Origin: Candidatus Aenigmarchaeum subterraneum SCGC AAA011-O16
GTDB taxonomy: Archaea > Aenigmatarchaeota > Aenigmatarchaeia > Aenigmatarchaeales > Aenigmatarchaeaceae
NCBI GenBank assembly: GCA_000405245.1
Contig: ASMQ01000002.1
Location: forward strand, 1 to 47,816
Length of the DNA stretch: 47,816 bases
Direction: 5' to 3'
A program made the position numbers and the translations under genes. Below are positions 1 through 47,816 of the stretch, in pieces; the stretch's first letter is position 1, and each line of letters begins with the position of its first letter. The notes under the pieces are model-generated. The model saw only the letters and a program-made list of their open reading frames with translations, was not told the DNA's origin and did not search any database.

Positions 1-36
1 GACTCTTTTTTAAATAAACTCGTTCTAAATTAAACT

Positions 37-840
37 ATGATAATTGACGCGCACACACATCTTGATGATGTAATGCATACTGGTTTTCCTACAAACAAAC
101 GTTTGAAACTTTTATTGCAAACAATGAAAAAACATAAAATAGATCATGCTTTAGTTCTTGCAGACATTGAGCTAATACCAAAAGAGAAAACTTTAACCAA
201 TGAAGAAATTCTAAGACTGATTAAACCATATCCACAGCTGCATCTGGTTGGAAAAGTTCCTTTCACTCTATGCCAAAATCCTGCATATATAAAACAAATT
301 AGAGATTCGGTAGAGTCAAAGGAAATGATTGGAATAAAACTCTATCCCGGATACGAACCTTTCTATCCCAATGATCCAAGATACAATAATGTTTACAATA
401 TTTGCGAGGAATTTAATGTACCTGTCATGCTTCATAGCGGCGACGTGATGGAAAAAGGTAACCTTAAATATGCGCAACCTTTGCATATTGACGAGGTGGC
501 AAGTAATCGGCCGAAATTAAAAATAATTATTTGCCATATGGGAAATCCTTGGACGCTTGACACTGCAGCTGTCACATTTAAAAACGAGAACGTTTATACA
601 GATATGTCTGGTTTATTCTATCAAAAGTTAGACCAAGGAATGAAATTGTTTTTGGAAAGAAAGATAGAAGAGTTTGTTCATTGGAATGTTAAAGGGGAAA
701 AATTGATCTTTGGTAGCGATTGGCCGATTTCTGATGTAGGAGACACAATAAAGTTAATAGTAGATGACAAAAATTTATCTTCTAAGGATAAGAAACTAAT
801 TTTTAGTGGCAACGTCAAGAAACTATTTAAGATTGAATGA
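37..840 (+). CDS. Amidohydrolase (Amidohydro_2-type metal-dependent hydrolase)
   Basis: This 267-residue protein looks like a TIM-barrel metal-dependent hydrolase of the amidohydrolase-2 group. The N-terminus MIIDAHTHLDD carries the HxH metal ligands, a mid-protein VMLHSGD and an IIICHMGNP segment supply later histidines, and LIFGSDWPISD near the C-terminus holds the usual metal-binding Asp. No signal peptide is visible, so it is probably cytoplasmic. The substrate cannot be read from the sequence; relatives include decarboxylases and lactone or amide hydrolases. The next gene follows after 14 bases on the same strand, so the pair is probably co-transcribed. Confidence 0.85.
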   Translation: MIIDAHTHLDDVMHTGFPTNKRLKLLLQTMKKHKIDHALVLADIELIPKEKTLTNEEILRLIKPYPQLHLVGKVPFTLCQNPAYIKQIRDSVESKEMIGIKLYPGYEPFYPNDPRYNNVYNICEEFNVPVMLHSGDVMEKGNLKYAQPLHIDEVASNRPKLKIIICHMGNPWTLDTAAVTFKNENVYTDMSGLFYQKLDQGMKLFLERKIEEFVHWNVKGEKLIFGSDWPISDVGDTIKLIVDDKNLSSKDKKLIFSGNVKKLFKIE

Positions 841-854
841 TAGAATAACTAAAT

Positions 855-1730
855 ATGGAAAAGCCTTATCTTGGTGTAATTTGCACCCCTTATGGTAATG
901 GAACCGAAAGGCATCTCTTTCCAATACTTCAGGAAAAGTTTAACGTTGTTCTATTTCCTGTGCAGAAAGACATAGATTATGAAAACTTGAGAAGACAAGC
1001 TAAAAATTTACGTGTTGTTCTAAACACCGCAATGGATATGCCAAATACATATGATGCGGAAGAAATGGTTAAAACATTTGAAGGAATGGGAAAAAGGGTA
1101 ATAGACTCTTCAAAATCATTTTACTATAAAGAAGATAAGTGGTTATTCTACCAAACTTGTTTAAAGCATAGATTACCAACTCCAATTACATGGTATGTTC
1201 CAAGAAATATTGATGCATTTAAAGCGAGCTTGAAAACAATCATTAAGGAGGGGCCGATTGTATTCAAAGGTGTTTTTTCTGACAGTGGCAGAGCCGTTAA
1301 AAGAGCTATGAACTATCAAGAGGCTTTGCATGTCATAAAGACTTTAAGAAAGAAAATAGGCTTGATGCCGGTTATTGCTCAAAGATACATCCCACATGGA
1401 AATATTAGTTATCGTGTTACTTTGGCCGGAGATAGAATCATACAGGCGATAGTTAAGTATGGAAAGAATTGGAAAGAAGGAAAACTCTTCTGGAAAAATG
1501 AAAAATATAGAAAATTTAAACCCGATAAGAAATTAGCTGACCTATGCAGAAAAACCGTAAAGGGTTTTGGCTTGGAATGGTGCGGAATTGATCTGTTGAA
1601 AGACAAGAAAGGGAATTGGAACATCATTGAAGTCAATAGTGGTCCTAGTATGGATTTTGTGCTTAGTGACATGAAAAGAGCTGACAGAGAATTAACAGAA
1701 TATTTGGTCCATGTGAATAATCAAAAATAA
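855..1730 (+). CDS. ATP-grasp domain protein (RimK-like ligase)
   Basis: The 291-residue protein has the layout of an ATP-grasp carboxylate-amine ligase. An N-terminal pre-ATP-grasp part carries GVICTPYGNGTERHLF, a middle part binds ATP (GPIVFKGVFSDSGRAVK), and the C-terminus has GIDLLKDKKGNWNIIEVNSG, where the Glu and Asn are the typical magnesium ligands. Such enzymes join a carboxylate to an amine using ATP, as in RimK or lysine-biosynthesis LysX, but nothing here points to one substrate. It follows the amidohydrolase by 14 bases. A small-molecule modification pathway is possible for the pair, but that is inference. Confidence 0.8.
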   Translation: MEKPYLGVICTPYGNGTERHLFPILQEKFNVVLFPVQKDIDYENLRRQAKNLRVVLNTAMDMPNTYDAEEMVKTFEGMGKRVIDSSKSFYYKEDKWLFYQTCLKHRLPTPITWYVPRNIDAFKASLKTIIKEGPIVFKGVFSDSGRAVKRAMNYQEALHVIKTLRKKIGLMPVIAQRYIPHGNISYRVTLAGDRIIQAIVKYGKNWKEGKLFWKNEKYRKFKPDKKLADLCRKTVKGFGLEWCGIDLLKDKKGNWNIIEVNSGPSMDFVLSDMKRADRELTEYLVHVNNQK

Positions 1731-1737
1731 ACGACAG

Positions 1738-2032
1738 CTAGACTGATTTCAATAATTTTATAGCATCCTGTTTCGTAAGCTTTTCTTCTTGGCATTCTAT
1801 TAAATATTTATAGGACTTCTTCGGCCTGTATATTTTCCATTTTTTTATCAAAACCTTTTCTGTCATCTTTTTATTTTTGTCGAAGAAGAATGCGTCAATA
1901 TCGAAGTTCATGAATGGCGTCCATATAGTCCACTGTCTTTCACTAGGCATTATGAACAACATTGCTCCGCTCTTTCTGAACATCAAAACCCAAAGATCTT
2001 TGAATCATTGTATTAGCTATCCTGATTTTCAT
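1738..2032 (-). pseudogene. DUF192 family protein, interrupted by a one-base frameshift
   Basis: Two overlapping reading frames together make one DUF192 protein of about 98 residues. An ATG at 2030-2032 gives MKIRIANTMIQRSLG. The neighbouring frame continues with LMFRKSGAMLFIMP, then FDIDAFFFDKNKKM and YKYLIECQEEKL to the stop at 1738. The join falls in a run of four A on the + strand at 1985-1988 (TTTT in the gene); with three T the sequence reads RSLGLMFRKSG, matching the usual DUF192 GLMFR motif. A TATA-like box sits at 2054-2066, the right distance for a leaderless message starting at the ATG. The interruption could be a real mutation, a sequencing error or a programmed shift. DUF192 function is not well defined. 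Confidence 0.75.
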
Positions 2033-2053
2033 AGAATCAGTATGCTTTCTAGA

Positions 2054-2066
2054 TTTATATTTATAA
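2054..2066 (-). promoter_or_regulatory. TATA box for the DUF192 gene
   Basis: On the minus strand this reads TTTATAAATATAA and lies 22-34 bases before the ATG at 2032. That is the spacing of an archaeal TATA box for a leaderless transcript. It is one reason to accept 2032 as the real start of the broken DUF192 gene. Confidence 0.55.
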
Positions 2067-2102
2067 AGAGTTGGCTTTATCGTATCATGTTATTAAATTT
2101 AT

Positions 2103-3197
2103 CTAATCTAGAAAGTCTTGATTTTTAATCTTCTCAGGAAGGTATTTCTCAGAAGTGAACGTTATCCCCTTTGTGACCAAGGCATCCAGTTCAACTTTTC
2201 CTTTTAATTCTTTCATCAATTGGAATTGTTTTTGCCATTCCTTTTTGTTTTTAAACCAATCATATTTAGAAAGTTCGTCCAGTCTTTTTAAGTCAACGTC
2301 TTTGAATTTTATGATGTGCCTTTTTAAATCATATTTTACAACATCATCTCCTGTCAAACCCAAAAACTTTGCTCCGGGAATTGCTAGTCTCTCTGAGATG
2401 TGAGCTAATGCTATTGAGCCTGTTTTCAAAACAGAATAAATGTAAAATCCCCAAGGATCAAAATCTGTTAATACATATATTGGCAGACCGAGTTCGCTGT
2501 TCATTCTTTTCAGCAATCTTCTGATTCCTCTTGTTGCCTGACCCTGAGAAGCTATGATTACACATTTCAATTTATCCCAGACTCTGTCCTCATGAAGCCT
2601 TTCCCATGCTGCGGCTTTCTCCATATAGACTATAAACTTTGCGTCGACCTTCTTGAACTCTATGTCTTCTGTATTGGAAGGGATTGCCCATCCACCCGAT
2701 CCAAGTTTTGACCAATCGATTAGATCGCCCTTATCTTTAATTACAATTCTGCCAGCAGCAGCTCCATTCTTGTTTGCATTGACGTGCAACTGCTCTCTAA
2801 GGAGACCGGTTATCAATTCCAAATCTTCTATTGCTTTGTTAGACTCAACTTGCTCGTCAACAATATCGATGTTTGTTCCAGGCAAAGTCCTTCTCATCGC
2901 ATAGAAAACTTCTCTCAGGCTGATGTGCTTATTCACATCTAAGAGTTCTTTTGCTAACGCAGCAACTTCAGCTGTCTGTGTAAATTTTCTGACATGAGCG
3001 ACATTAAAGAAATATCTCTTTGAAGTTTTGCTTCCCATCGAAAGCATTTTTGTTTTAGTATTGTAGGAAACATTCGATAAGGTTCTTATAGGGACATCTA
3101 AAGTAGGATTCTTACCACTATCAATGTCGCTCAGAATGTTTGTTCCTAATTCTTTAATCTTCTGTTTCGGGTCTGTTTCCTTCTTCATTCTTTTCAC
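2103..3197 (-). CDS. top6A: DNA topoisomerase VI subunit A
   Basis: This is the 364-residue cutting subunit of the type IIB topoisomerase, related to Spo11. The 5Y-CAP winged-helix part has SLREVFYAMRR; Tyr99 is the expected nucleophile that forms the 5'-phosphotyrosine link. The Toprim part has Glu193 (YMEK) and the DxD pair Asp245 and Asp247 in YVLTDFDPWG for magnesium. Length is normal for archaeal Top6A. The gene overlaps the end of top6B by 44 bases, implying translational coupling. Met4 at 3188 is a possible alternative start. It partners with Top6B to relax and decatenate DNA with ATP. Confidence 0.97.
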   Translation of the reverse strand: MKRMKKETDPKQKIKELGTNILSDIDSGKNPTLDVPIRTLSNVSYNTKTKMLSMGSKTSKRYFFNVAHVRKFTQTAEVAALAKELLDVNKHISLREVFYAMRRTLPGTNIDIVDEQVESNKAIEDLELITGLLREQLHVNANKNGAAAGRIVIKDKGDLIDWSKLGSGGWAIPSNTEDIEFKKVDAKFIVYMEKAAAWERLHEDRVWDKLKCVIIASQGQATRGIRRLLKRMNSELGLPIYVLTDFDPWGFYIYSVLKTGSIALAHISERLAIPGAKFLGLTGDDVVKYDLKRHIIKFKDVDLKRLDELSKYDWFKNKKEWQKQFQLMKELKGKVELDALVTKGITFTSEKYLPEKIKNQDFLD

Positions 3198-4785
3198 CTT
3201 TGGTTCCTTCCTCTATTATTTCTTGGGCAGCCTCTTCTATAACTTTTCCTTTTTTAAGCATCGCTTCCAATTTTGTCTGTATTCTGTCTTTCGACGCTCC
3301 GGTTATTTTTGAGATCGCTTCAGAAATTTCTTTAATATAACTTTCGAACAGACTCTGTCTATTTCTAGCTTCTATCAGTCTTCTCTTTCCGGAGATGTAT
3401 TTTCCCAGCTTCCTACCTGCATCCTGTAAAGCCAATTTTAATTCTTTAACAATCTCTGGGTATTTTGCTATCGCTTGCTTTCCTTCAGAAGTATATGGAA
3501 CCCAGACACTTGCAAAATGAATCAGAATTGCCAACTGTCCGGCTGGAAGTTGACCCGAAGATTGAGAAAAATTATATCTTCTCCAGTCAACGTCTTGTGT
3601 CGCCTCTGTTAAAGCGCAGTCACTCTGATTATAAAGCAAAGGAACTTTATTTGCAAGCCTAAACAATTGAGCCTGCTGGTCTGAAGGAAGATTTCCTCCA
3701 AATCCTAAAGCGCACTCTACCATGAAAGGATTTCCCCTGTAAACACTCGCCGGTCTTGTCACAGCAACAGCAAATTCTGCTCCGGTCTCTTTTTTCAAAC
3801 CCTCTGCTAGAAGACTCTCCCCCAAAGGAGACAGACAATCCGTTGGTGGAGCAATAAGTTTGACGCTCTGCATAGCTCTGTGCAACTTTTCAATCTCTTC
3901 ATGTGTCAGATTCTGTGGTTTTGTATTTGAATTTACTTTTGCTATTTTGCATATTTGTATGGCAGAATTCTTCCCAACCCTAGAAAAATCACTGGTCAAA
4001 AATGTTGAAACGTTTCTTGTTTTTGTATACTGAAGCATTCTTCGAAGGATTCCCAACTCGACTCCGTATGGATGAGGTTTTATTTCTTTAGGTTGCTTCG
4101 GAACTTCTTTTGTAACTCTTTCGAATGTGAATTTACCGTTAGGCCCGTTAAAAATAATTTTTGCATAAGGGTTAGCCATTGCTGTCTGTTTCAAATATTC
4201 TAAAACAGACTGTCCCTTCTCTATGTACCTTCCCTCAACTTCCAATTCTATTCTGACGCCGGTCCATTTATCCGAAGTTTTTTCTGTCGAATCGGAAAGT
4301 ATGTGAGGCTGATTCTTCACAGTATCTATGACCAACTCATAAGTATGAGTATCCTTGCCGGTCGAAGAAATTATTTTTGCAGGTTTCCCTGTTGTTAGTT
4401 GTGCATACAGGATTGCTCCGCTTGCTCCTATACCCTGAGTACCTCTACCTTGAACAAGCCTGTGGAACTTTGTACCGTACAGAAGCTTTCCAAAAGCCAT
4501 TGCCAACTTGTCCTTTACAATCCCAGGTCCGTTATCTTCGACAACAATCTTATATCTGCTTTCAGACAGCTCTTTCAAATTGACTTTGATGTCAGGAAGA
4601 GTCCTAGCTTCGTTGCATGCATCAAGGCTGTTGTCTACTAGTTCTTTCACGACAGTTATCAAAGCCTTAGTCGTATTTTCATAGCCCAATAAGTGTCTGT
4701 TCTTTTCAAAAAATTCAGCTATAGAAATCTCTCTAAACTCTCCTGCTAGCTGTTCCGCATCTTTTGCATAAGTTTTGTCTGCCAT
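3154..4785 (-). CDS. top6B: DNA topoisomerase VI subunit B
   Basis: The 543-residue ATPase subunit of topoisomerase VI belongs to the GHKL fold. The N box (LVDNSLDACNEA), VVEDNGPGI and the glycine-rich lid RGTQGIGASGAILYA are all present. A helix-two-turn-helix region and the transducer domain follow, with SSGQLPAGQLAILIHFASV near the position of the switch lysine loop. The C-terminal 50 residues are charged and Glu/Lys-rich. Its ATG shares one base with the stop codon of the KH-domain gene upstream (TAATG), and its 3' end overlaps top6A, so all three are translated from one message. Confidence 0.97.
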   Translation of the reverse strand: MADKTYAKDAEQLAGEFREISIAEFFEKNRHLLGYENTTKALITVVKELVDNSLDACNEARTLPDIKVNLKELSESRYKIVVEDNGPGIVKDKLAMAFGKLLYGTKFHRLVQGRGTQGIGASGAILYAQLTTGKPAKIISSTGKDTHTYELVIDTVKNQPHILSDSTEKTSDKWTGVRIELEVEGRYIEKGQSVLEYLKQTAMANPYAKIIFNGPNGKFTFERVTKEVPKQPKEIKPHPYGVELGILRRMLQYTKTRNVSTFLTSDFSRVGKNSAIQICKIAKVNSNTKPQNLTHEEIEKLHRAMQSVKLIAPPTDCLSPLGESLLAEGLKKETGAEFAVAVTRPASVYRGNPFMVECALGFGGNLPSDQQAQLFRLANKVPLLYNQSDCALTEATQDVDWRRYNFSQSSGQLPAGQLAILIHFASVWVPYTSEGKQAIAKYPEIVKELKLALQDAGRKLGKYISGKRRLIEARNRQSLFESYIKEISEAISKITGASKDRIQTKLEAMLKKGKVIEEAAQEIIEEGTKGEKNEEGNRPETED

Positions 4786-5267
4786 TACAATCTCGACCTC
4801 TGTAAAAATTTATAGACTGTCGCATGCATCGCCCCATGTATTATCATATGTATTGCCTCTTTTGCAATTTGTATTTGCTCATATGTACCAATTATTGATA
4901 TCGTTCTACCGTAAACAGAGACCGCTGCTCCGGAACACTCTTCTATCAAAAATCTTGTCTTGCCTCCTGTCCCTATCACTCGCGATTTAATTATCTTGGC
5001 TTTCCTTTCGGTAAAATCCTTTAATTCTATCATCTCTAACTGCTCATTTTCGTCGAAAAGTCTGAACGCTCTTGCAGGTGAAAAGCCTCTGGTAATGGCT
5101 TTAATTATGGTTTTTGCCTGATAGGCTTCTAGCCCTTCCCCCTCAACTTCAACCGCGTTATCTGAAAAAGATAACTTCACACTCAATCTATTTTCAATCG
5201 TCTCCCTCGCCCTTTTATCCTTTACGACCCTGATTCTTTCTTCGGGAATTAAAATGACTTCTTTCAT
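4785..5267 (-). CDS. KH-domain RNA-binding protein, Dim2/Pno1/Krr1-like
   Basis: This 160-residue protein contains two KH-like units. The second has the hallmark stretch SRVIGTGGKTRFLIEE, with the GxxG RNA-binding loop, followed by GAAVSVYGRTISIIG and the C-terminal HGAMHATVYKFLQ. That is the Dim2/Pno1 signature of small-subunit ribosome biogenesis. In archaea, Dim2 is thought to bind near the 3' end of 16S rRNA, often with RIO1 and aIF1A close by, and that order is seen here. The stop overlaps the top6B start by one base. I am sure of the family and less sure of the precise orthologue. Confidence 0.9.
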   Translation of the reverse strand: MKEVILIPEERIRVVKDKRARETIENRLSVKLSFSDNAVEVEGEGLEAYQAKTIIKAITRGFSPARAFRLFDENEQLEMIELKDFTERKAKIIKSRVIGTGGKTRFLIEECSGAAVSVYGRTISIIGTYEQIQIAKEAIHMIIHGAMHATVYKFLQRSRL

Positions 5268-5283
5268 ATTGTTCGCCTAGAGT

Positions 5284-6021
5284 TTAAAAAGATTTTCCAG
5301 TAATTTTCTCGTAAATCTCCCTCTCGCTGGTTTTGACGCCGAACTTCCTAAAAAATCTGTCAATATTTCTGATGCCTTTCCTTAAAAACATGTCTGAATT
5401 TGGGTGCTCTAGTAATACTGCCTGTGAAAAGTCTATGATAACTGGTTTGTCATTCCAAACTAAAATATTATACTCAGAAAGATCTGCATGGACCAGTCTT
5501 GCCTTTTTATAAAGAATTTGTAAGTTTTCCACAGTTTCTTCTAAAAAATTCTCAGGATTCTCAGGTTTTATATCAGTCAATCTTGGAGCAGCTGTAAACC
5601 CTTCTCCAATAAACTCCATTACAAGAACGTTATTAAAAAAAGCAATTGGTTTTGGGCAGGAAACTCCAGCCTCAGTCGCAATACTTAAGTTTCTGAACTC
5701 CTTCTTACACCATGCAAGGACAACACTCTTTTTATCCCTTTTTATTTTAGAAAATCTAGGATCGCCGATAAGATACTGTTCCATTCTATTGAAGTTTGAA
5801 GCTCCAATTGCATAAACTTTTACTGCAACCTTTTTTTTATCTTGGCCTTCCGCAATTAGGACGTTCGATTCTTTCCCTTGTTTTATTGTTCCGTAAAGTA
5901 TTTTTATGTAACCCTTATTCGAAAGCCGATAAAGATTTAGCAAAGTGTATTCGTCTAAGAATCCACCAAAAATTTTTCTCTGATTAGGGTCTTTGAACTG
6001 CCTTCCGATATCCCATGGCAT
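5284..6021 (-). CDS. rio1: RIO1-type serine/threonine protein kinase
   Basis: This is a 245-residue atypical kinase used in late 40S/30S maturation. The P-loop reads TIKQGKESNVL, the ATP-binding lysine is Lys68 (AVKVY), the catalytic loop is VHADLSEYN (Asp180, Asn185) and the metal loop is IIDFSQAV (Asp197). The combination of DLSEYN and SQAV favours RIO1 over RIO2. The N-terminus is shorter than in many RIO1 proteins. It lies between aIF1A and the Dim2-like KH gene, both linked to small-subunit assembly. Confidence 0.93.
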   Translation of the reverse strand: MPWDIGRQFKDPNQRKIFGGFLDEYTLLNLYRLSNKGYIKILYGTIKQGKESNVLIAEGQDKKKVAVKVYAIGASNFNRMEQYLIGDPRFSKIKRDKKSVVLAWCKKEFRNLSIATEAGVSCPKPIAFFNNVLVMEFIGEGFTAAPRLTDIKPENPENFLEETVENLQILYKKARLVHADLSEYNILVWNDKPVIIDFSQAVLLEHPNSDMFLRKGIRNIDRFFRKFGVKTSEREIYEKITGKSF

Positions 6022-6051
6022 GCTTATCTTTTAAGAGTAGAGCCTTAAAAA

Positions 6052-6369
6052 CTAATCAATACTCAGCTTATTGATATAACCTTTCCTTTTTAACCAATTG
6101 GACTGAGTTCTCGTGTACCTCCAAACGACATCTGCTCTTTCATTGCTTTGAACTTTCCAAGGCTTTACAAGAACAATGTCCCTTACTCTAATCCAAACTC
6201 TCTTTACAATTTTTCCAGGAATTCTGCCGACTCTAGTAAGACCGTCATCGCATTCTACAGAAAGCCTTCCGGCACCTAGCATAGCAACAACCACTCCAAA
6301 AATCTCTCCATGCTGTGGCAACCTAATTCTTGCTATCTCTTCCTGCTCTTGTGAAATTTCTTCTGACAT
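6052..6369 (-). CDS. eif1a: Translation initiation factor aIF-1A
   Basis: This 105-residue S1/OB-fold protein is the archaeal counterpart of eIF1A and bacterial IF1. EIFGVVVAMLGAGRLSVECDDGLTRVGRIPGK is the OB core (shown here as its key run: GAGRLSVECDDG), followed by RVWIRVRDIVLVKPW. It binds the A site of the small subunit and promotes start selection. The usual acidic C-terminal tail is short. It lies 30 bases upstream of rio1 in a run of translation and ribosome-assembly genes. Confidence 0.95.
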   Translation of the reverse strand: MSEEISQEQEEIARIRLPQHGEIFGVVVAMLGAGRLSVECDDGLTRVGRIPGKIVKRVWIRVRDIVLVKPWKVQSNERADVVWRYTRTQSNWLKRKGYINKLSID

Positions 6370-6401
6370 GTCTATGAGAATAGGCTTTGAGGTTTAAATA
6401 T

Positions 6402-6950
6402 CTAATATCTGGCAACAATCACTGTTCTGTAAATTTCTTTTCCATCTCTTTTTGTGACAAGCTTGTAGCTCTTTTTGATTTCAAATTTCATGTCCTTCAA
6501 GATTTTTGCCAGTTTGTTTGCAATTGATTTGCTTCCGATGTAAAGATTAATCCCTTCCTTTATCTTTTCAATTCTGAAATATGCTCCGGTCCTATCAGAG
6601 TGTTTGCTGACTACTTTATCTATAAAATCTAAAATATCCTCTGGAAACTCTCCTCTAAGCTGTAATATTGCTTCGTAATAGCCTCCAAACTTCCTAGAGC
6701 AATCCGGGCATTGTGTGTTTTCAAACGTTAGATCTATTTTTCCCATTTTAACATTTTCGCGAATGTTTCCAATATCCTTTGTCCATTTGTTCCTGTAATT
6801 CATTTTTCCACATATCTTGCAAATCTTTAATACCAGCTTCTTTTTTTCCAGTGGAAATTTTTTAGAATAACAATCTTCACAGTAGCCATTTATTAGTTTC
6901 TCGGTTTCTTTACCGCATAAAAAGCAAAATTTCTTTTTCATCCAAATCAA
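6402..6950 (-). CDS. nmd3: NMD3-like zinc protein, short form
   Basis: At 182 residues this is a short NMD3 homologue. Two zinc-binding units are visible: CFLCGKE...CEDC near the N-terminus and CKICGKM...CPDCSRKFGGYYEAILQLRG in the middle, the latter being the most recognisable NMD3 stretch. Eukaryotic NMD3 exports the 60S subunit; the archaeal role is unclear but presumably concerns the large subunit. Full archaeal NMD3 proteins are often near twice this length, so C-terminal domains are missing. The start overlaps the stop of the pilin-like gene upstream by four bases (ATGA), tying the pilus cluster to this translation group. Confidence 0.85.
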   Translation of the reverse strand: MIWMKKKFCFLCGKETEKLINGYCEDCYSKKFPLEKKKLVLKICKICGKMNYRNKWTKDIGNIRENVKMGKIDLTFENTQCPDCSRKFGGYYEAILQLRGEFPEDILDFIDKVVSKHSDRTGAYFRIEKIKEGINLYIGSKSIANKLAKILKDMKFEIKKSYKLVTKRDGKEIYRTVIVARY

Positions 6951-8164
6951 TATAGATACCAGAATATAAAGTCTACCTCTGGGTTCTCTGGCATATCACA
7001 GCATAGGTCCACAAAAAATGGAACTGATATGGTATTATTTTTCTGTACCTGCTCTTTTAAAAACCATCGCTCCGCTCCACTTGCTACAGCGGCCTTAACT
7101 AAAGTTCTATATTCGTCGCTCCATGGAAAGTTCGAAATCCATATAGCAGTTCCATTTCTGGTTGCTCCAGCGACGTTACTAGGACTTGCGACTCTAAAAA
7201 GCAGATTATTCAATTTATAGTGCACAACATTATCTTCTGAAAAATCTCTGAAAACAAAATTCTTATCCAATGGTTGAAATTCAGCACTCTTGAGATTGAA
7301 TATCTTTTTTACTTTGAATGTATAGGTGTTCCCGTCAGGTCCTATCCTAGTAAATGTGTCGCCTTCTTTTTTTCTTCCAGAAACGTCTTGTATTTCGACA
7401 AAAAAATTGCCACCAACTCTAGTTATGTTCACCACTTTCTTGTCTTCCCAAATATACCAATAACCCCAGCTTTTCCCCGGATCATTGGCATAATCATCCG
7501 GTGTCTGAATGTCAAAACCAAAACCTAAGAAATACCTAGAGATCGAATCGTCACTGTAATCTAAATTGTATTTTTTTAATCGCAAAAAATCTTTTGTGAA
7601 GGTTCCGGTAGTCGTTAGCCCGAAAATAAAATTGAAATCCGTATTGGTTGTGCTGATTGTATCATTTACCGCGACTATTGTTTTTCCAGAGCTCATTAGG
7701 TTCAGCAACTTTGATTTGTAAGGTTCTCCGTAATTTGTTTGGTCCACCAAAATTATTGTATCATACTTGTCTAAATTATCTGTCAAAATGTCCACTTGTG
7801 TTACAGAAAATTTTATTTTCCTCCCATTTACAAATACATCGGTCAACAAACTGTTCACGTAAGCACAGTTTAGTTGACACGCAACTTTGATGTTGTTGTT
7901 CGGTGTTCCAGAAACAAATATTCCGTAATCAACGTTTGGTGGCTTAAGTTTATTGATTTTATTAAAAGTGTTATCAGAATCATTTAGCAATCTCATTATG
8001 TCTCCGCTGTTATCCAAAGCATAAAAAATATTTTTTCCTAATTCAATGAGGTCAGACTTACCCCATTGTGTTTTTGTGGTCTGCAAGGTCAGAAAACTTC
8101 CTAGAATCAGTGCTACTAAAATTCCTGCTACAGCAACTTCTAAAAGATAAATAAAACCTTTCAA
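6947..8164 (-). CDS. Large pilin-like protein of the type IV pilus cluster
   Basis: This 405-residue protein starts MKGFIYLLEVAVAGILVALILGS, a class III prepilin-type signal: KG, then a hydrophobic helix with a Glu inside it. The rest is probably outside the cell. Part of it (about residues 85-185) includes DKYDTIILVDQTNYGEP and SSGKTIVAVND, which resembles a Rossmann-like or GATase-like fold of the kind seen in surface proteins. The C-terminus ends in CCDMPENPEVDFIFWYLY. It is last in the pilus series and overlaps nmd3 by four bases. It may be a minor pilin or tip protein; that is inference from position and size. Confidence 0.7.
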   Translation of the reverse strand: MKGFIYLLEVAVAGILVALILGSFLTLQTTKTQWGKSDLIELGKNIFYALDNSGDIMRLLNDSDNTFNKINKLKPPNVDYGIFVSGTPNNNIKVACQLNCAYVNSLLTDVFVNGRKIKFSVTQVDILTDNLDKYDTIILVDQTNYGEPYKSKLLNLMSSGKTIVAVNDTISTTNTDFNFIFGLTTTGTFTKDFLRLKKYNLDYSDDSISRYFLGFGFDIQTPDDYANDPGKSWGYWYIWEDKKVVNITRVGGNFFVEIQDVSGRKKEGDTFTRIGPDGNTYTFKVKKIFNLKSAEFQPLDKNFVFRDFSEDNVVHYKLNNLLFRVASPSNVAGATRNGTAIWISNFPWSDEYRTLVKAAVASGAERWFLKEQVQKNNTISVPFFVDLCCDMPENPEVDFIFWYLY

Positions 8165-8168
8165 TCAA

Positions 8169-8627
8169 TCACCATAATTCTATTGTCATATTTCCATAGT
8201 CCCCATCAATGAAGACAAACTTTGTTACCACAGCTTTAATAGATACTTGACTCAGGAATCCGCAAAACAAAATTTTATTAGTGGAATTACGAATCTCCAA
8301 TCTATAACTTCCTAGATTTAGATTATCTAAAAGTGTGCAGGAGCTGTTCAAAGCTAAGATTTTTTTTGTTGAAATTTTGTTGATTTCGTCAGGATAGGAG
8401 AGGCCAATGATTTTGACTTGAGCCGGATTATTTTCCCAATCAGGAGGGCTTCCACTACTTTCAGCTAAAGAGTTTAAGGTCGCTATGCCTTTAGCTCTTA
8501 ATGTATCTATTAGAGCATCAGAGATATTTGTTGTGAATGCTACATTGATCTGTGTTGCGATGAAAAATATTATCAGACCAAAAACAACAAGACCAAAGAT
8601 AAAATCTATTTTCATTTGGCCAATCAT
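8169..8627 (-). CDS. Pilin-like small membrane protein
   Basis: The 152-residue protein starts MIGQMKIDFIFGLVVFGLIIFFIATQI: a short polar lead, then one hydrophobic helix, as in archaeal pilin-like proteins. The processing motif is less clear than in its neighbours. Two cysteines (CTLL and FCGF) could form a disulfide in the outer part. It lies four bases upstream of the 405-residue protein and 25 bases downstream of the second platform protein. I call it part of the pilus set by position and topology. Confidence 0.65.
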   Translation of the reverse strand: MIGQMKIDFIFGLVVFGLIIFFIATQINVAFTTNISDALIDTLRAKGIATLNSLAESSGSPPDWENNPAQVKIIGLSYPDEINKISTKKILALNSSCTLLDNLNLGSYRLEIRNSTNKILFCGFLSQVSIKAVVTKFVFIDGDYGNMTIELW

Positions 8628-8652
8628 AATAAATTATTCTTTAACTTCTTAT

Positions 8653-9597
8653 TTAAAACCAGCCAACCTGCAGTAGGATAAGAAGTGTTGCAAAACCAAC
8701 AGAAGTCATGATGACACTGTGTTTGAAACCAGCTAAAACAGAATTCTCTCCTATCTGTCCTGCTACCAGACCTGAAAATATTCCTTGGACTATGACCATT
8801 AAAAGGAAAAGTGCTCGGTAATAGCAGGTTGTTCCGCTACCCAAGAAGAACAATTGACAAGTCCCAAGAAATGTTGTACAGGATATGCAAAAGAAATTCG
8901 AGCTCAGAGAGCAGGTTGCACAAGGATCTTGAAAACTGAGGATGCCTCCTAAAGCCGATGTTTGTGCATTTAATTGTAACATAGGGATCAAAGTCCGAGA
9001 AAGGCCTATGACTATCCCGATGAAAATAAAGTATATTGCATACATGACCATGACATGCTGATAAGTAATTGTCTTACGGTCCTTTTCCGCTTCTCTTATC
9101 GCAACAATATCAGCCGCAGTCGACTCCATGGTTCTCACAATGTCTCCGCCGGAGTTGTAAGCTTCATTTATAATTCTCATGACCCTTCTTACCATGTCAG
9201 ATTTGTACATTCTCTTTGAAAACTTGTCTAAAGCCTCTTGAACAGGAATTCCCCAAGAAATCTGGTCGTTAATTTTTTTCAATTCTATCGAGAGCTTTCC
9301 GTAATCAGTTCTGCCAACAGTCTTTAGAGCTTCGGGTAAAGACAAGCCTGTTTTTGCTGCCTCTGATAGATCAAGGAGGAAAGCAGGCAACTGCTCTTCG
9401 ATGGCTCTTACTTGCTGGTATTCCAAATAGGAGAGAAGAATGTAAGGCAGTGTCCCCACAAGAACGCCAAGAATTATTACATTTCCTACAAGAGCTGCGT
9501 TGCCCCAAAACACAATTGTTCCTATAAATATTATTATTGCAGCTGCAATAGGAGGAATCTGCTTTAATTTTATTTCTTTTATTGAAGGTATTTTCAT
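8653..9597 (-). CDS. Type II secretion F-domain platform protein (TadC/FlaJ-like), with Cys-rich loop
   Basis: This 314-residue inner-membrane platform protein has a T2SSF domain. Residues 67-165 form the cytoplasmic helical bundle (LPAFLLDLSEAAKTGLSLPEAL, then SGGDIVRTMESTAADI), flanked by membrane helices near 17-56 and 180-205. Residues 220-260, just before the last pair of membrane helices, hold six cysteines at 226, 229, 237, 240, 247 and 258, with a CxxC-x7-CxxC core. That is unusual for this family. The next gene upstream is a second T2SSF protein. Together they may equal one FlaJ-type protein, which has two such domains. Confidence 0.85.
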   Translation of the reverse strand: MKIPSIKEIKLKQIPPIAAAIIIFIGTIVFWGNAALVGNVIILGVLVGTLPYILLSYLEYQQVRAIEEQLPAFLLDLSEAAKTGLSLPEALKTVGRTDYGKLSIELKKINDQISWGIPVQEALDKFSKRMYKSDMVRRVMRIINEAYNSGGDIVRTMESTAADIVAIREAEKDRKTITYQHVMVMYAIYFIFIGIVIGLSRTLIPMLQLNAQTSALGGILSFQDPCATCSLSSNFFCISCTTFLGTCQLFFLGSGTTCYYRALFLLMVIVQGIFSGLVAGQIGENSVLAGFKHSVIMTSVGFATLLILLQVGWF

Positions 9598-9601
9598 GTC
9601 A

Positions 9602-10486
9602 TCAACCTGTTGGCGATAAAGACTTCAAGAGGAATATGAAACCTACTGAAACGAACGGCAGGACAACGAACACGACAAGGAATTGCAAAAAGTTTAAAAA
9701 CAGGGTCAGCTCTCCGCCGCTGAAAATGCTCATCAGAGCGCTCATTATGACAAAAAATATCGAGCCTACAAGGACTACAGTCAAATAAATCTCAATCAAA
9801 AGGGAAAGAGTCTGCGAAAACTGTTCTAGTCTTCTTCTATTCTCTTGCAAAAATAATCGTGATTTGTCATGCAGATAATCGCTGAGATTACCTCCTGTAG
9901 ATATCACAGTGTCCAAGCCCCACAGTAATTCTTTTAAATCCGGAGAAGGAGTTCGCGCCGCAGTCTTCCTTATCGAGCCGATCAAGTCCATTCCAAAAGC
10001 TTCAATATCTCTTACGATCTTTTCAGACTCTTTCGATATCTCCCCATATTCCTTGAACTGCGAAAGAACCTTGAACATCGTTATTGGTGAAGATCCAGAA
10101 GATGCAACCGTCGCCATGTAAGTTGTTGCAAAAGGTAAAGCATCCTCAATATTTTTCTTTCTTCTGTTCGAAACAACGGAAGGATACGTATAAAACATGA
10201 AAAACACACCCAGTAAAAGGAATATCGTCACAGTCAAGGAGAAGAGGAAAGCTAATGCGGCAGTCTTGAAAACTAGAGAAGTTATGATTACGATTATTGG
10301 AAACTCGATTGCAAACACCAAAAGCAGAGCGAAGAATGTTACATAGACATACTCTGTCAAACTTACATTCAGGTTAGACCTTACTAAGTCGTTTTTTATA
10401 TTTTCAAAGTAAGGAACATAAGGCTCCAGACTTCCTTTGAAGAATTTGAATGACAAGTCCTTGAAAGTATCCCACAACAGCGACAT
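9602..10486 (-). CDS. Type II secretion F-domain platform protein (TadB/FlaJ-like)
   Basis: At 294 residues, this is the other membrane platform subunit. Membrane helices lie near residues 45-68 and 75-105. A cytoplasmic T2SSF bundle follows (DALPFATTYMATVASSGSSPITMF and GNLSDYLHDKSR), and the C-terminus has two long helices from about 225 to 290. It is four bases upstream of the TadC-like gene. Platform proteins couple the cytoplasmic ATPase to pilin extraction or insertion. The pair is more like the bacterial Tad arrangement (TadB plus TadC) than the single archaellum FlaJ. Confidence 0.85.
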   Translation of the reverse strand: MSLLWDTFKDLSFKFFKGSLEPYVPYFENIKNDLVRSNLNVSLTEYVYVTFFALLLVFAIEFPIIVIITSLVFKTAALAFLFSLTVTIFLLLGVFFMFYTYPSVVSNRRKKNIEDALPFATTYMATVASSGSSPITMFKVLSQFKEYGEISKESEKIVRDIEAFGMDLIGSIRKTAARTPSPDLKELLWGLDTVISTGGNLSDYLHDKSRLFLQENRRRLEQFSQTLSLLIEIYLTVVLVGSIFFVIMSALMSIFSGGELTLFLNFLQFLVVFVVLPFVSVGFIFLLKSLSPTG

Positions 10487-10520
10487 ATTTATAATATCTT
10501 ATCTCTACTTAAAAAACCTT

Positions 10521-12305
10521 CTAAATAGAAGCGAGCAAATCTTCAGGTCTGCTGTAATAAATCTTTATGACTCTAGCCACATCTCTATAATCGTCAATTC
10601 CTCTGTCGGCCATCCAATTCAGCACCTTCATTCTCTGGGCAATTTCTCTCTGCAGGAACTCTTTGCTTATTCCATACTGTTTCGATATCTTTTCTAAGAC
10701 TATCGAAGGGTTAGGGGTGCGGAAAGTATCAGTTACAGGATCCCATCTGAAAATTTCATTGACTATTGGGAAGTTCCTAACTCTATCAAAGCCTACAATT
10801 TCATAAATGCTGTTGACTCTTCTAACATATGTGTTCCCGTATTTTATTCTGACAAGGAAAACCACAATATCCAATGCTTCAATAAGATTTGCTGGAAGAC
10901 TTATTGGCGGGGTGGTCAATCTGTCGACCAACCTCTCCATCGAGTCTGCGTGTATTGTAGACATAGAAGCATGACCTGTCGCTATCTGTTGAAATAGAAC
11001 ATATGTCTCTCTCCCTCTTACCTCTCCGACAATCAAATAATCAGGCCGTTGTCTCAGACTCTCTCTTAAAAGATCAAAGAGGTCAACCTCCCCTAGCTTT
11101 TTGCCTTCAACCTCAGTTATCGGTTGTCTAGCTACCTGCGGAATCCAATGCGGGTGTGGTAGTCTGAGCTCCGGAGTATCTTCAATTGTGACAACCTTCA
11201 ATTCAGGTTTAATGAATAATGATAAGGCGTTAAGCATGGAAGTTTTTCCTGTAGCAACCCCTCCTGTTATCAAAATAGATCTTCCGTACTCTGTCGCTAC
11301 CCACAAGAACGCTGCAATTTTTGCATCAATTGTTTTGAATTTTAAGAGATGCATAGGAGTGAGTGGTTCTTCTGTGAATTTTCTTATTGTAAAATTGCTA
11401 CCCTTAGCCGCTATATCTGTTCCTAGTGTTGCTTGGAGTCTGCTTCCGTCTGGAAGGGAAGCTCCTATCAAAGGCTGTGCTACTGAAATGGTTTTTCCGC
11501 ATCTCTGTGCAAGTTTGTGCACAAAAGTATCAACCTCTTCAGCGCTATCGAACATGATATTCGTTTTGACGCTTCCGATTGTCGGTTCTCTATGATAAAT
11601 GTAAATTGGTATTCCAATGCCGTCGCATGATATGTCCTCTATCTCACCATCCTGCATAAAAGGCTCTATCTTTCCAAAGCCTATGAAATCCCTTTCAACA
11701 TAGTAAAGAAGTTGATCCTGTTTCTCCTGTGGCAAATATTTTGCCATCAGTGCTACCATTTCTTGAAATCTTTTCTTCAAGTAATCTTTTGCTTCTTCCT
11801 TTCGTAATGTATTGAAATCGATATCTAGTTTTTCTACGAGAGAAGCCTTAATTTTATTCAAAAAATCCTTTTCTTCCTGCGTCAATTCCGGTTCTATGAC
11901 ATAATAGACCAAAGCGTTGTCAGCCTTGCTCCACTTTATGTTAGCGGCAGCGAACGGAGTTCGGGATTTTTTTGGGATTAAAGGATAGAGAATATTTACT
12001 CCAGAGAGATCCACTTCTTCAGGTTTCTTTCCAGCAAAAACAACCCTTTCAGTCATCGAGATGCCACCTTTCTTTTCTGCCTCTTCCGGAGGCTGTCTAC
12101 TATATCCCACTATATTTCTAGTTTCAATTTCTATTGGCACTTTTCCTGGACCGATTATTTCTATAGGTATTTTTGAAGGCAGACCTCCAACAGAAACCCC
12201 TGCCCCCCCTTTATGTAAGTTTCTATAGCCCTCAATGGCTTTTCTAACAACTTTATTCAAATTTACTTCTTTTACTGGTTTCTTCAGCTTGATGTTAATC
12301 ATCAT
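10521..12305 (-). CDS. Type IV pilus/secretion ATPase (GspE/FlaI/TadA-like)
   Basis: This is a 594-residue motor ATPase. Walker A is GGVATGKTS (348-356), the Asp box is VVTIEDTPELRLPH, the Walker B region is LIVGEVRGRE (about 424-432) and the His box is GHASMSTIHADS (444-455). About 200 N-terminal residues come before the core; the first 130 are poorly conserved and rich in Gly, Lys and Pro, perhaps an adaptor to the platform. It powers pilus assembly or secretion. Its start overlaps the upstream pilin-like gene by four bases. Whether the system extends pili, retracts them or secretes cannot be read here. Confidence 0.93.
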   Translation of the reverse strand: MMINIKLKKPVKEVNLNKVVRKAIEGYRNLHKGGAGVSVGGLPSKIPIEIIGPGKVPIEIETRNIVGYSRQPPEEAEKKGGISMTERVVFAGKKPEEVDLSGVNILYPLIPKKSRTPFAAANIKWSKADNALVYYVIEPELTQEEKDFLNKIKASLVEKLDIDFNTLRKEEAKDYLKKRFQEMVALMAKYLPQEKQDQLLYYVERDFIGFGKIEPFMQDGEIEDISCDGIGIPIYIYHREPTIGSVKTNIMFDSAEEVDTFVHKLAQRCGKTISVAQPLIGASLPDGSRLQATLGTDIAAKGSNFTIRKFTEEPLTPMHLLKFKTIDAKIAAFLWVATEYGRSILITGGVATGKTSMLNALSLFIKPELKVVTIEDTPELRLPHPHWIPQVARQPITEVEGKKLGEVDLFDLLRESLRQRPDYLIVGEVRGRETYVLFQQIATGHASMSTIHADSMERLVDRLTTPPISLPANLIEALDIVVFLVRIKYGNTYVRRVNSIYEIVGFDRVRNFPIVNEIFRWDPVTDTFRTPNPSIVLEKISKQYGISKEFLQREIAQRMKVLNWMADRGIDDYRDVARVIKIYYSRPEDLLASI

Positions 12306-12721
12306 TTCAGCTCCACTAAGCTTCCATCGCTAATTATTTGAACCGCTCCTTTACCGCTATATAATATATTTTTTTCAATAGTATTAATACCATACAGACT
12401 CAAAACTGCTCCGATGCTTCTGTCCTCTGTGCAATTCAGATTCAGATTCTTCAGATCAACACGTATTTCATATGTGCATCCAGATGCAGAAGTCGGTACG
12501 GATAACTCGTAAGTTATATAACTTCTCGTGGTATTAGAAATTTCAAAAATGTTCACTACATTACCTCTTATTGTTTCTCCGGTTTTGTAAAGCTGGCTTT
12601 CTATAGCCCTGTTTCTTAATCCAGAGTTTATGCTGACAAAAGAAAAGTAAACCATGATGACAAGAGCGATTCCTATTGCAAAGAAAAGCATCTGTTCGAT
12701 CGCTAGATACTGACCCTTCAC
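12302..12721 (-). CDS. Pilin-like protein
   Basis: The 139-residue protein begins MKGQYLAIEQMLFFAIGIALVIMVYFSF: a KG processing site, a Glu seven residues into the presumed mature protein, and a single hydrophobic helix, as expected of an archaeal pilin or pseudopilin. Two cysteines (GCTYEIRV and NCTEDRS) may pair outside the cell. Both ends overlap neighbours by four bases (ATGA type), so it is translated with the ATPase. Short and without repeats, it is more likely a minor pilin than the main fibre subunit. Confidence 0.72.
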   Translation of the reverse strand: MKGQYLAIEQMLFFAIGIALVIMVYFSFVSINSGLRNRAIESQLYKTGETIRGNVVNIFEISNTTRSYITYELSVPTSASGCTYEIRVDLKNLNLNCTEDRSIGAVLSLYGINTIEKNILYSGKGAVQIISDGSLVELK

Positions 12722-13236
12722 TGAAAATTCACCTCAACATCTATCACTGTTACCCCATTTATTGTTCTCACCGAACCCTTTCTTATTTTCACCAGGTTTG
12801 GCTTGGCAATTTTCGGTCCTGTAGTTGTCAAGTTTATCAAAAAAGCCTCTTGTGGATAGGTTAGTTGAACTCTTAATGTATTTACATCTAAAATCTCCCT
12901 TATCACTGAAGTATCAACAGAAATATTTACCCAATAGTGTGGAAGCGGAGCTCCTACCTGGCTCCTGATTTCTATTGTTTGCGAATTCATTAATTCAATC
13001 ACAGAGTCCAATCCAAAACCTATAGAGTCATCGCCGCCGAATTTTACAATCCTTTGAATTTTCGAATCAAGACTTCTCATAAAATTCTCCATGCCTGTTA
13101 CTTTCTCTGTATCCACATTTTGCTCGAAAATACCTCTCCCCCATATCGAAGCCGAAATAAAAAGAATGACTCCAATCAAAAATACTAGAAGGAAAACGAC
13201 TATTTCCGATTGTCCCTTTCCAAAAATAGGTCTCAT
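12718..13236 (-). CDS. Pilin-like protein
   Basis: The 172-residue protein starts MRPIFGKGQSEIVVFLLVFLIGVILFI. KGQSE is a good prepilin peptidase site, followed by one hydrophobic helix. The remainder is beta-rich and without cysteines. It overlaps the next gene by four bases. It shares the KGQ opening with the 139-residue protein but little else, which suggests distinct minor pilins rather than recent duplicates. Confidence 0.72.
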   Translation of the reverse strand: MRPIFGKGQSEIVVFLLVFLIGVILFISASIWGRGIFEQNVDTEKVTGMENFMRSLDSKIQRIVKFGGDDSIGFGLDSVIELMNSQTIEIRSQVGAPLPHYWVNISVDTSVIREILDVNTLRVQLTYPQEAFLINLTTTGPKIAKPNLVKIRKGSVRTINGVTVIDVEVNFQ

Positions 13237-13267
13237 TAATAGTAATTCTTTAGAACTATATTTATCT

Positions 13268-13699
13268 TTAACAAGATACTGTTACTACCTGAGCAACGCC
13301 TGCCTGCAAAGTTATTTTCAGATTTGCATTGCAGTCTGCAGAAGTTCCTGTCACATTGAAGCTCGCAAGTTCATCTTGATTAATGGTTAGTCTAGTGTAA
13401 CCTGAGCTTGTTCTTGAAACATCATTGACATATGCCGCAGCCTTTGTTGTGTCTATTATTTGAGTTCCAGTGTTTCTTACGCTCACAAAGATAGCATTAT
13501 TTCCAGTAGCATTGAATTTTGCAGTCTCTATTGTGAATTTGGTTGCAATTGCAGCTGCAGTTCCGGTTGTTGCCTCACCTGCTCCTGTTGTTATTTGTTG
13601 AAAGATGCTTGTAAACCAAACATAAGCTGTTGCTGCTAGTGCAACTGTTATCATTAATATCAAAACAATGGCAATGATGGTCGATACTCCTTTCATCAT
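13268..13699 (-). CDS. Probable major archaeal pilin
   Basis: This 143-residue protein opens MMKGVSTIIAIVLILMITVALAATAYVW, the classic archaeal pilin/archaellin N-terminus with cleavage expected between Gly4 and Val5. The mature part is rich in Ala, Thr and Gly, and low in charge, like fibre-forming pilins. Two cysteines near the C-terminus (DCNAN and the terminal SC) may form a disulfide. Of the five pilin-like proteins in the cluster this is the best candidate for the main subunit. No prepilin peptidase gene is in the window. Confidence 0.78.
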   Translation of the reverse strand: MMKGVSTIIAIVLILMITVALAATAYVWFTSIFQQITTGAGEATTGTAAAIATKFTIETAKFNATGNNAIFVSVRNTGTQIIDTTKAAAYVNDVSRTSSGYTRLTINQDELASFNVTGTSADCNANLKITLQAGVAQVVTVSC

Positions 13700-13923
13700 C
13701 TCCTACCTCCTCTTTCAGTCAATGCCTCGTATATTCTTATTAGAACATTCGCTATATAAAGTTGAGTCGCCAGCAAAACTATCATTAAGATGTTTGAGAA
13801 GATTTGAGCTTGCGTTGAAATGTCCCTTTGGGTAATAAAAATGGATATCACAATCATAGCTATGATAAAAAGAATGATTTGAGTAGCTATGGTTCCTATA
13901 TGCACGACTTCTTTAAACATCAT
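13696..13923 (-). CDS. Small two-helix membrane protein of the pilus cluster
   Basis: The 75-residue protein has two membrane helices (about 10-31 and 41-62) joined by a short polar loop TQRDISTQAQ. No family is recognised. It overlaps the pilin gene by four bases and follows the coiled-coil gene by two, so its product is made with the pilus parts. A role in anchoring the coiled-coil protein or the machine at the membrane is plausible but unproved. Confidence 0.6.
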   Translation of the reverse strand: MMFKEVVHIGTIATQIILFIIAMIVISIFITQRDISTQAQIFSNILMIVLLATQLYIANVLIRIYEALTERGGRR

Positions 13924-13925
13924 AT

Positions 13926-14438
13926 TTATTCCCTCTTTAGCCTCAGACCAGGATATTGTGAAAGTAGTGAGGAAACAGGTGTTCCGGACCTAACTTTTCT
14001 GGTTAGGTTGTCTATAGCTTCTAAAATAGCTTGGTTGTTTTCTATCAGTTTTTGATTTTGATCTACGAGTTTTGTCAACTGGTCTGCCATAGGCTTGAAA
14101 GCTTCAGGTCCTGGAGATGTTATCTCATCTCTGCCTGCCGCCTCGACTAAATTAAGGAAATTTTTCATTGCACTTATCATATCATCAATCTTTGGAGGCA
14201 GTCTACTTAATTCATTTCTCAAACCTGCATTCGAAGCTATCACTTCATTGACTATTTTTTGATTGCTCTTTATTAATTCAACTACCTGCGTTATTAAACC
14301 TTGCAGTTGCGGTATAGAACCAGCCCTTTCCAGGTCACCCATTCTTTTTTCTAGTCTTCTGACAGGTGTGATTGGAATGACTTCGTAATCGTCTTTAGAA
14401 CCCTCAGTCACTTCGTATTCGTCTTCCTCTTTTGGCAT
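13926..14438 (-). CDS. Coiled-coil protein at the head of the pilus operon
   Basis: The 170-residue protein has an acidic N-terminus (MPKEEDEYEVTEGSKDDYEV). Long helical stretches with heptad-like spacing follow (LQGLITQVVELIKSNQKIV, MADQLTKLVDQNQKLIEN), and the C-terminus is basic. There is no membrane helix. The pattern recalls archaeal FlaC/FlaD/E-type accessory proteins, which are also coiled-coil and sit at the head of archaellum operons, but I see no clear motif to confirm it. A TATA-like sequence at 14458-14470 puts the operon start directly before this gene. Confidence 0.6.
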   Translation of the reverse strand: MPKEEDEYEVTEGSKDDYEVIPITPVRRLEKRMGDLERAGSIPQLQGLITQVVELIKSNQKIVNEVIASNAGLRNELSRLPPKIDDMISAMKNFLNLVEAAGRDEITSPGPEAFKPMADQLTKLVDQNQKLIENNQAILEAIDNLTRKVRSGTPVSSLLSQYPGLRLKRE

Positions 14439-14457
14439 GGTTAGAATTTATTTATCT

Positions 14458-14470
14458 TGATATATAAATC
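14458..14470 (-). promoter_or_regulatory. TATA box of the pilus-translation operon
   Basis: The minus strand reads GATTTATATATCA, 20-32 bases before the ATG at 14438. It sits in the 34-base gap after the thermosome stop. Because the genes down to 2103 are nearly contiguous, this may drive a very long message, although internal promoters are likely. Confidence 0.5.
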
Positions 14471-14472
14471 TT

Positions 14473-16125
14473 TCAAAATTCCTCTTCTCCGCCATGTCCA
14501 CCAGGCATCTTTGGGCCTGCTCCGCCACCACTTAGTTTTGAAGCAGCAATTATGTCATCTATCCTCAAAATCATTTCTGCAGCTTCTGCAGCAGACTTTA
14601 TGGCCTGCGTTTTGATTTTTAGAGGCTCTACGACTCCCTGTTTTCTCATATCAACAATCTTCCCGGAGTAAACATCCACCCCGTAAGTCGTTTTGCCTTC
14701 ATCATGCGCTGACCTAAGTTCAACAAGAATGTCAATCGGATCCAATCCTGCATTCTCCGCCAAAGTTCTTGGGACAATCTCAATAGCATCAGCAAAAGCT
14801 AAGATAGCCAACTGCTCTCTTCCTGAATATGATTGTGCAAAATCTCTGAGGCCTTTAGCCACAGCAGCCTCCGGAGCACCACCACCTGCTACAATCTTTC
14901 CGACCTCCAAAGCAGAGGCAACGCCTCCAATGGCATCTTCCATAGCTCTCTCGACTTCTTCAACAACATGCTCTGTTCCACCCCTTATCAAAATAGAAAC
15001 GGCCTTTGGGTCTTTACATTCCCTTACAAAAATCATTTCCTCTCCGGCAATTTTCCTCTCCTCGACAACACCTGCGAATCCTAAGTCATCCTTTTCTAAA
15101 TCAGCAACATTTGTGACCACAGTTGCCCCTGTAGCTTTCGCCAATTTGCCCATATCAGATTTCTTAACCCTTCTTGCAGCCAAAACACCTTTCTTTGCAA
15201 GATAGTGTTGTGCAACATCATCAATTCCTTTTTGGCATAAAAGAACACTGCAACCAGATTGTGCAACTTTATCAACCATGTCTTTCAACATTTTCTCTTC
15301 TTGGTCCAAGAAGGATTTCAATTGATCCGGGGATGTTATTTGTATCTGAGCATCAGTTTCTGTCTTTTCGATTTCTAAAGAAGCGTCTAACAAAGCAATC
15401 CTTGCATTTTTAATCATCTTTGGCATTCCTGGGTGAACAACTTCCTTATCAATAATGATTCCTCTTATCAATTCCGTATCTTCTGCAGAACCGCCTTGTT
15501 TCTTCTCAAGTTTTACGTTATCAGTATCAATTTCGATTTTTCCATTAACCTCTTCCATCACAGTTCTGACAGCATCAACTGCTACTTTTGCTAAATGATC
15601 TGAAGCTCTTTCAGAAGATTTTCCTGTCATTGCAGTTATTGCGATTCTATTCAGAAGCTCTATATCTTTTGGAGTGATTTTTTCAGCTATATGTTCTAAA
15701 ATAGTCAATGCCTTTTCTTTTGCATATTTATAACCTTTTGTTATAACAGTAGGATGAATTTCCTGATCTAAAAGTCCTTCAGCCCTTTTCAAAAGCTCTC
15801 CAGCAAGTATTGCAGCTGTTGTTGTACCATCGCCAACTTCTTCATCCTGCGTTTTAGCGACTTCAACAAGCATTTTTGCTGCAGGATGTTCTATCTGCAT
15901 TTCCTCAAGAATCGTGACACCGTCATTCGTTATGACAATATCGCCCATAGAATCAACAAGCATCTTATCCATGCCTTTCGGACCTAAGGTTGTTCTAACA
16001 GCATCAGAAACAAGTTTTGCAGCAGCAATATTGTTGTGCTGTGCATCTTTTCCGATAGTTCTCAACGTTCCTTCAGGTAAAATAAATATAGGTTGCCCAC
16101 CAAATTGTCCAGTTCCATTACTCAT
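14473..16125 (-). CDS. ths: Thermosome (group II chaperonin) subunit
   Basis: This 550-residue protein is a full-length archaeal chaperonin. The equatorial ATP site shows [28 protein letters not shown] and [22 protein letters not shown] and the later [13 protein letters not shown] block also match. The C-terminus ends in a Gly-rich tail closing with GGEEEF, which points into the cavity. It folds proteins in the cytoplasm as an eight- or nine-fold double ring. On the minus strand an SD-like GAGG lies before the ATG and a TATA-like CTTTAAATATAC lies near 16170-16181. Confidence 0.97.
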
Positions 16126-16190
16126 TATATCGCCTCATAACTAGTTGCTAAAAAATATGTGTATGCAAGTATATTTAAAGATATCGGTTT

Positions 16191-16571
16191 TTAATCTAGA
16201 ATTTCTTTCGCTTTTTTGAGATTAGAAACTTTGAATGCCAATTCCGTAGTCCCTTTATCCTTTCCCAAAATGAAAACAGATTCGATATCAACCCCTAAAT
16301 TTGCTAAAGCTCTAGAAACTTTTGCTAGCTCTCCAGATTTGTCTCTCAATCTTGCAGGGACAACTTCAAATTCCTTGAATTTCATTTTTGCTTTTTCCAA
16401 TGCTTCTCTGGCTGCATCTTCATCTTCAGCTATAATTTTAATTATGCCCCAGCCGTCTTTGGCTTCGGTTGCAATAGCTCTAATATTAATTTTTGCTTTG
16501 GCAATGACTTCAGCAACTTCTGCAAGTTTGCCAACCTTATTATCCACTATCACTTCGAATTGTCTCAACAA
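16191..16571 (-). CDS. Tandem ACT-domain protein (copy 2)
   Basis: The 126-residue protein contains two ACT-like units: residues 1-70 (FEVIVDNKVGKLAEVAEVIA, INIRAIATEAKDGWGIIKII) and 71-126 (RLRDKSGELAKVSRALANLGVDIESVFIL). ACT domains bind amino acids or other small effectors. No enzyme domain is attached, so it is a stand-alone sensor or regulator. It lies one base from a paralogue of nearly the same length. The ligand is not known from the sequence. Confidence 0.85.
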   Translation of the reverse strand: MLRQFEVIVDNKVGKLAEVAEVIAKAKINIRAIATEAKDGWGIIKIIAEDEDAAREALEKAKMKFKEFEVVPARLRDKSGELAKVSRALANLGVDIESVFILGKDKGTTELAFKVSNLKKAKEILD

Positions 16572-16572
16572 A

Positions 16573-16956
16573 TCACATTTTAGATTTCAAAACTTCTCTA
16601 GCCTTTTTAAGATCATTAACTTTTAAAGCAACTTCAGTCGTTTTATTCTCTTTATCTTTGTCCAAAATATAAACTGCATCAACATTCACGTTCGCTTTAG
16701 CTAGCTGTCTAGCAACTTTTCCAAGCTCTCCGGGTCTGTCGATTAATCTGACAGGCAAAATTTCTGCCTCATCAAATCTGAAATTATTTTTCTTTAAGAT
16801 GTCGCGTGTCGAATTTTCGTCCTCAGTAACGACTCTTATCACTCCGGAACCGTCGGTTGATATTGCTAGAATATTTATTGCGTTTCTTGCCAATGTTTCA
16901 CAAATATTTGCCAAAGAACCAGGTTTATTTTCTATGTGAACTTCGAAGTGTCTCAT
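16573..16956 (-). CDS. Tandem ACT-domain protein (copy 1)
   Basis: The 127-residue protein is a paralogue of its neighbour: FEVHIENKPGSLANICETLA and INILAISTDGSGVIRVV, then RLIDRPGELGKVARQLAKANVNVDAVYIL. Both halves keep the ACT pattern of beta-strand, Pro/Gly-containing turn (KPGSLA, RPGELG) and helix. The two genes are close enough to be translated together and may form a heteromer. An HTH regulator gene follows upstream on the same strand after 40 bases. Confidence 0.87.
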   Translation of the reverse strand: MRHFEVHIENKPGSLANICETLARNAINILAISTDGSGVIRVVTEDENSTRDILKKNNFRFDEAEILPVRLIDRPGELGKVARQLAKANVNVDAVYILDKDKENKTTEVALKVNDLKKAREVLKSKM

Positions 16957-16995
16957 AAGAATTCTCCTAGAACTACTAATTAAATGGGCTTTAAA

Positions 16996-17901
16996 CTATT
17001 TAACCTTTTTCGCTATCTTTATTAGTTCCTCTCCGCTTTCGAATTCTTCTAATTCCTTTCTTTTTACAACAGGGATGCCGGACAACTCATCTTCTTTCGA
17101 TTTTTCAGTTATGACGACAGCAGGCCTTTTAGCGAGGTCTATGAAATTTCTTAAATTTGTAACTCTTCTAAGCATTTTTCTTTTATTTTCTTCAACATCA
17201 GATATTATTAAAACCTTTTCTCTTGCAAAAACATCGAAAGGAGCCTGTTTTACAAAATCGGTCTGGAAACCTAGTTTTTTTAAATCCCTGCCAACAACAG
17301 CCTCAAGTCTATCTTCAGGTTTTCCATGCTCTTCAAATCTCAATTTTGACACGTCGATATTTTTTATGATTTTTCTTTCCAAGACATTTTCAATTCTCTG
17401 TGCAATAGAAAGCATCATTCTAAGTTCCTTTTTCTCATGCTCGTAGATAGCCTTTTTGTTAATTCCAACAGCCTCAGCGAGTTCTCTTTGTGTAAGACCT
17501 TTCTTCCTTCTAACTTCTCTCAAGACTGCAGAGTCTATATCAACATACAGACCCCCGCGGTCCCTATAGATTGTCGGCAGTATCTCATTTGCAATCAACC
17601 CCTCAAACGTCTCCATAGAAACTGTAGGCAACTCGAATCTTTCATAAACCACTCCCCTTTGTAGCCTTTCCCTTCTAGTTTGCAATCCAATAATAAGAGG
17701 ATGGGCATCCAGATTGTTTGAAATTATCTTCAAATTTTTAGCTTGATCAATCTGCAGAGCATCAACATTCTGCAGAACCTTCAAAAAAAGGATCCATTCC
17801 CTCTTCGCAGCAATGTCAAAACAGCCACTAAACCTGCAGGTGGCATAATCATTATTTTCCAAAACTTCAACTGCTCTGTCAAGCAACGGTTCTTTCAACA
17901 T
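16996..17901 (-). CDS. HTH (XRE-type) transcriptional regulator, conserved archaeal family
   Basis: The 301-residue protein has a helix-turn-helix at about residues 131-190 (LREVRRKKGLTQRELAEAVGINKKAIYEHEK). It lies between an N-terminal domain of about 125 residues and a C-terminal domain with VVGRDLKKLGFQTDFVKQAPFDVFA and PAVVITEKSKEDE. This layout matches a conserved archaeal family of putative HTH regulators of unknown targets. The C-terminal part looks nuclease-like or Rossmann-like, with no clear active site. Its promoter overlaps that of the divergent eL13 gene. Confidence 0.8.
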   Translation of the reverse strand: MLKEPLLDRAVEVLENNDYATCRFSGCFDIAAKREWILFLKVLQNVDALQIDQAKNLKIISNNLDAHPLIIGLQTRRERLQRGVVYERFELPTVSMETFEGLIANEILPTIYRDRGGLYVDIDSAVLREVRRKKGLTQRELAEAVGINKKAIYEHEKKELRMMLSIAQRIENVLERKIIKNIDVSKLRFEEHGKPEDRLEAVVGRDLKKLGFQTDFVKQAPFDVFAREKVLIISDVEENKRKMLRRVTNLRNFIDLAKRPAVVITEKSKEDELSGIPVVKRKELEEFESGEELIKIAKKVK

Positions 17902-17930
17902 ACTTTTAAATTGAATAGTACTTAATAAAT
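17902..17930. promoter_or_regulatory. Overlapping divergent promoters (HTH regulator / eL13)
   Basis: The 27-base gap between the two start codons has a TATA-like ACTTTTAAATTG (17902-17913) spaced for eL13 on the plus strand. A second, ATTTATTAAG, read on the minus strand (17921-17930), is spaced for the HTH gene. Each box lies over or next to the other gene's start, so both messages would be leaderless and the promoters should interfere with each other. Confidence 0.5.
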
Positions 17931-18150
17931 GTTTATGCGTGTATATCGAAAAACTGTGAAAACAATGAGACCTAATGTCAAAGGAAATCTGCGAGAAGGA
18001 AAAGGATTCAGTTTAGAAGAGCTAAAATTATCAGGTCTAAATCCTGGAATAGCAAAAAGACATGCTATTGTTATTGATAAAAAAAGGAAAACAATAAATG
18101 AGGAGAATGTCAAAGTTTTGAAATACCTTAAAGAGAACATGGGCTCGTAG
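17929..18150 (+). CDS. rpl13e: Ribosomal protein eL13, short archaeal form
   Basis: The 73-residue protein reads MRPNVKGNLREGKGFSLEEL, then GLNPGIAKRHAIVIDKKRKT and NEENVKVLKYL. The GxGFSLEEL and IxxDKRRKT-xxENV patterns are those of eL13, in the short form found in some archaea. Both ATG 17929 and ATG 17935 fit; a leaderless message favours the first. The last codons ATG GGC TCG TAG run 10 bases into the tRNA-Ile gene, so the stop codon is formed by tRNA positions 8-10. Confidence 0.85.
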   Translation: MFMRVYRKTVKTMRPNVKGNLREGKGFSLEELKLSGLNPGIAKRHAIVIDKKRKTINEENVKVLKYLKENMGS

Positions 18151-18251
18151 CTTAGCCTGGTAGAGCGCCAGTCTTATAAATGACGTCTAGTCATTTTGTT
18201 GGCTGCGTTCGTAAATACTGGAGGTCGCCAGTTCGAATCTGGCCGGGCCCA
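18141..18251 (+). tRNA. tRNA-Ile(UAU) with intron in the anticodon loop
   Basis: The acceptor arm GGGCTCG pairs with CGGGCCC. The D stem is GCTT/GAGC, the anticodon stem CCAGT (18168-18172) pairs with ACTGG (18217-18221), and the T arm is GCCAG/CTGGC. The loop begins CTTATAA, giving anticodon TAT at 18175-18177. About 37 intron bases (roughly 18179-18216, boundaries uncertain by a base or two) separate the halves. A four-base helix TTAT/GTAA can form, but the bulges are not the strict 3-4-3 type. CCA is encoded after the discriminator A (18252-18254). Most archaea read AUA with a modified CAU anticodon, so UAU is notable. Confidence 0.85.
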
Positions 18252-18277
18252 CCATTATTTTTATTTAGATAAACTTT

Positions 18278-18826
18278 CTAAGAAACAGTTACGGTCGGTA
18301 CCTTTTGTTTCAAAACAGCAAGTACATCATCCACCAATCGTTCGTACCTCCATCTTACTAGAGTTGCTTCGGATTCAGAAACTCTTTCTACACTGGTGGC
18401 CAGTTTAGCTCCTATAACTTTTCCCTTATTTGTAAAATCTTCATGAAAATCATAATGTGTCCAGCTGTCCTGTCCATTAAATTGTCTGAAATTTCCAATG
18501 CCTTTAAAGCCCCACTCGCTTGTTTCGAAACCAACAGGATTTGTTTCAGAAGGCAGTATATGTATTTCAAGTCTGTCATTCCCTCTTGTGGGTTTTCTAA
18601 ATTCATCAGCAAAATAAACTTCTAAGACTCTTTCATCAGGCAAAGATCGCCTATGTCTATAATGACCTATTTGTAAACCAGAATCACCATAATAAACATA
18701 AAGACTGTTTTGCCCATCTCTGTAAGTAGAACCCAAATCGCTAACTCTGGTAGGATGTTTCATAACCTGTTTTGCCAATCTTACAGATGAGTTTTCTGCG
18801 AACGGAACCGCCAAACTGGTCCTCAT
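18278..18826 (-). CDS. Hypothetical protein
   Basis: I do not recognise this 182-residue protein. It has no membrane helix or signal peptide and is rich in aromatic and charged residues (SLYVYYGDSGLQIGHYRHRR, GIGNFRQFNGQDSWTHYDFHEDF). The composition suggests a soluble beta-rich protein. A TATA-like ATTTAAATAC lies about 30 bases before the ATG on the minus strand. It is flanked by tRNA-Ile and another unknown gene, in a spot with tRNA genes on both sides, where accessory genes often gather. Confidence 0.6.
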   Translation of the reverse strand: MRTSLAVPFAENSSVRLAKQVMKHPTRVSDLGSTYRDGQNSLYVYYGDSGLQIGHYRHRRSLPDERVLEVYFADEFRKPTRGNDRLEIHILPSETNPVGFETSEWGFKGIGNFRQFNGQDSWTHYDFHEDFTNKGKVIGAKLATSVERVSESEATLVRWRYERLVDDVLAVLKQKVPTVTVS

Positions 18827-18866
18827 AGAAGTTATTTACTACTAAGTAGTATTTAAATCTACCGCC

Positions 18867-19328
18867 TCAACCGTGGTAAGCGGTTTTCTCCTCTTTACTC
18901 TCGTATGTCTTCCAGCCAGTCTCTAGAGTCTTGCAGAAAGCTACAACACCATTTTTCATGGGGTCCCAATGCTTCTTGACCTCTACTATCCATTCAGCTA
19001 GATCCTTTTCTGAAAATTCTACAGAAACTCTATTTGAAGCCCAAATCAGACTTAATAATTGTTTGTAAATCTGGAACATTTTGTCCTTTTCCTGTGGTGT
19101 AATCATCTTTCTTTCAAACCAGCAGCAGTAACTTTCGCTCATGGAGATGACAGGCTCAATGACATTCTGAGCAATATTTTCAATCTTATCAGTCATTCCA
19201 TGTCTTATTTCTTCTAGGACAGGGCCTTCATCATCAAACTTCATTTTAAAATTTTTCTGTATCCAACTCCATTCAGGAAGTTTTTTGTATTTCTTTCTTA
19301 ACTTTACGTATTCTTTTTCCGGAGACAT
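18867..19328 (-). CDS. Hypothetical protein
   Basis: This 153-residue protein is not recognised. It is mostly helical and rich in Lys, Glu and Trp (EYVKLRKKYKKLPEWSWI, SYCCWFERKMITPQEKDKMF, AEWIVEVKKHWDP). It has no membrane segment. It has its own AT-rich promoter region near 19350 on the minus strand and lies between unknown gene 18278-18826 and tRNA-Val(UAC). No function is proposed. Confidence 0.6.
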   Translation of the reverse strand: MSPEKEYVKLRKKYKKLPEWSWIQKNFKMKFDDEGPVLEEIRHGMTDKIENIAQNVIEPVISMSESYCCWFERKMITPQEKDKMFQIYKQLLSLIWASNRVSVEFSEKDLAEWIVEVKKHWDPMKNGVVAFCKTLETGWKTYESKEEKTAYHG

Positions 19329-19384
19329 AATTAATAATCTTGTTCCCTAAAACTTAATAAACGTTGCTCCGGAACACTATTTAT

Positions 19385-19459
19385 GGGCCGGTAGTCTAGC
19401 CCGGTTATGACGTCACCTTTACAAGGTGAAGGCCGCAGGTTCAAATCCTGCCCGGCCCA
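19385..19459 (+). tRNA. tRNA-Val(UAC)
   Basis: The acceptor arm GGGCCGG pairs with CCGGCCC, the anticodon stem TCACC with GGTGA, and the T arm GCAGG with CCTGC. The loop TTTACAA gives anticodon TAC. There is no intron. The discriminator base is A. The body closely resembles the intron-containing tRNA-Val(GAC) at 31789-31877, which supports that identification. Confidence 0.95.
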
Positions 19460-19503
19460 CATTCTGTTTAAATGTCTGAAAACCCAAAAATAATTTTGAT
19501 TGC

Positions 19504-20352
19504 ATGAAAGGCATTTTTAATAGAACTAGTGTCATGTACGGTGCCATCATTTTAGCAATTTTACTTGGCACAGTCGGCATATCGATGATATATCAGGCTG
19601 GGACCTTTGCAAAATTTTCTTTACCAAGTTCTACGCCTCCAGACTTTGTGGCTATAAGCTTAGATGTGCCTTCGACCCTTTATCTGAGTTCATATCTTGT
19701 CAATTTTACTATTTACAACAGCGGCTCCGCTACCACCGAGCAATATAATAACTTGCTGCAGGAAAACTCGAGTGGCAATTGGACTAAAATGTCATCTCAG
19801 ATCGTTGATTCTCATCCTGAAAGAACAAACAAAGTTGTAACATTTTTAATTACGCCACAACACGCCGGAGTTTATTTTTTAAGAGCATGCGCTGATGCAT
19901 TTCTCGGATGCGATGCCGGAGTGATAACAGAGAGCGATGAAGGTAACAATATTATTTATTCAAAAGCAACAGTACTCAACCTGACTAATCTAACCGGCAT
20001 TAGAAAACCAGATTTACAGGTAGATTATTTTTTCTCTCCGATTGAGCCACAGCCTGAAGGAACTAATGTAACCATGAAGGCATATGCATTTAATGACGGC
20101 AACACGACAGCCTATAATTTTTCTTTAGAATTGTGGCATTACATTGATAAAAATGAGCTTTTCTCAAGGCTATTCATCGAATCCTTGCCGGCAGGCTCAA
20201 CAAACATTCTAAATTACACTTGGTATACCTCTAATACTACAAATGTGACAGTAACACATGTAATGAAAATCGATGTAGATCCTACAAATTCTGTTGATGA
20301 ATGGAAGGAAAATAATAATGTTGTTTTCTTTAACTATACATTAACCTCATAG
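19504..20352 (+). CDS. Membrane-anchored surface protein with two CARDB-like domains
   Basis: The 282-residue protein has an N-terminal membrane helix (about residues 13-35) and no strong cleavage site. Two CARDB-like beta-sandwich repeats follow. The first ends ACADAFLGCDAGVITESDEGNN and the second ends MKIDVDPTNSVDEWKENNNVV; the DxxNxVxExxExNN ending is the typical CARDB calcium-loop-like motif. Many N-x-S/T sites (NFT, NSS, NLT, NTT) would allow N-glycosylation. It probably sits on the cell surface as an adhesion or spacer protein. Its TAG stop shares its last base with the first base of tRNA-Ala. Confidence 0.8.
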   Translation: MKGIFNRTSVMYGAIILAILLGTVGISMIYQAGTFAKFSLPSSTPPDFVAISLDVPSTLYLSSYLVNFTIYNSGSATTEQYNNLLQENSSGNWTKMSSQIVDSHPERTNKVVTFLITPQHAGVYFLRACADAFLGCDAGVITESDEGNNIIYSKATVLNLTNLTGIRKPDLQVDYFFSPIEPQPEGTNVTMKAYAFNDGNTTAYNFSLELWHYIDKNELFSRLFIESLPAGSTNILNYTWYTSNTTNVTVTHVMKIDVDPTNSVDEWKENNNVVFFNYTLTS

Positions 20353-20424
20353 GGCTCGTGGTCTAACTGGAATGACGCTTGCACGGCATGCAAGAGATTG
20401 CGGGTTCGAGTCCCGCCGAGTCCA
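20352..20424 (+). tRNA. tRNA-Ala(GGC) with unusual C33
   Basis: Acceptor GGGCTCG pairs with CGAGTCC and includes the G3-U70 pair, the main identity mark of tRNA-Ala. The anticodon stem CTTGC pairs with GCAAG and encloses the loop ACGGCAT, giving anticodon GGC. The base before the anticodon, normally U33, is C. The T arm is GCGGG/CCCGC. It begins on the last base of the CARDB gene stop codon and ends one base before the stop of the SpoIIM-like gene on the other strand. Confidence 0.93.
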
Positions 20425-21210
20425 CTATTTTATGCCTAATACGAGAACTTCTATTCCCCCAGCAACAATTATTGCGACCAAAGAAACCCCTAAAAATATC
20501 AAAGAGTCCATCACAGCCACAACTCTTCTCTCAGGCTGATTGATGTTGACAGAAACGATTCCTCCAGCAACAGACGCGAGAAAGTATGCCCATGTTTCAG
20601 GAATGACAAAAGGTAAAGAGAAAAGAGTATTTGCTACAAAGACTTGCGGAGTAATCAAAGATGTCGCAGCTTTCAACGCATTTCCCCACACGATTCCTAG
20701 AATAGAAGCGTTCCATGCCAAAAGAAATACAGAACCTGAACCGTAAAATAATGAGAGGAGAAAGAAAAAGAACACCAGTCCAATGTTGTTTACAACAATA
20801 TCAAAATAAGTTGTTGATGTTGTAGCAATGCCCACTCCAGGTATTCTTCCTGGAATAAATTTTGCCAATTGTTCTTTGAATAAAACAAAAGTTACATTGT
20901 CAGGGAGAACAGCATACCACAACGCAAAGGCTATTGCCATTCCATAGAACATGTAAGAATAAGTTTTAATCACGTTTCTGTGTCTGTCCATTATTTTCAT
21001 TATGGCAGGTCTCCATTCCTCATTTCTTATAACTTTGATTATTACAGGTGCGGCAGCCATTGTTGTCAAAAATATTGCTGGAAAAGAAGGTTCTTTTGAA
21101 AAAATCAATGACGCGAAAACCAAACCTAAGGTTGCAAAGAAAAACCCAAGAAAGACACCGTATATAGGCCGCTTCTCGATAAGATAGGCTCTGAGAAGGA
21201 TGTCAATCAT
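20425..21210 (-). CDS. SpoIIM-like (stage II sporulation protein M family) membrane protein
   Basis: The 261-residue polytopic protein has about six membrane helices. PIYGVFLGFFFATLGLVFAS opens it, and FFFLLSLFYGSGSVFLLAWNASILGIVWG followed by PETWAYFLASVAGGIVS forms the core. The NASILG and PE.WAYFLAS stretches are typical of archaeal SpoIIM/DUF95-type proteins. The biochemical role in archaea is not known. Its stop codon immediately follows the end of tRNA-Ala on the opposite strand. Confidence 0.8.
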   Translation of the reverse strand: MIDILLRAYLIEKRPIYGVFLGFFFATLGLVFASLIFSKEPSFPAIFLTTMAAAPVIIKVIRNEEWRPAIMKIMDRHRNVIKTYSYMFYGMAIAFALWYAVLPDNVTFVLFKEQLAKFIPGRIPGVGIATTSTTYFDIVVNNIGLVFFFFLLSLFYGSGSVFLLAWNASILGIVWGNALKAATSLITPQVFVANTLFSLPFVIPETWAYFLASVAGGIVSVNINQPERRVVAVMDSLIFLGVSLVAIIVAGGIEVLVLGIK

Positions 21211-21257
21211 AAATATGATTAGCGTAACATTTAAATAAAGAATCTATATATATTTGT

Positions 21258-21734
21258 ATGCAAAAATTGGGCTTTGCAATCATTTCAATTTTGTTAGTTA
21301 GTATGTGTGTCCAACCAGGCGGAACAGGCGGAGGAACAGGTGGCGGCGGTGGCGGGGGAGGCGGAGCAGGACCTACACCAGGTGTAAACGCAACACAGCC
21401 TGATCTTGTAATAACAGATATAATTGTTCCGTCAAGTCTAATGCGATTTAATTCTTATAATGTTACAGTTAAAGTTAAAAATAATGACATAGGTATAACA
21501 GAACCATATTCAATTATTTTGGCTCACAATGCTGTTCCATTTCAATGGTCAGCTATAGGTACCGAAGTTGTGAGTAGTCATCCTTCTGGCACAGAAGTCA
21601 CACTGACTTATACATGGAATCCAAACTATGCAAAGACTTTCGGATTGAGAGCCACAGCAGACGCTTCCCACATTATAATAGAGAGCGATGAAACAAACAA
21701 TGTTTTAATAAAGAATGTGACTGTAGGAGGTTGA
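21258..21734 (+). CDS. Lipoprotein-like protein with Gly-rich linker and one CARDB-like domain
   Basis: The 158-residue protein starts MQKLGFAIISILLVSMCVQPGG; LVSMC is lipobox-like, with Cys17 as the probable lipid attachment or anchoring site. A glycine-rich linker encoded at about 21317-21370 follows. The rest is one CARDB-like unit (PDLVITDIIVPSSLMRFNSYNVTVKVKNND shown by its start PDLVITDIIV, and ending IIIESDETNNVLIKNVTV). It is related in domain type to the gene at 19504. Outer-surface attachment is inferred. The next gene starts five bases after the stop. Confidence 0.75.
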   Translation: MQKLGFAIISILLVSMCVQPGGTGGGTGGGGGGGGGAGPTPGVNATQPDLVITDIIVPSSLMRFNSYNVTVKVKNNDIGITEPYSIILAHNAVPFQWSAIGTEVVSSHPSGTEVTLTYTWNPNYAKTFGLRATADASHIIIESDETNNVLIKNVTVGG

Positions 21735-21738
21735 TAGT

Positions 21739-22143
21739 ATGGTGAATCTTGTAGCAGTTCTTGTTTCCGCTATAGTTAGCATGATAATCGGATTTATTTG
21801 GTACGGTCCACTCTTTGGAAAGACTTGGATGCAAGCAATGGGTATGACAGAGGCCAAGATGAGACAAGCCAAGAAAGGTGGCATGGGAAAAATGTATTTT
21901 GCGGCATTCGTGGGTGCGCTAGTTTGGGTTTATGTACTATCATTTTTTATTGGTTATGCCGGAGCAACCACACTCATCAGCGGAGCAATGATTGGATTCT
22001 GGGCATGGCTAGGATTCGTGGTAACCACACACTTCGCACATGCGTTATTTGAAGGAAAGAATATGAATGTATTTTACATCAACATGGGACACCACTTGGT
22101 TGAATTTTTAATAATAGGCGCGCTTCTAGCGGTTTGGGTGTAG
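21739..22143 (+). CDS. DUF1761 family membrane protein
   Basis: The 134-residue protein has four membrane helices. It begins LVAVLVSAIVSMIIGFIWYGPLFGKTWM, then MYFAAFVGALVWVYVLSF, GAMIGFWAWLGFVVTTHFAH and LVEFLIIGALLAVWV. The WYGPLFGKTW motif and the FxW.GF..TT..... pattern identify DUF1761. Function is unknown. It lies five bases after the lipoprotein gene and is probably co-transcribed with it. Confidence 0.88.
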   Translation: MVNLVAVLVSAIVSMIIGFIWYGPLFGKTWMQAMGMTEAKMRQAKKGGMGKMYFAAFVGALVWVYVLSFFIGYAGATTLISGAMIGFWAWLGFVVTTHFAHALFEGKNMNVFYINMGHHLVEFLIIGALLAVWV

Positions 22144-22177
22144 TCCAAATGAAATGGAGGTAAAATTCTAAGCGATA

Positions 22178-22187
22178 GTTTTATAAG
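22178..22187 (+). promoter_or_regulatory. Probable TATA box of the S-adenosylmethionine decarboxylase gene
   Basis: GTTTTATAAG lies in the 169-base gap before the decarboxylase. If used, transcription would start near 22210, leaving a leader of about 110 bases before the ATG at 22322. I see no convincing structure in that leader beyond AT-rich tracts. Confidence 0.4.
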
Positions 22188-22321
22188 CAACAGATGACAT
22201 TTTAATTTTTATTAAGAAATTTTGAAAAGAGGAAAACGAAGGGAATGCGGAAGAAAAAAAGTTCACGTTTCAACGGACAACTTCTTGATTTTGTTAAATT
22301 TGCATAGAGGTTATGATAAAA

Positions 22322-22750
22322 ATGCTCGGTCCACATCTAATACTCGATTGTTATGGTTGTGATAAAGAAAGACTGAATGATCAAAAATTTATTTTAAAGT
22401 TCTTGGATGATCTTGTAAAAGAAATTAAGATGAAAAAGATTTCTGAGCCTCAATGTGTGAACTACCCTGGCAATCCAGATTCTTTTGACAACGGTGGCAT
22501 TTCTGCTGTCGTCCTGATCGCCGAAAGTCACATTTCCGTACACACGTGGCCTGAAAATGGTGGGTATGCAAGTATAGATATTTTTTCTTGTAAGCCTTTC
22601 GATATAGAGAAGACTATAGGTTTCACTTTAGAAAGACTGAACCCGAAAAAAATTGAAAAGAAACTTATGACAAGGGGCAGAGAATTCCCGAAAGATGTTA
22701 AAAAGGCCGTTAAAATTGTTGAAAAACAAAGGCGAACATTTTCTCAATAA
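22322..22750 (+). CDS. speH: S-adenosylmethionine decarboxylase proenzyme
   Basis: This 142-residue proenzyme makes decarboxylated AdoMet for polyamine synthesis. The motif AESHISVHTWPENGG holds the self-cleavage site between Glu68 and Ser69, which becomes the pyruvoyl group. The start MLGPHLILDCYGCD is the usual N-terminus, so ATG 22322 is preferred over ATG 22313; GAGG at 22307-22310 is correctly placed for it. The last 7 bases overlap the converging pelota gene. No spermidine synthase lies in the window. Confidence 0.93.
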   Translation: MLGPHLILDCYGCDKERLNDQKFILKFLDDLVKEIKMKKISEPQCVNYPGNPDSFDNGGISAVVLIAESHISVHTWPENGGYASIDIFSCKPFDIEKTIGFTLERLNPKKIEKKLMTRGREFPKDVKKAVKIVEKQRRTFSQ

Positions 22751-23763
22751 TTTATTTTGTATCTGAGCAAACCTCCGATGCCTCCGAGTCCCAATAAACG
22801 TTCTCCGCTAGGATGTTGAGAGGAAATAATCATTACCCTTGTTTTTGTTTTATCGGCCTCCTCCAATAGCTCTTCAAATTCTCTGACCTTCTTATCTGAG
22901 ACTAGAAGAGTTTCAACTGCTCCACTCTCTACAGCAATTTTAGTGTTTTCAAAACCGTAAACGGCTTTGCCTTCTCTCGCGATTTCTATGAGCAGTTTCT
23001 CTACCATCTCAGTCTCCTCAGAAATCCTGCTGTCCTTGATAATTCTGTCGAGGACACCTCTCCGGAGCAGCTCCTGCAAGCCAACCTCTCCAGTATGCGA
23101 CAATCCATCTGTTATTATTTTTTCCAAAAGTTCTTTTTCCCTTTCAGAAATAAAATCTATAATATCTTGTCTTGTGAATCCTGGCCCGGCAATTATGATT
23201 TTTCTAAATTTCTCAGTCTTATCGCTTATAAAAGATAAAATATTTCCGTAGTATTCAGCTCTTTTTGGCTCGCCTTCTCTTTTTCCTAGACCTGGAGAAG
23301 ATAGATGAGTGATGTGCTCCACCCTCTCCCCTACAACGTAGAAATCGCATTCCCTCTCATCAAGAACACAAACAAATATCGATTCAACAGTTTTAGCAGC
23401 AGCTTTTATCCTATTTACCTCCCAAGCCTTCCAAGTCTTCTCAACTTTCAGAATGCTTCCTGATTTTATCTCTATCGTGTGGTATCCTTTCTCAAAATCC
23501 TCCGGAGCTTCAGCTATCTTTCCTGTCAAACGAAGCCTTTGACCATCGAAGTCCACTTTCTCAACTATTATTTTTAAAATTACAGGTCTTCTCCCGACCT
23601 TCTCTAATCTGTCCTCTCTCGGAATCTCCACGCTTCTGACAGTCTTAGCAGTAACAAAAACGCCCGGAACAATGATTTCCTTCAGAAGCCACAAATCATC
23701 CAAGTTCTCCGGTTTCAGTTTTGCAAGGTTGTGTTTCAAATCGAATTTTGACTTCATAAGCAA
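22744..23763 (-). CDS. pelA: Pelota (Dom34) ribosome rescue protein
   Basis: The 339-residue protein has the three domains of pelota: the Sm-like N-terminal domain (NLAKLKPENLDDLWLLKEII, then KTVRSVEIPRED), the eRF1-like middle domain (IAGPGFTRQDIIDFI, LGKREGEPKR) and the C-terminal domain (AVYGFENTKIAVESGAVETLLVSD). It recognises stalled ribosomes and works with aEF1-alpha and ABCE1. As usual, it lacks the GGQ of release factors. A TATA-like stretch at 23782-23793 on the minus strand suggests a leaderless message. Confidence 0.95.
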   Translation of the reverse strand: MLMKSKFDLKHNLAKLKPENLDDLWLLKEIIVPGVFVTAKTVRSVEIPREDRLEKVGRRPVILKIIVEKVDFDGQRLRLTGKIAEAPEDFEKGYHTIEIKSGSILKVEKTWKAWEVNRIKAAAKTVESIFVCVLDERECDFYVVGERVEHITHLSSPGLGKREGEPKRAEYYGNILSFISDKTEKFRKIIIAGPGFTRQDIIDFISEREKELLEKIITDGLSHTGEVGLQELLRRGVLDRIIKDSRISEETEMVEKLLIEIAREGKAVYGFENTKIAVESGAVETLLVSDKKVREFEELLEEADKTKTRVMIISSQHPSGERLLGLGGIGGLLRYKINY

Positions 23764-23794
23764 TATTTAAATCTGCACGAATAAAAATTATAGC
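23764..23794. promoter_or_regulatory. Divergent promoter region (pelota / 254-residue protein)
   Basis: The 31-base gap carries ATATTTAAAT (23765-23774), spaced for the plus-strand gene at 23795. On the minus strand ATAATTTTTATT (23782-23793) is spaced for pelota at 23763. Both messages would be leaderless. Confidence 0.45.
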
Positions 23795-24559
23795 ATGCCT
23801 GAGTTTATACCTGTTCTTACTGTGGCTGTCGTCCTCTTGCTAGTCTTACTTGTAGCGTTTGGCGGAGTCTTGAATTTCCAACCTATCCAGACTGCGACAA
23901 AAACCGTTTTCCTAGGGGAGCATTTCACAGTCAGCTACATCGGTGGCGAGGAGAGTATGGCAACAATAAGCGGGACAGTTTCTAAAGGAATAATCTCCGG
24001 GGTGGGCAAAAGCATTTCTTTTGATGCTTCTAGATTAGACGAAGTAATAAACGGGAGGCTGGATTTGAAGGTCGTTGACACGAATCTTTACGGAAGGCTA
24101 GTGGTTTTTTTGAATGGAAAAGAGATCTACAGGAAATATCCTAGACTTGGAAACCACAGCATTAGTTTTACCAAAGACATGCTGGTGAGCAAGGACAATG
24201 CCATTGACATTGTGGCTGAAGGATCAGGCTGGAGGATATGGGCTCCGACAGCATACATATTCAATGGAAATGTTTTACTGGATTTTGCAGGTTTAAAAAA
24301 GCAGACTTATACTTTTGATCTGACTGATGCTGATCTGAGAGCTAGAAACGCAAGGTTTGTCCTTTTTCTTAATTCTCAGACTGGAAGGAATCTGATAGTT
24401 AAGCTCAACAGTTATGAACTATTTAGAGGTTCTGCAAATACTTTTCTGGATTTTCCGACAAACCTTCTAAAAACAGGAACGAACGCAATAGAATTTACAA
24501 CAGAGCCGAACTCGAATTATGACATTTCTTCGTCACAAGTGATTCTCAGTTTTCAATAG
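23795..24559 (+). CDS. Membrane-anchored beta-rich protein, unknown family
   Basis: The 254-residue protein has one N-terminal membrane helix (VLTVAVVLLLVLLVAFGGVL) and an outer part. Two similar segments include VVFLNGKEIYR, then KDNAIDIVAEGSGWRIWAPTAYI in the first, and FVLFLNSQTGRNLIVKLNSYELFRG, then LKTGTNAIEFTTEPN in the second. The repeated strand-rich pattern suggests two jelly-roll-like or carbohydrate-binding-like domains. It stands just upstream of the zinc-finger/lipoprotein operon on the same strand, 43 bases away but with a separate promoter, and could belong to the same surface system. Confidence 0.65.
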   Translation: MPEFIPVLTVAVVLLLVLLVAFGGVLNFQPIQTATKTVFLGEHFTVSYIGGEESMATISGTVSKGIISGVGKSISFDASRLDEVINGRLDLKVVDTNLYGRLVVFLNGKEIYRKYPRLGNHSISFTKDMLVSKDNAIDIVAEGSGWRIWAPTAYIFNGNVLLDFAGLKKQTYTFDLTDADLRARNARFVLFLNSQTGRNLIVKLNSYELFRGSANTFLDFPTNLLKTGTNAIEFTTEPNSNYDISSSQVILSFQ

Positions 24560-24564
24560 GAACA

Positions 24565-24578
24565 TTAATATATTTAAT
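24565..24578 (+). promoter_or_regulatory. TATA box of the zinc-finger/lipoprotein operon
   Basis: TTAATATATTTAAT lies 25-38 bases before the ATG at 24603, right for a leaderless transcript. It is the main promoter candidate for the five genes from 24603 to 30518. Confidence 0.5.
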
Positions 24579-24602
24579 TTCCTATTTTAGTCTAGTGAGT
24601 TA

Positions 24603-25538
24603 ATGACATGGTACTGTCCTAGGTGCGCATATCTAAATGATAATGCATGGATTAGATGCGCTAATTGTGGAGGATCAAAGGTATTCCAAGGACCTCCGCC
24701 ACCAACCCCGCCACCTCAAGCTAATCCTCCTCCAGCTCAAAATCCTGCTCCAAGGTATGTTCCTCTTGGAGAAGAAACTGCAAAAGCTGTAGCCGCTATT
24801 CCTAAAATTTTTGGGTTGCCTTTACGGGCAATGACTGGTTTTTTAGGAAGGACACCAGAAGAGAGACAAAAGGCTGTAGGAGCTATAGGAAAAGGGGAAC
24901 AGTGGGCAACCAAAAGAATAGAAAATGTCAGTGATGCTGCGTGGAGAGCAAAACAAGAAGCTTTGCAAAGAGGCTATGTAGAAAATCCTTCAGTCGCTAA
25001 CTATATACATTGGAAAGAAGAACGAGTGAAAGCTCCGCTCGGAACATTCAGATTTGGGCAAGCATCCCGTTTGTATCACGGAGTAACTCTTCGTTTGGCT
25101 AGAACAGGTTTAGGGGGAAGGATGCTCCGAATGGGCATAGAACCTGAGTTGCGAGACAATATTATTAAATTAGTATTCTTTTTTGGTGCTGGCTCATTCG
25201 TATATACAGTTTTTAATTTTCAAAACCTAGGCATAGCTTTAATACTTTTTGGTTTCATGAGCGTTCTTCCATCTGAAGGAAAGATTTTGGCAAAACAGAG
25301 AGAAATAGCTTACAAAAGATTTGATGCTAAAGCCAGAAATCTTAGAGATGATGTTGTAAAAATCATGAGAGATGAGGGCGAAGATGCTGCAAGAGCGTTT
25401 TTGCAAGGCAAGAACCTCTCTGTAGGTGAAGCAAATCAGATTTTAGCGGAAGCCAGAAACCAGGTTTTGTCAGAATATGAGACACAGATTGCTAAAAGAC
25501 AATTGAGCAGATTAAAAAAATTATCTGAAGAGGAGTAG
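24603..25538 (+). CDS. Zinc-finger membrane protein, unknown family
   Basis: This 311-residue protein opens with a RanBP2-like zinc finger, WYCPRCAYLNDNAWIRCANCGG (ligands Cys5, Cys8, Cys19, Cys22). A Pro-rich linker (PPPPTPPPQANPPP) and a helical charged region follow, then one or two membrane helices at about 188-230 (IIKLVFFFGAGSFVYTVF and LGIALILFGFMSVL), and a long charged helical C-terminus. The finger and tail are probably cytoplasmic. It is followed after five bases by the 698-residue membrane protein. A cytoplasmic partner or signalling arm of the surface complex is a reasonable guess; I know no such described family. Confidence 0.65.
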   Translation: MTWYCPRCAYLNDNAWIRCANCGGSKVFQGPPPPTPPPQANPPPAQNPAPRYVPLGEETAKAVAAIPKIFGLPLRAMTGFLGRTPEERQKAVGAIGKGEQWATKRIENVSDAAWRAKQEALQRGYVENPSVANYIHWKEERVKAPLGTFRFGQASRLYHGVTLRLARTGLGGRMLRMGIEPELRDNIIKLVFFFGAGSFVYTVFNFQNLGIALILFGFMSVLPSEGKILAKQREIAYKRFDAKARNLRDDVVKIMRDEGEDAARAFLQGKNLSVGEANQILAEARNQVLSEYETQIAKRQLSRLKKLSEEE

Positions 25539-25543
25539 TTAGA

Positions 25544-27640
25544 ATGCCAGAAGAATTAACATTGACATCAGCGCAGACCACAATGCTGGTCATGAGGGCA
25601 GGACTGAAACTAATTGTTATCATTCTCATTGCTTTTGAGCTTTCTCGAATACATCCATTCGCGACTCTGCTTGTTTTGTTTGCAGGTTACTTTTCGATGC
25701 CAACAGCCTACTATACAGACAGACCTTATCAAGCTGTCGAAGCTTGGTTTAGATTTTGGTTAGGTTTTTACATACCTGTTGTAATTTGGGCAATCTTCTC
25801 CGGAAATGTTTCAGTTTTATTGAATCTCGGAACCGCAACACAGGCAACCTTCTCCGCTCTTCTCAGTGCTGTAATCTTTGTTTTTTCTTTTGGCTTCATT
25901 AAAACAGGAATTTTCGTTGCTAATGGTGGAGTTCAGACAGCAATCGCGGCTCTGGTATTAATTGCTTTCGCTTTTTTCCCAACGTTTCCAGAGAGAAAAG
26001 AAGAAACAGCTTTGACAATAAAAATGATTGGAAGTAAAATCGGTGGTGCGGTCTCTGAAAATTCAAGAGGACTAGGAACCTTTTTCTTTGTCGTCTTCAT
26101 GATTTACGCTCTCCTCTATATTTTCAGTCCGCAAGCAAATCTCGGAAACCTATTCTATCCTTTTTTGACAATATTCATGATAACATTTTTCATGGGTTGG
26201 GTCGGAGGTAGAGAAGGCAGACCTTATGCAGGAATCATTGCGTTAGGATTTGCCTTGTTCGCTTTTTCCTTCTCTTACACAGGAACATTTGGAGCAGCTG
26301 TATTCGGGCAATGGTGGCCTGTGGTTCAAAGCACGTCCTCACAGTTTTTCACGCCTTTGGCTGAATCTTTCAGCGGAGTTTCGCAAGGTCTCAGCGACAC
26401 CCTTCTTTTAGTGTCAAATCCAGCAGCATGGTGGGCCAAGCAACAGACATCTACGCAGACTAGTGGCGGAGAATTGACACAAGGTGGTACTGTGAAGTCT
26501 ATCGAATTTACTAATTTTGAAGCTATAAATTATGGAACAGCTACTCCGAACATCGATCCTCTGCTTCCATTGATTGGAAGCGTTGAATTGGAAAACCAAG
26601 GAGATTTTGTTGCAGACTCCATAGTCGTTACTTTAGATCAACCAAAAGTTAAAGACCCTAACAAGATCGGTGCAGCTTATACATCAGGCGCTTTAACAGA
26701 TTTGGCAAACGATAATTGTGTTTTTAATGTGTGTACCGGAACCACCCCAACACCAGATAGCAAAACATGCAACTGGCCGGCATCGACATTCCCAGGCGAA
26801 GTTAAATTAATGACATTCAAATGTGGTGATTCTGTGTCGTCATCCCCCTATAAGCAATGGGCAATACCATCTATTACAAGCCATGACACTCAAGTTGACT
26901 ATGAACAGCGAACAATTGACGACGCTTCCATAAATCAATGCCATTGCGTTACTAGTGACAATAAATGGACAAGTTCGTCTTGTGTTAGCAGTAGCATGTG
27001 CCCGCTAGACCCATCAGATCCAACAGGTCAGTCACGCCAATCAAAAGTTTACACACTAGGAGGGTGGTCCACAGTCATAGGTTTCAAATATACGTTCGGA
27101 TATGATGTGAATGTTTCCCTTCCTGTCGATGTTATGAATCTGACAGTTTTTGTCCGAAAGCTTGCGGCAAAAGAAATAACAGTCCAGTCTAAAGAATCGC
27201 AATTTAGTGGGGGTCCGCTGAAAGCTGTGATATTTGTTCAAAAACAGCCTCTAAGAGGTGGGGAAGAGTCTTTCGGAAGAATCTCAATTGTGAATACAGG
27301 TCAGGGCACAGCAAAAAGCGCGACACTAACAATGTTCATACCCAAAAACATTACAGGCATACCTTTGTCAAACGGGCCTTCAGAAATCAGCAAGTCAGGC
27401 TTGATGAATTGTGCAACATCAGATATCACTTTAGGGAACATCCTTTACACAAAATTGGCCTGTGATTTAGCCAGCGATCTAAAACCTGATGCTGCCGCAA
27501 CTTACACTTTCAACTTCCAATATGATTTGGATAATAGCTTAGAAACAAAGTCTGTACTCTTCATAGGCGATATAAAATACACTTACGAGACTTTGAAGAC
27601 ACTCGAGATGCCGATATTGCAAGGGCCATTATCCCAATAG
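25544..27640 (+). CDS. Polytopic membrane protein with large extracellular domain
   Basis: Of 698 residues, the first 290 or so form eight to ten membrane helices (LIVIILIAFELSRI, ATFSALLSAVIFVFSF and so on). The remaining 400 are outside the cell. The outer part has two beta domains separated by a cysteine-rich stretch (NCVFNVCTG, NQCHCVTS, SSCVSSSMCP). Its last 150 residues (GGPLKAVIFVQKQPLRGG to YDLDNSLETKSV) resemble the C-terminal half of the three lipoproteins that follow. The family is not recognised. Without enzyme motifs, it looks like a platform or channel for an envelope complex. Confidence 0.65.
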   Translation: MPEELTLTSAQTTMLVMRAGLKLIVIILIAFELSRIHPFATLLVLFAGYFSMPTAYYTDRPYQAVEAWFRFWLGFYIPVVIWAIFSGNVSVLLNLGTATQATFSALLSAVIFVFSFGFIKTGIFVANGGVQTAIAALVLIAFAFFPTFPERKEETALTIKMIGSKIGGAVSENSRGLGTFFFVVFMIYALLYIFSPQANLGNLFYPFLTIFMITFFMGWVGGREGRPYAGIIALGFALFAFSFSYTGTFGAAVFGQWWPVVQSTSSQFFTPLAESFSGVSQGLSDTLLLVSNPAAWWAKQQTSTQTSGGELTQGGTVKSIEFTNFEAINYGTATPNIDPLLPLIGSVELENQGDFVADSIVVTLDQPKVKDPNKIGAAYTSGALTDLANDNCVFNVCTGTTPTPDSKTCNWPASTFPGEVKLMTFKCGDSVSSSPYKQWAIPSITSHDTQVDYEQRTIDDASINQCHCVTSDNKWTSSSCVSSSMCPLDPSDPTGQSRQSKVYTLGGWSTVIGFKYTFGYDVNVSLPVDVMNLTVFVRKLAAKEITVQSKESQFSGGPLKAVIFVQKQPLRGGEESFGRISIVNTGQGTAKSATLTMFIPKNITGIPLSNGPSEISKSGLMNCATSDITLGNILYTKLACDLASDLKPDAAATYTFNFQYDLDNSLETKSVLFIGDIKYTYETLKTLEMPILQGPLSQ

Positions 27641-27650
27641 GTTTATATTT
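27641..27650 (+). promoter_or_regulatory. Possible internal promoter before the lipoproteins
   Basis: GTTTATATTT in the 37-base gap after the membrane-protein stop lies 28-37 bases before the ATG at 27678. It could give the lipoproteins extra, separate expression from the upstream membrane genes. Confidence 0.35.
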
Positions 27651-27677
27651 GTAACTTTCCAAAAAAGGTTAGATAAG

Positions 27678-28649
27678 ATGAATACAAAAGTTTTGATGGG
27701 TTTAGTTTTCGTTGTTTTATCGAGTGCTTGTATTGGTCCTGGAGGCCTCCAGTCTATTTTTGGTGGCGGCCCATCGCAGCCCACTACAACAGAGCTTCCT
27801 CCGGATATCATAACTGTTGAAAATATCAACGTTCTTCCTACTCCGCCTCTTTCAGCGGACAGCGATTTTTCATTATCATTTGAAGTAAAAAATCAGGATG
27901 ACATTCAAGATGTCAATAACGTAGGTGTGTGGTTGTTTGATTGGGGTTTATGTTCCGAACCATCAAACATTGCAAAGATCGGTGTTTTTGTTCCTGGTTT
28001 TGACACACCAAGTCACACTGTTAATTTCGCTCCTTTGCAATCAGAGCCTGTCGAATGGCGATTCAAAGCTCCTTCGAATCAATTGATAGGTGGTTTGCCA
28101 ACAAACTGCAATCTCAGGTTTAAAACCAATTATAGTTTTTCTGCAATAACACAAATTGATGTCGGAGCAATTTCTGACTCAAGATTAAGAGAACTGCAAA
28201 GAGCAGGACAGACACCTTCATTTTCTCCAACACAGAGCATCGGCAGAGGCCCGATCAAAATATCATTTGATTTTGGTGTCCCGTTACCTGTGAGGGCAGC
28301 AACAATTTTGCCAGTCTTTATAACCGTTGAAGATAAAGGCTCCGGAACGTTTAGTGACATTCCTACAAACGGACTAACAATTAAAGTTCCCTCAAGTTTT
28401 GTCCCTGTTTCATGCGATAAATTTGCAGTTTCAAACGAAACCGATCCAAACTTTCCCGGTTTCACAATTTTAAACAACACGGAAAGAATACCTATGATTA
28501 AAAAGAAATCACCTGCTGTTAGATGTTCATTCAATTTAACAGAGGGCATATCACTGGAAAAAACATACAATCTGTTTGCAAACATGACTTACGCTTACGA
28601 TTTGATTTCAGAAAATTCAGTCTCTATCAAACCCACAATAGCAAGATAG
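27678..28649 (+). CDS. Lipoprotein 1 of a three-paralogue set
   Basis: The 323-residue protein starts MNTKVLMGLVFVVLSSACIGPGG, a lipobox-type signal with Cys19. An N-terminal CARDB-like domain (ADSDFSLSFEVKNQDD) and a middle strand section with WRFKAPSNQ and CNLRFKTNYSFSA follow. The C-terminal domain begins GPIKISFDFGVPLPVRA and ends CSFNLTEG, then YAYDLISENSVSI. Cysteines are few and paired in position with the neighbours. It lies on the outer surface and shares its build with the next two genes and the tail of the 698-residue protein. Confidence 0.68.
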   Translation: MNTKVLMGLVFVVLSSACIGPGGLQSIFGGGPSQPTTTELPPDIITVENINVLPTPPLSADSDFSLSFEVKNQDDIQDVNNVGVWLFDWGLCSEPSNIAKIGVFVPGFDTPSHTVNFAPLQSEPVEWRFKAPSNQLIGGLPTNCNLRFKTNYSFSAITQIDVGAISDSRLRELQRAGQTPSFSPTQSIGRGPIKISFDFGVPLPVRAATILPVFITVEDKGSGTFSDIPTNGLTIKVPSSFVPVSCDKFAVSNETDPNFPGFTILNNTERIPMIKKKSPAVRCSFNLTEGISLEKTYNLFANMTYAYDLISENSVSIKPTIAR

Positions 28650-28656
28650 GATAGTT

Positions 28657-29544
28657 ATGAATAAATCTAATATCTTATTGCTTTTTCTAATTGTTGGAGT
28701 TTCTGCATGCCTAGGATTTCCTGGCAATCAGGCTTTGGTCTCTTCCCCGACAATAAAATCTGTTGAAAATCAAGATGTATTTTTTAATGTTGAGGCTACT
28801 CCTGCGGACATAAAGGTAGGGAAGAACGTAACGCTTTCATTGAGCTTGAGAAACAACGCTGCATCAAACATCACGGACGCAAAGGTTTTGGCTTTTGACC
28901 AGTGTCTATTCTCCGGAGAAACTGAAAAAGAATTTTCTTCTTTGAGACCGAACAGGACAGAGCTCTGGGTTTGGAGATGGACTGCTGGTACGACAGAATT
29001 TCCAAGAGACTGCCAACTAAGCTTTAGAACAGAGTATTCAGCTTCAACAAAACTAACCAGTGATATTGCTGTCCTGTCCGACGCAGAATTTAATGCACGG
29101 GTTCAAGCCGGAACTTTGAAAGACCTGCCAATACTTTTGAGAAAAGAAGACAAGCCTTTAAGCCTGTCTGTAGCGTTCTCCGAACAACAGCCTTTTCTGG
29201 GAAATGATGTGATCTCTATCTACATTGACTATGCAAACACCGGAGCAGGCATTATGAATGAATTAAATCCAGGAGACATTGAGATTGAAATACCGGCCAA
29301 TCTGCAGCCGACCACTCCGAACATCCCAGAATGCGGAACAGCCTACGGTTTTGTGAACAACAATCCGAACAAACTAACTTTGATAAAAACTCTGTCTTTT
29401 ATAAACAATAAAGCTCCGAGAACAACCTGTACATTCAAAACCAACACTTCTCAACCAATTAATATACAAACGTTTCAGATAACAGCAAACTATAAATATA
29501 TGCTTGATAATTCTATAGTAGTCAAGGTCTTACCTATCAGGTGA
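28657..29544 (+). CDS. Lipoprotein 2 of a three-paralogue set
   Basis: The 295-residue protein starts MNKSNILLLFLIVGVSACLGFPG, with the lipobox cysteine at 18. The order of blocks repeats lipoprotein 1: a CARDB-like part (VGKNVTLSLSLRNNAAS), WVWRWTAGT, CQLSFRTEYSAST, then DKPLSLSVAFSEQQPFLGND, RTTCTFKTN and ANYKYMLDNSIVVKV. It starts 7 bases after the previous stop and overlaps the next gene by four. Function is unknown; a structural or ligand-binding role on the envelope is inferred. Confidence 0.68.
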   Translation: MNKSNILLLFLIVGVSACLGFPGNQALVSSPTIKSVENQDVFFNVEATPADIKVGKNVTLSLSLRNNAASNITDAKVLAFDQCLFSGETEKEFSSLRPNRTELWVWRWTAGTTEFPRDCQLSFRTEYSASTKLTSDIAVLSDAEFNARVQAGTLKDLPILLRKEDKPLSLSVAFSEQQPFLGNDVISIYIDYANTGAGIMNELNPGDIEIEIPANLQPTTPNIPECGTAYGFVNNNPNKLTLIKTLSFINNKAPRTTCTFKTNTSQPINIQTFQITANYKYMLDNSIVVKVLPIR

Positions 29545-30518
29545 AAAAGTTGGATAAAAAATTATTCGTTTTATTCGCAATATTAGCTACTTCTGGTTGC
29601 TTGGGTTTAGGTGGCGGCGGTGGGACTCCAACAGCGGTTTCAGGAAACGGTCTTGTCATAACAAACTTTACTGCAGACCAATCTTCAGTCTTCGAGAACA
29701 AAACAGTAAGGTTGTTTTTTAATGTAGAGAATCAGGGAGAATCAACAGTCAGCAAAGGCACAACTTTAATTTTACTTTTAGGTTCTAATATTGGGAATTC
29801 GATAGGAAGTTGGAGAGTAGAAGCTCCGGATAGAACCGGAGACGGCAATGGCGATGTGCTTTTGAATTTGTCAAAAGATTTGAATCCAGCAGATTCGATA
29901 AGAGGTGTTCCTGCAGGAAGGGACTCATTTACATGGAGATTGAGATCTCCTGAAAACTTAGCAAAAGGCGAAGAACGACCTGATGCTTTTGTTTCAAGAG
30001 TATATTATGATTATAAAACAACATCTTCAGGAACAATATGGTTCTATTCTGAGGCAGAGGCATCGGCCGCAAGGGATAGAGGAGAGGTTTTGCAGAAATC
30101 AAGTTTCATAGCTACTAGAGGGCCTTTGTCAGTTTCAGTTTCAACTGCTCCGGATCCTGTAATCGTTCCAGGCGGTGGAGAAACTTACACGCTCTCGATA
30201 GTCATAACAAATGTAGGTGGCGGAGTATTACTCAAACCAGGAAAAGTTGATGCATCAAAAACCGATCCTAGCCAGTTTGTCATTACAGAAGATGATTTGA
30301 ATAAACCCACTGTGATAATTCGTGATCAAGACGGTAACCAAGTAGCTGCGAGCTGCACATCTGATGTTGAACTTATACAAGGAAAATCCACAACCATAAG
30401 CTGTGACATAAACGAACCTTCTCCACCATCAGCAAAGACAGGGAAAGCATTCAAAGTTGAAGCAACATACGGATACTATATTGACAGAAGCATAACTGTG
30501 ACTGCTTTGGGAAAGTAA
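29541..30518 (+). CDS. Lipoprotein 3 of a three-paralogue set
   Basis: The 325-residue protein begins at GTG with MKKLDKKLFVLFAILATSGCLG, lipobox Cys20, and then a short Gly run. The block order matches the other two: NKTVRLFFNVENQGEST, FTWRLRSPEN, VYYDYKTTSSGTIWF, RGPLSVSVSTAPDPVIVPGG, TTISCDINEP and ATYGYYIDRSITV. The GTG overlaps the stop of lipoprotein 2 (GTGA), so translation is coupled. It closes the operon; the converging endonuclease Q gene ends at the next base. Confidence 0.68.
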   Translation: MKKLDKKLFVLFAILATSGCLGLGGGGGTPTAVSGNGLVITNFTADQSSVFENKTVRLFFNVENQGESTVSKGTTLILLLGSNIGNSIGSWRVEAPDRTGDGNGDVLLNLSKDLNPADSIRGVPAGRDSFTWRLRSPENLAKGEERPDAFVSRVYYDYKTTSSGTIWFYSEAEASAARDRGEVLQKSSFIATRGPLSVSVSTAPDPVIVPGGGETYTLSIVITNVGGGVLLKPGKVDASKTDPSQFVITEDDLNKPTVIIRDQDGNQVAASCTSDVELIQGKSTTISCDINEPSPPSAKTGKAFKVEATYGYYIDRSITVTALGK

Positions 30519-31775
30519 TCACAAAAACTCCTTAAGATTTTTTTGAGGCTTTTCTGCAAATTCTTTTTCTTCCAGGATCAGTTTTCCATAGACTCCGTCG
30601 TAGCCAGGCTGGATTTTTAATTTGGCTTCTCGGTTTCTAATAATTATGTCTGCGATTTTTTCTCCGGAGAGCAGTTTAAGCTTTTCGTAGTTTGTATCGA
30701 GCAAAACATTCAGTTCTGTTCCAAATTCTTTCACAAGTTTTGTTGATTCCTCCCAAACCCTTTTCGAGAAAGGTTGTGTGTTATAAATTGCTGCAAGAAG
30801 TTCAGCAAGAGGAATTAATCTTTTAAATGGAATCGAGTTCTCAGGTACGAAATTTTCAGGTCTATCAGCAAGCTCTTCCACCCTATGCTCAACTCCGATT
30901 GTCAATTTCTTTTTGCATATTGGACAGAAATTTTGATGACTAATTGCATCCTTTGGTTTCAAGAAAACCCCACAATTTCTATGGCCATCCCAATGATATT
31001 TTCCATATGCCGGATCGACTTCAATTGTAAATAAAAACCTTTTCTTATCCTTTTCTTTTATTGCAGAAAATATTTCATTGTAATCTAGATGTTTTAACTC
31101 CAAAATATTCGCCTCTCTGCCCAGTCTCCAAGGCCAAGGTGAATGACAATCCGAATTTGAAACAAGAGTGAATTTATCCAGAGAAGAAAGCCTCCAATTC
31201 ATTGCCGGATCGCTAGACAGGCCGGTCTCCAAAGCCAAAATGTTTTTTGTCTGGTCTTTGTAACATTCTTCAACCGAATCAAAGCCTGTTTTAGAGCCAA
31301 AAAGTCCGAACCATGGAGTCCAAATATGTGCGCTGATTATTCCAATATCTTTTGAAATTTTCATCAGATTTTCAACAAGTTCAACACAAGTCAGATTATT
31401 GAATATCGGCCTCCCATCAGAAGACAAATTTCCGTATTTTTTCAAAAAGTCATTTATCTGTTCCACGATTTCAAAACTAGGTGCAATCAAAACATTATGA
31501 ATTTTTCTAGTTTTGCCGTCCTGCTCATAAATATTGCAAATTTCATTCTGCAAAATAAAGTTTATTGTTTTGTCTCTATAATGAAAAATCCCCGGAGCAG
31601 TCTCTTTCAAATTAGCTTTCAATTCTTTGAACCATAATGGATGAGAGAAGTCTCCGGTCCCAATTAAATTTAGTCCTTTTATTTTTGAAAACTTTTCCAA
31701 ATGTTCCAAGTCCATATCTTTAGATGTTGCTCTAGCATATTTTGAATGGAGATGCAGATCCGCAAATATTTTCAT
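30519..31775 (-). CDS. Endonuclease Q (PHP-domain DNA repair nuclease)
   Basis: The 418-residue protein matches the archaeal EndoQ family, which cuts 5' of deaminated bases and abasic sites. The PHP domain starts ADLHLHSKYARATSKDMDL (HxH metal site at 8-10), with GTGDFSHPLW, HIWTPWFGLFGSKTGFDS and VSNSDCHSPWPWRLGRE as further metal and fold motifs. A zinc finger follows (NCGVFLKP, then FCPICKKKL, and EHRVEELADRP). Length is normal. It stands alone between the lipoprotein operon and tRNA-Val. Confidence 0.9.
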   Translation of the reverse strand: MKIFADLHLHSKYARATSKDMDLEHLEKFSKIKGLNLIGTGDFSHPLWFKELKANLKETAPGIFHYRDKTINFILQNEICNIYEQDGKTRKIHNVLIAPSFEIVEQINDFLKKYGNLSSDGRPIFNNLTCVELVENLMKISKDIGIISAHIWTPWFGLFGSKTGFDSVEECYKDQTKNILALETGLSSDPAMNWRLSSLDKFTLVSNSDCHSPWPWRLGREANILELKHLDYNEIFSAIKEKDKKRFLFTIEVDPAYGKYHWDGHRNCGVFLKPKDAISHQNFCPICKKKLTIGVEHRVEELADRPENFVPENSIPFKRLIPLAELLAAIYNTQPFSKRVWEESTKLVKEFGTELNVLLDTNYEKLKLLSGEKIADIIIRNREAKLKIQPGYDGVYGKLILEEKEFAEKPQKNLKEFL

Positions 31776-31788
31776 TAAATCACAAAGG

Positions 31789-31877
31789 TGGGCCCGCCCG
31801 GATTCGAACCGGGGATCTTCTGCACGTCTTCTGCGAAATTCTAAGCAGACGTCTTAACCGGGCTGGACTACAGGCCC
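31789..31877 (-). tRNA. tRNA-Val(GAC) with a 14-base intron between positions 33 and 34
   Basis: Acceptor GGGCCTG pairs with CGGGCCC, the T arm is CCCGG/CCGGG, and the anticodon stem is TCTGC with the last GCAGA. The interrupted loop makes sense only if AGAATTTCGCAGAA (31829-31842) is removed; the mature loop is TTGACGT with anticodon GAC. The pre-tRNA folds into a perfect bulge-helix-bulge: outer helix ACGT/ACGT, bulge TTA, central helix CTGC/GCAG, bulge AAG. Cuts after the second base of each bulge give the 33/34 junction. The body closely resembles tRNA-Val(UAC) at 19385. Confidence 0.88.
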
Positions 31878-31912
31878 ATAGGATTCTGTTTATCAATAAG
31901 ATTTTATATATG

Positions 31913-31983
31913 TGCGCCAGCCGGGACTCGAACCCGGATCATCAGCTTGGGAAGCTGAGGTCCTGCCATTAGACTACTAGCGC
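31913..31983 (-). tRNA. tRNA-Gly(CCC)
   Basis: Acceptor GCGCTAG pairs with CTGGCGC, the anticodon stem TCAGC with GCTGA, and the T arm CCGGG with CCCGG. The loop TTCCCAA gives anticodon CCC. It is 71 bases long with a four-base variable loop and no intron. It lies 35 bases upstream of tRNA-Val(GAC) on the same strand, so the two may be co-transcribed. Confidence 0.95.
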
Positions 31984-32015
31984 CTGAAACTTATTGAGAA
32001 TAAGAATTTAATATG

Positions 32016-32312
32016 CTACCCGAAAATTCCGCCAAAACCTTCCGCAGCTCTGTCCTGTTCTTCCTTTATCTTATGTCTGGCTTTCAACAATTCTTTTTCG
32101 TCAGCCTTTTCAACAAAATCCTTGATTAGCTCTTTTGCCCTATGAACACCTTCATCTGCTCCATCTATAAGAAATATAGAACCATCTTTACTAAGATCTA
32201 GCATTTTAGCATCCCTGATAGTTATTCCTAGTCTGCTTGTGACATCATCCTTTTTTAAGATTTCTTCAGCCTTCTTGGCATTCACACCTTTTACTAAGAT
32301 TATCCAATCCAT
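32016..32312 (-). CDS. Small conserved-looking protein, unknown
   Basis: This 98-residue soluble protein has an alpha-beta pattern (MDWIILVKGVNAKKAEEILKK, DGSIFLIDGADEGVHRAKELI). The C-terminus is charged and helical and ends in a Gly/Phe-rich tail, GFGGIFG. The start is a strand followed by a helix, somewhat like a ferredoxin-like or ACT-like fold. I do not recognise a named family. It diverges from the membrane protein at 32357 across a 44-base AT-rich gap. Confidence 0.65.
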   Translation of the reverse strand: MDWIILVKGVNAKKAEEILKKDDVTSRLGITIRDAKMLDLSKDGSIFLIDGADEGVHRAKELIKDFVEKADEKELLKARHKIKEEQDRAAEGFGGIFG

Positions 32313-32356
32313 GCAATTACCATAAGTGTATTTAAATGATATGTTAAATTATTTAT

Positions 32357-33199
32357 ATGTTTGTAGCTGGACTTCTTAGAAGGAAAGAATTGTTTGTAAT
32401 CGTCTTCTTTGTTCTATTGTTTCTGTCAATATTTTTGCCTTCTGTCCAGGTCCTCAAAGACTATACGATACTTTCAATAATTACTTTGTTGTTTTCAATC
32501 CTCTCCGGTTCTGCAACAGCCTCCGCATGGTCGGAATTTGAAAGGGCCAGAAGGTCCGTAGGTCAGGAAGCATCAGAAATAACAAATATTTACACGAATA
32601 TTAGTGTTTTTAATAAAAAAATTCAAAATAAATTCAGGGAATTACTATATAAATATTTGGTCTACTCGGTGATTGTACCTTGGGAAAAAATAGAGAAAAT
32701 GAACAATGTTTTCTATGATATTTCCAAATTTTTGATTAGGCTTAAAATGAGAAATAAAACCCAAGAAATGGCGTTGAAGGAGATTGTGAGCACGTTAGGC
32801 AAATGGGAAGATTCTAGAGAAGAACAGGTAAGTTTAGGGACTTCTAGAATAGCTCCTGTACGCTGGTTGATGTTAATTATTTTGGGCGGGACCCTGATTT
32901 TTGTTTTGTATGTAATAAAAACAAGTGACGTGTTTTCGATTATCCTGACAACCCTGATATCGCTTGCAGTGATTCTAGTCCTCATAATTATTAAAGACTT
33001 GGATGACTATTCATTCGGGGAGAGCGATTTTGTTTTGAATTCTTTTTTCCCGTTGTTTGACATGATCAAAAAACCCAGATTCTATTGGGAAGAACATATA
33101 AAATCAAAGGCGATCAGTGTCCCTAAGGGAGTTAAAAATTACACCACAAAAATACCAAAAAAATATGAAAAAGATCTACTGGACGTACTTAAAGAATAG
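32357..33199 (+). CDS. DUF4239 (bestrophin-like) family membrane protein, probable
   Basis: The 280-residue protein has two N-terminal membrane helices (ELFVIVFFVLLFLSIFLP and TILSIITLLFSILSG) and two more near 170-215 (WLMLIILGGTLIFVLYVI, IILTTLISLAVILVLIII). Between them is a helical cytoplasmic part. SVGQEASEITNIYTN and the late IIKDLDDYSFGE resemble the patterns of DUF4239 proteins, though similarity by eye is moderate. The function is unknown; relatives are suspected ion channels. The stop codon abuts the 3' end of tRNA-Thr on the other strand. Confidence 0.6.
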   Translation: MFVAGLLRRKELFVIVFFVLLFLSIFLPSVQVLKDYTILSIITLLFSILSGSATASAWSEFERARRSVGQEASEITNIYTNISVFNKKIQNKFRELLYKYLVYSVIVPWEKIEKMNNVFYDISKFLIRLKMRNKTQEMALKEIVSTLGKWEDSREEQVSLGTSRIAPVRWLMLIILGGTLIFVLYVIKTSDVFSIILTTLISLAVILVLIIIKDLDDYSFGESDFVLNSFFPLFDMIKKPRFYWEEHIKSKAISVPKGVKNYTTKIPKKYEKDLLDVLKE

Positions 33200-33272
33200 A
33201 GCCTCAGGAGAGATTTGAACTCCCGACCTGCAGTTTACGAGACTGCCGCTCTACCAACTGAGCTACTGAGGC
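33200..33272 (-). tRNA. tRNA-Thr(CGU)
   Basis: Acceptor GCCTCAG pairs with CTGAGGC, the D stem is GCTC/GAGC, and the anticodon stem is GCAGT/ACTGC. The loop CTCGTAA gives anticodon CGT, and the T arm is GGGAG/CTCTC with one wobble pair. The discriminator base is T, as is usual for archaeal tRNA-Thr. There is no intron. It directly abuts the stop codon of the membrane-protein gene on the plus strand. Confidence 0.95.
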
Positions 33273-33374
33273 ATAAAGTATAAAATTGCTAAAGACCTTA
33301 AATAAATTATAATTTAGGCTTACAAAAACACAAGGTTTAAAACCTTTATGTAACCACTTATTAAAAGGATTTGA

Positions 33375-33812
33375 ATGATTCAAAAAGAAGAAGCAAATGA
33401 GAAAATACAGAAAGGTTGGCTAAGAGCTTGGTTGATGTTTGAAGTCTTGGCTGTGAATAGCAAAGCAGCAAAAGAGGCTTTAGAAGAATTGATAGAGAAA
33501 TTGGATAAAGACGAAAGAGCAAAATTATATAAAAGAGAGTTCACTGACATTCAAAAAGTCGACAAACCTCTTGAAAATATAGAAGTAGGCTATTCGCAGA
33601 CTTGCGAGATCGAATTTATTACAAAAAACCTTGATAGTTTGGTTCAAATTGTTACAGAATATGGTCCTTCCGCAGCTGAGCTTTTGGAGCCAAGCGAATT
33701 GAAACTAAGACCTGGAGAAGCTCAAGCCATTCTCAATACAATTTCAAGCATGATGCACCAGTTTGCTTCAGCAGGAATCGGCGGAATAGTTTTTGTAAGG
33801 GGAGAAAAATGA
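33375..33812 (+). CDS. Conserved archaeal hypothetical protein
   Basis: The 145-residue soluble protein is helical at the start (GWLRAWLMFEVLAVNSKAAKEALEELIEKL), then has mixed alpha-beta content. TEYGPSAAELLEPSELKLRPGEAQAILN and a C-terminal GIGGIVFVRGEK are distinctive. No metal or nucleotide motif is seen. It overlaps the following membrane regulator gene by four bases (ATGA), so the two are translated together, and it may be a cytoplasmic partner of that regulator. Confidence 0.65.
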   Translation: MIQKEEANEKIQKGWLRAWLMFEVLAVNSKAAKEALEELIEKLDKDERAKLYKREFTDIQKVDKPLENIEVGYSQTCEIEFITKNLDSLVQIVTEYGPSAAELLEPSELKLRPGEAQAILNTISSMMHQFASAGIGGIVFVRGEK

Positions 33813-34735
33813 AGGCATTTTTAGGAATTTTGATAGGGTTAGTATATTTAACGGCCCCTGTTTTTGCTCAGGGAATCTCAAATTTTGACGGTAATGCGAA
33901 GATTGAAGGCGGAGATGTAGTCCACAATGTTTATACTATAACGTTCGAAGCTGGGCAGTACACCGAATTAAGATTGCCACTTTTTTACGATATTCAGAAT
34001 TTTAAATCAACCGCGAATTTCGATAATCTGAAATGCAGTGTTCAAAGACAGACATTCGGAACCGACGTTATTTGTGATATTTCCGGGATAACAAGCGATA
34101 AAAGAGAACTTACCATAGAGTACGATTCACTCGAAACAATTAAAGTTGTTGACAACCAATCTCTTTACAAAGAAGATCTCCATATACCCTTTTCTGTGGT
34201 AAATTTCTTTTTCAAAGTATCGTTGCCTGAGGGTATGATTTTGATTGAAAAAAGTGACCTCTTCCAGCCTTTTCTCCCTAAAGACGGCGAACCAGCTACA
34301 GATGGTAGAAGAATACTTGTCTTCTGGAAGAGGATAGGCTTAGTTGCAGGCGAAGATCTGAGCTTCCAAGCGGCTTACGAACCCTCGAGAAGGTCCAATT
34401 CCCAAGGTTTCTTTTTGGGTGATACAAACAACTTAATAGGGGTCATAGTTGTTATAGGGGCTTCACTTGCAGGTCTCGGGCTTTATTGGAGAAGAACCAA
34501 ACCTGTCAGAATGATACTCCCTTTCCTTAAATCTGACGAAAAGAAGGTTTTTGAAGCCTTAATGAAGCATGGGGATGGCGTTAACCAGAAGCTTATAGTC
34601 AGGGACAGCACCTATTCTAAGGCAAAAGTGTCAAAAGTACTGAAAAGCCTTAATGAAAGGGGTCTTGTGAAGCTCGAAAGGGTCGGTAGGACAAATAAGG
34701 TGTATATGGTCAAGGAAATTCAAAAGAAGACCTAA
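33809..34735 (+). CDS. Membrane-spanning winged-helix transcriptional regulator
   Basis: The 308-residue protein has a signal-type N-terminus (FLGILIGLVYLTAPVFAQG), an outer beta-rich domain of about 190 residues, and one membrane helix at about 212-232 (LIGVIVVIGASLAGLGLYW). A cytoplasmic winged helix-turn-helix follows at about 245-303 (KKVFEALMKHGDGVNQKLIV, then SKAKVSKVLKSLNERGLVKLERV). One chain therefore joins an outside sensor to a DNA-binding domain. It lies directly upstream of the S-layer gene and could regulate envelope genes; that target is inference. Confidence 0.8.
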   Translation: MKAFLGILIGLVYLTAPVFAQGISNFDGNAKIEGGDVVHNVYTITFEAGQYTELRLPLFYDIQNFKSTANFDNLKCSVQRQTFGTDVICDISGITSDKRELTIEYDSLETIKVVDNQSLYKEDLHIPFSVVNFFFKVSLPEGMILIEKSDLFQPFLPKDGEPATDGRRILVFWKRIGLVAGEDLSFQAAYEPSRRSNSQGFFLGDTNNLIGVIVVIGASLAGLGLYWRRTKPVRMILPFLKSDEKKVFEALMKHGDGVNQKLIVRDSTYSKAKVSKVLKSLNERGLVKLERVGRTNKVYMVKEIQKKT

Positions 34736-34739
34736 AACT

Positions 34740-34766
34740 CCTCTGGAAACAATTAGAGAGGTTTTT
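34740..34766 (+). terminator. Weak hairpin with T tract after the membrane regulator
   Basis: CCTCT (34740-34744) can pair with AGAGG (34757-34761), followed by five T. The stem is only five pairs and the loop is 12 bases, so this is a modest terminator candidate separating the regulator from the S-layer gene. Confidence 0.35.
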
Positions 34767-34836
34767 ACTTTTCCAATCATAGCTGAAAAGCATTGAGAAA
34801 CAATTAAACATTGCCTTAGAAACTGTTTCTTGTATC

Positions 34837-34844
34837 TTATATAT
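34837..34844 (+). promoter_or_regulatory. TATA box of the S-layer gene
   Basis: TTATATAT is the best TATA match between the regulator and the S-layer gene. Transcription would start near 34866, giving a leader of roughly 145 bases before the chosen ATG at 35013, unlike the mostly leaderless neighbours. Confidence 0.5.
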
Positions 34845-34880
34845 GCCAGTCTATACCATTATAGTACACGTAAGGTGCCA

Positions 34881-34962
34881 TCTAGCTATTGCTAGCTAGG
34901 CTAACTTTTTTGGTGCGCGAGAGATCGCACATTTGGCGCCAAAAATGCGCATTCACCGCGCA
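34881..34962 (+). promoter_or_regulatory. Structured GC-rich leader of the S-layer gene
   Basis: Several symmetrical elements lie in this untranslated region. They are a hairpin CTAGCTA-TTGC-TAGCTAG (34882-34899) followed by a run of six T, and GTGCG/CGCAC pairing at 34913-34917 and 34926-34930. Two adjacent palindromes, TTTGGCGCCAAA (34932-34943) and AATGCGCATT (34944-34953), complete the set. The GC-rich parts contrast with the AT-rich surroundings. They may stabilise the message, attenuate it or bind a regulator. Confidence 0.55.
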
Positions 34963-35012
34963 AAACCGAGGTGATGAAGAATCATTTCGGGAATAAAGGA
35001 GGAATGAAAGAA

Positions 35013-37451
35013 ATGCAATTTAGAAAATTAACTGCCGTAGCAGGTTCGGCTTTGATTGGAGCTTTGTCCATAGCCGCGCCAGTTTTAGCGTCTACGGTGA
35101 GTCAAGTAGGACAAATAAACAGTTTAGTTAGTGTCGACCAAACGACACAAGCAGTTAGCTTCCCATGGTTCGTAGTGGGAGCTTCAGCTCAGACAGCAGA
35201 TGTCGCAGGTGCTGTAGATGTTGCAGTAAGACTAGCAGCACAAGCAAAGACAACTGTTTCAGTTTCAGGAACAGGGGCTGCCGTTAATGGAATAAGTAGG
35301 AATGGAATAAGAATCGGTGGTTCTAATGTGAACGCAGCTGGAAACTTAGCCAACGCCACAACAGGTGGTTCTGCATTCCCATCTGGAACTCTAAGAGCAA
35401 TCCATTATCCAAACCTCTTTGATGGAACCCTTACTTACCAAGGTTCATCCTATAACGTCAGAGATGACGTGGATGTATCTGGAGTATTTGTAAGGAACGG
35501 TTTGAGCGTAGAGAAGGTCAACGGAACCTTAACACTGGATATTGGTGACAACGATTTGATCTACGACTACATTTTCGGAACAACGATCGTAGGTATCGGT
35601 GGTATTAGCAATCCAAACTACACCTACCCAGTAGTTGTTAAATTAATGGGTAAGCCGTTTACAATAGTGGGTTCTGATGCGACAACCATAAAAGCCTTAG
35701 TAGGAGCCACTGGAACATCTGATGCAACAACAGGAGTGACTTATGGAACATACACAGCATATGCGACAGAAGGTGCAACAGACTCTTGGGCAAAAGTCGT
35801 TATAAAAGATGCAACAGGAAACACAGTAGATAGTTTAATCATATCGAATACACAGAGCAAGGACTCTTCTGCGACCGGTCTAACCATTAAAGTAACATCT
35901 GTAAAGGCTAGACAGGACAACACCATAGTAGGTGCTGATCTGGTTGTTGGTCCAACAGGTTCTGTTGAACACACGTATGATTCGTCTGCTGATGTAACAA
36001 GTACAGGAACTACAAGCGATAGATTCCCAGGAGAAACACAATGGGCCATTGATTTCCAAGCAGCAAGTGGAACAGCTCAAGGTGCTGGTAACCTTGCAAC
36101 AAACAGTAAAATAAGAGTAGTTTACTTGCCAAACACTGCATCAGGAAACAATGTTTTCCTAAGAGCAGGACAAAGTATATCGCTACCAGGCAACTTTGCA
36201 AACTTAGGGCTTTTGGGCTTCAATACAAATACATTTGCAACTGTAACATTGAAACCTGTAGGTCCTATATCTGGTTACTTCCAGAACGGAACTCTAATGT
36301 ACACAAACTTGTACGGTTTGCAAATATCTTCGGATACACCAGGTTCGATTTGGAGCCTACAAAACAGTGCAACGCTTGGAAAGAACAACCCATATGCAAA
36401 AGCATACGTGTTGTTCAACTCTAGTAATGGAGCAAACGGTGGTGTTGTTGCAGTAGGATATCCAGATCCAACTGGAAAAATCCTATTAAACGACACAATA
36501 AAGCCGTCACCAACTGCAAACTCTACATTTGGTAGACAAGAGTATGCATGGGCAAATCTTTGGACAGGCACTGCTCCAATACCAACTGGTAACTTTGTTG
36601 ACTTTCCGTTTATTATAAACCAAGGAGAAACGGATTTTGTCTTAAACGTTACAGTGTCAGTTGGTCTAGCTTCGACAACAGTAACTGCGAGTACTAATAT
36701 CAGAGCATGGGCAGGTGCAGGTTCTTCAATCGCTGCCGCAGCCGCTGATCAGACTGGAGTGGTGATGGACTGGAGAAACACAACAACTTGGGGAAGTGAC
36801 TTCTCTTCGACACCTATGAAAATTCAGTTAGGTACAACCCTGAATAGCAGGGATGCGAGAGAAGTTAACATATCAACCGAAGGTTTCGCAGTGACAAACA
36901 GTCAATCCGGACAAGATGGAAGTAGTGCACAACAGAATGTCGTAACAGACTCTGGTATCCAGCTTATTAACCAGTACGATAATGGACCTTCAGAAAAGGT
37001 TGTGATACAGTTCCCATCCAAGACATTGGCTGCAAACATTTACTTCGGTCAGTTGACTGGTGGAGCAACAGGTGCTGGAACAGCAGACAAAATAATACCA
37101 ATAACCACTGACGTGGTAAAACTTGACAGCGAAGTCACTGCCGCAGATCAATCTGCAGCAGATTTGGTCTTAGTTGGAGGACCTTGCGTTAACACCCTAG
37201 TCGCAGCTTTGAATACTGCAGGCAAATTTGCATACAGTTGTAGCAGTTGGCCAGGAAGCAACTTTGGTTGGATTGGTCTAATCAACGATGCTTTCGCAAC
37301 TGGTAAGACTGTATTGATAATTGCCGGTACAAGAGCAGCTGATACAGACTTAGCAGCAAGAGTAGTCCAAGATGGAACAAAACTCGCTGGAAGCATAAAG
37401 TCTTCGGTTCAGGTAACTGGAACTACAATTAGCGATGTCGTCGTAACTTAG
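35013..37451 (+). CDS. S-layer protein
   Basis: The mature cell-surface lattice protein is about 810 residues. I choose ATG 35013 because AAGGAGG (34996-35002) is ideally spaced for it and it gives a normal signal peptide, MQFRKLTAVAGSALIGALSI, then AAPVLAS. Starts at 34971 (GTG), 34974 and 35004 are in frame but poorly spaced from any SD. After the signal, VSFPWFVVGASAQTADVAGA and, at the C-terminus, DLVLVGGPCVNTLVAAL and KTVLIIAGTRAADTDLAARV are the two halves of a domain typical of archaeal S-layer proteins. The middle is Thr/Ser/Asn/Gly-rich with many N-glycosylation sites. It is probably among the most abundant proteins. Confidence 0.9.
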   Translation: MQFRKLTAVAGSALIGALSIAAPVLASTVSQVGQINSLVSVDQTTQAVSFPWFVVGASAQTADVAGAVDVAVRLAAQAKTTVSVSGTGAAVNGISRNGIRIGGSNVNAAGNLANATTGGSAFPSGTLRAIHYPNLFDGTLTYQGSSYNVRDDVDVSGVFVRNGLSVEKVNGTLTLDIGDNDLIYDYIFGTTIVGIGGISNPNYTYPVVVKLMGKPFTIVGSDATTIKALVGATGTSDATTGVTYGTYTAYATEGATDSWAKVVIKDATGNTVDSLIISNTQSKDSSATGLTIKVTSVKARQDNTIVGADLVVGPTGSVEHTYDSSADVTSTGTTSDRFPGETQWAIDFQAASGTAQGAGNLATNSKIRVVYLPNTASGNNVFLRAGQSISLPGNFANLGLLGFNTNTFATVTLKPVGPISGYFQNGTLMYTNLYGLQISSDTPGSIWSLQNSATLGKNNPYAKAYVLFNSSNGANGGVVAVGYPDPTGKILLNDTIKPSPTANSTFGRQEYAWANLWTGTAPIPTGNFVDFPFIINQGETDFVLNVTVSVGLASTTVTASTNIRAWAGAGSSIAAAAADQTGVVMDWRNTTTWGSDFSSTPMKIQLGTTLNSRDAREVNISTEGFAVTNSQSGQDGSSAQQNVVTDSGIQLINQYDNGPSEKVVIQFPSKTLAANIYFGQLTGGATGAGTADKIIPITTDVVKLDSEVTAADQSAADLVLVGGPCVNTLVAALNTAGKFAYSCSSWPGSNFGWIGLINDAFATGKTVLIIAGTRAADTDLAARVVQDGTKLAGSIKSSVQVTGTTISDVVVT

Positions 37452-37477
37452 AAAGGGCAACCCCCTTTCTTTTTTTT
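37450..37477 (+). terminator. Hairpin plus T-tract terminator after the S-layer gene
   Basis: AGAAAGGG (37450-37457) pairs fully with CCCTTTCT (37463-37470) around a five-base loop. A run of eight T follows (37470-37477). The stem begins within the stop codon. This is a strong intrinsic-type terminator for archaea and would limit read-through into the next genes. Confidence 0.65.
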
Positions 37478-37508
37478 CTTTTTCCTTTACTATGCTGGAG
37501 GTATCTAT

Positions 37509-38132
37509 ATGGAGCAGGAAAAACCTAAACGAAAAATTGATTATACAAGCATAGGAGCTCTAGTCTTATTTTTAGGAATAGTTTTTGTTGTTTTCACCGT
37601 CGGAATCAGCACACCACAAAAAAGCCCTTATGAAAGAGAATTTGGCGGAACAACACTCCATTTCAGATCTAATTTAGACGAGGCTGCAAAAGTTCCTGTT
37701 TACCCAAGCGAAAAAGCATTGAATGACACATTAATCAACGATAGCATAAGATGGCTTAACACCGCAAAGTACAGAATTGCTTACATAGACAATGCGACCG
37801 AAGATCCTGTTTATTATGCTGCTGCAATATCTTTGGCATCGCATCTGACTACTATAAACACCCTTTATTATCCAAGCGAAGACCGTAAAACCGTGGATTT
37901 GTATCCTGTGAAGTCTGTTGACGAAGCTTACAACTCAACATACTTTAAAATACCTATATTTTTGCTTTTAGGCCCCTCGCATGCAAATGAAACATCAGTA
38001 ACAGTCAGAGGAGATCTAAGCCTTATAATCATCCAAGGAAAAGACTTTTCTAAAACAGACCGGACATACACAGATTTAGAGCTTGCTGCAGACAAATTAA
38101 TATTAGTTTTAATGGGCAATAATGCAAAGTGA
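37509..38132 (+). CDS. Membrane-anchored extracellular protein, unknown
   Basis: The 207-residue protein has a basic N-terminus, one membrane helix (ALVLFLGIVFVVFTVG, about 18-34) and an outer alpha-beta domain. The outer part has FKIPIFLLLGPSHANETSVTV and LSLIIIQGKDFSKTDRTY, with no catalytic motif I can name. GGAGGT lies seven bases before the ATG. It overlaps the glycosyltransferase gene by 11 bases, so translation may be coupled. It could present or accept a glycan or assist S-layer assembly; this is a guess from position. Confidence 0.6.
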   Translation: MEQEKPKRKIDYTSIGALVLFLGIVFVVFTVGISTPQKSPYEREFGGTTLHFRSNLDEAAKVPVYPSEKALNDTLINDSIRWLNTAKYRIAYIDNATEDPVYYAAAISLASHLTTINTLYYPSEDRKTVDLYPVKSVDEAYNSTYFKIPIFLLLGPSHANETSVTVRGDLSLIIIQGKDFSKTDRTYTDLELAADKLILVLMGNNAK

Positions 38133-39363
38133 TATTATGGCAAACCTAATAGATGACATTTTAATCTCCATGTTCTCTTTTTGGGTACTGTTTTTCTCAT
38201 TCATGTTTCTAGTAATATTTTCTGAGAAAAAAGACAAACTCCACTCAATACCGAGTTTGTCAAAACTCCCCAGTCTCTCGATAATCATACCAGCTTACAA
38301 TGAAGAAAAATCTATTGAAACTACAATAAAAAACGTCAAGAGTCTGCTCTACCCTAAAAGATTATTAGAAATTGTCGCTGTTGACGATGGCTCCACGGAC
38401 AAGACACTCGATATTTTGAAAAAAATTAAAGGCTTAAAAGTAATAAGCAAAAGACATGGCGGGAAGGCTACTGCATTGAATGTAGCCTTGGGAAAAGCTA
38501 AAGGCGAGTTATTTGCTGTTATAGATTCTGACTCTTTTCCGAAAAGAGACGCTCTTTTGAAATCTATTCCATACTTTTCTGATGAATCAGTAAAAGCTGT
38601 GACAACCTCCATATTTATTTACAAACCTAGGAATTTGCTGGAAAGAATGCAGCAGATTGAATACGCGATAATAGCTTGGGGAAGAAAACTTCTAGAATTT
38701 TTAGACAGTGTTTCTGTTACTCCGGGGCCCTTGAGCATTTACAGAACAGACACTTTAAGAGAAATAGGAGGATTTGATACAAAAATTGTAACAGAGGATA
38801 TTGAGATTGCATGCAGACTGCTCTCTAAAAATCATAAAGTTAAAATGGCTTATGATGCAAGAACGTTCACAAGAGCTCCTTCCACTTTTAAAGAATGGTG
38901 GCATCAAAGAATAAGATGGAATGTTGGAGGCATGCAGATAATTTCAAAATACGGAAAATCGATTTTCAGGAGCGGATCTTTTGGGATGTTCGTGCTTCCT
39001 TGTATGATACTTTCCTTTGCTCTTACTTTTGGAATGCTCGGATACGGTTTGTACAGAATTGGGAAATGGATAATGATTTCAGGGACAGTACTTTCGAATT
39101 TAATTTTCTTCGGCTTTAATCCCCTTTATAATGTTCAATACCTTTTCATTCCTGATGTTTTGACAATATTACTGCTTGCTATTCTAGTAACATCTCTGAT
39201 AACTACAAGAAGAGCATTGCGTTCCACCCGTATAACAATTAGTAAAAAAACAGCGAATTACATTTTTAATTTGGCAATATACTTTTTTGTTTATCCCGGA
39301 GCATTCGTTTTTAATATGGTGGCCTCTCTATGGAAGTTTCTAAGAAAAGATTACATGTGGTAG
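38122..39363 (+). CDS. Membrane glycosyltransferase, family 2
   Basis: The 413-residue processive-type GT2 enzyme has an N-terminal membrane helix (about 15-36). Its GT-A domain has LSIIIPAYNEEKSIETTI, VDDGSTDKTLDIL, AVIDSDSFPKRD (DxD), VTEDIEIACRL (catalytic TED) and QRIRW (QxxRW). Two to four membrane helices follow to the C-terminus. The layout matches poly-N-acetylglucosamine or cellulose-type synthases. Met6 (38137) is another possible start. Placed just after the S-layer gene, it may build a surface polysaccharide or glycan. Confidence 0.9.
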   Translation: MQSDIMANLIDDILISMFSFWVLFFSFMFLVIFSEKKDKLHSIPSLSKLPSLSIIIPAYNEEKSIETTIKNVKSLLYPKRLLEIVAVDDGSTDKTLDILKKIKGLKVISKRHGGKATALNVALGKAKGELFAVIDSDSFPKRDALLKSIPYFSDESVKAVTTSIFIYKPRNLLERMQQIEYAIIAWGRKLLEFLDSVSVTPGPLSIYRTDTLREIGGFDTKIVTEDIEIACRLLSKNHKVKMAYDARTFTRAPSTFKEWWHQRIRWNVGGMQIISKYGKSIFRSGSFGMFVLPCMILSFALTFGMLGYGLYRIGKWIMISGTVLSNLIFFGFNPLYNVQYLFIPDVLTILLLAILVTSLITTRRALRSTRITISKKTANYIFNLAIYFFVYPGAFVFNMVASLWKFLRKDYMW

Positions 39364-39364
39364 C

Positions 39365-40027
39365 ATGCGAAATGTCTTCTTGAAATCAGCAATTATTACA
39401 GCCATAATCTTCTTCATAGGAATATATTTGGGTACATGGCTTGACTCTAATAGACTGCAGGAAATAAAAACTTCTTTGTCACAGAATGAAGTTGATTTGG
39501 ACGACATACGATTACAGAGCATAATTTTTCAAAGTTCTCTCGGATCCAAAACATTCTGTAATGCCGCATTCAAAAGTAATTTGGATTTGAACGGTAAGGC
39601 ATACGATCAATGGGTCAAAATCGAAGAATATGAAAAATCGAACAGATTTGATACCTCTTCATTAACATTGGAAAAAATACGCTACAACCTTCTCCAACTT
39701 CAGTTCTGGGTCAATAGCATAAACATAAAGAATGAATGTAATACAAACTACTCGAATGTCGTCTATTTTCATTTAGGTGAAGAGCCCATTTCTGATAGTG
39801 TCAGGATTGAACAGTCTACTCTTTGGACAATGCTCCAGGAAATAAAAACACAATGCGGAGATAAAATAATGCTAATTCCTCTTCAGACTGATTTGAATAT
39901 CGGTTCAATAAATCTGGTTTTAGAAAACTACAATGTTACGCAGATGCCTGCTGTTCTCATTAATGATAAAACAGTTCTTTACGGACTTCATCAGAAAAGC
40001 GAGATACTCGGTTATCTGAACTGTTAA
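39365..40027 (+). CDS. Membrane-anchored thioredoxin-like protein without a CXXC site
   Basis: The 220-residue protein starts with a membrane helix (AIITAIIFFIGIYLGTWL) and a helical stretch. Its last 90 residues look like a thioredoxin fold: VVYFHLGEEP, MLIPLQTDLNIGSINLVLENYNVTQMPAVLIND, with the cis-Pro type TQMPAV. The usual CXXC is absent, and the cysteines at CNAAF and ECNTNY lie elsewhere. It is probably outside the membrane and non-catalytic, perhaps a scaffold. It begins one base after the glycosyltransferase stop. Confidence 0.6.
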   Translation: MRNVFLKSAIITAIIFFIGIYLGTWLDSNRLQEIKTSLSQNEVDLDDIRLQSIIFQSSLGSKTFCNAAFKSNLDLNGKAYDQWVKIEEYEKSNRFDTSSLTLEKIRYNLLQLQFWVNSINIKNECNTNYSNVVYFHLGEEPISDSVRIEQSTLWTMLQEIKTQCGDKIMLIPLQTDLNIGSINLVLENYNVTQMPAVLINDKTVLYGLHQKSEILGYLNC

Positions 40028-40839
40028 ACAGGTCGCATAGCAACCGTAATGAAATCTCTTGTCCCTAGAGCCAGACCTAATATCAAAATAATTATTTTTA
40101 GGAAATTCTTGAAGAACTTATCACCTTTTTCTTTGTCAATAACATCTAGGACTATCCACACCACAATTATTTTCAAAGGAAACATTATCCAAGGTCCCCC
40201 GAAAACATTTATCAGGAAGCTTGGCAAGACATGCTGTTCATAATACCCGAAAAATTGGATTGCGACAAAACTCGAAGATGCATCAAACAGATGCGAAACT
40301 ATGATTCCAGCATTCTCAAAACTTAATAATTTTGGTTTGAAGTAGTGTATTCCAAAAAATATTGCTGCCCAAATCCCAATCATTACAAGGATTAAACCGA
40401 ATGCAAAATAGTTTACTATTGTGATTAGCGAAATATTATATAAAAGAAATAAAAATCCTATAACAAACATGGTCTTGTGATAATGGAACCGGTGCGGATA
40501 TTTTTTCTCGACTGCAATCTGGAATCCTCTACTTAAAAGCAAAGATCCCAATGTAATAGCGAATACGAAAAAATAAATCGGTGGAGAACAGAATAAATTT
40601 CCCTGATAGGAAATGCCATAATCTCTTAATGCTCTTGTGCTGCCTCCGTAAATAATGAATGGCAGTAGTGCAATTAAAAAGTCTCTGTTGATTTCTATTT
40701 TCAATTTTTGTAGCATCTTATATGTTCCATAAACCGCAACAACCAGAATCAAACCGTATGTTATTGTTGCTGGTAAAGTGTAGTATCTGCAAAGAGGCTG
40801 TATATAATTTGCATTTATGAAATCTTCTAGAAATCCCAT
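40024..40839 (-). CDS. DUF63 family membrane protein
   Basis: The 271-residue polytopic protein of seven or eight helices opens IQPLCRYYTLPATITYGLIL. It continues with DFLIALLPFIIYGGSTRALRDYG and FCSPPIYFFVFAITLGSLLL. The Arg-Asp pair after the third helix and the SPPIYF motif are DUF63 features. The function is not known. It converges on, and overlaps by four bases, the thioredoxin-like gene, and lies four bases downstream of pth2. Confidence 0.85.
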   Translation of the reverse strand: MGFLEDFINANYIQPLCRYYTLPATITYGLILVVAVYGTYKMLQKLKIEINRDFLIALLPFIIYGGSTRALRDYGISYQGNLFCSPPIYFFVFAITLGSLLLSRGFQIAVEKKYPHRFHYHKTMFVIGFLFLLYNISLITIVNYFAFGLILVMIGIWAAIFFGIHYFKPKLLSFENAGIIVSHLFDASSSFVAIQFFGYYEQHVLPSFLINVFGGPWIMFPLKIIVVWIVLDVIDKEKGDKFFKNFLKIIILILGLALGTRDFITVAMRPV

Positions 40840-40843
40840 TCTA

Positions 40844-41182
40844 TCACAACAGTTTCAATTTTCCAGTGATCTTGTCAATTTTTGCATCCGGAGCAGGCCC
40901 TATACCCAATGCCGTAATAGTTCCTGATTTCACTTGTGTCAGGCCTTTGTCAGAAACAAGCTGGTGTGGAAGTTTAGCCTCATTCACTAATTCGTAAAGT
41001 TCAAGTAATTCAATTTCACTGCCAACTTTCAAAATAATTTTTTTCATGCCCTCGTTCGTCCATTTCTCCCTGTCTGTCTTTTTGGCTTCCATAAAAGCTC
41101 CCAGCGAGGCATGTGCTGCCTGGGATATTTGTTTTCCTGCTGTCATCTTAAGGTCTTTTCTCAAAATTATGACTTGTTTCAA
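40844..41182 (-). CDS. pth: Peptidyl-tRNA hydrolase, archaeal type (Pth2)
   Basis: The 112-residue protein shows QVIILRKDLKMTAGKQISQAAHASLGA, the Pth2 signature with the catalytic Lys, His and Ser region. KLPHQLVSDKGLTQVKSGT and ALGIGPAPDAKID follow. It recycles tRNA from peptidyl-tRNAs that fall off ribosomes. Length is normal. It lies four bases downstream of the phosphatidyltransferase gene. Confidence 0.96.
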   Translation of the reverse strand: MKQVIILRKDLKMTAGKQISQAAHASLGAFMEAKKTDREKWTNEGMKKIILKVGSEIELLELYELVNEAKLPHQLVSDKGLTQVKSGTITALGIGPAPDAKIDKITGKLKLL

Positions 41183-41186
41183 AAAA

Positions 41187-41807
41187 TCACTTCCAAGACT
41201 TTACAGCAATGATGAATCTCTGTGTTGCAGAAACTAGGGCAAGTACCGCAGTCAATACTATTATATAGGAGGCGTATAGGAGCGAATCGCTGATTGGGAG
41301 GCCGGAGACAAGGATAATCAGGAATATCAAAAACAATCGCTCCCCTCTTTCGAGTATTCCCCCTTTTAATTCGCTTTGAACAATCCTCTTTTCAAAGGCT
41401 GCAGCTTTCACGTATGTCGTCATCATAGAGCCAAAAAGCAAAATGAAAATCCAGCTTTTAGATGCCAAGAAAACCCTTGGATAAGCACTGAAAAACAAAC
41501 CAAAAATTATTATAAACTCTATTAATCTGTCTGTTATTGTGTCCAAATATGCTCCGACAACCGTCACCCTTCCAGTCACTCTTGCAACAGCCCCATCAAT
41601 AACATCTATGAAGGCAGAGAGAGCGAAGAAGAACGCAGCAATTAAGTAGCTTGTAGCATCCTGTCTTTGAATAAGAAAATAAAAAGAGATTAAAGCAGGT
41701 ACTATGCTTGAAATAGTCCATGCATTCGGGGACAACGGAAGTTTACTGAATAGCATTCCAATTTTAATGCTCAAATCTTGGAATTTTTCCCTTCTTTCGT
41801 ACAACAT
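41187..41807 (-). CDS. CDP-alcohol phosphatidyltransferase, probable archaetidylinositol phosphate synthase
   Basis: The 206-residue protein has six membrane helices and the family motif DGAVARVTGRVTVVGAYLDTITD, that is D-G-x2-A-R-x8-G-x3-D-x3-D. It moves a phospho-alcohol onto CDP-archaeol. The close presence of inositol-phosphate synthase (42581) and CDP-archaeol synthase (44710) suggests inositol-1-phosphate as acceptor, giving archaetidylinositol phosphate. The family alone does not prove the substrate; phosphatidylglycerol- or serine-type activity is the alternative. Confidence 0.85.
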   Translation of the reverse strand: MLYERREKFQDLSIKIGMLFSKLPLSPNAWTISSIVPALISFYFLIQRQDATSYLIAAFFFALSAFIDVIDGAVARVTGRVTVVGAYLDTITDRLIEFIIIFGLFFSAYPRVFLASKSWIFILLFGSMMTTYVKAAAFEKRIVQSELKGGILERGERLFLIFLIILVSGLPISDSLLYASYIIVLTAVLALVSATQRFIIAVKSWK

Positions 41808-41837
41808 GAATTAGATTGGTAATCAGAGAATAAAAAC

Positions 41838-42533
41838 TTATTGAAATATTGCAATCATGTCCCTCAAATCATGCGTGGCATAGTCTGCTCCGGCTTCTAC
41901 AAGTTCTTCCGGAGTTAACATTCCACTTTCAACTGGTCCAGCACGTCCAATGGTTATATCGGCTCCATGTCCAGTCAACTGGACATCAGATTTAGAATCT
42001 CCAACAAAAACCAAAAGTGCAGGTTGCCATCTACTGCGCACATCTGAAATGTGTTGCGGTTTGCTACCTTCATCTTTTCCAAAAACATCCTCAAAATAAT
42101 AATCTATTTTATCACGCTCATGCAGGCTATTGATTAAAGTAGCTTCTGTGCTAGAAGACACAAAAGTCACATGTCCAATGGCTCCAAGGTATCCAAGCGT
42201 TTTATGCACATCTTTGAACGGACTAGAGTTATAATAGACCTCATCAATTTTTCGTCTGTGATACTCGGTAGCACACTCACTTCTTAATTCTACTGAAGCA
42301 TCTGGGTATATTTTTTCAAGCTGTTTATCGAAAGGTATGCCAGTTGTGCTATGATAGCGTCTTTTTGCATCCTCAAAAGGTGTACCAAAATATTTTTGCA
42401 TACATGTAGCAGCTAAAATACCATGACTCTTCATAGTATCATAAATGCAACCATCCCAGTCAAACATATCCACTACTGGACTTCTTCCACCAACCTTTCT
42501 TTTTACATCTTCTATTCTAGGAAGCCTCACCAT
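41838..42533 (-). CDS. HAD-superfamily hydrolase
   Basis: The 231-residue phosphatase-like protein has motif I DMFDWDGCIYDTM (DxD with Asp nucleophile), motif II FVSSSTEAT, a lysine at GSKPQHISD and motif III-IV VFVGDSKSDVQL. A helical cap lies between. It sits between inositol-phosphate synthase and the phosphatidyltransferase on the same strand. It could therefore remove a phosphate in the inositol-lipid path (from archaetidylinositol phosphate or inositol phosphate). That role is inference. Confidence 0.85.
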   Translation of the reverse strand: MVRLPRIEDVKRKVGGRSPVVDMFDWDGCIYDTMKSHGILAATCMQKYFGTPFEDAKRRYHSTTGIPFDKQLEKIYPDASVELRSECATEYHRRKIDEVYYNSSPFKDVHKTLGYLGAIGHVTFVSSSTEATLINSLHERDKIDYYFEDVFGKDEGSKPQHISDVRSRWQPALLVFVGDSKSDVQLTGHGADITIGRAGPVESGMLTPEELVEAGADYATHDLRDMIAIFQ

Positions 42534-42580
42534 ACAATCACTTGTATTAGCTATGAAAGAAAACTTTAAATATAGATTTG

Positions 42581-43666
42581 TTATCTGTCTCTTTGACCTG
42601 CAATAAACTCTTCGAGCATTTGTCTTGCAACGGTGTCAGGATATTGATGTGGAGGCATTTTCATGAAGTATGCTGAAGGCGAAATTAAAACCCCTCCTGT
42701 CTTTCTATCAAGAGCTAATTTCGCGCATCTAATAGCATCGATAACCACTCCAGCAGAGACAGACTTATCTTCAACATCCAATCTGGCATCCAAAATGATT
42801 GGAACATCCCCGAAGGTAGTGCCTTCTATTCTAACATTAGCAATTTTTCTAGACTTTAACCAAGGAACATAATCAGAAGGTCCTATATGTATTTGCGAAT
42901 CTTCCAGTCTTTTTCCTAATTGGCTTTGTACAGATTCAGTTTTACTGATTTTTTTGTATTTTAAACGTGAATGTTCCAGCAAATTAAGAAAATCAGTATT
43001 GCCACCAAAATTCAATTGATACATCTTATCTATTTTTCCACCCCTATCTGCGAAAAGTTTCACCAAAGTTCTGCTCAGAATTGTCGCTCCGATAGTCCCT
43101 TTAACATCATCTCCGATTAAAGGAAGTTTTTTATCTTCAAAAGCCTTCACAATTTCTTGTTCCTGGGATACAAACTCTGGGATGCAATTGATAAAAGCGC
43201 AATCGGCACTCAAAGCGGCATTTGCATAGAATCTTGTAGCCTCATAGCTTCCAACAGGAAGATAATTTATTAAAATGTCTGCTCCAGATTCTTTCAAGAC
43301 TTTGACAACATCAACAAGTTTTTGTTTAGGATCAACTTTTACGACCCTTGCTAGATAATCACCAATGCCGTCCAAAACAGGGCCTTTCAAAACATTTACT
43401 CCAAGCTTAGGGACATCCGCTATCTTGACTGTGTTTATCGTATTAGGTTCGAATATCGCTTCAGAAACATCCTTTCCAATTTTTCTCTCATCAACATCAA
43501 AAGCAGCTACGCATTTTATATCAGAAATCCTGTATTTTCCAATGACAGTGTGCATGACTCCTGGGATCTCTTGCAGATTTGCTCTATCTCTGTAGTATTC
43601 TATGCTCTGCAAAAGAAAAGATGCACAATTGCCTACCCCGACTATTGCTATTTTTATTTCCGTCAT
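42581..43666 (-). CDS. ino1: Myo-inositol-1-phosphate synthase
   Basis: The 361-residue enzyme converts glucose 6-phosphate to inositol 1-phosphate with NAD. IAIVGVGNCASFLLQSIEYY is the NAD-binding start. ADILINYLPVGSYEATRFYA, IGDDVKGTIGATILSRTLVK and LNFGGNTDFLNL are hallmark blocks of the archaeal/bacterial short form. The lysines around GDDVKG and SRLKYKKISKTE fit the active site. It supplies the head group for inositol lipids; compatible-solute synthesis is another use in some archaea. Confidence 0.95.
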   Translation of the reverse strand: MTEIKIAIVGVGNCASFLLQSIEYYRDRANLQEIPGVMHTVIGKYRISDIKCVAAFDVDERKIGKDVSEAIFEPNTINTVKIADVPKLGVNVLKGPVLDGIGDYLARVVKVDPKQKLVDVVKVLKESGADILINYLPVGSYEATRFYANAALSADCAFINCIPEFVSQEQEIVKAFEDKKLPLIGDDVKGTIGATILSRTLVKLFADRGGKIDKMYQLNFGGNTDFLNLLEHSRLKYKKISKTESVQSQLGKRLEDSQIHIGPSDYVPWLKSRKIANVRIEGTTFGDVPIILDARLDVEDKSVSAGVVIDAIRCAKLALDRKTGGVLISPSAYFMKMPPHQYPDTVARQMLEEFIAGQRDR

Positions 43667-43715
43667 GTTTTATAATGAGTTATGCTTATATTTAAGTTTT
43701 ACTATATGGTAAAAG

Positions 43716-44018
43716 ATGCAAAAGCCATCAGATAGATTGAAACGTAAAATAGAGAGAGAAAATCTTTGGTTATTTATCTTTAGTTTTTTGAGAAAGGGTA
43801 AAAAAAGTGGCACGGAATTAAGGACACTTATTCAGAAACGATTCGGTTTTCTTGCCGGAACAGTAACCGCGTATAAAGTCTTGTACCTTCTGGAATCTTC
43901 AGGATACGTGAGATCTGAAAAAACTGGAAAATCCGTCTTATACAGTCTCACTAAAAAAGGACTGAAAGAACTAACACAATCTAAGAAAATTTTAAAATCC
44001 TATCTTCTTAAGCTCTAA
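43716..44018 (+). CDS. PadR-like winged-helix regulator
   Basis: This is a 100-residue winged-helix protein: LRKGKKSGTELRTLIQKRFGFLAGTVTAYKVLYLLESSGYVRSEK, then SVLYSLTKKGLKEL. The order is that of PadR-type regulators: a helix, a TVTAYK recognition helix, and a wing ending in Y-L-T-KG. It diverges from ino1 across a 49-base gap and might control the lipid genes, which is inference. Its 3' end overlaps the converging PHP gene by 27 bases. Confidence 0.8.
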   Translation: MQKPSDRLKRKIERENLWLFIFSFLRKGKKSGTELRTLIQKRFGFLAGTVTAYKVLYLLESSGYVRSEKTGKSVLYSLTKKGLKELTQSKKILKSYLLKL

Positions 44019-44708
44019 GGGCTTTCTTCTCAGAATTCTCCAATTAAAAGATCTGGTAAATTTTTTCAATAACATGAATGAAATATCCCAGAAGGGTGTG
44101 TACTTTCCAAATATTTTTACTCTGCCCTTTCTTATAGATTCTAAAATATCATCAACATCGCCGTTATCACAAACAACACCAGCAAAACCAACATTCCATG
44201 CCCAATGCGCATCACTGCTTGCAGTTTTAGGTTTCCTGTATTTTTTGGCAAACTCCAAAGTTTTTAGATTGGTTTTCACCCCGCTTCTAGAATTGAAAAC
44301 TTCAATGGCATCAGTCTTTAAACACTCTTCTTTTAGGCACTTTCTCCAAGGATATCTAGAGAAGGGGTGCGCAGCAACTGCAATTCCACCTAAATCATGA
44401 ATTCTATCAACTGTCTCTTCAACTCCGAGCCCCTTTGGAACATTCTCCCTTATTCCTAGACCGAGAATGTCGCCCTTTTCGGATTTGATTTCAGAGCCAG
44501 GTATTATAATAAAATCTTTATATTTTCTTTTTGCTATTTCATCTCCGACAAGACTCCCTCTCACAGTATCATGGTCGGTTATTGCCAAGCCACTTAGTCC
44601 TTGCTGGATAGCAGCTTTGATCATCTGTTCAGGCGTATTGATGGCATCATGGCCCCAAAACCTATGTCTGCTGTAAATAGTATGAGAATGCAAATCAATC
44701 TTCATCAT
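43992..44708 (-). CDS. PHP-domain phosphoesterase
   Basis: The 238-residue protein has the PHP metal motifs MKIDLHSHTIYSRHRFWGHDAI (HxH), LAITDHDTVRGS, IIPGSEIKSEKGDILGLGI, IAVAAHPFSRYPWRKC and SSDAHW. This trinuclear-metal fold occurs in phosphatases such as histidinol phosphatase and in 3',5'-bisphosphate or RNA nucleases (YciV-type). The substrate is not clear. It lies one base from the CDP-archaeol synthase gene on the same strand. Confidence 0.85.
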   Translation of the reverse strand: MMKIDLHSHTIYSRHRFWGHDAINTPEQMIKAAIQQGLSGLAITDHDTVRGSLVGDEIAKRKYKDFIIIPGSEIKSEKGDILGLGIRENVPKGLGVEETVDRIHDLGGIAVAAHPFSRYPWRKCLKEECLKTDAIEVFNSRSGVKTNLKTLEFAKKYRKPKTASSDAHWAWNVGFAGVVCDNGDVDDILESIRKGRVKIFGKYTPFWDISFMLLKKFTRSFNWRILRRKPLELKKIGF

Positions 44709-44709
44709 T

Positions 44710-45285
44710 TTACCACGGCTCTCTTTTTAATTTTAACTTGTGGCCTAGGATGTTGAATAGTCTATGGAGAATCGGAGTCATGATGAACATTATTATCATC
44801 ATTGTGAGGGTGATTTTTGTCAAAAAGTATGAAAAAACGACAGCCCCAACAACAAAATTTAATTGATCAAGAAGGGGTGCGTCTGCTCCGCGTTTCATCC
44901 CCCTTCTCCTTTTTATGAAACTTCCTGCTAAATCGCCGACAAGAGCTCCAAGGGCAATCATAAAACCTATAGTCAAATTCATGTAGGACAATTCTGCTCC
45001 ATAGGATTGTGCTATTGCATTCAATTGTGGATAGAGATAAGCCTCCAATGCTCCAAAAAGTGTTCCTACAAAAACCCCTAAACCAAAACCTTCGAAAGTT
45101 TTCCCATCACCAAGTATTCTCCTTCCATCAATAAAGTTTTTTCCACGGTCTATTGGCCACACTCCTCTAGCTAATGGCGGAAATAAATTTGCAATATATG
45201 CTGGGAGAAGTATCCACCATGCATTCACAAAAGCAACCCATATATCAAAAGGAATCAAATCAGCCATATTAAACCTTTTATTCAA
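44710..45285 (-). CDS. carS: CDP-archaeol synthase
   Basis: The 191-residue membrane enzyme activates digeranylgeranylglyceryl phosphate with CTP. WPIDRGKNFIDGRRILGDGKTFEGF is the CarS signature block with its conserved Asp, Gly and Lys residues. GDLAGSFIKRRRGMKRGADAPLLDQLNFV matches the C-terminal block. Five membrane helices are visible and length is normal. Its product is the substrate for the phosphatidyltransferase at 41187. Confidence 0.95.
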   Translation of the reverse strand: MNKRFNMADLIPFDIWVAFVNAWWILLPAYIANLFPPLARGVWPIDRGKNFIDGRRILGDGKTFEGFGLGVFVGTLFGALEAYLYPQLNAIAQSYGAELSYMNLTIGFMIALGALVGDLAGSFIKRRRGMKRGADAPLLDQLNFVVGAVVFSYFLTKITLTMMIIMFIMTPILHRLFNILGHKLKLKREPW

Positions 45286-45306
45286 AATTAGATTATTTAA
45301 AGATGG

Positions 45307-45395
45307 TGGGCACGCTGGGATTTGAACCCAGATTTCAGCCTTTCTGCATTAAAATATCGCAGGGCTATGTACTATCCAAGTTATACTACGCGCCC
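45307..45395 (-). tRNA. tRNA-Arg(GCG) with a 15-base intron at 37/38
   Basis: Acceptor GGGCGCG pairs with CGTGCCC, the D stem is GTAT/GTAC, the anticodon stem is TAGCC/GGCTG, and the T arm is CTGGG/CCCAG. Removing TATTTTAATGCAGAA (45342-45356) leaves the loop CTGCGAA with anticodon GCG. The precursor forms a strict bulge-helix-bulge: bulge GA^T, central helix CTGC/GCAG, bulge AA^A. The intron is at the standard position after base 37. Confidence 0.92.
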
Positions 45396-45440
45396 ATTAA
45401 ACCTATTGACTTTATAAATATTGAGTCTTCAAAAGTACAT

Positions 45441-45605
45441 ATGGTTTTGAAATGTCAGACATGCGGAACTAATCTCATAGGGCAAGAGGATTTTGTTAAA
45501 TTCAAATGTCCGAATTGTGGTGACCATACTTTTGTAAGATGCAGAAGGTGCAAGCAGCTCTCTGTTTCATACAAATGCCCGAAATGCAGTTTCGAGGGAC
45601 CTTGA
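45441..45605 (+). CDS. Small zinc-ribbon protein (HVO_2753-like)
   Basis: The 54-residue protein MVLKCQTCGTNLIGQED has two four-cysteine units: CQTC...CPNC and CRRC...CPKCSFEGP. CPNCG, RCRRCKQ and the C-terminal KCPKCSFEGP match the small archaeal two-zinc-finger family exemplified by HVO_2753 (DUF1610). ATG 45441 is chosen because the open frame further upstream runs through tRNA-Arg. Its TGA overlaps the aEF1-beta ATG by one base, so the pair is co-translated, an arrangement often seen in archaea. Confidence 0.88.
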   Translation: MVLKCQTCGTNLIGQEDFVKFKCPNCGDHTFVRCRRCKQLSVSYKCPKCSFEGP

Positions 45606-45856
45606 TGGGTAACGTAGCTATTTCTATCAAAGTGATGCCTACCTCTCTGGAAGTTGATTTGAATCAAGTTAAAAATGAGATTTCTAAAAGAATGAAGATT
45701 CAAGATTCAAGAATCGAACCTATAGCCTTTGGCCTGAAACAATTGAAATTGCTTATTGTTGCTCCGGACAAAGGCGGGACAGAGGAAATAGAAAAAAAGA
45801 TAAAGTCTATTAAGGGCGTTGAAACAGTGGATATAGAATCTGTTAGTCTTGTTTAA
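45605..45856 (+). CDS. ef1b: Elongation factor 1-beta (aEF1B)
   Basis: This 83-residue nucleotide-exchange factor for aEF1-alpha reads MGNVAISIKVMPTSLEVDLN, then IEPIAFGLKQLKLLIVAPD and EKKIKSIKGVETVDIESVS. IxPIAFGLKxL and the closing VExVDIxSV are the family pattern, and the length is the archaeal norm. It starts within the stop of the zinc-ribbon gene (TGATG). Confidence 0.95.
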   Translation: MGNVAISIKVMPTSLEVDLNQVKNEISKRMKIQDSRIEPIAFGLKQLKLLIVAPDKGGTEEIEKKIKSIKGVETVDIESVSLV

Positions 45857-45920
45857 ACAAATAGCTTTAAATATTTGTTTTTCATAATAGAACCGAACAA
45901 AAAACTGAGGTGAATAAGAA

Positions 45921-46148
45921 ATGGCAGAATTTGAAACAATAGAAGCAAGGGAAGTCAAATTTGGAAACAACAAATTTTTGGAAGTTGCGAGAAAGAAAGT
46001 GAAGACCCCTGAGGGCGAATCTGAGATTATATCTCTCTCGAAGGGATTTTTCGCGCAAACCGGACAGAAGAGATTCAAGAGCTCTTTTGGATTTCCAGCT
46101 GACAAAGATACTGTTGACGGATTGATAGAAGCTTTGCAATCGATTTAA
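45921..46148 (+). CDS. Small conserved archaeal protein, unknown
   Basis: The 75-residue protein reads MAEFETIEAREVKFGNNKFL, then GESEIISLSKGFFAQTGQKRFKSSFGFP and DGLIEALQSI. The strand-rich core followed by a single C-terminal helix recalls PC4-like single-strand nucleic-acid binders, but the match is by eye only. GAGGTGA at 45907-45913 is a good SD site and TTTAAATATT at 45867-45876 a possible TATA box. It follows aEF1-beta by 64 bases. Confidence 0.7.
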   Translation: MAEFETIEAREVKFGNNKFLEVARKKVKTPEGESEIISLSKGFFAQTGQKRFKSSFGFPADKDTVDGLIEALQSI

Positions 46149-46189
46149 GAGAATTTTAAGAAATTTCGATTTTTATAATCTTTAACTAG

Positions 46190-46324
46190 CTACTGGAATC
46201 TTTTTTGCCCGCCACAAACCTTGCATCCGATAGGTAATTTACACTTTACGCATACCGTAGAACCGCAGATATTGCAGATTTGTGTTGCCACGCTTCCGCA
46301 AGACCTGCATAAGCCTTTTATCAA
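46190..46324 (-). CDS. Tiny cysteine-rich zinc protein, 44 residues
   Basis: The frame starts at TTG 46324 and reads MIKGLCRSCGSVATQICNIC, then GSTVCVKCKLPIGCKVCGGQKRFQ. It has five CxxC or CxC-like pairs: CRSC, CNIC, CVKC, and CK.PIGCKVC. This spacing suggests one or two zinc sites. TTG is the only usual start codon in frame; a TATA-like stretch at 46351-46359 is spaced for a leaderless message from there. It is divergent from FEN-1. The regular cysteine spacing argues strongly for coding; the family is not named here. Confidence 0.7.
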   Translation of the reverse strand: MIKGLCRSCGSVATQICNICGSTVCVKCKLPIGCKVCGGQKRFQ

Positions 46325-46350
46325 AATATCACTTTAGTCTTAATTCTCGT

Positions 46351-46369
46351 AGTATATTTATATATTTAT
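46351..46369. promoter_or_regulatory. Shared AT-rich divergent promoter (FEN-1 / cysteine-rich protein)
   Basis: AGTATATTTATATATTTAT can supply a TATA box on each strand: TATATTTAT (46361-46369) lies 25-33 bases before the FEN-1 ATG, and TATAAATATACT (46351-46362, minus) lies 27-38 bases before TTG 46324. Both messages would be leaderless. Confidence 0.5.
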
Positions 46370-46393
46370 CAACTTGCAGCCATATTTTTCGTT

Positions 46394-47410
46394 ATGGGAG
46401 TCCAGATAGCTGAGATTTTGCCGAAGAGGCAGATTGATTTGGAGGCTTTGAAAGGCAAGAAGATCGCTATAGATGCCTTTAACTGGATTTACCAATTCCT
46501 CTCCATAATCAGGAACAGGGAGACAGGAGAGCAGTTAAAGGATTCTAAAGGCAGGGTGACTTCTCACTTGTCCGGATTGTTTTACAGAACTGCAAAACTG
46601 ATGGAAGCAGGAATAAAACCAGTTTACGTTTTTGACGGTATACCTCCAAACTTCAAGTATGTGATTTCTCAACGATCAGAAAGAAAAGAAGAAGCCCACT
46701 GGAGATTGAAAAAGGCCATTGAGGAAGAGGATGTTGAAACGATTAGAATTGTTGCTCCGCAGACTTCAAGATTGACAGGGGAAATGATTGAGCAGTCTAA
46801 AAAGCTTTTGGGTTTTATGGGGGTTCCGGTTGTCCAGGCCCCATCCGAAGGCGAGGCCCAATGCGCTTTTCTTTGCAAAGAAGGTTTGGTTTTTGCTACC
46901 GCTTCTCAGGATTCTGATTCTCTTTTGTTTGGATCATCAAGGCTGATAAGAAATCTTTCAATCTCAGGAAGAAGGAAAATTCCAAGAAAGGATTCTTACA
47001 TGGAGATCAAACCTGAGATTATAGAGTTAAAGGAAATAAAGACTGACTTGGGTTTGAGTAGAGAGCAGCTGATAATAATTGGTTTGCTTGTGGGAACAGA
47101 CTACAATCCAGGGATAAGGGGCATAGGACCGAAAAAGGCTTTAGAATTAATCAGGAAAGAAAAAACACTGGAAAGGGTTTTGAAGCAAATTGAATGGAAT
47201 CACGATGTGTCTCCGGAGAAGATTTATGACTTTTATTTGAATCCTCCAGCAAAGCAGGTAGAAATAAAATTTGAAGAGCTTTCAGCAGAAAAAATATTGA
47301 AATTTATGGTCGATGAACATGAGTTTTCTCGAGATAGAATAGAAAAAGTCATCAAAGCTTTGCAGGAACAAAGGTCAAAACAGAAAGGTTTGGACAGTTG
47401 GTTGAAATAG
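46394..47410 (+). CDS. fen: Flap endonuclease 1 (FEN-1)
   Basis: The 338-residue structure-specific nuclease removes 5' flaps in Okazaki fragment processing and repair. The N-terminal region has GVQIAEILPKRQIDLEAL and IDAFNWIYQFL with Asp metal ligands. PVYVFDGIPP follows, the internal block has APSEGEAQCAFLCKEG and TASQDSDSLLFG, and the helix-hairpin-helix is GTDYNPGIRGIGPKKAL. The C-terminus QKGLDSWLK is a PCNA-binding PIP box. Length is normal. Confidence 0.97.
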   Translation: MGVQIAEILPKRQIDLEALKGKKIAIDAFNWIYQFLSIIRNRETGEQLKDSKGRVTSHLSGLFYRTAKLMEAGIKPVYVFDGIPPNFKYVISQRSERKEEAHWRLKKAIEEEDVETIRIVAPQTSRLTGEMIEQSKKLLGFMGVPVVQAPSEGEAQCAFLCKEGLVFATASQDSDSLLFGSSRLIRNLSISGRRKIPRKDSYMEIKPEIIELKEIKTDLGLSREQLIIIGLLVGTDYNPGIRGIGPKKALELIRKEKTLERVLKQIEWNHDVSPEKIYDFYLNPPAKQVEIKFEELSAEKILKFMVDEHEFSRDRIEKVIKALQEQRSKQKGLDSWLK

Positions 47411-47816
47411 ATGTTAGAATTATTGCCTGCTCCGGAGTTCAAGAAACTAGTAACTTTTATTCCAAACAAGCACGAACCGATTCATAACTGGTATTATTTT
47501 AAAGAAGGATTTTCTAAACAGCTTGTCGACCATTTTCTGAAAAAGTTCGAAATAGGTCAGCATCATCTAGTCTTAGATCCATTTTCTGGTGTCGGAACAA
47601 CTATTCTAACCTGCAAACAAAATGGAATCAGGTCCGTCGGAATCGAGGTTTCGCCATTTTTTGCCTTTGTTTCAAAAGTTAAAAATGAAAATTATGATTT
47701 TGAAAATCTGGAAGGTCCTGTTAGAGAGGCTCTGAGATGGAAATTTGAGAAACCTAGAGAATCTCTTAAAGACGAGTTTTTGAAAAGAGCATTCTCAAAA
47801 TACGCTCTAGAGGATT
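47411..47816 (+). CDS. DNA methylase-like protein, 5' part (cut by window end)
   Basis: The ATG follows the FEN-1 stop directly. The visible 135 residues run MLELLPAPEFKKLVTFIPNK, then HNWYYFKEGFSKQLVDHFL and HHLVLDPFSGVGTTILTCK, with GIEVSPF after. DPFSGVGTT is an AdoMet-binding motif I of the type in N4/N6 amino-methyltransferases (DNA methylase PF01555-like). The catalytic DPPY-type motif would lie beyond the window. Whether it modifies DNA or RNA, and whether a restriction enzyme follows, cannot be seen. Confidence 0.75.
   Translation, partial: MLELLPAPEFKKLVTFIPNKHEPIHNWYYFKEGFSKQLVDHFLKKFEIGQHHLVLDPFSGVGTTILTCKQNGIRSVGIEVSPFFAFVSKVKNENYDFENLEGPVREALRWKFEKPRESLKDEFLKRAFSKYALED

Follow-up and report, generated by a model that had tools for sequence, protein, structure and literature searches.

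Six genes on the plus strand make up a compact cluster in the window, the whole 47,816-nucleotide stretch of archaeal DNA analysed here (table 1). Five of them, between 24603 and 30518, had been proposed as an operon in a sequence-only reading; all five open reading frames are present at those positions, and recomputation returned the same spacing, successive genes being 5, 37, and 7 bases apart in three cases and overlapping by 4 bases in the fourth. A unit of five genes is nevertheless too small. A sixth gene on the same strand, gene A, lies 43 bases upstream of gene B, opens the cluster in most relatives and is part of the conserved unit. The cluster is tightly bounded by a diverging pelota gene 31 bases from gene A and a converging PHP-type gene that abuts lipoprotein 3 with 0 bases between them, indicative of a compact genome. 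The source assembly comprises 428,886 bases, is judged to be 42% complete, and has metagenome-assembled genomes of Candidatus Aenigmatarchaeota (DPANN) as its nearest named relatives.

Table 1. Positions in the window of the cluster genes, their features and the neighbouring genes
Feature	Position	Strand	Description and basis
pelota	22744-23763	-	eRF1 domains; 31 bases from gene A, divergent
gene A, 254 aa	23795-24559	+	predicted N-terminal membrane anchor and two jelly-roll (carbohydrate-binding-like) domains; first in the conserved cluster
gene B, 311 aa	24603-25538	+	zinc ribbon, proline-rich linker, membrane hairpin; ORF, fused forms, hhalign
zinc-ribbon motif of gene B	24615-24668	+	CPRC-x10-CANC; sequence, weak Zn_ribbon_3 and DZR matches below cut-off
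gene C, 698 aa	25544-27640	+	polytopic platform with outer part; ORF, relatives in 85/156 genomes, predicted model
platform signature	26279-26326	+	TGxxGxxxFGxWWPxV at the end of the last membrane helix; alignment of 34 platforms
platform outer part	26453-27616	+	two beta domains homologous to the lipoproteins; lipoprotein-1 profile matches residues 304-691, E 1.1e-37
lipoprotein 1, 323 aa	27678-28649	+	lipobox Cys18 at 27729-27731; ORF, family, tree, conserved Cys
lipoprotein 2, 295 aa	28657-29544	+	lipobox Cys18 at 28708-28710; ORF, family, tree, conserved Cys
lipoprotein 3, 325 aa	29541-30518	+	lipobox Cys20 at 29598-29600; ORF, tree, class scores
PHP-type protein	30519-31775	-	related to TIGR00375, score below its cut-off; abuts lipoprotein 3, convergent
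S-layer protein	34971-37451		PF05124, E 1.8e-18; followed by an unassigned gene, then the GT2 gene
family-2 glycosyltransferase (GT2)	38122-39363		downstream of the S-layer gene
DUF63 membrane protein	40024-40839	-	PF01889, E 1e-60; 9.5 kb downstream of the cluster, past the S-layer and GT2 genes

The S-layer and glycosyltransferase genes lie 4-9 kb downstream of the cluster. Several smaller genes were also noted in the vicinity. A 282-residue protein with two CARDB matches (E 1e-18), likely a surface protein, is encoded at 19504-20352, and a short lipoprotein (158 aa) with a glycine-rich linker and one CARDB-like domain at 21258-21734; the latter weakly matches the first half of the lipoprotein family described below (35 bits). 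Two overlapping genes occupy 33375-34735, the first encoding a 145-residue protein without a family that is also found close to the cluster in several relatives, and the second a protein that combines a signal at its N-terminus, a membrane helix, and a TrmB-like DNA-binding domain at its C-terminus.

The sequence-only reading could assign none of its five proteins to a named system, and neither these nor gene A scored above cut-off against Pfam or NCBIfam, including the archaeal type IV pilus and archaellum families of both collections. None of the six matched PADLOC or PHROGs, which rules out a known defence system or phage family. Profiles built for the families of gene A, of the platform, and of the lipoproteins gave no meaningful relative when searched against solved structures, and an integrin- or arrestin-like identity for the platform was rejected because Foldseek returned only generic beta-sandwich proteins with very low TM-scores. 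Our literature searches found no description of the cluster.

Proteins of the cluster

The three consecutive genes at the 3' end of the cluster had been read as lipoproteins in the sequence-only reading. Each carries a lipobox, and its cysteine is invariant in 61 of 61 lipoproteins aligned by paralogue; we predict that all three products are lipidated. Further conserved cysteines (four in the first and second lipoprotein classes, two in the third) fit the expectation for disulphide-bonded domains outside the cell. A profile seeded with lipoprotein 1 and refined iteratively on the cluster loci matched lipoproteins 2 and 3 over their full length, and also the outer part of the platform (table 1). 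In a tree of 90 such units, obtained by a quick search without bootstrap and with some weak basal forks, the platform parts grouped with an SH-aLRT support of 95 and the third lipoproteins with 97, both drawn from many families, the second lipoproteins with 94, and the first with 86-96, the first lipoproteins of families f10 and f11 falling outside the main clades. Separate position-specific clades imply that the paralogue duplications are older than most family divergence in the phylum. On this sequence comparison, the three lipoproteins and the outer part of the platform are four ancient paralogues, each with two predicted Ig/CARDB-like domains, that have kept their lineages and their gene order. 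Matches to CARDB itself (PF07705) are faint: lipoprotein 3 reached 14.7 bits where the gathering cut-off is 22.7, neither of the other two lipoproteins nor the platform matched it in Pfam, and five of 15 aligned lipoproteins matched it weakly (best 6.6e-5).

In gene B, residues 5-22 show a CxxC-x10-CxxC pattern, and a hydrophobic hairpin follows at about residues 190-225. Its zinc finger had been called RanBP2-like, and residues 3-22 do fit the RanBP2-type W-x-C-x2-C-x3-N-x6-C-x2-C letter for letter, a cysteine spacing that generic zinc ribbons share. No match to the PF00641 profile was found for gene B, the best Pfam models being Zn_ribbon_3 and DZR (both below cut-off), and among its relatives DZR at 4e-7 outscores Zn_ribbon_RanBP (PF00641, one relative) at 1e-3. 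The motif spacing thus stands, but the profiles favour generic zinc ribbons, with RanBP2 as one option. This zinc-ribbon hairpin protein is separate in the window and in two relatives (G009 and G007), and the counterparts of genes B and C form one continuous open reading frame of 782 to 1007 residues in G001, G002, G004, G005, G006, and G012. G001 and G007 are members of a single genus, which makes the split or fusion a recent event in their case. Separate gene B proteins align to the fused N-termini with hhalign probabilities of 97.6-98.2, and blastp with locus L041 gave 7e-6 across the hairpin. Judged from these alignments, gene B is the N-terminal part of the platform, here split off as a protein of its own; most close relatives have the two fused. 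The idea of five unrelated subunits consequently fails, given this origin of gene B, the paralogy of the lipoproteins with the platform outer part, and the overlooked gene A.

Gene C had been described as polytopic with a large outer part, which agrees with about seven helices in a hydropathy scan, or nine when read with the positive-inside rule (a topology derived from hydropathy and charge rather than from a dedicated predictor), followed by a beta-rich region at residues ~304-691. Its structural model was computed from an alignment of only 7 sequences and has a low-confidence membrane part. Platforms of other families are longer, at 1,100 to 1,600 residues, and several have no recognisable zinc pair; those of f11 comprise 434-449 residues with about three helices, and in f14 and f22 no platform was recognised by genome search or in the loci. 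A cytoplasmic zinc arm is therefore not a constant feature. In the alignment of 34 platforms, the GxxxFGxWWPxV signature is degenerate in f8, f17, and f11, and on this comparison the constant part of the platform is the end of the membrane domain, which bears the signature, together with the outer domains. At two loci of f9 (L022 and L024) the platform looks split elsewhere, with a large zinc-ribbon protein of ~5 helices abutting a second protein of 465-589 residues that has 4 helices and an outer part.

The AlphaFold2 model of gene A shows an N-terminal helix and two beta-sandwiches (mean pLDDT 85 for the best model, 56-72 for the other four). Foldseek related these to jelly-roll domains of GH35, CBM51, and BcsB at E about 1e-6, and also of PNGase F, with TM-scores that are low over the full length, so that the likeness holds only at the level of the domain fold. 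As modelled, gene A is a membrane-anchored protein with two jelly-roll domains, and from the fold only we infer that it may bind sugar.

Gene content and order across the Aenigmatarchaeota

Among 156 genomes of the phylum, gene A was found in 140 (and in 38 of the 39 of high quality), the lipoprotein family in 142, a count that may include matches to the homologous platform, and the platform in 85, which is probably an undercount because its membrane part diverges fast. When gene A and the platform are on the same contig they are at most 12 kb apart in 45 of 47 genomes; adjacency counts take one best match per genome and cover 137 of the 140 genomes that have gene A and 83 of the 85 that have a platform. 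Recurrence of the gene order was checked in the labelled open reading frame tables of 33 loci, which show one arrangement time after time: a diverging pelota gene, gene A, the zinc ribbon and platform, the lipoproteins, and a converging PHP gene. That this arrangement recurs in dozens of divergent genomes is far beyond chance. Unrelated genes were seen within the cluster at two loci, one of 657 aa between gene A and the platform (L039, 9775-11748) and one of 460 aa on the opposite strand between the platform and lipoprotein 1 (L038, 7075-8457). The distribution of the platform outside the phylum was assessed at low sensitivity only: a single-sequence scan of 84,980 species gave no match, and a scan with the platform alignment found only seven loci, all titled Aenigmatarchaeota bar one titled Nanoarchaeota that matches G001, of the window's own family.

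Some families depart from this arrangement. The loci of f14 and f22 contain gene A and DUF63, in some cases a small protein of four helices, and then one or two lipoproteins or anchored relatives ahead of PHP; the lipoprotein nearest PHP scores best as the third class in all seven loci examined. A platform that goes unrecognised in these families cannot be essential to every form of a complex. In f16 the cluster is dispersed, with gene A adjoining pelota, the lipoproteins adjoining PHP, and the platform adjoining DUF63 and a pilus-like operon. That f16 keeps the genes though the operon is broken suggests a need for their products. At loci L046 and L048 of this family, DUF63 is directly beside the platform, and the neighbouring operon, which runs on the opposite strand to the platform, appears to encode pilin-like proteins, a probable secretion ATPase, and two TadC-like membrane proteins, identities drawn from open reading frame size and helices only.

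These departures bear on two alternative explanations. The cluster could be a transport or export machine, in which the platform would be a pore or translocase fed from the zinc arm and the lipoproteins outer guides. The polytopic membrane domain, the cytoplasmic arm, the conserved FGxWWPxV signature at the outer boundary, and the pilus-like operon beside the f16 platform are consistent with such a machine. However, the cluster has no ATPase, the membrane part of the platform model is of low confidence, and this part is reduced to about three helices in f11 and unrecognised in f14 and f22 while the other genes stay. A platform that is shortened or undetected in some families argues against an obligatory translocase, and we consider export improbable. 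Alternatively, the genes may encode separate surface proteins that form no complex and merely share a stable, compact neighbourhood, as the short distances to the flanking genes, the f16 pieces each lying beside its own flank, and the further CARDB-type surface genes nearby (19504-20352 and 21258-21734) would allow. Against this, the order persists over many divergent families, genes B and C undergo fusion and splitting, and the platform forms a colinear set of four paralogues with the lipoproteins; we find such independence of the products quite doubtful.

The S-layer family is present in 134 of the 156 genomes and hence nearly universal, so its co-occurrence with the cluster is uninformative and its presence gives no specific support. 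DUF63 was found in 130 of the 156. Of 47 genomes with DUF63 and the platform on one contig, 40 have the two within 12 kb of each other; for DUF63 and gene A the figure is 46 of 57. DUF63 sits inside the cluster island in many other families and outside the cluster in the window's order. A lead on its function comes from Haloferax, whose protein HVO_2859 we take to be AliB. HVO_2859 is annotated as DUF63 (PMC9426492), and AliA and AliB are two paralogues needed for lipidation of archaeal lipoproteins (PMC12186497). DUF63 is thus possibly the archaeal lipoprotein-lipidation family AliA/AliB, a lead drawn from one locus-tag annotation. Its proximity raises the main rival explanation, that the cluster is an envelope-biogenesis factor helping to place lipoproteins or S-layer subunits on the surface, with DUF63 lipidating the lipoproteins and the platform and lipoproteins providing a site where exported proteins fold or assemble. 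The S-layer and glycosyltransferase genes near the cluster in the window would suit this role. The link to AliB is tentative, however, DUF63 stands apart from the cluster in the window's own gene order, and the operon includes no chaperone- or enzyme-like protein, all of which leaves a biogenesis factor unlikely in our judgement.

Possible function at the cell surface and comparison with known systems

Aenigmatarchaeota are uncultured archaea with small genomes that are presumed to depend on partner cells, and we know of no mechanistic work on their surface. The evidence establishes the cluster as real, conserved, and apparently undescribed, made of familiar folds (Ig-like and jelly-roll) as in archaeal surface assemblies. 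Of the earlier reading as a membrane-spanning assembly, what holds is an undescribed conserved envelope gene cluster, with no profile match to a named machine and a gene order kept across the phylum; the five unrelated subunits do not hold, and the cytoplasmic arm varies between families.

The explanation we prefer, at confidence no better than evenly balanced, is a lineage-specific hetero-oligomeric surface complex of Aenigmatarchaeota, probably a scaffold or adhesin near the S-layer. Such a complex is supported by the phylum-wide cluster, the four-way paralogy, the fusion of genes B and C, the jelly-roll model of gene A, the invariant lipobox cysteine and conserved cysteine pairs, the retention of the genes in f16, and the nearby S-layer and glycosyltransferase genes. 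Lipid anchors would keep the lipoproteins attached to the membrane's outer face, beneath the S-layer, where they and the platform (B+C) would present homologous two-domain units outside the membrane. These four units may pack together into a hetero-oligomeric collar around the platform, a reasonable inference given that paralogues of ancient origin which stay together in an operon often assemble into hetero-oligomers. Gene A would be a jelly-roll subunit apart from these and may bind a glycan at the surface, such as one carried by the S-layer or by another cell, and in families that keep the zinc-ribbon arm this arm would connect the complex to cytoplasmic factors. Most likely the complex has a structural or adhesive role: it may fasten the S-layer, or some other assembly at the surface, or hold partner cells. 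A scaffold or adhesin seems to us a better reading than a translocase, since it is the membrane domain and the zinc arm that vary and the cluster contains no ATPase. A more elaborate version appears rather unlikely to us: a phylum-wide trans-envelope organelle in which four homologous Ig-like units, those of the platform and the three lipoproteins, form a ring around a membrane platform that has an arm in the cytoplasm and a partner that binds sugar, serving contact with host cells or envelope exchange.

This gene set occurs in most of the phylum, its order recurs, and it matches no recognised family, all of which makes it a prime candidate for a core function at the surface. Named targets for imaging and for pull-downs from enrichments are available in gene A, the platform signature, and the four paralogues, and the repeated DUF63 neighbourhood gives a way to ask whether archaeal DUF63 proteins in general act on lipoproteins.

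The cluster shares elements with several known families and systems. DUF63 (PF01889), possibly AliA/AliB, belongs to the island in many families, beside lipoprotein genes, but also occurs in Methanocaldococcus, Haloferax, and Methanosarcina and is therefore not specific to the cluster. The two outer domains predicted for gene A have a fold in common with the jelly-rolls of GH35 beta-galactosidases, CBM51, PNGase F, and BcsB; its operon differs in having neither an enzyme domain nor a glycosyltransferase partner, and there is no sequence match. The lipoproteins and the platform outer part resemble tandem CARDB-type domains (PF07705, E-set Ig-like), whereas their two-domain unit is a family of its own in Aenigmatarchaeota, the window proteins scoring below the CARDB cut-off. 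The VARTIG module of Thermococcales is likewise archaeal and membrane-associated and combines Ig/CARDB-type surface proteins with small membrane proteins (PMC8416519). However, the gene content of VARTIG is hypervariable and has a single large Ig protein at its start, whereas the Aenigmatarchaeota cluster is conserved in content and order, includes lipoproteins and a zinc-ribbon platform, and thus stands apart from VARTIG.
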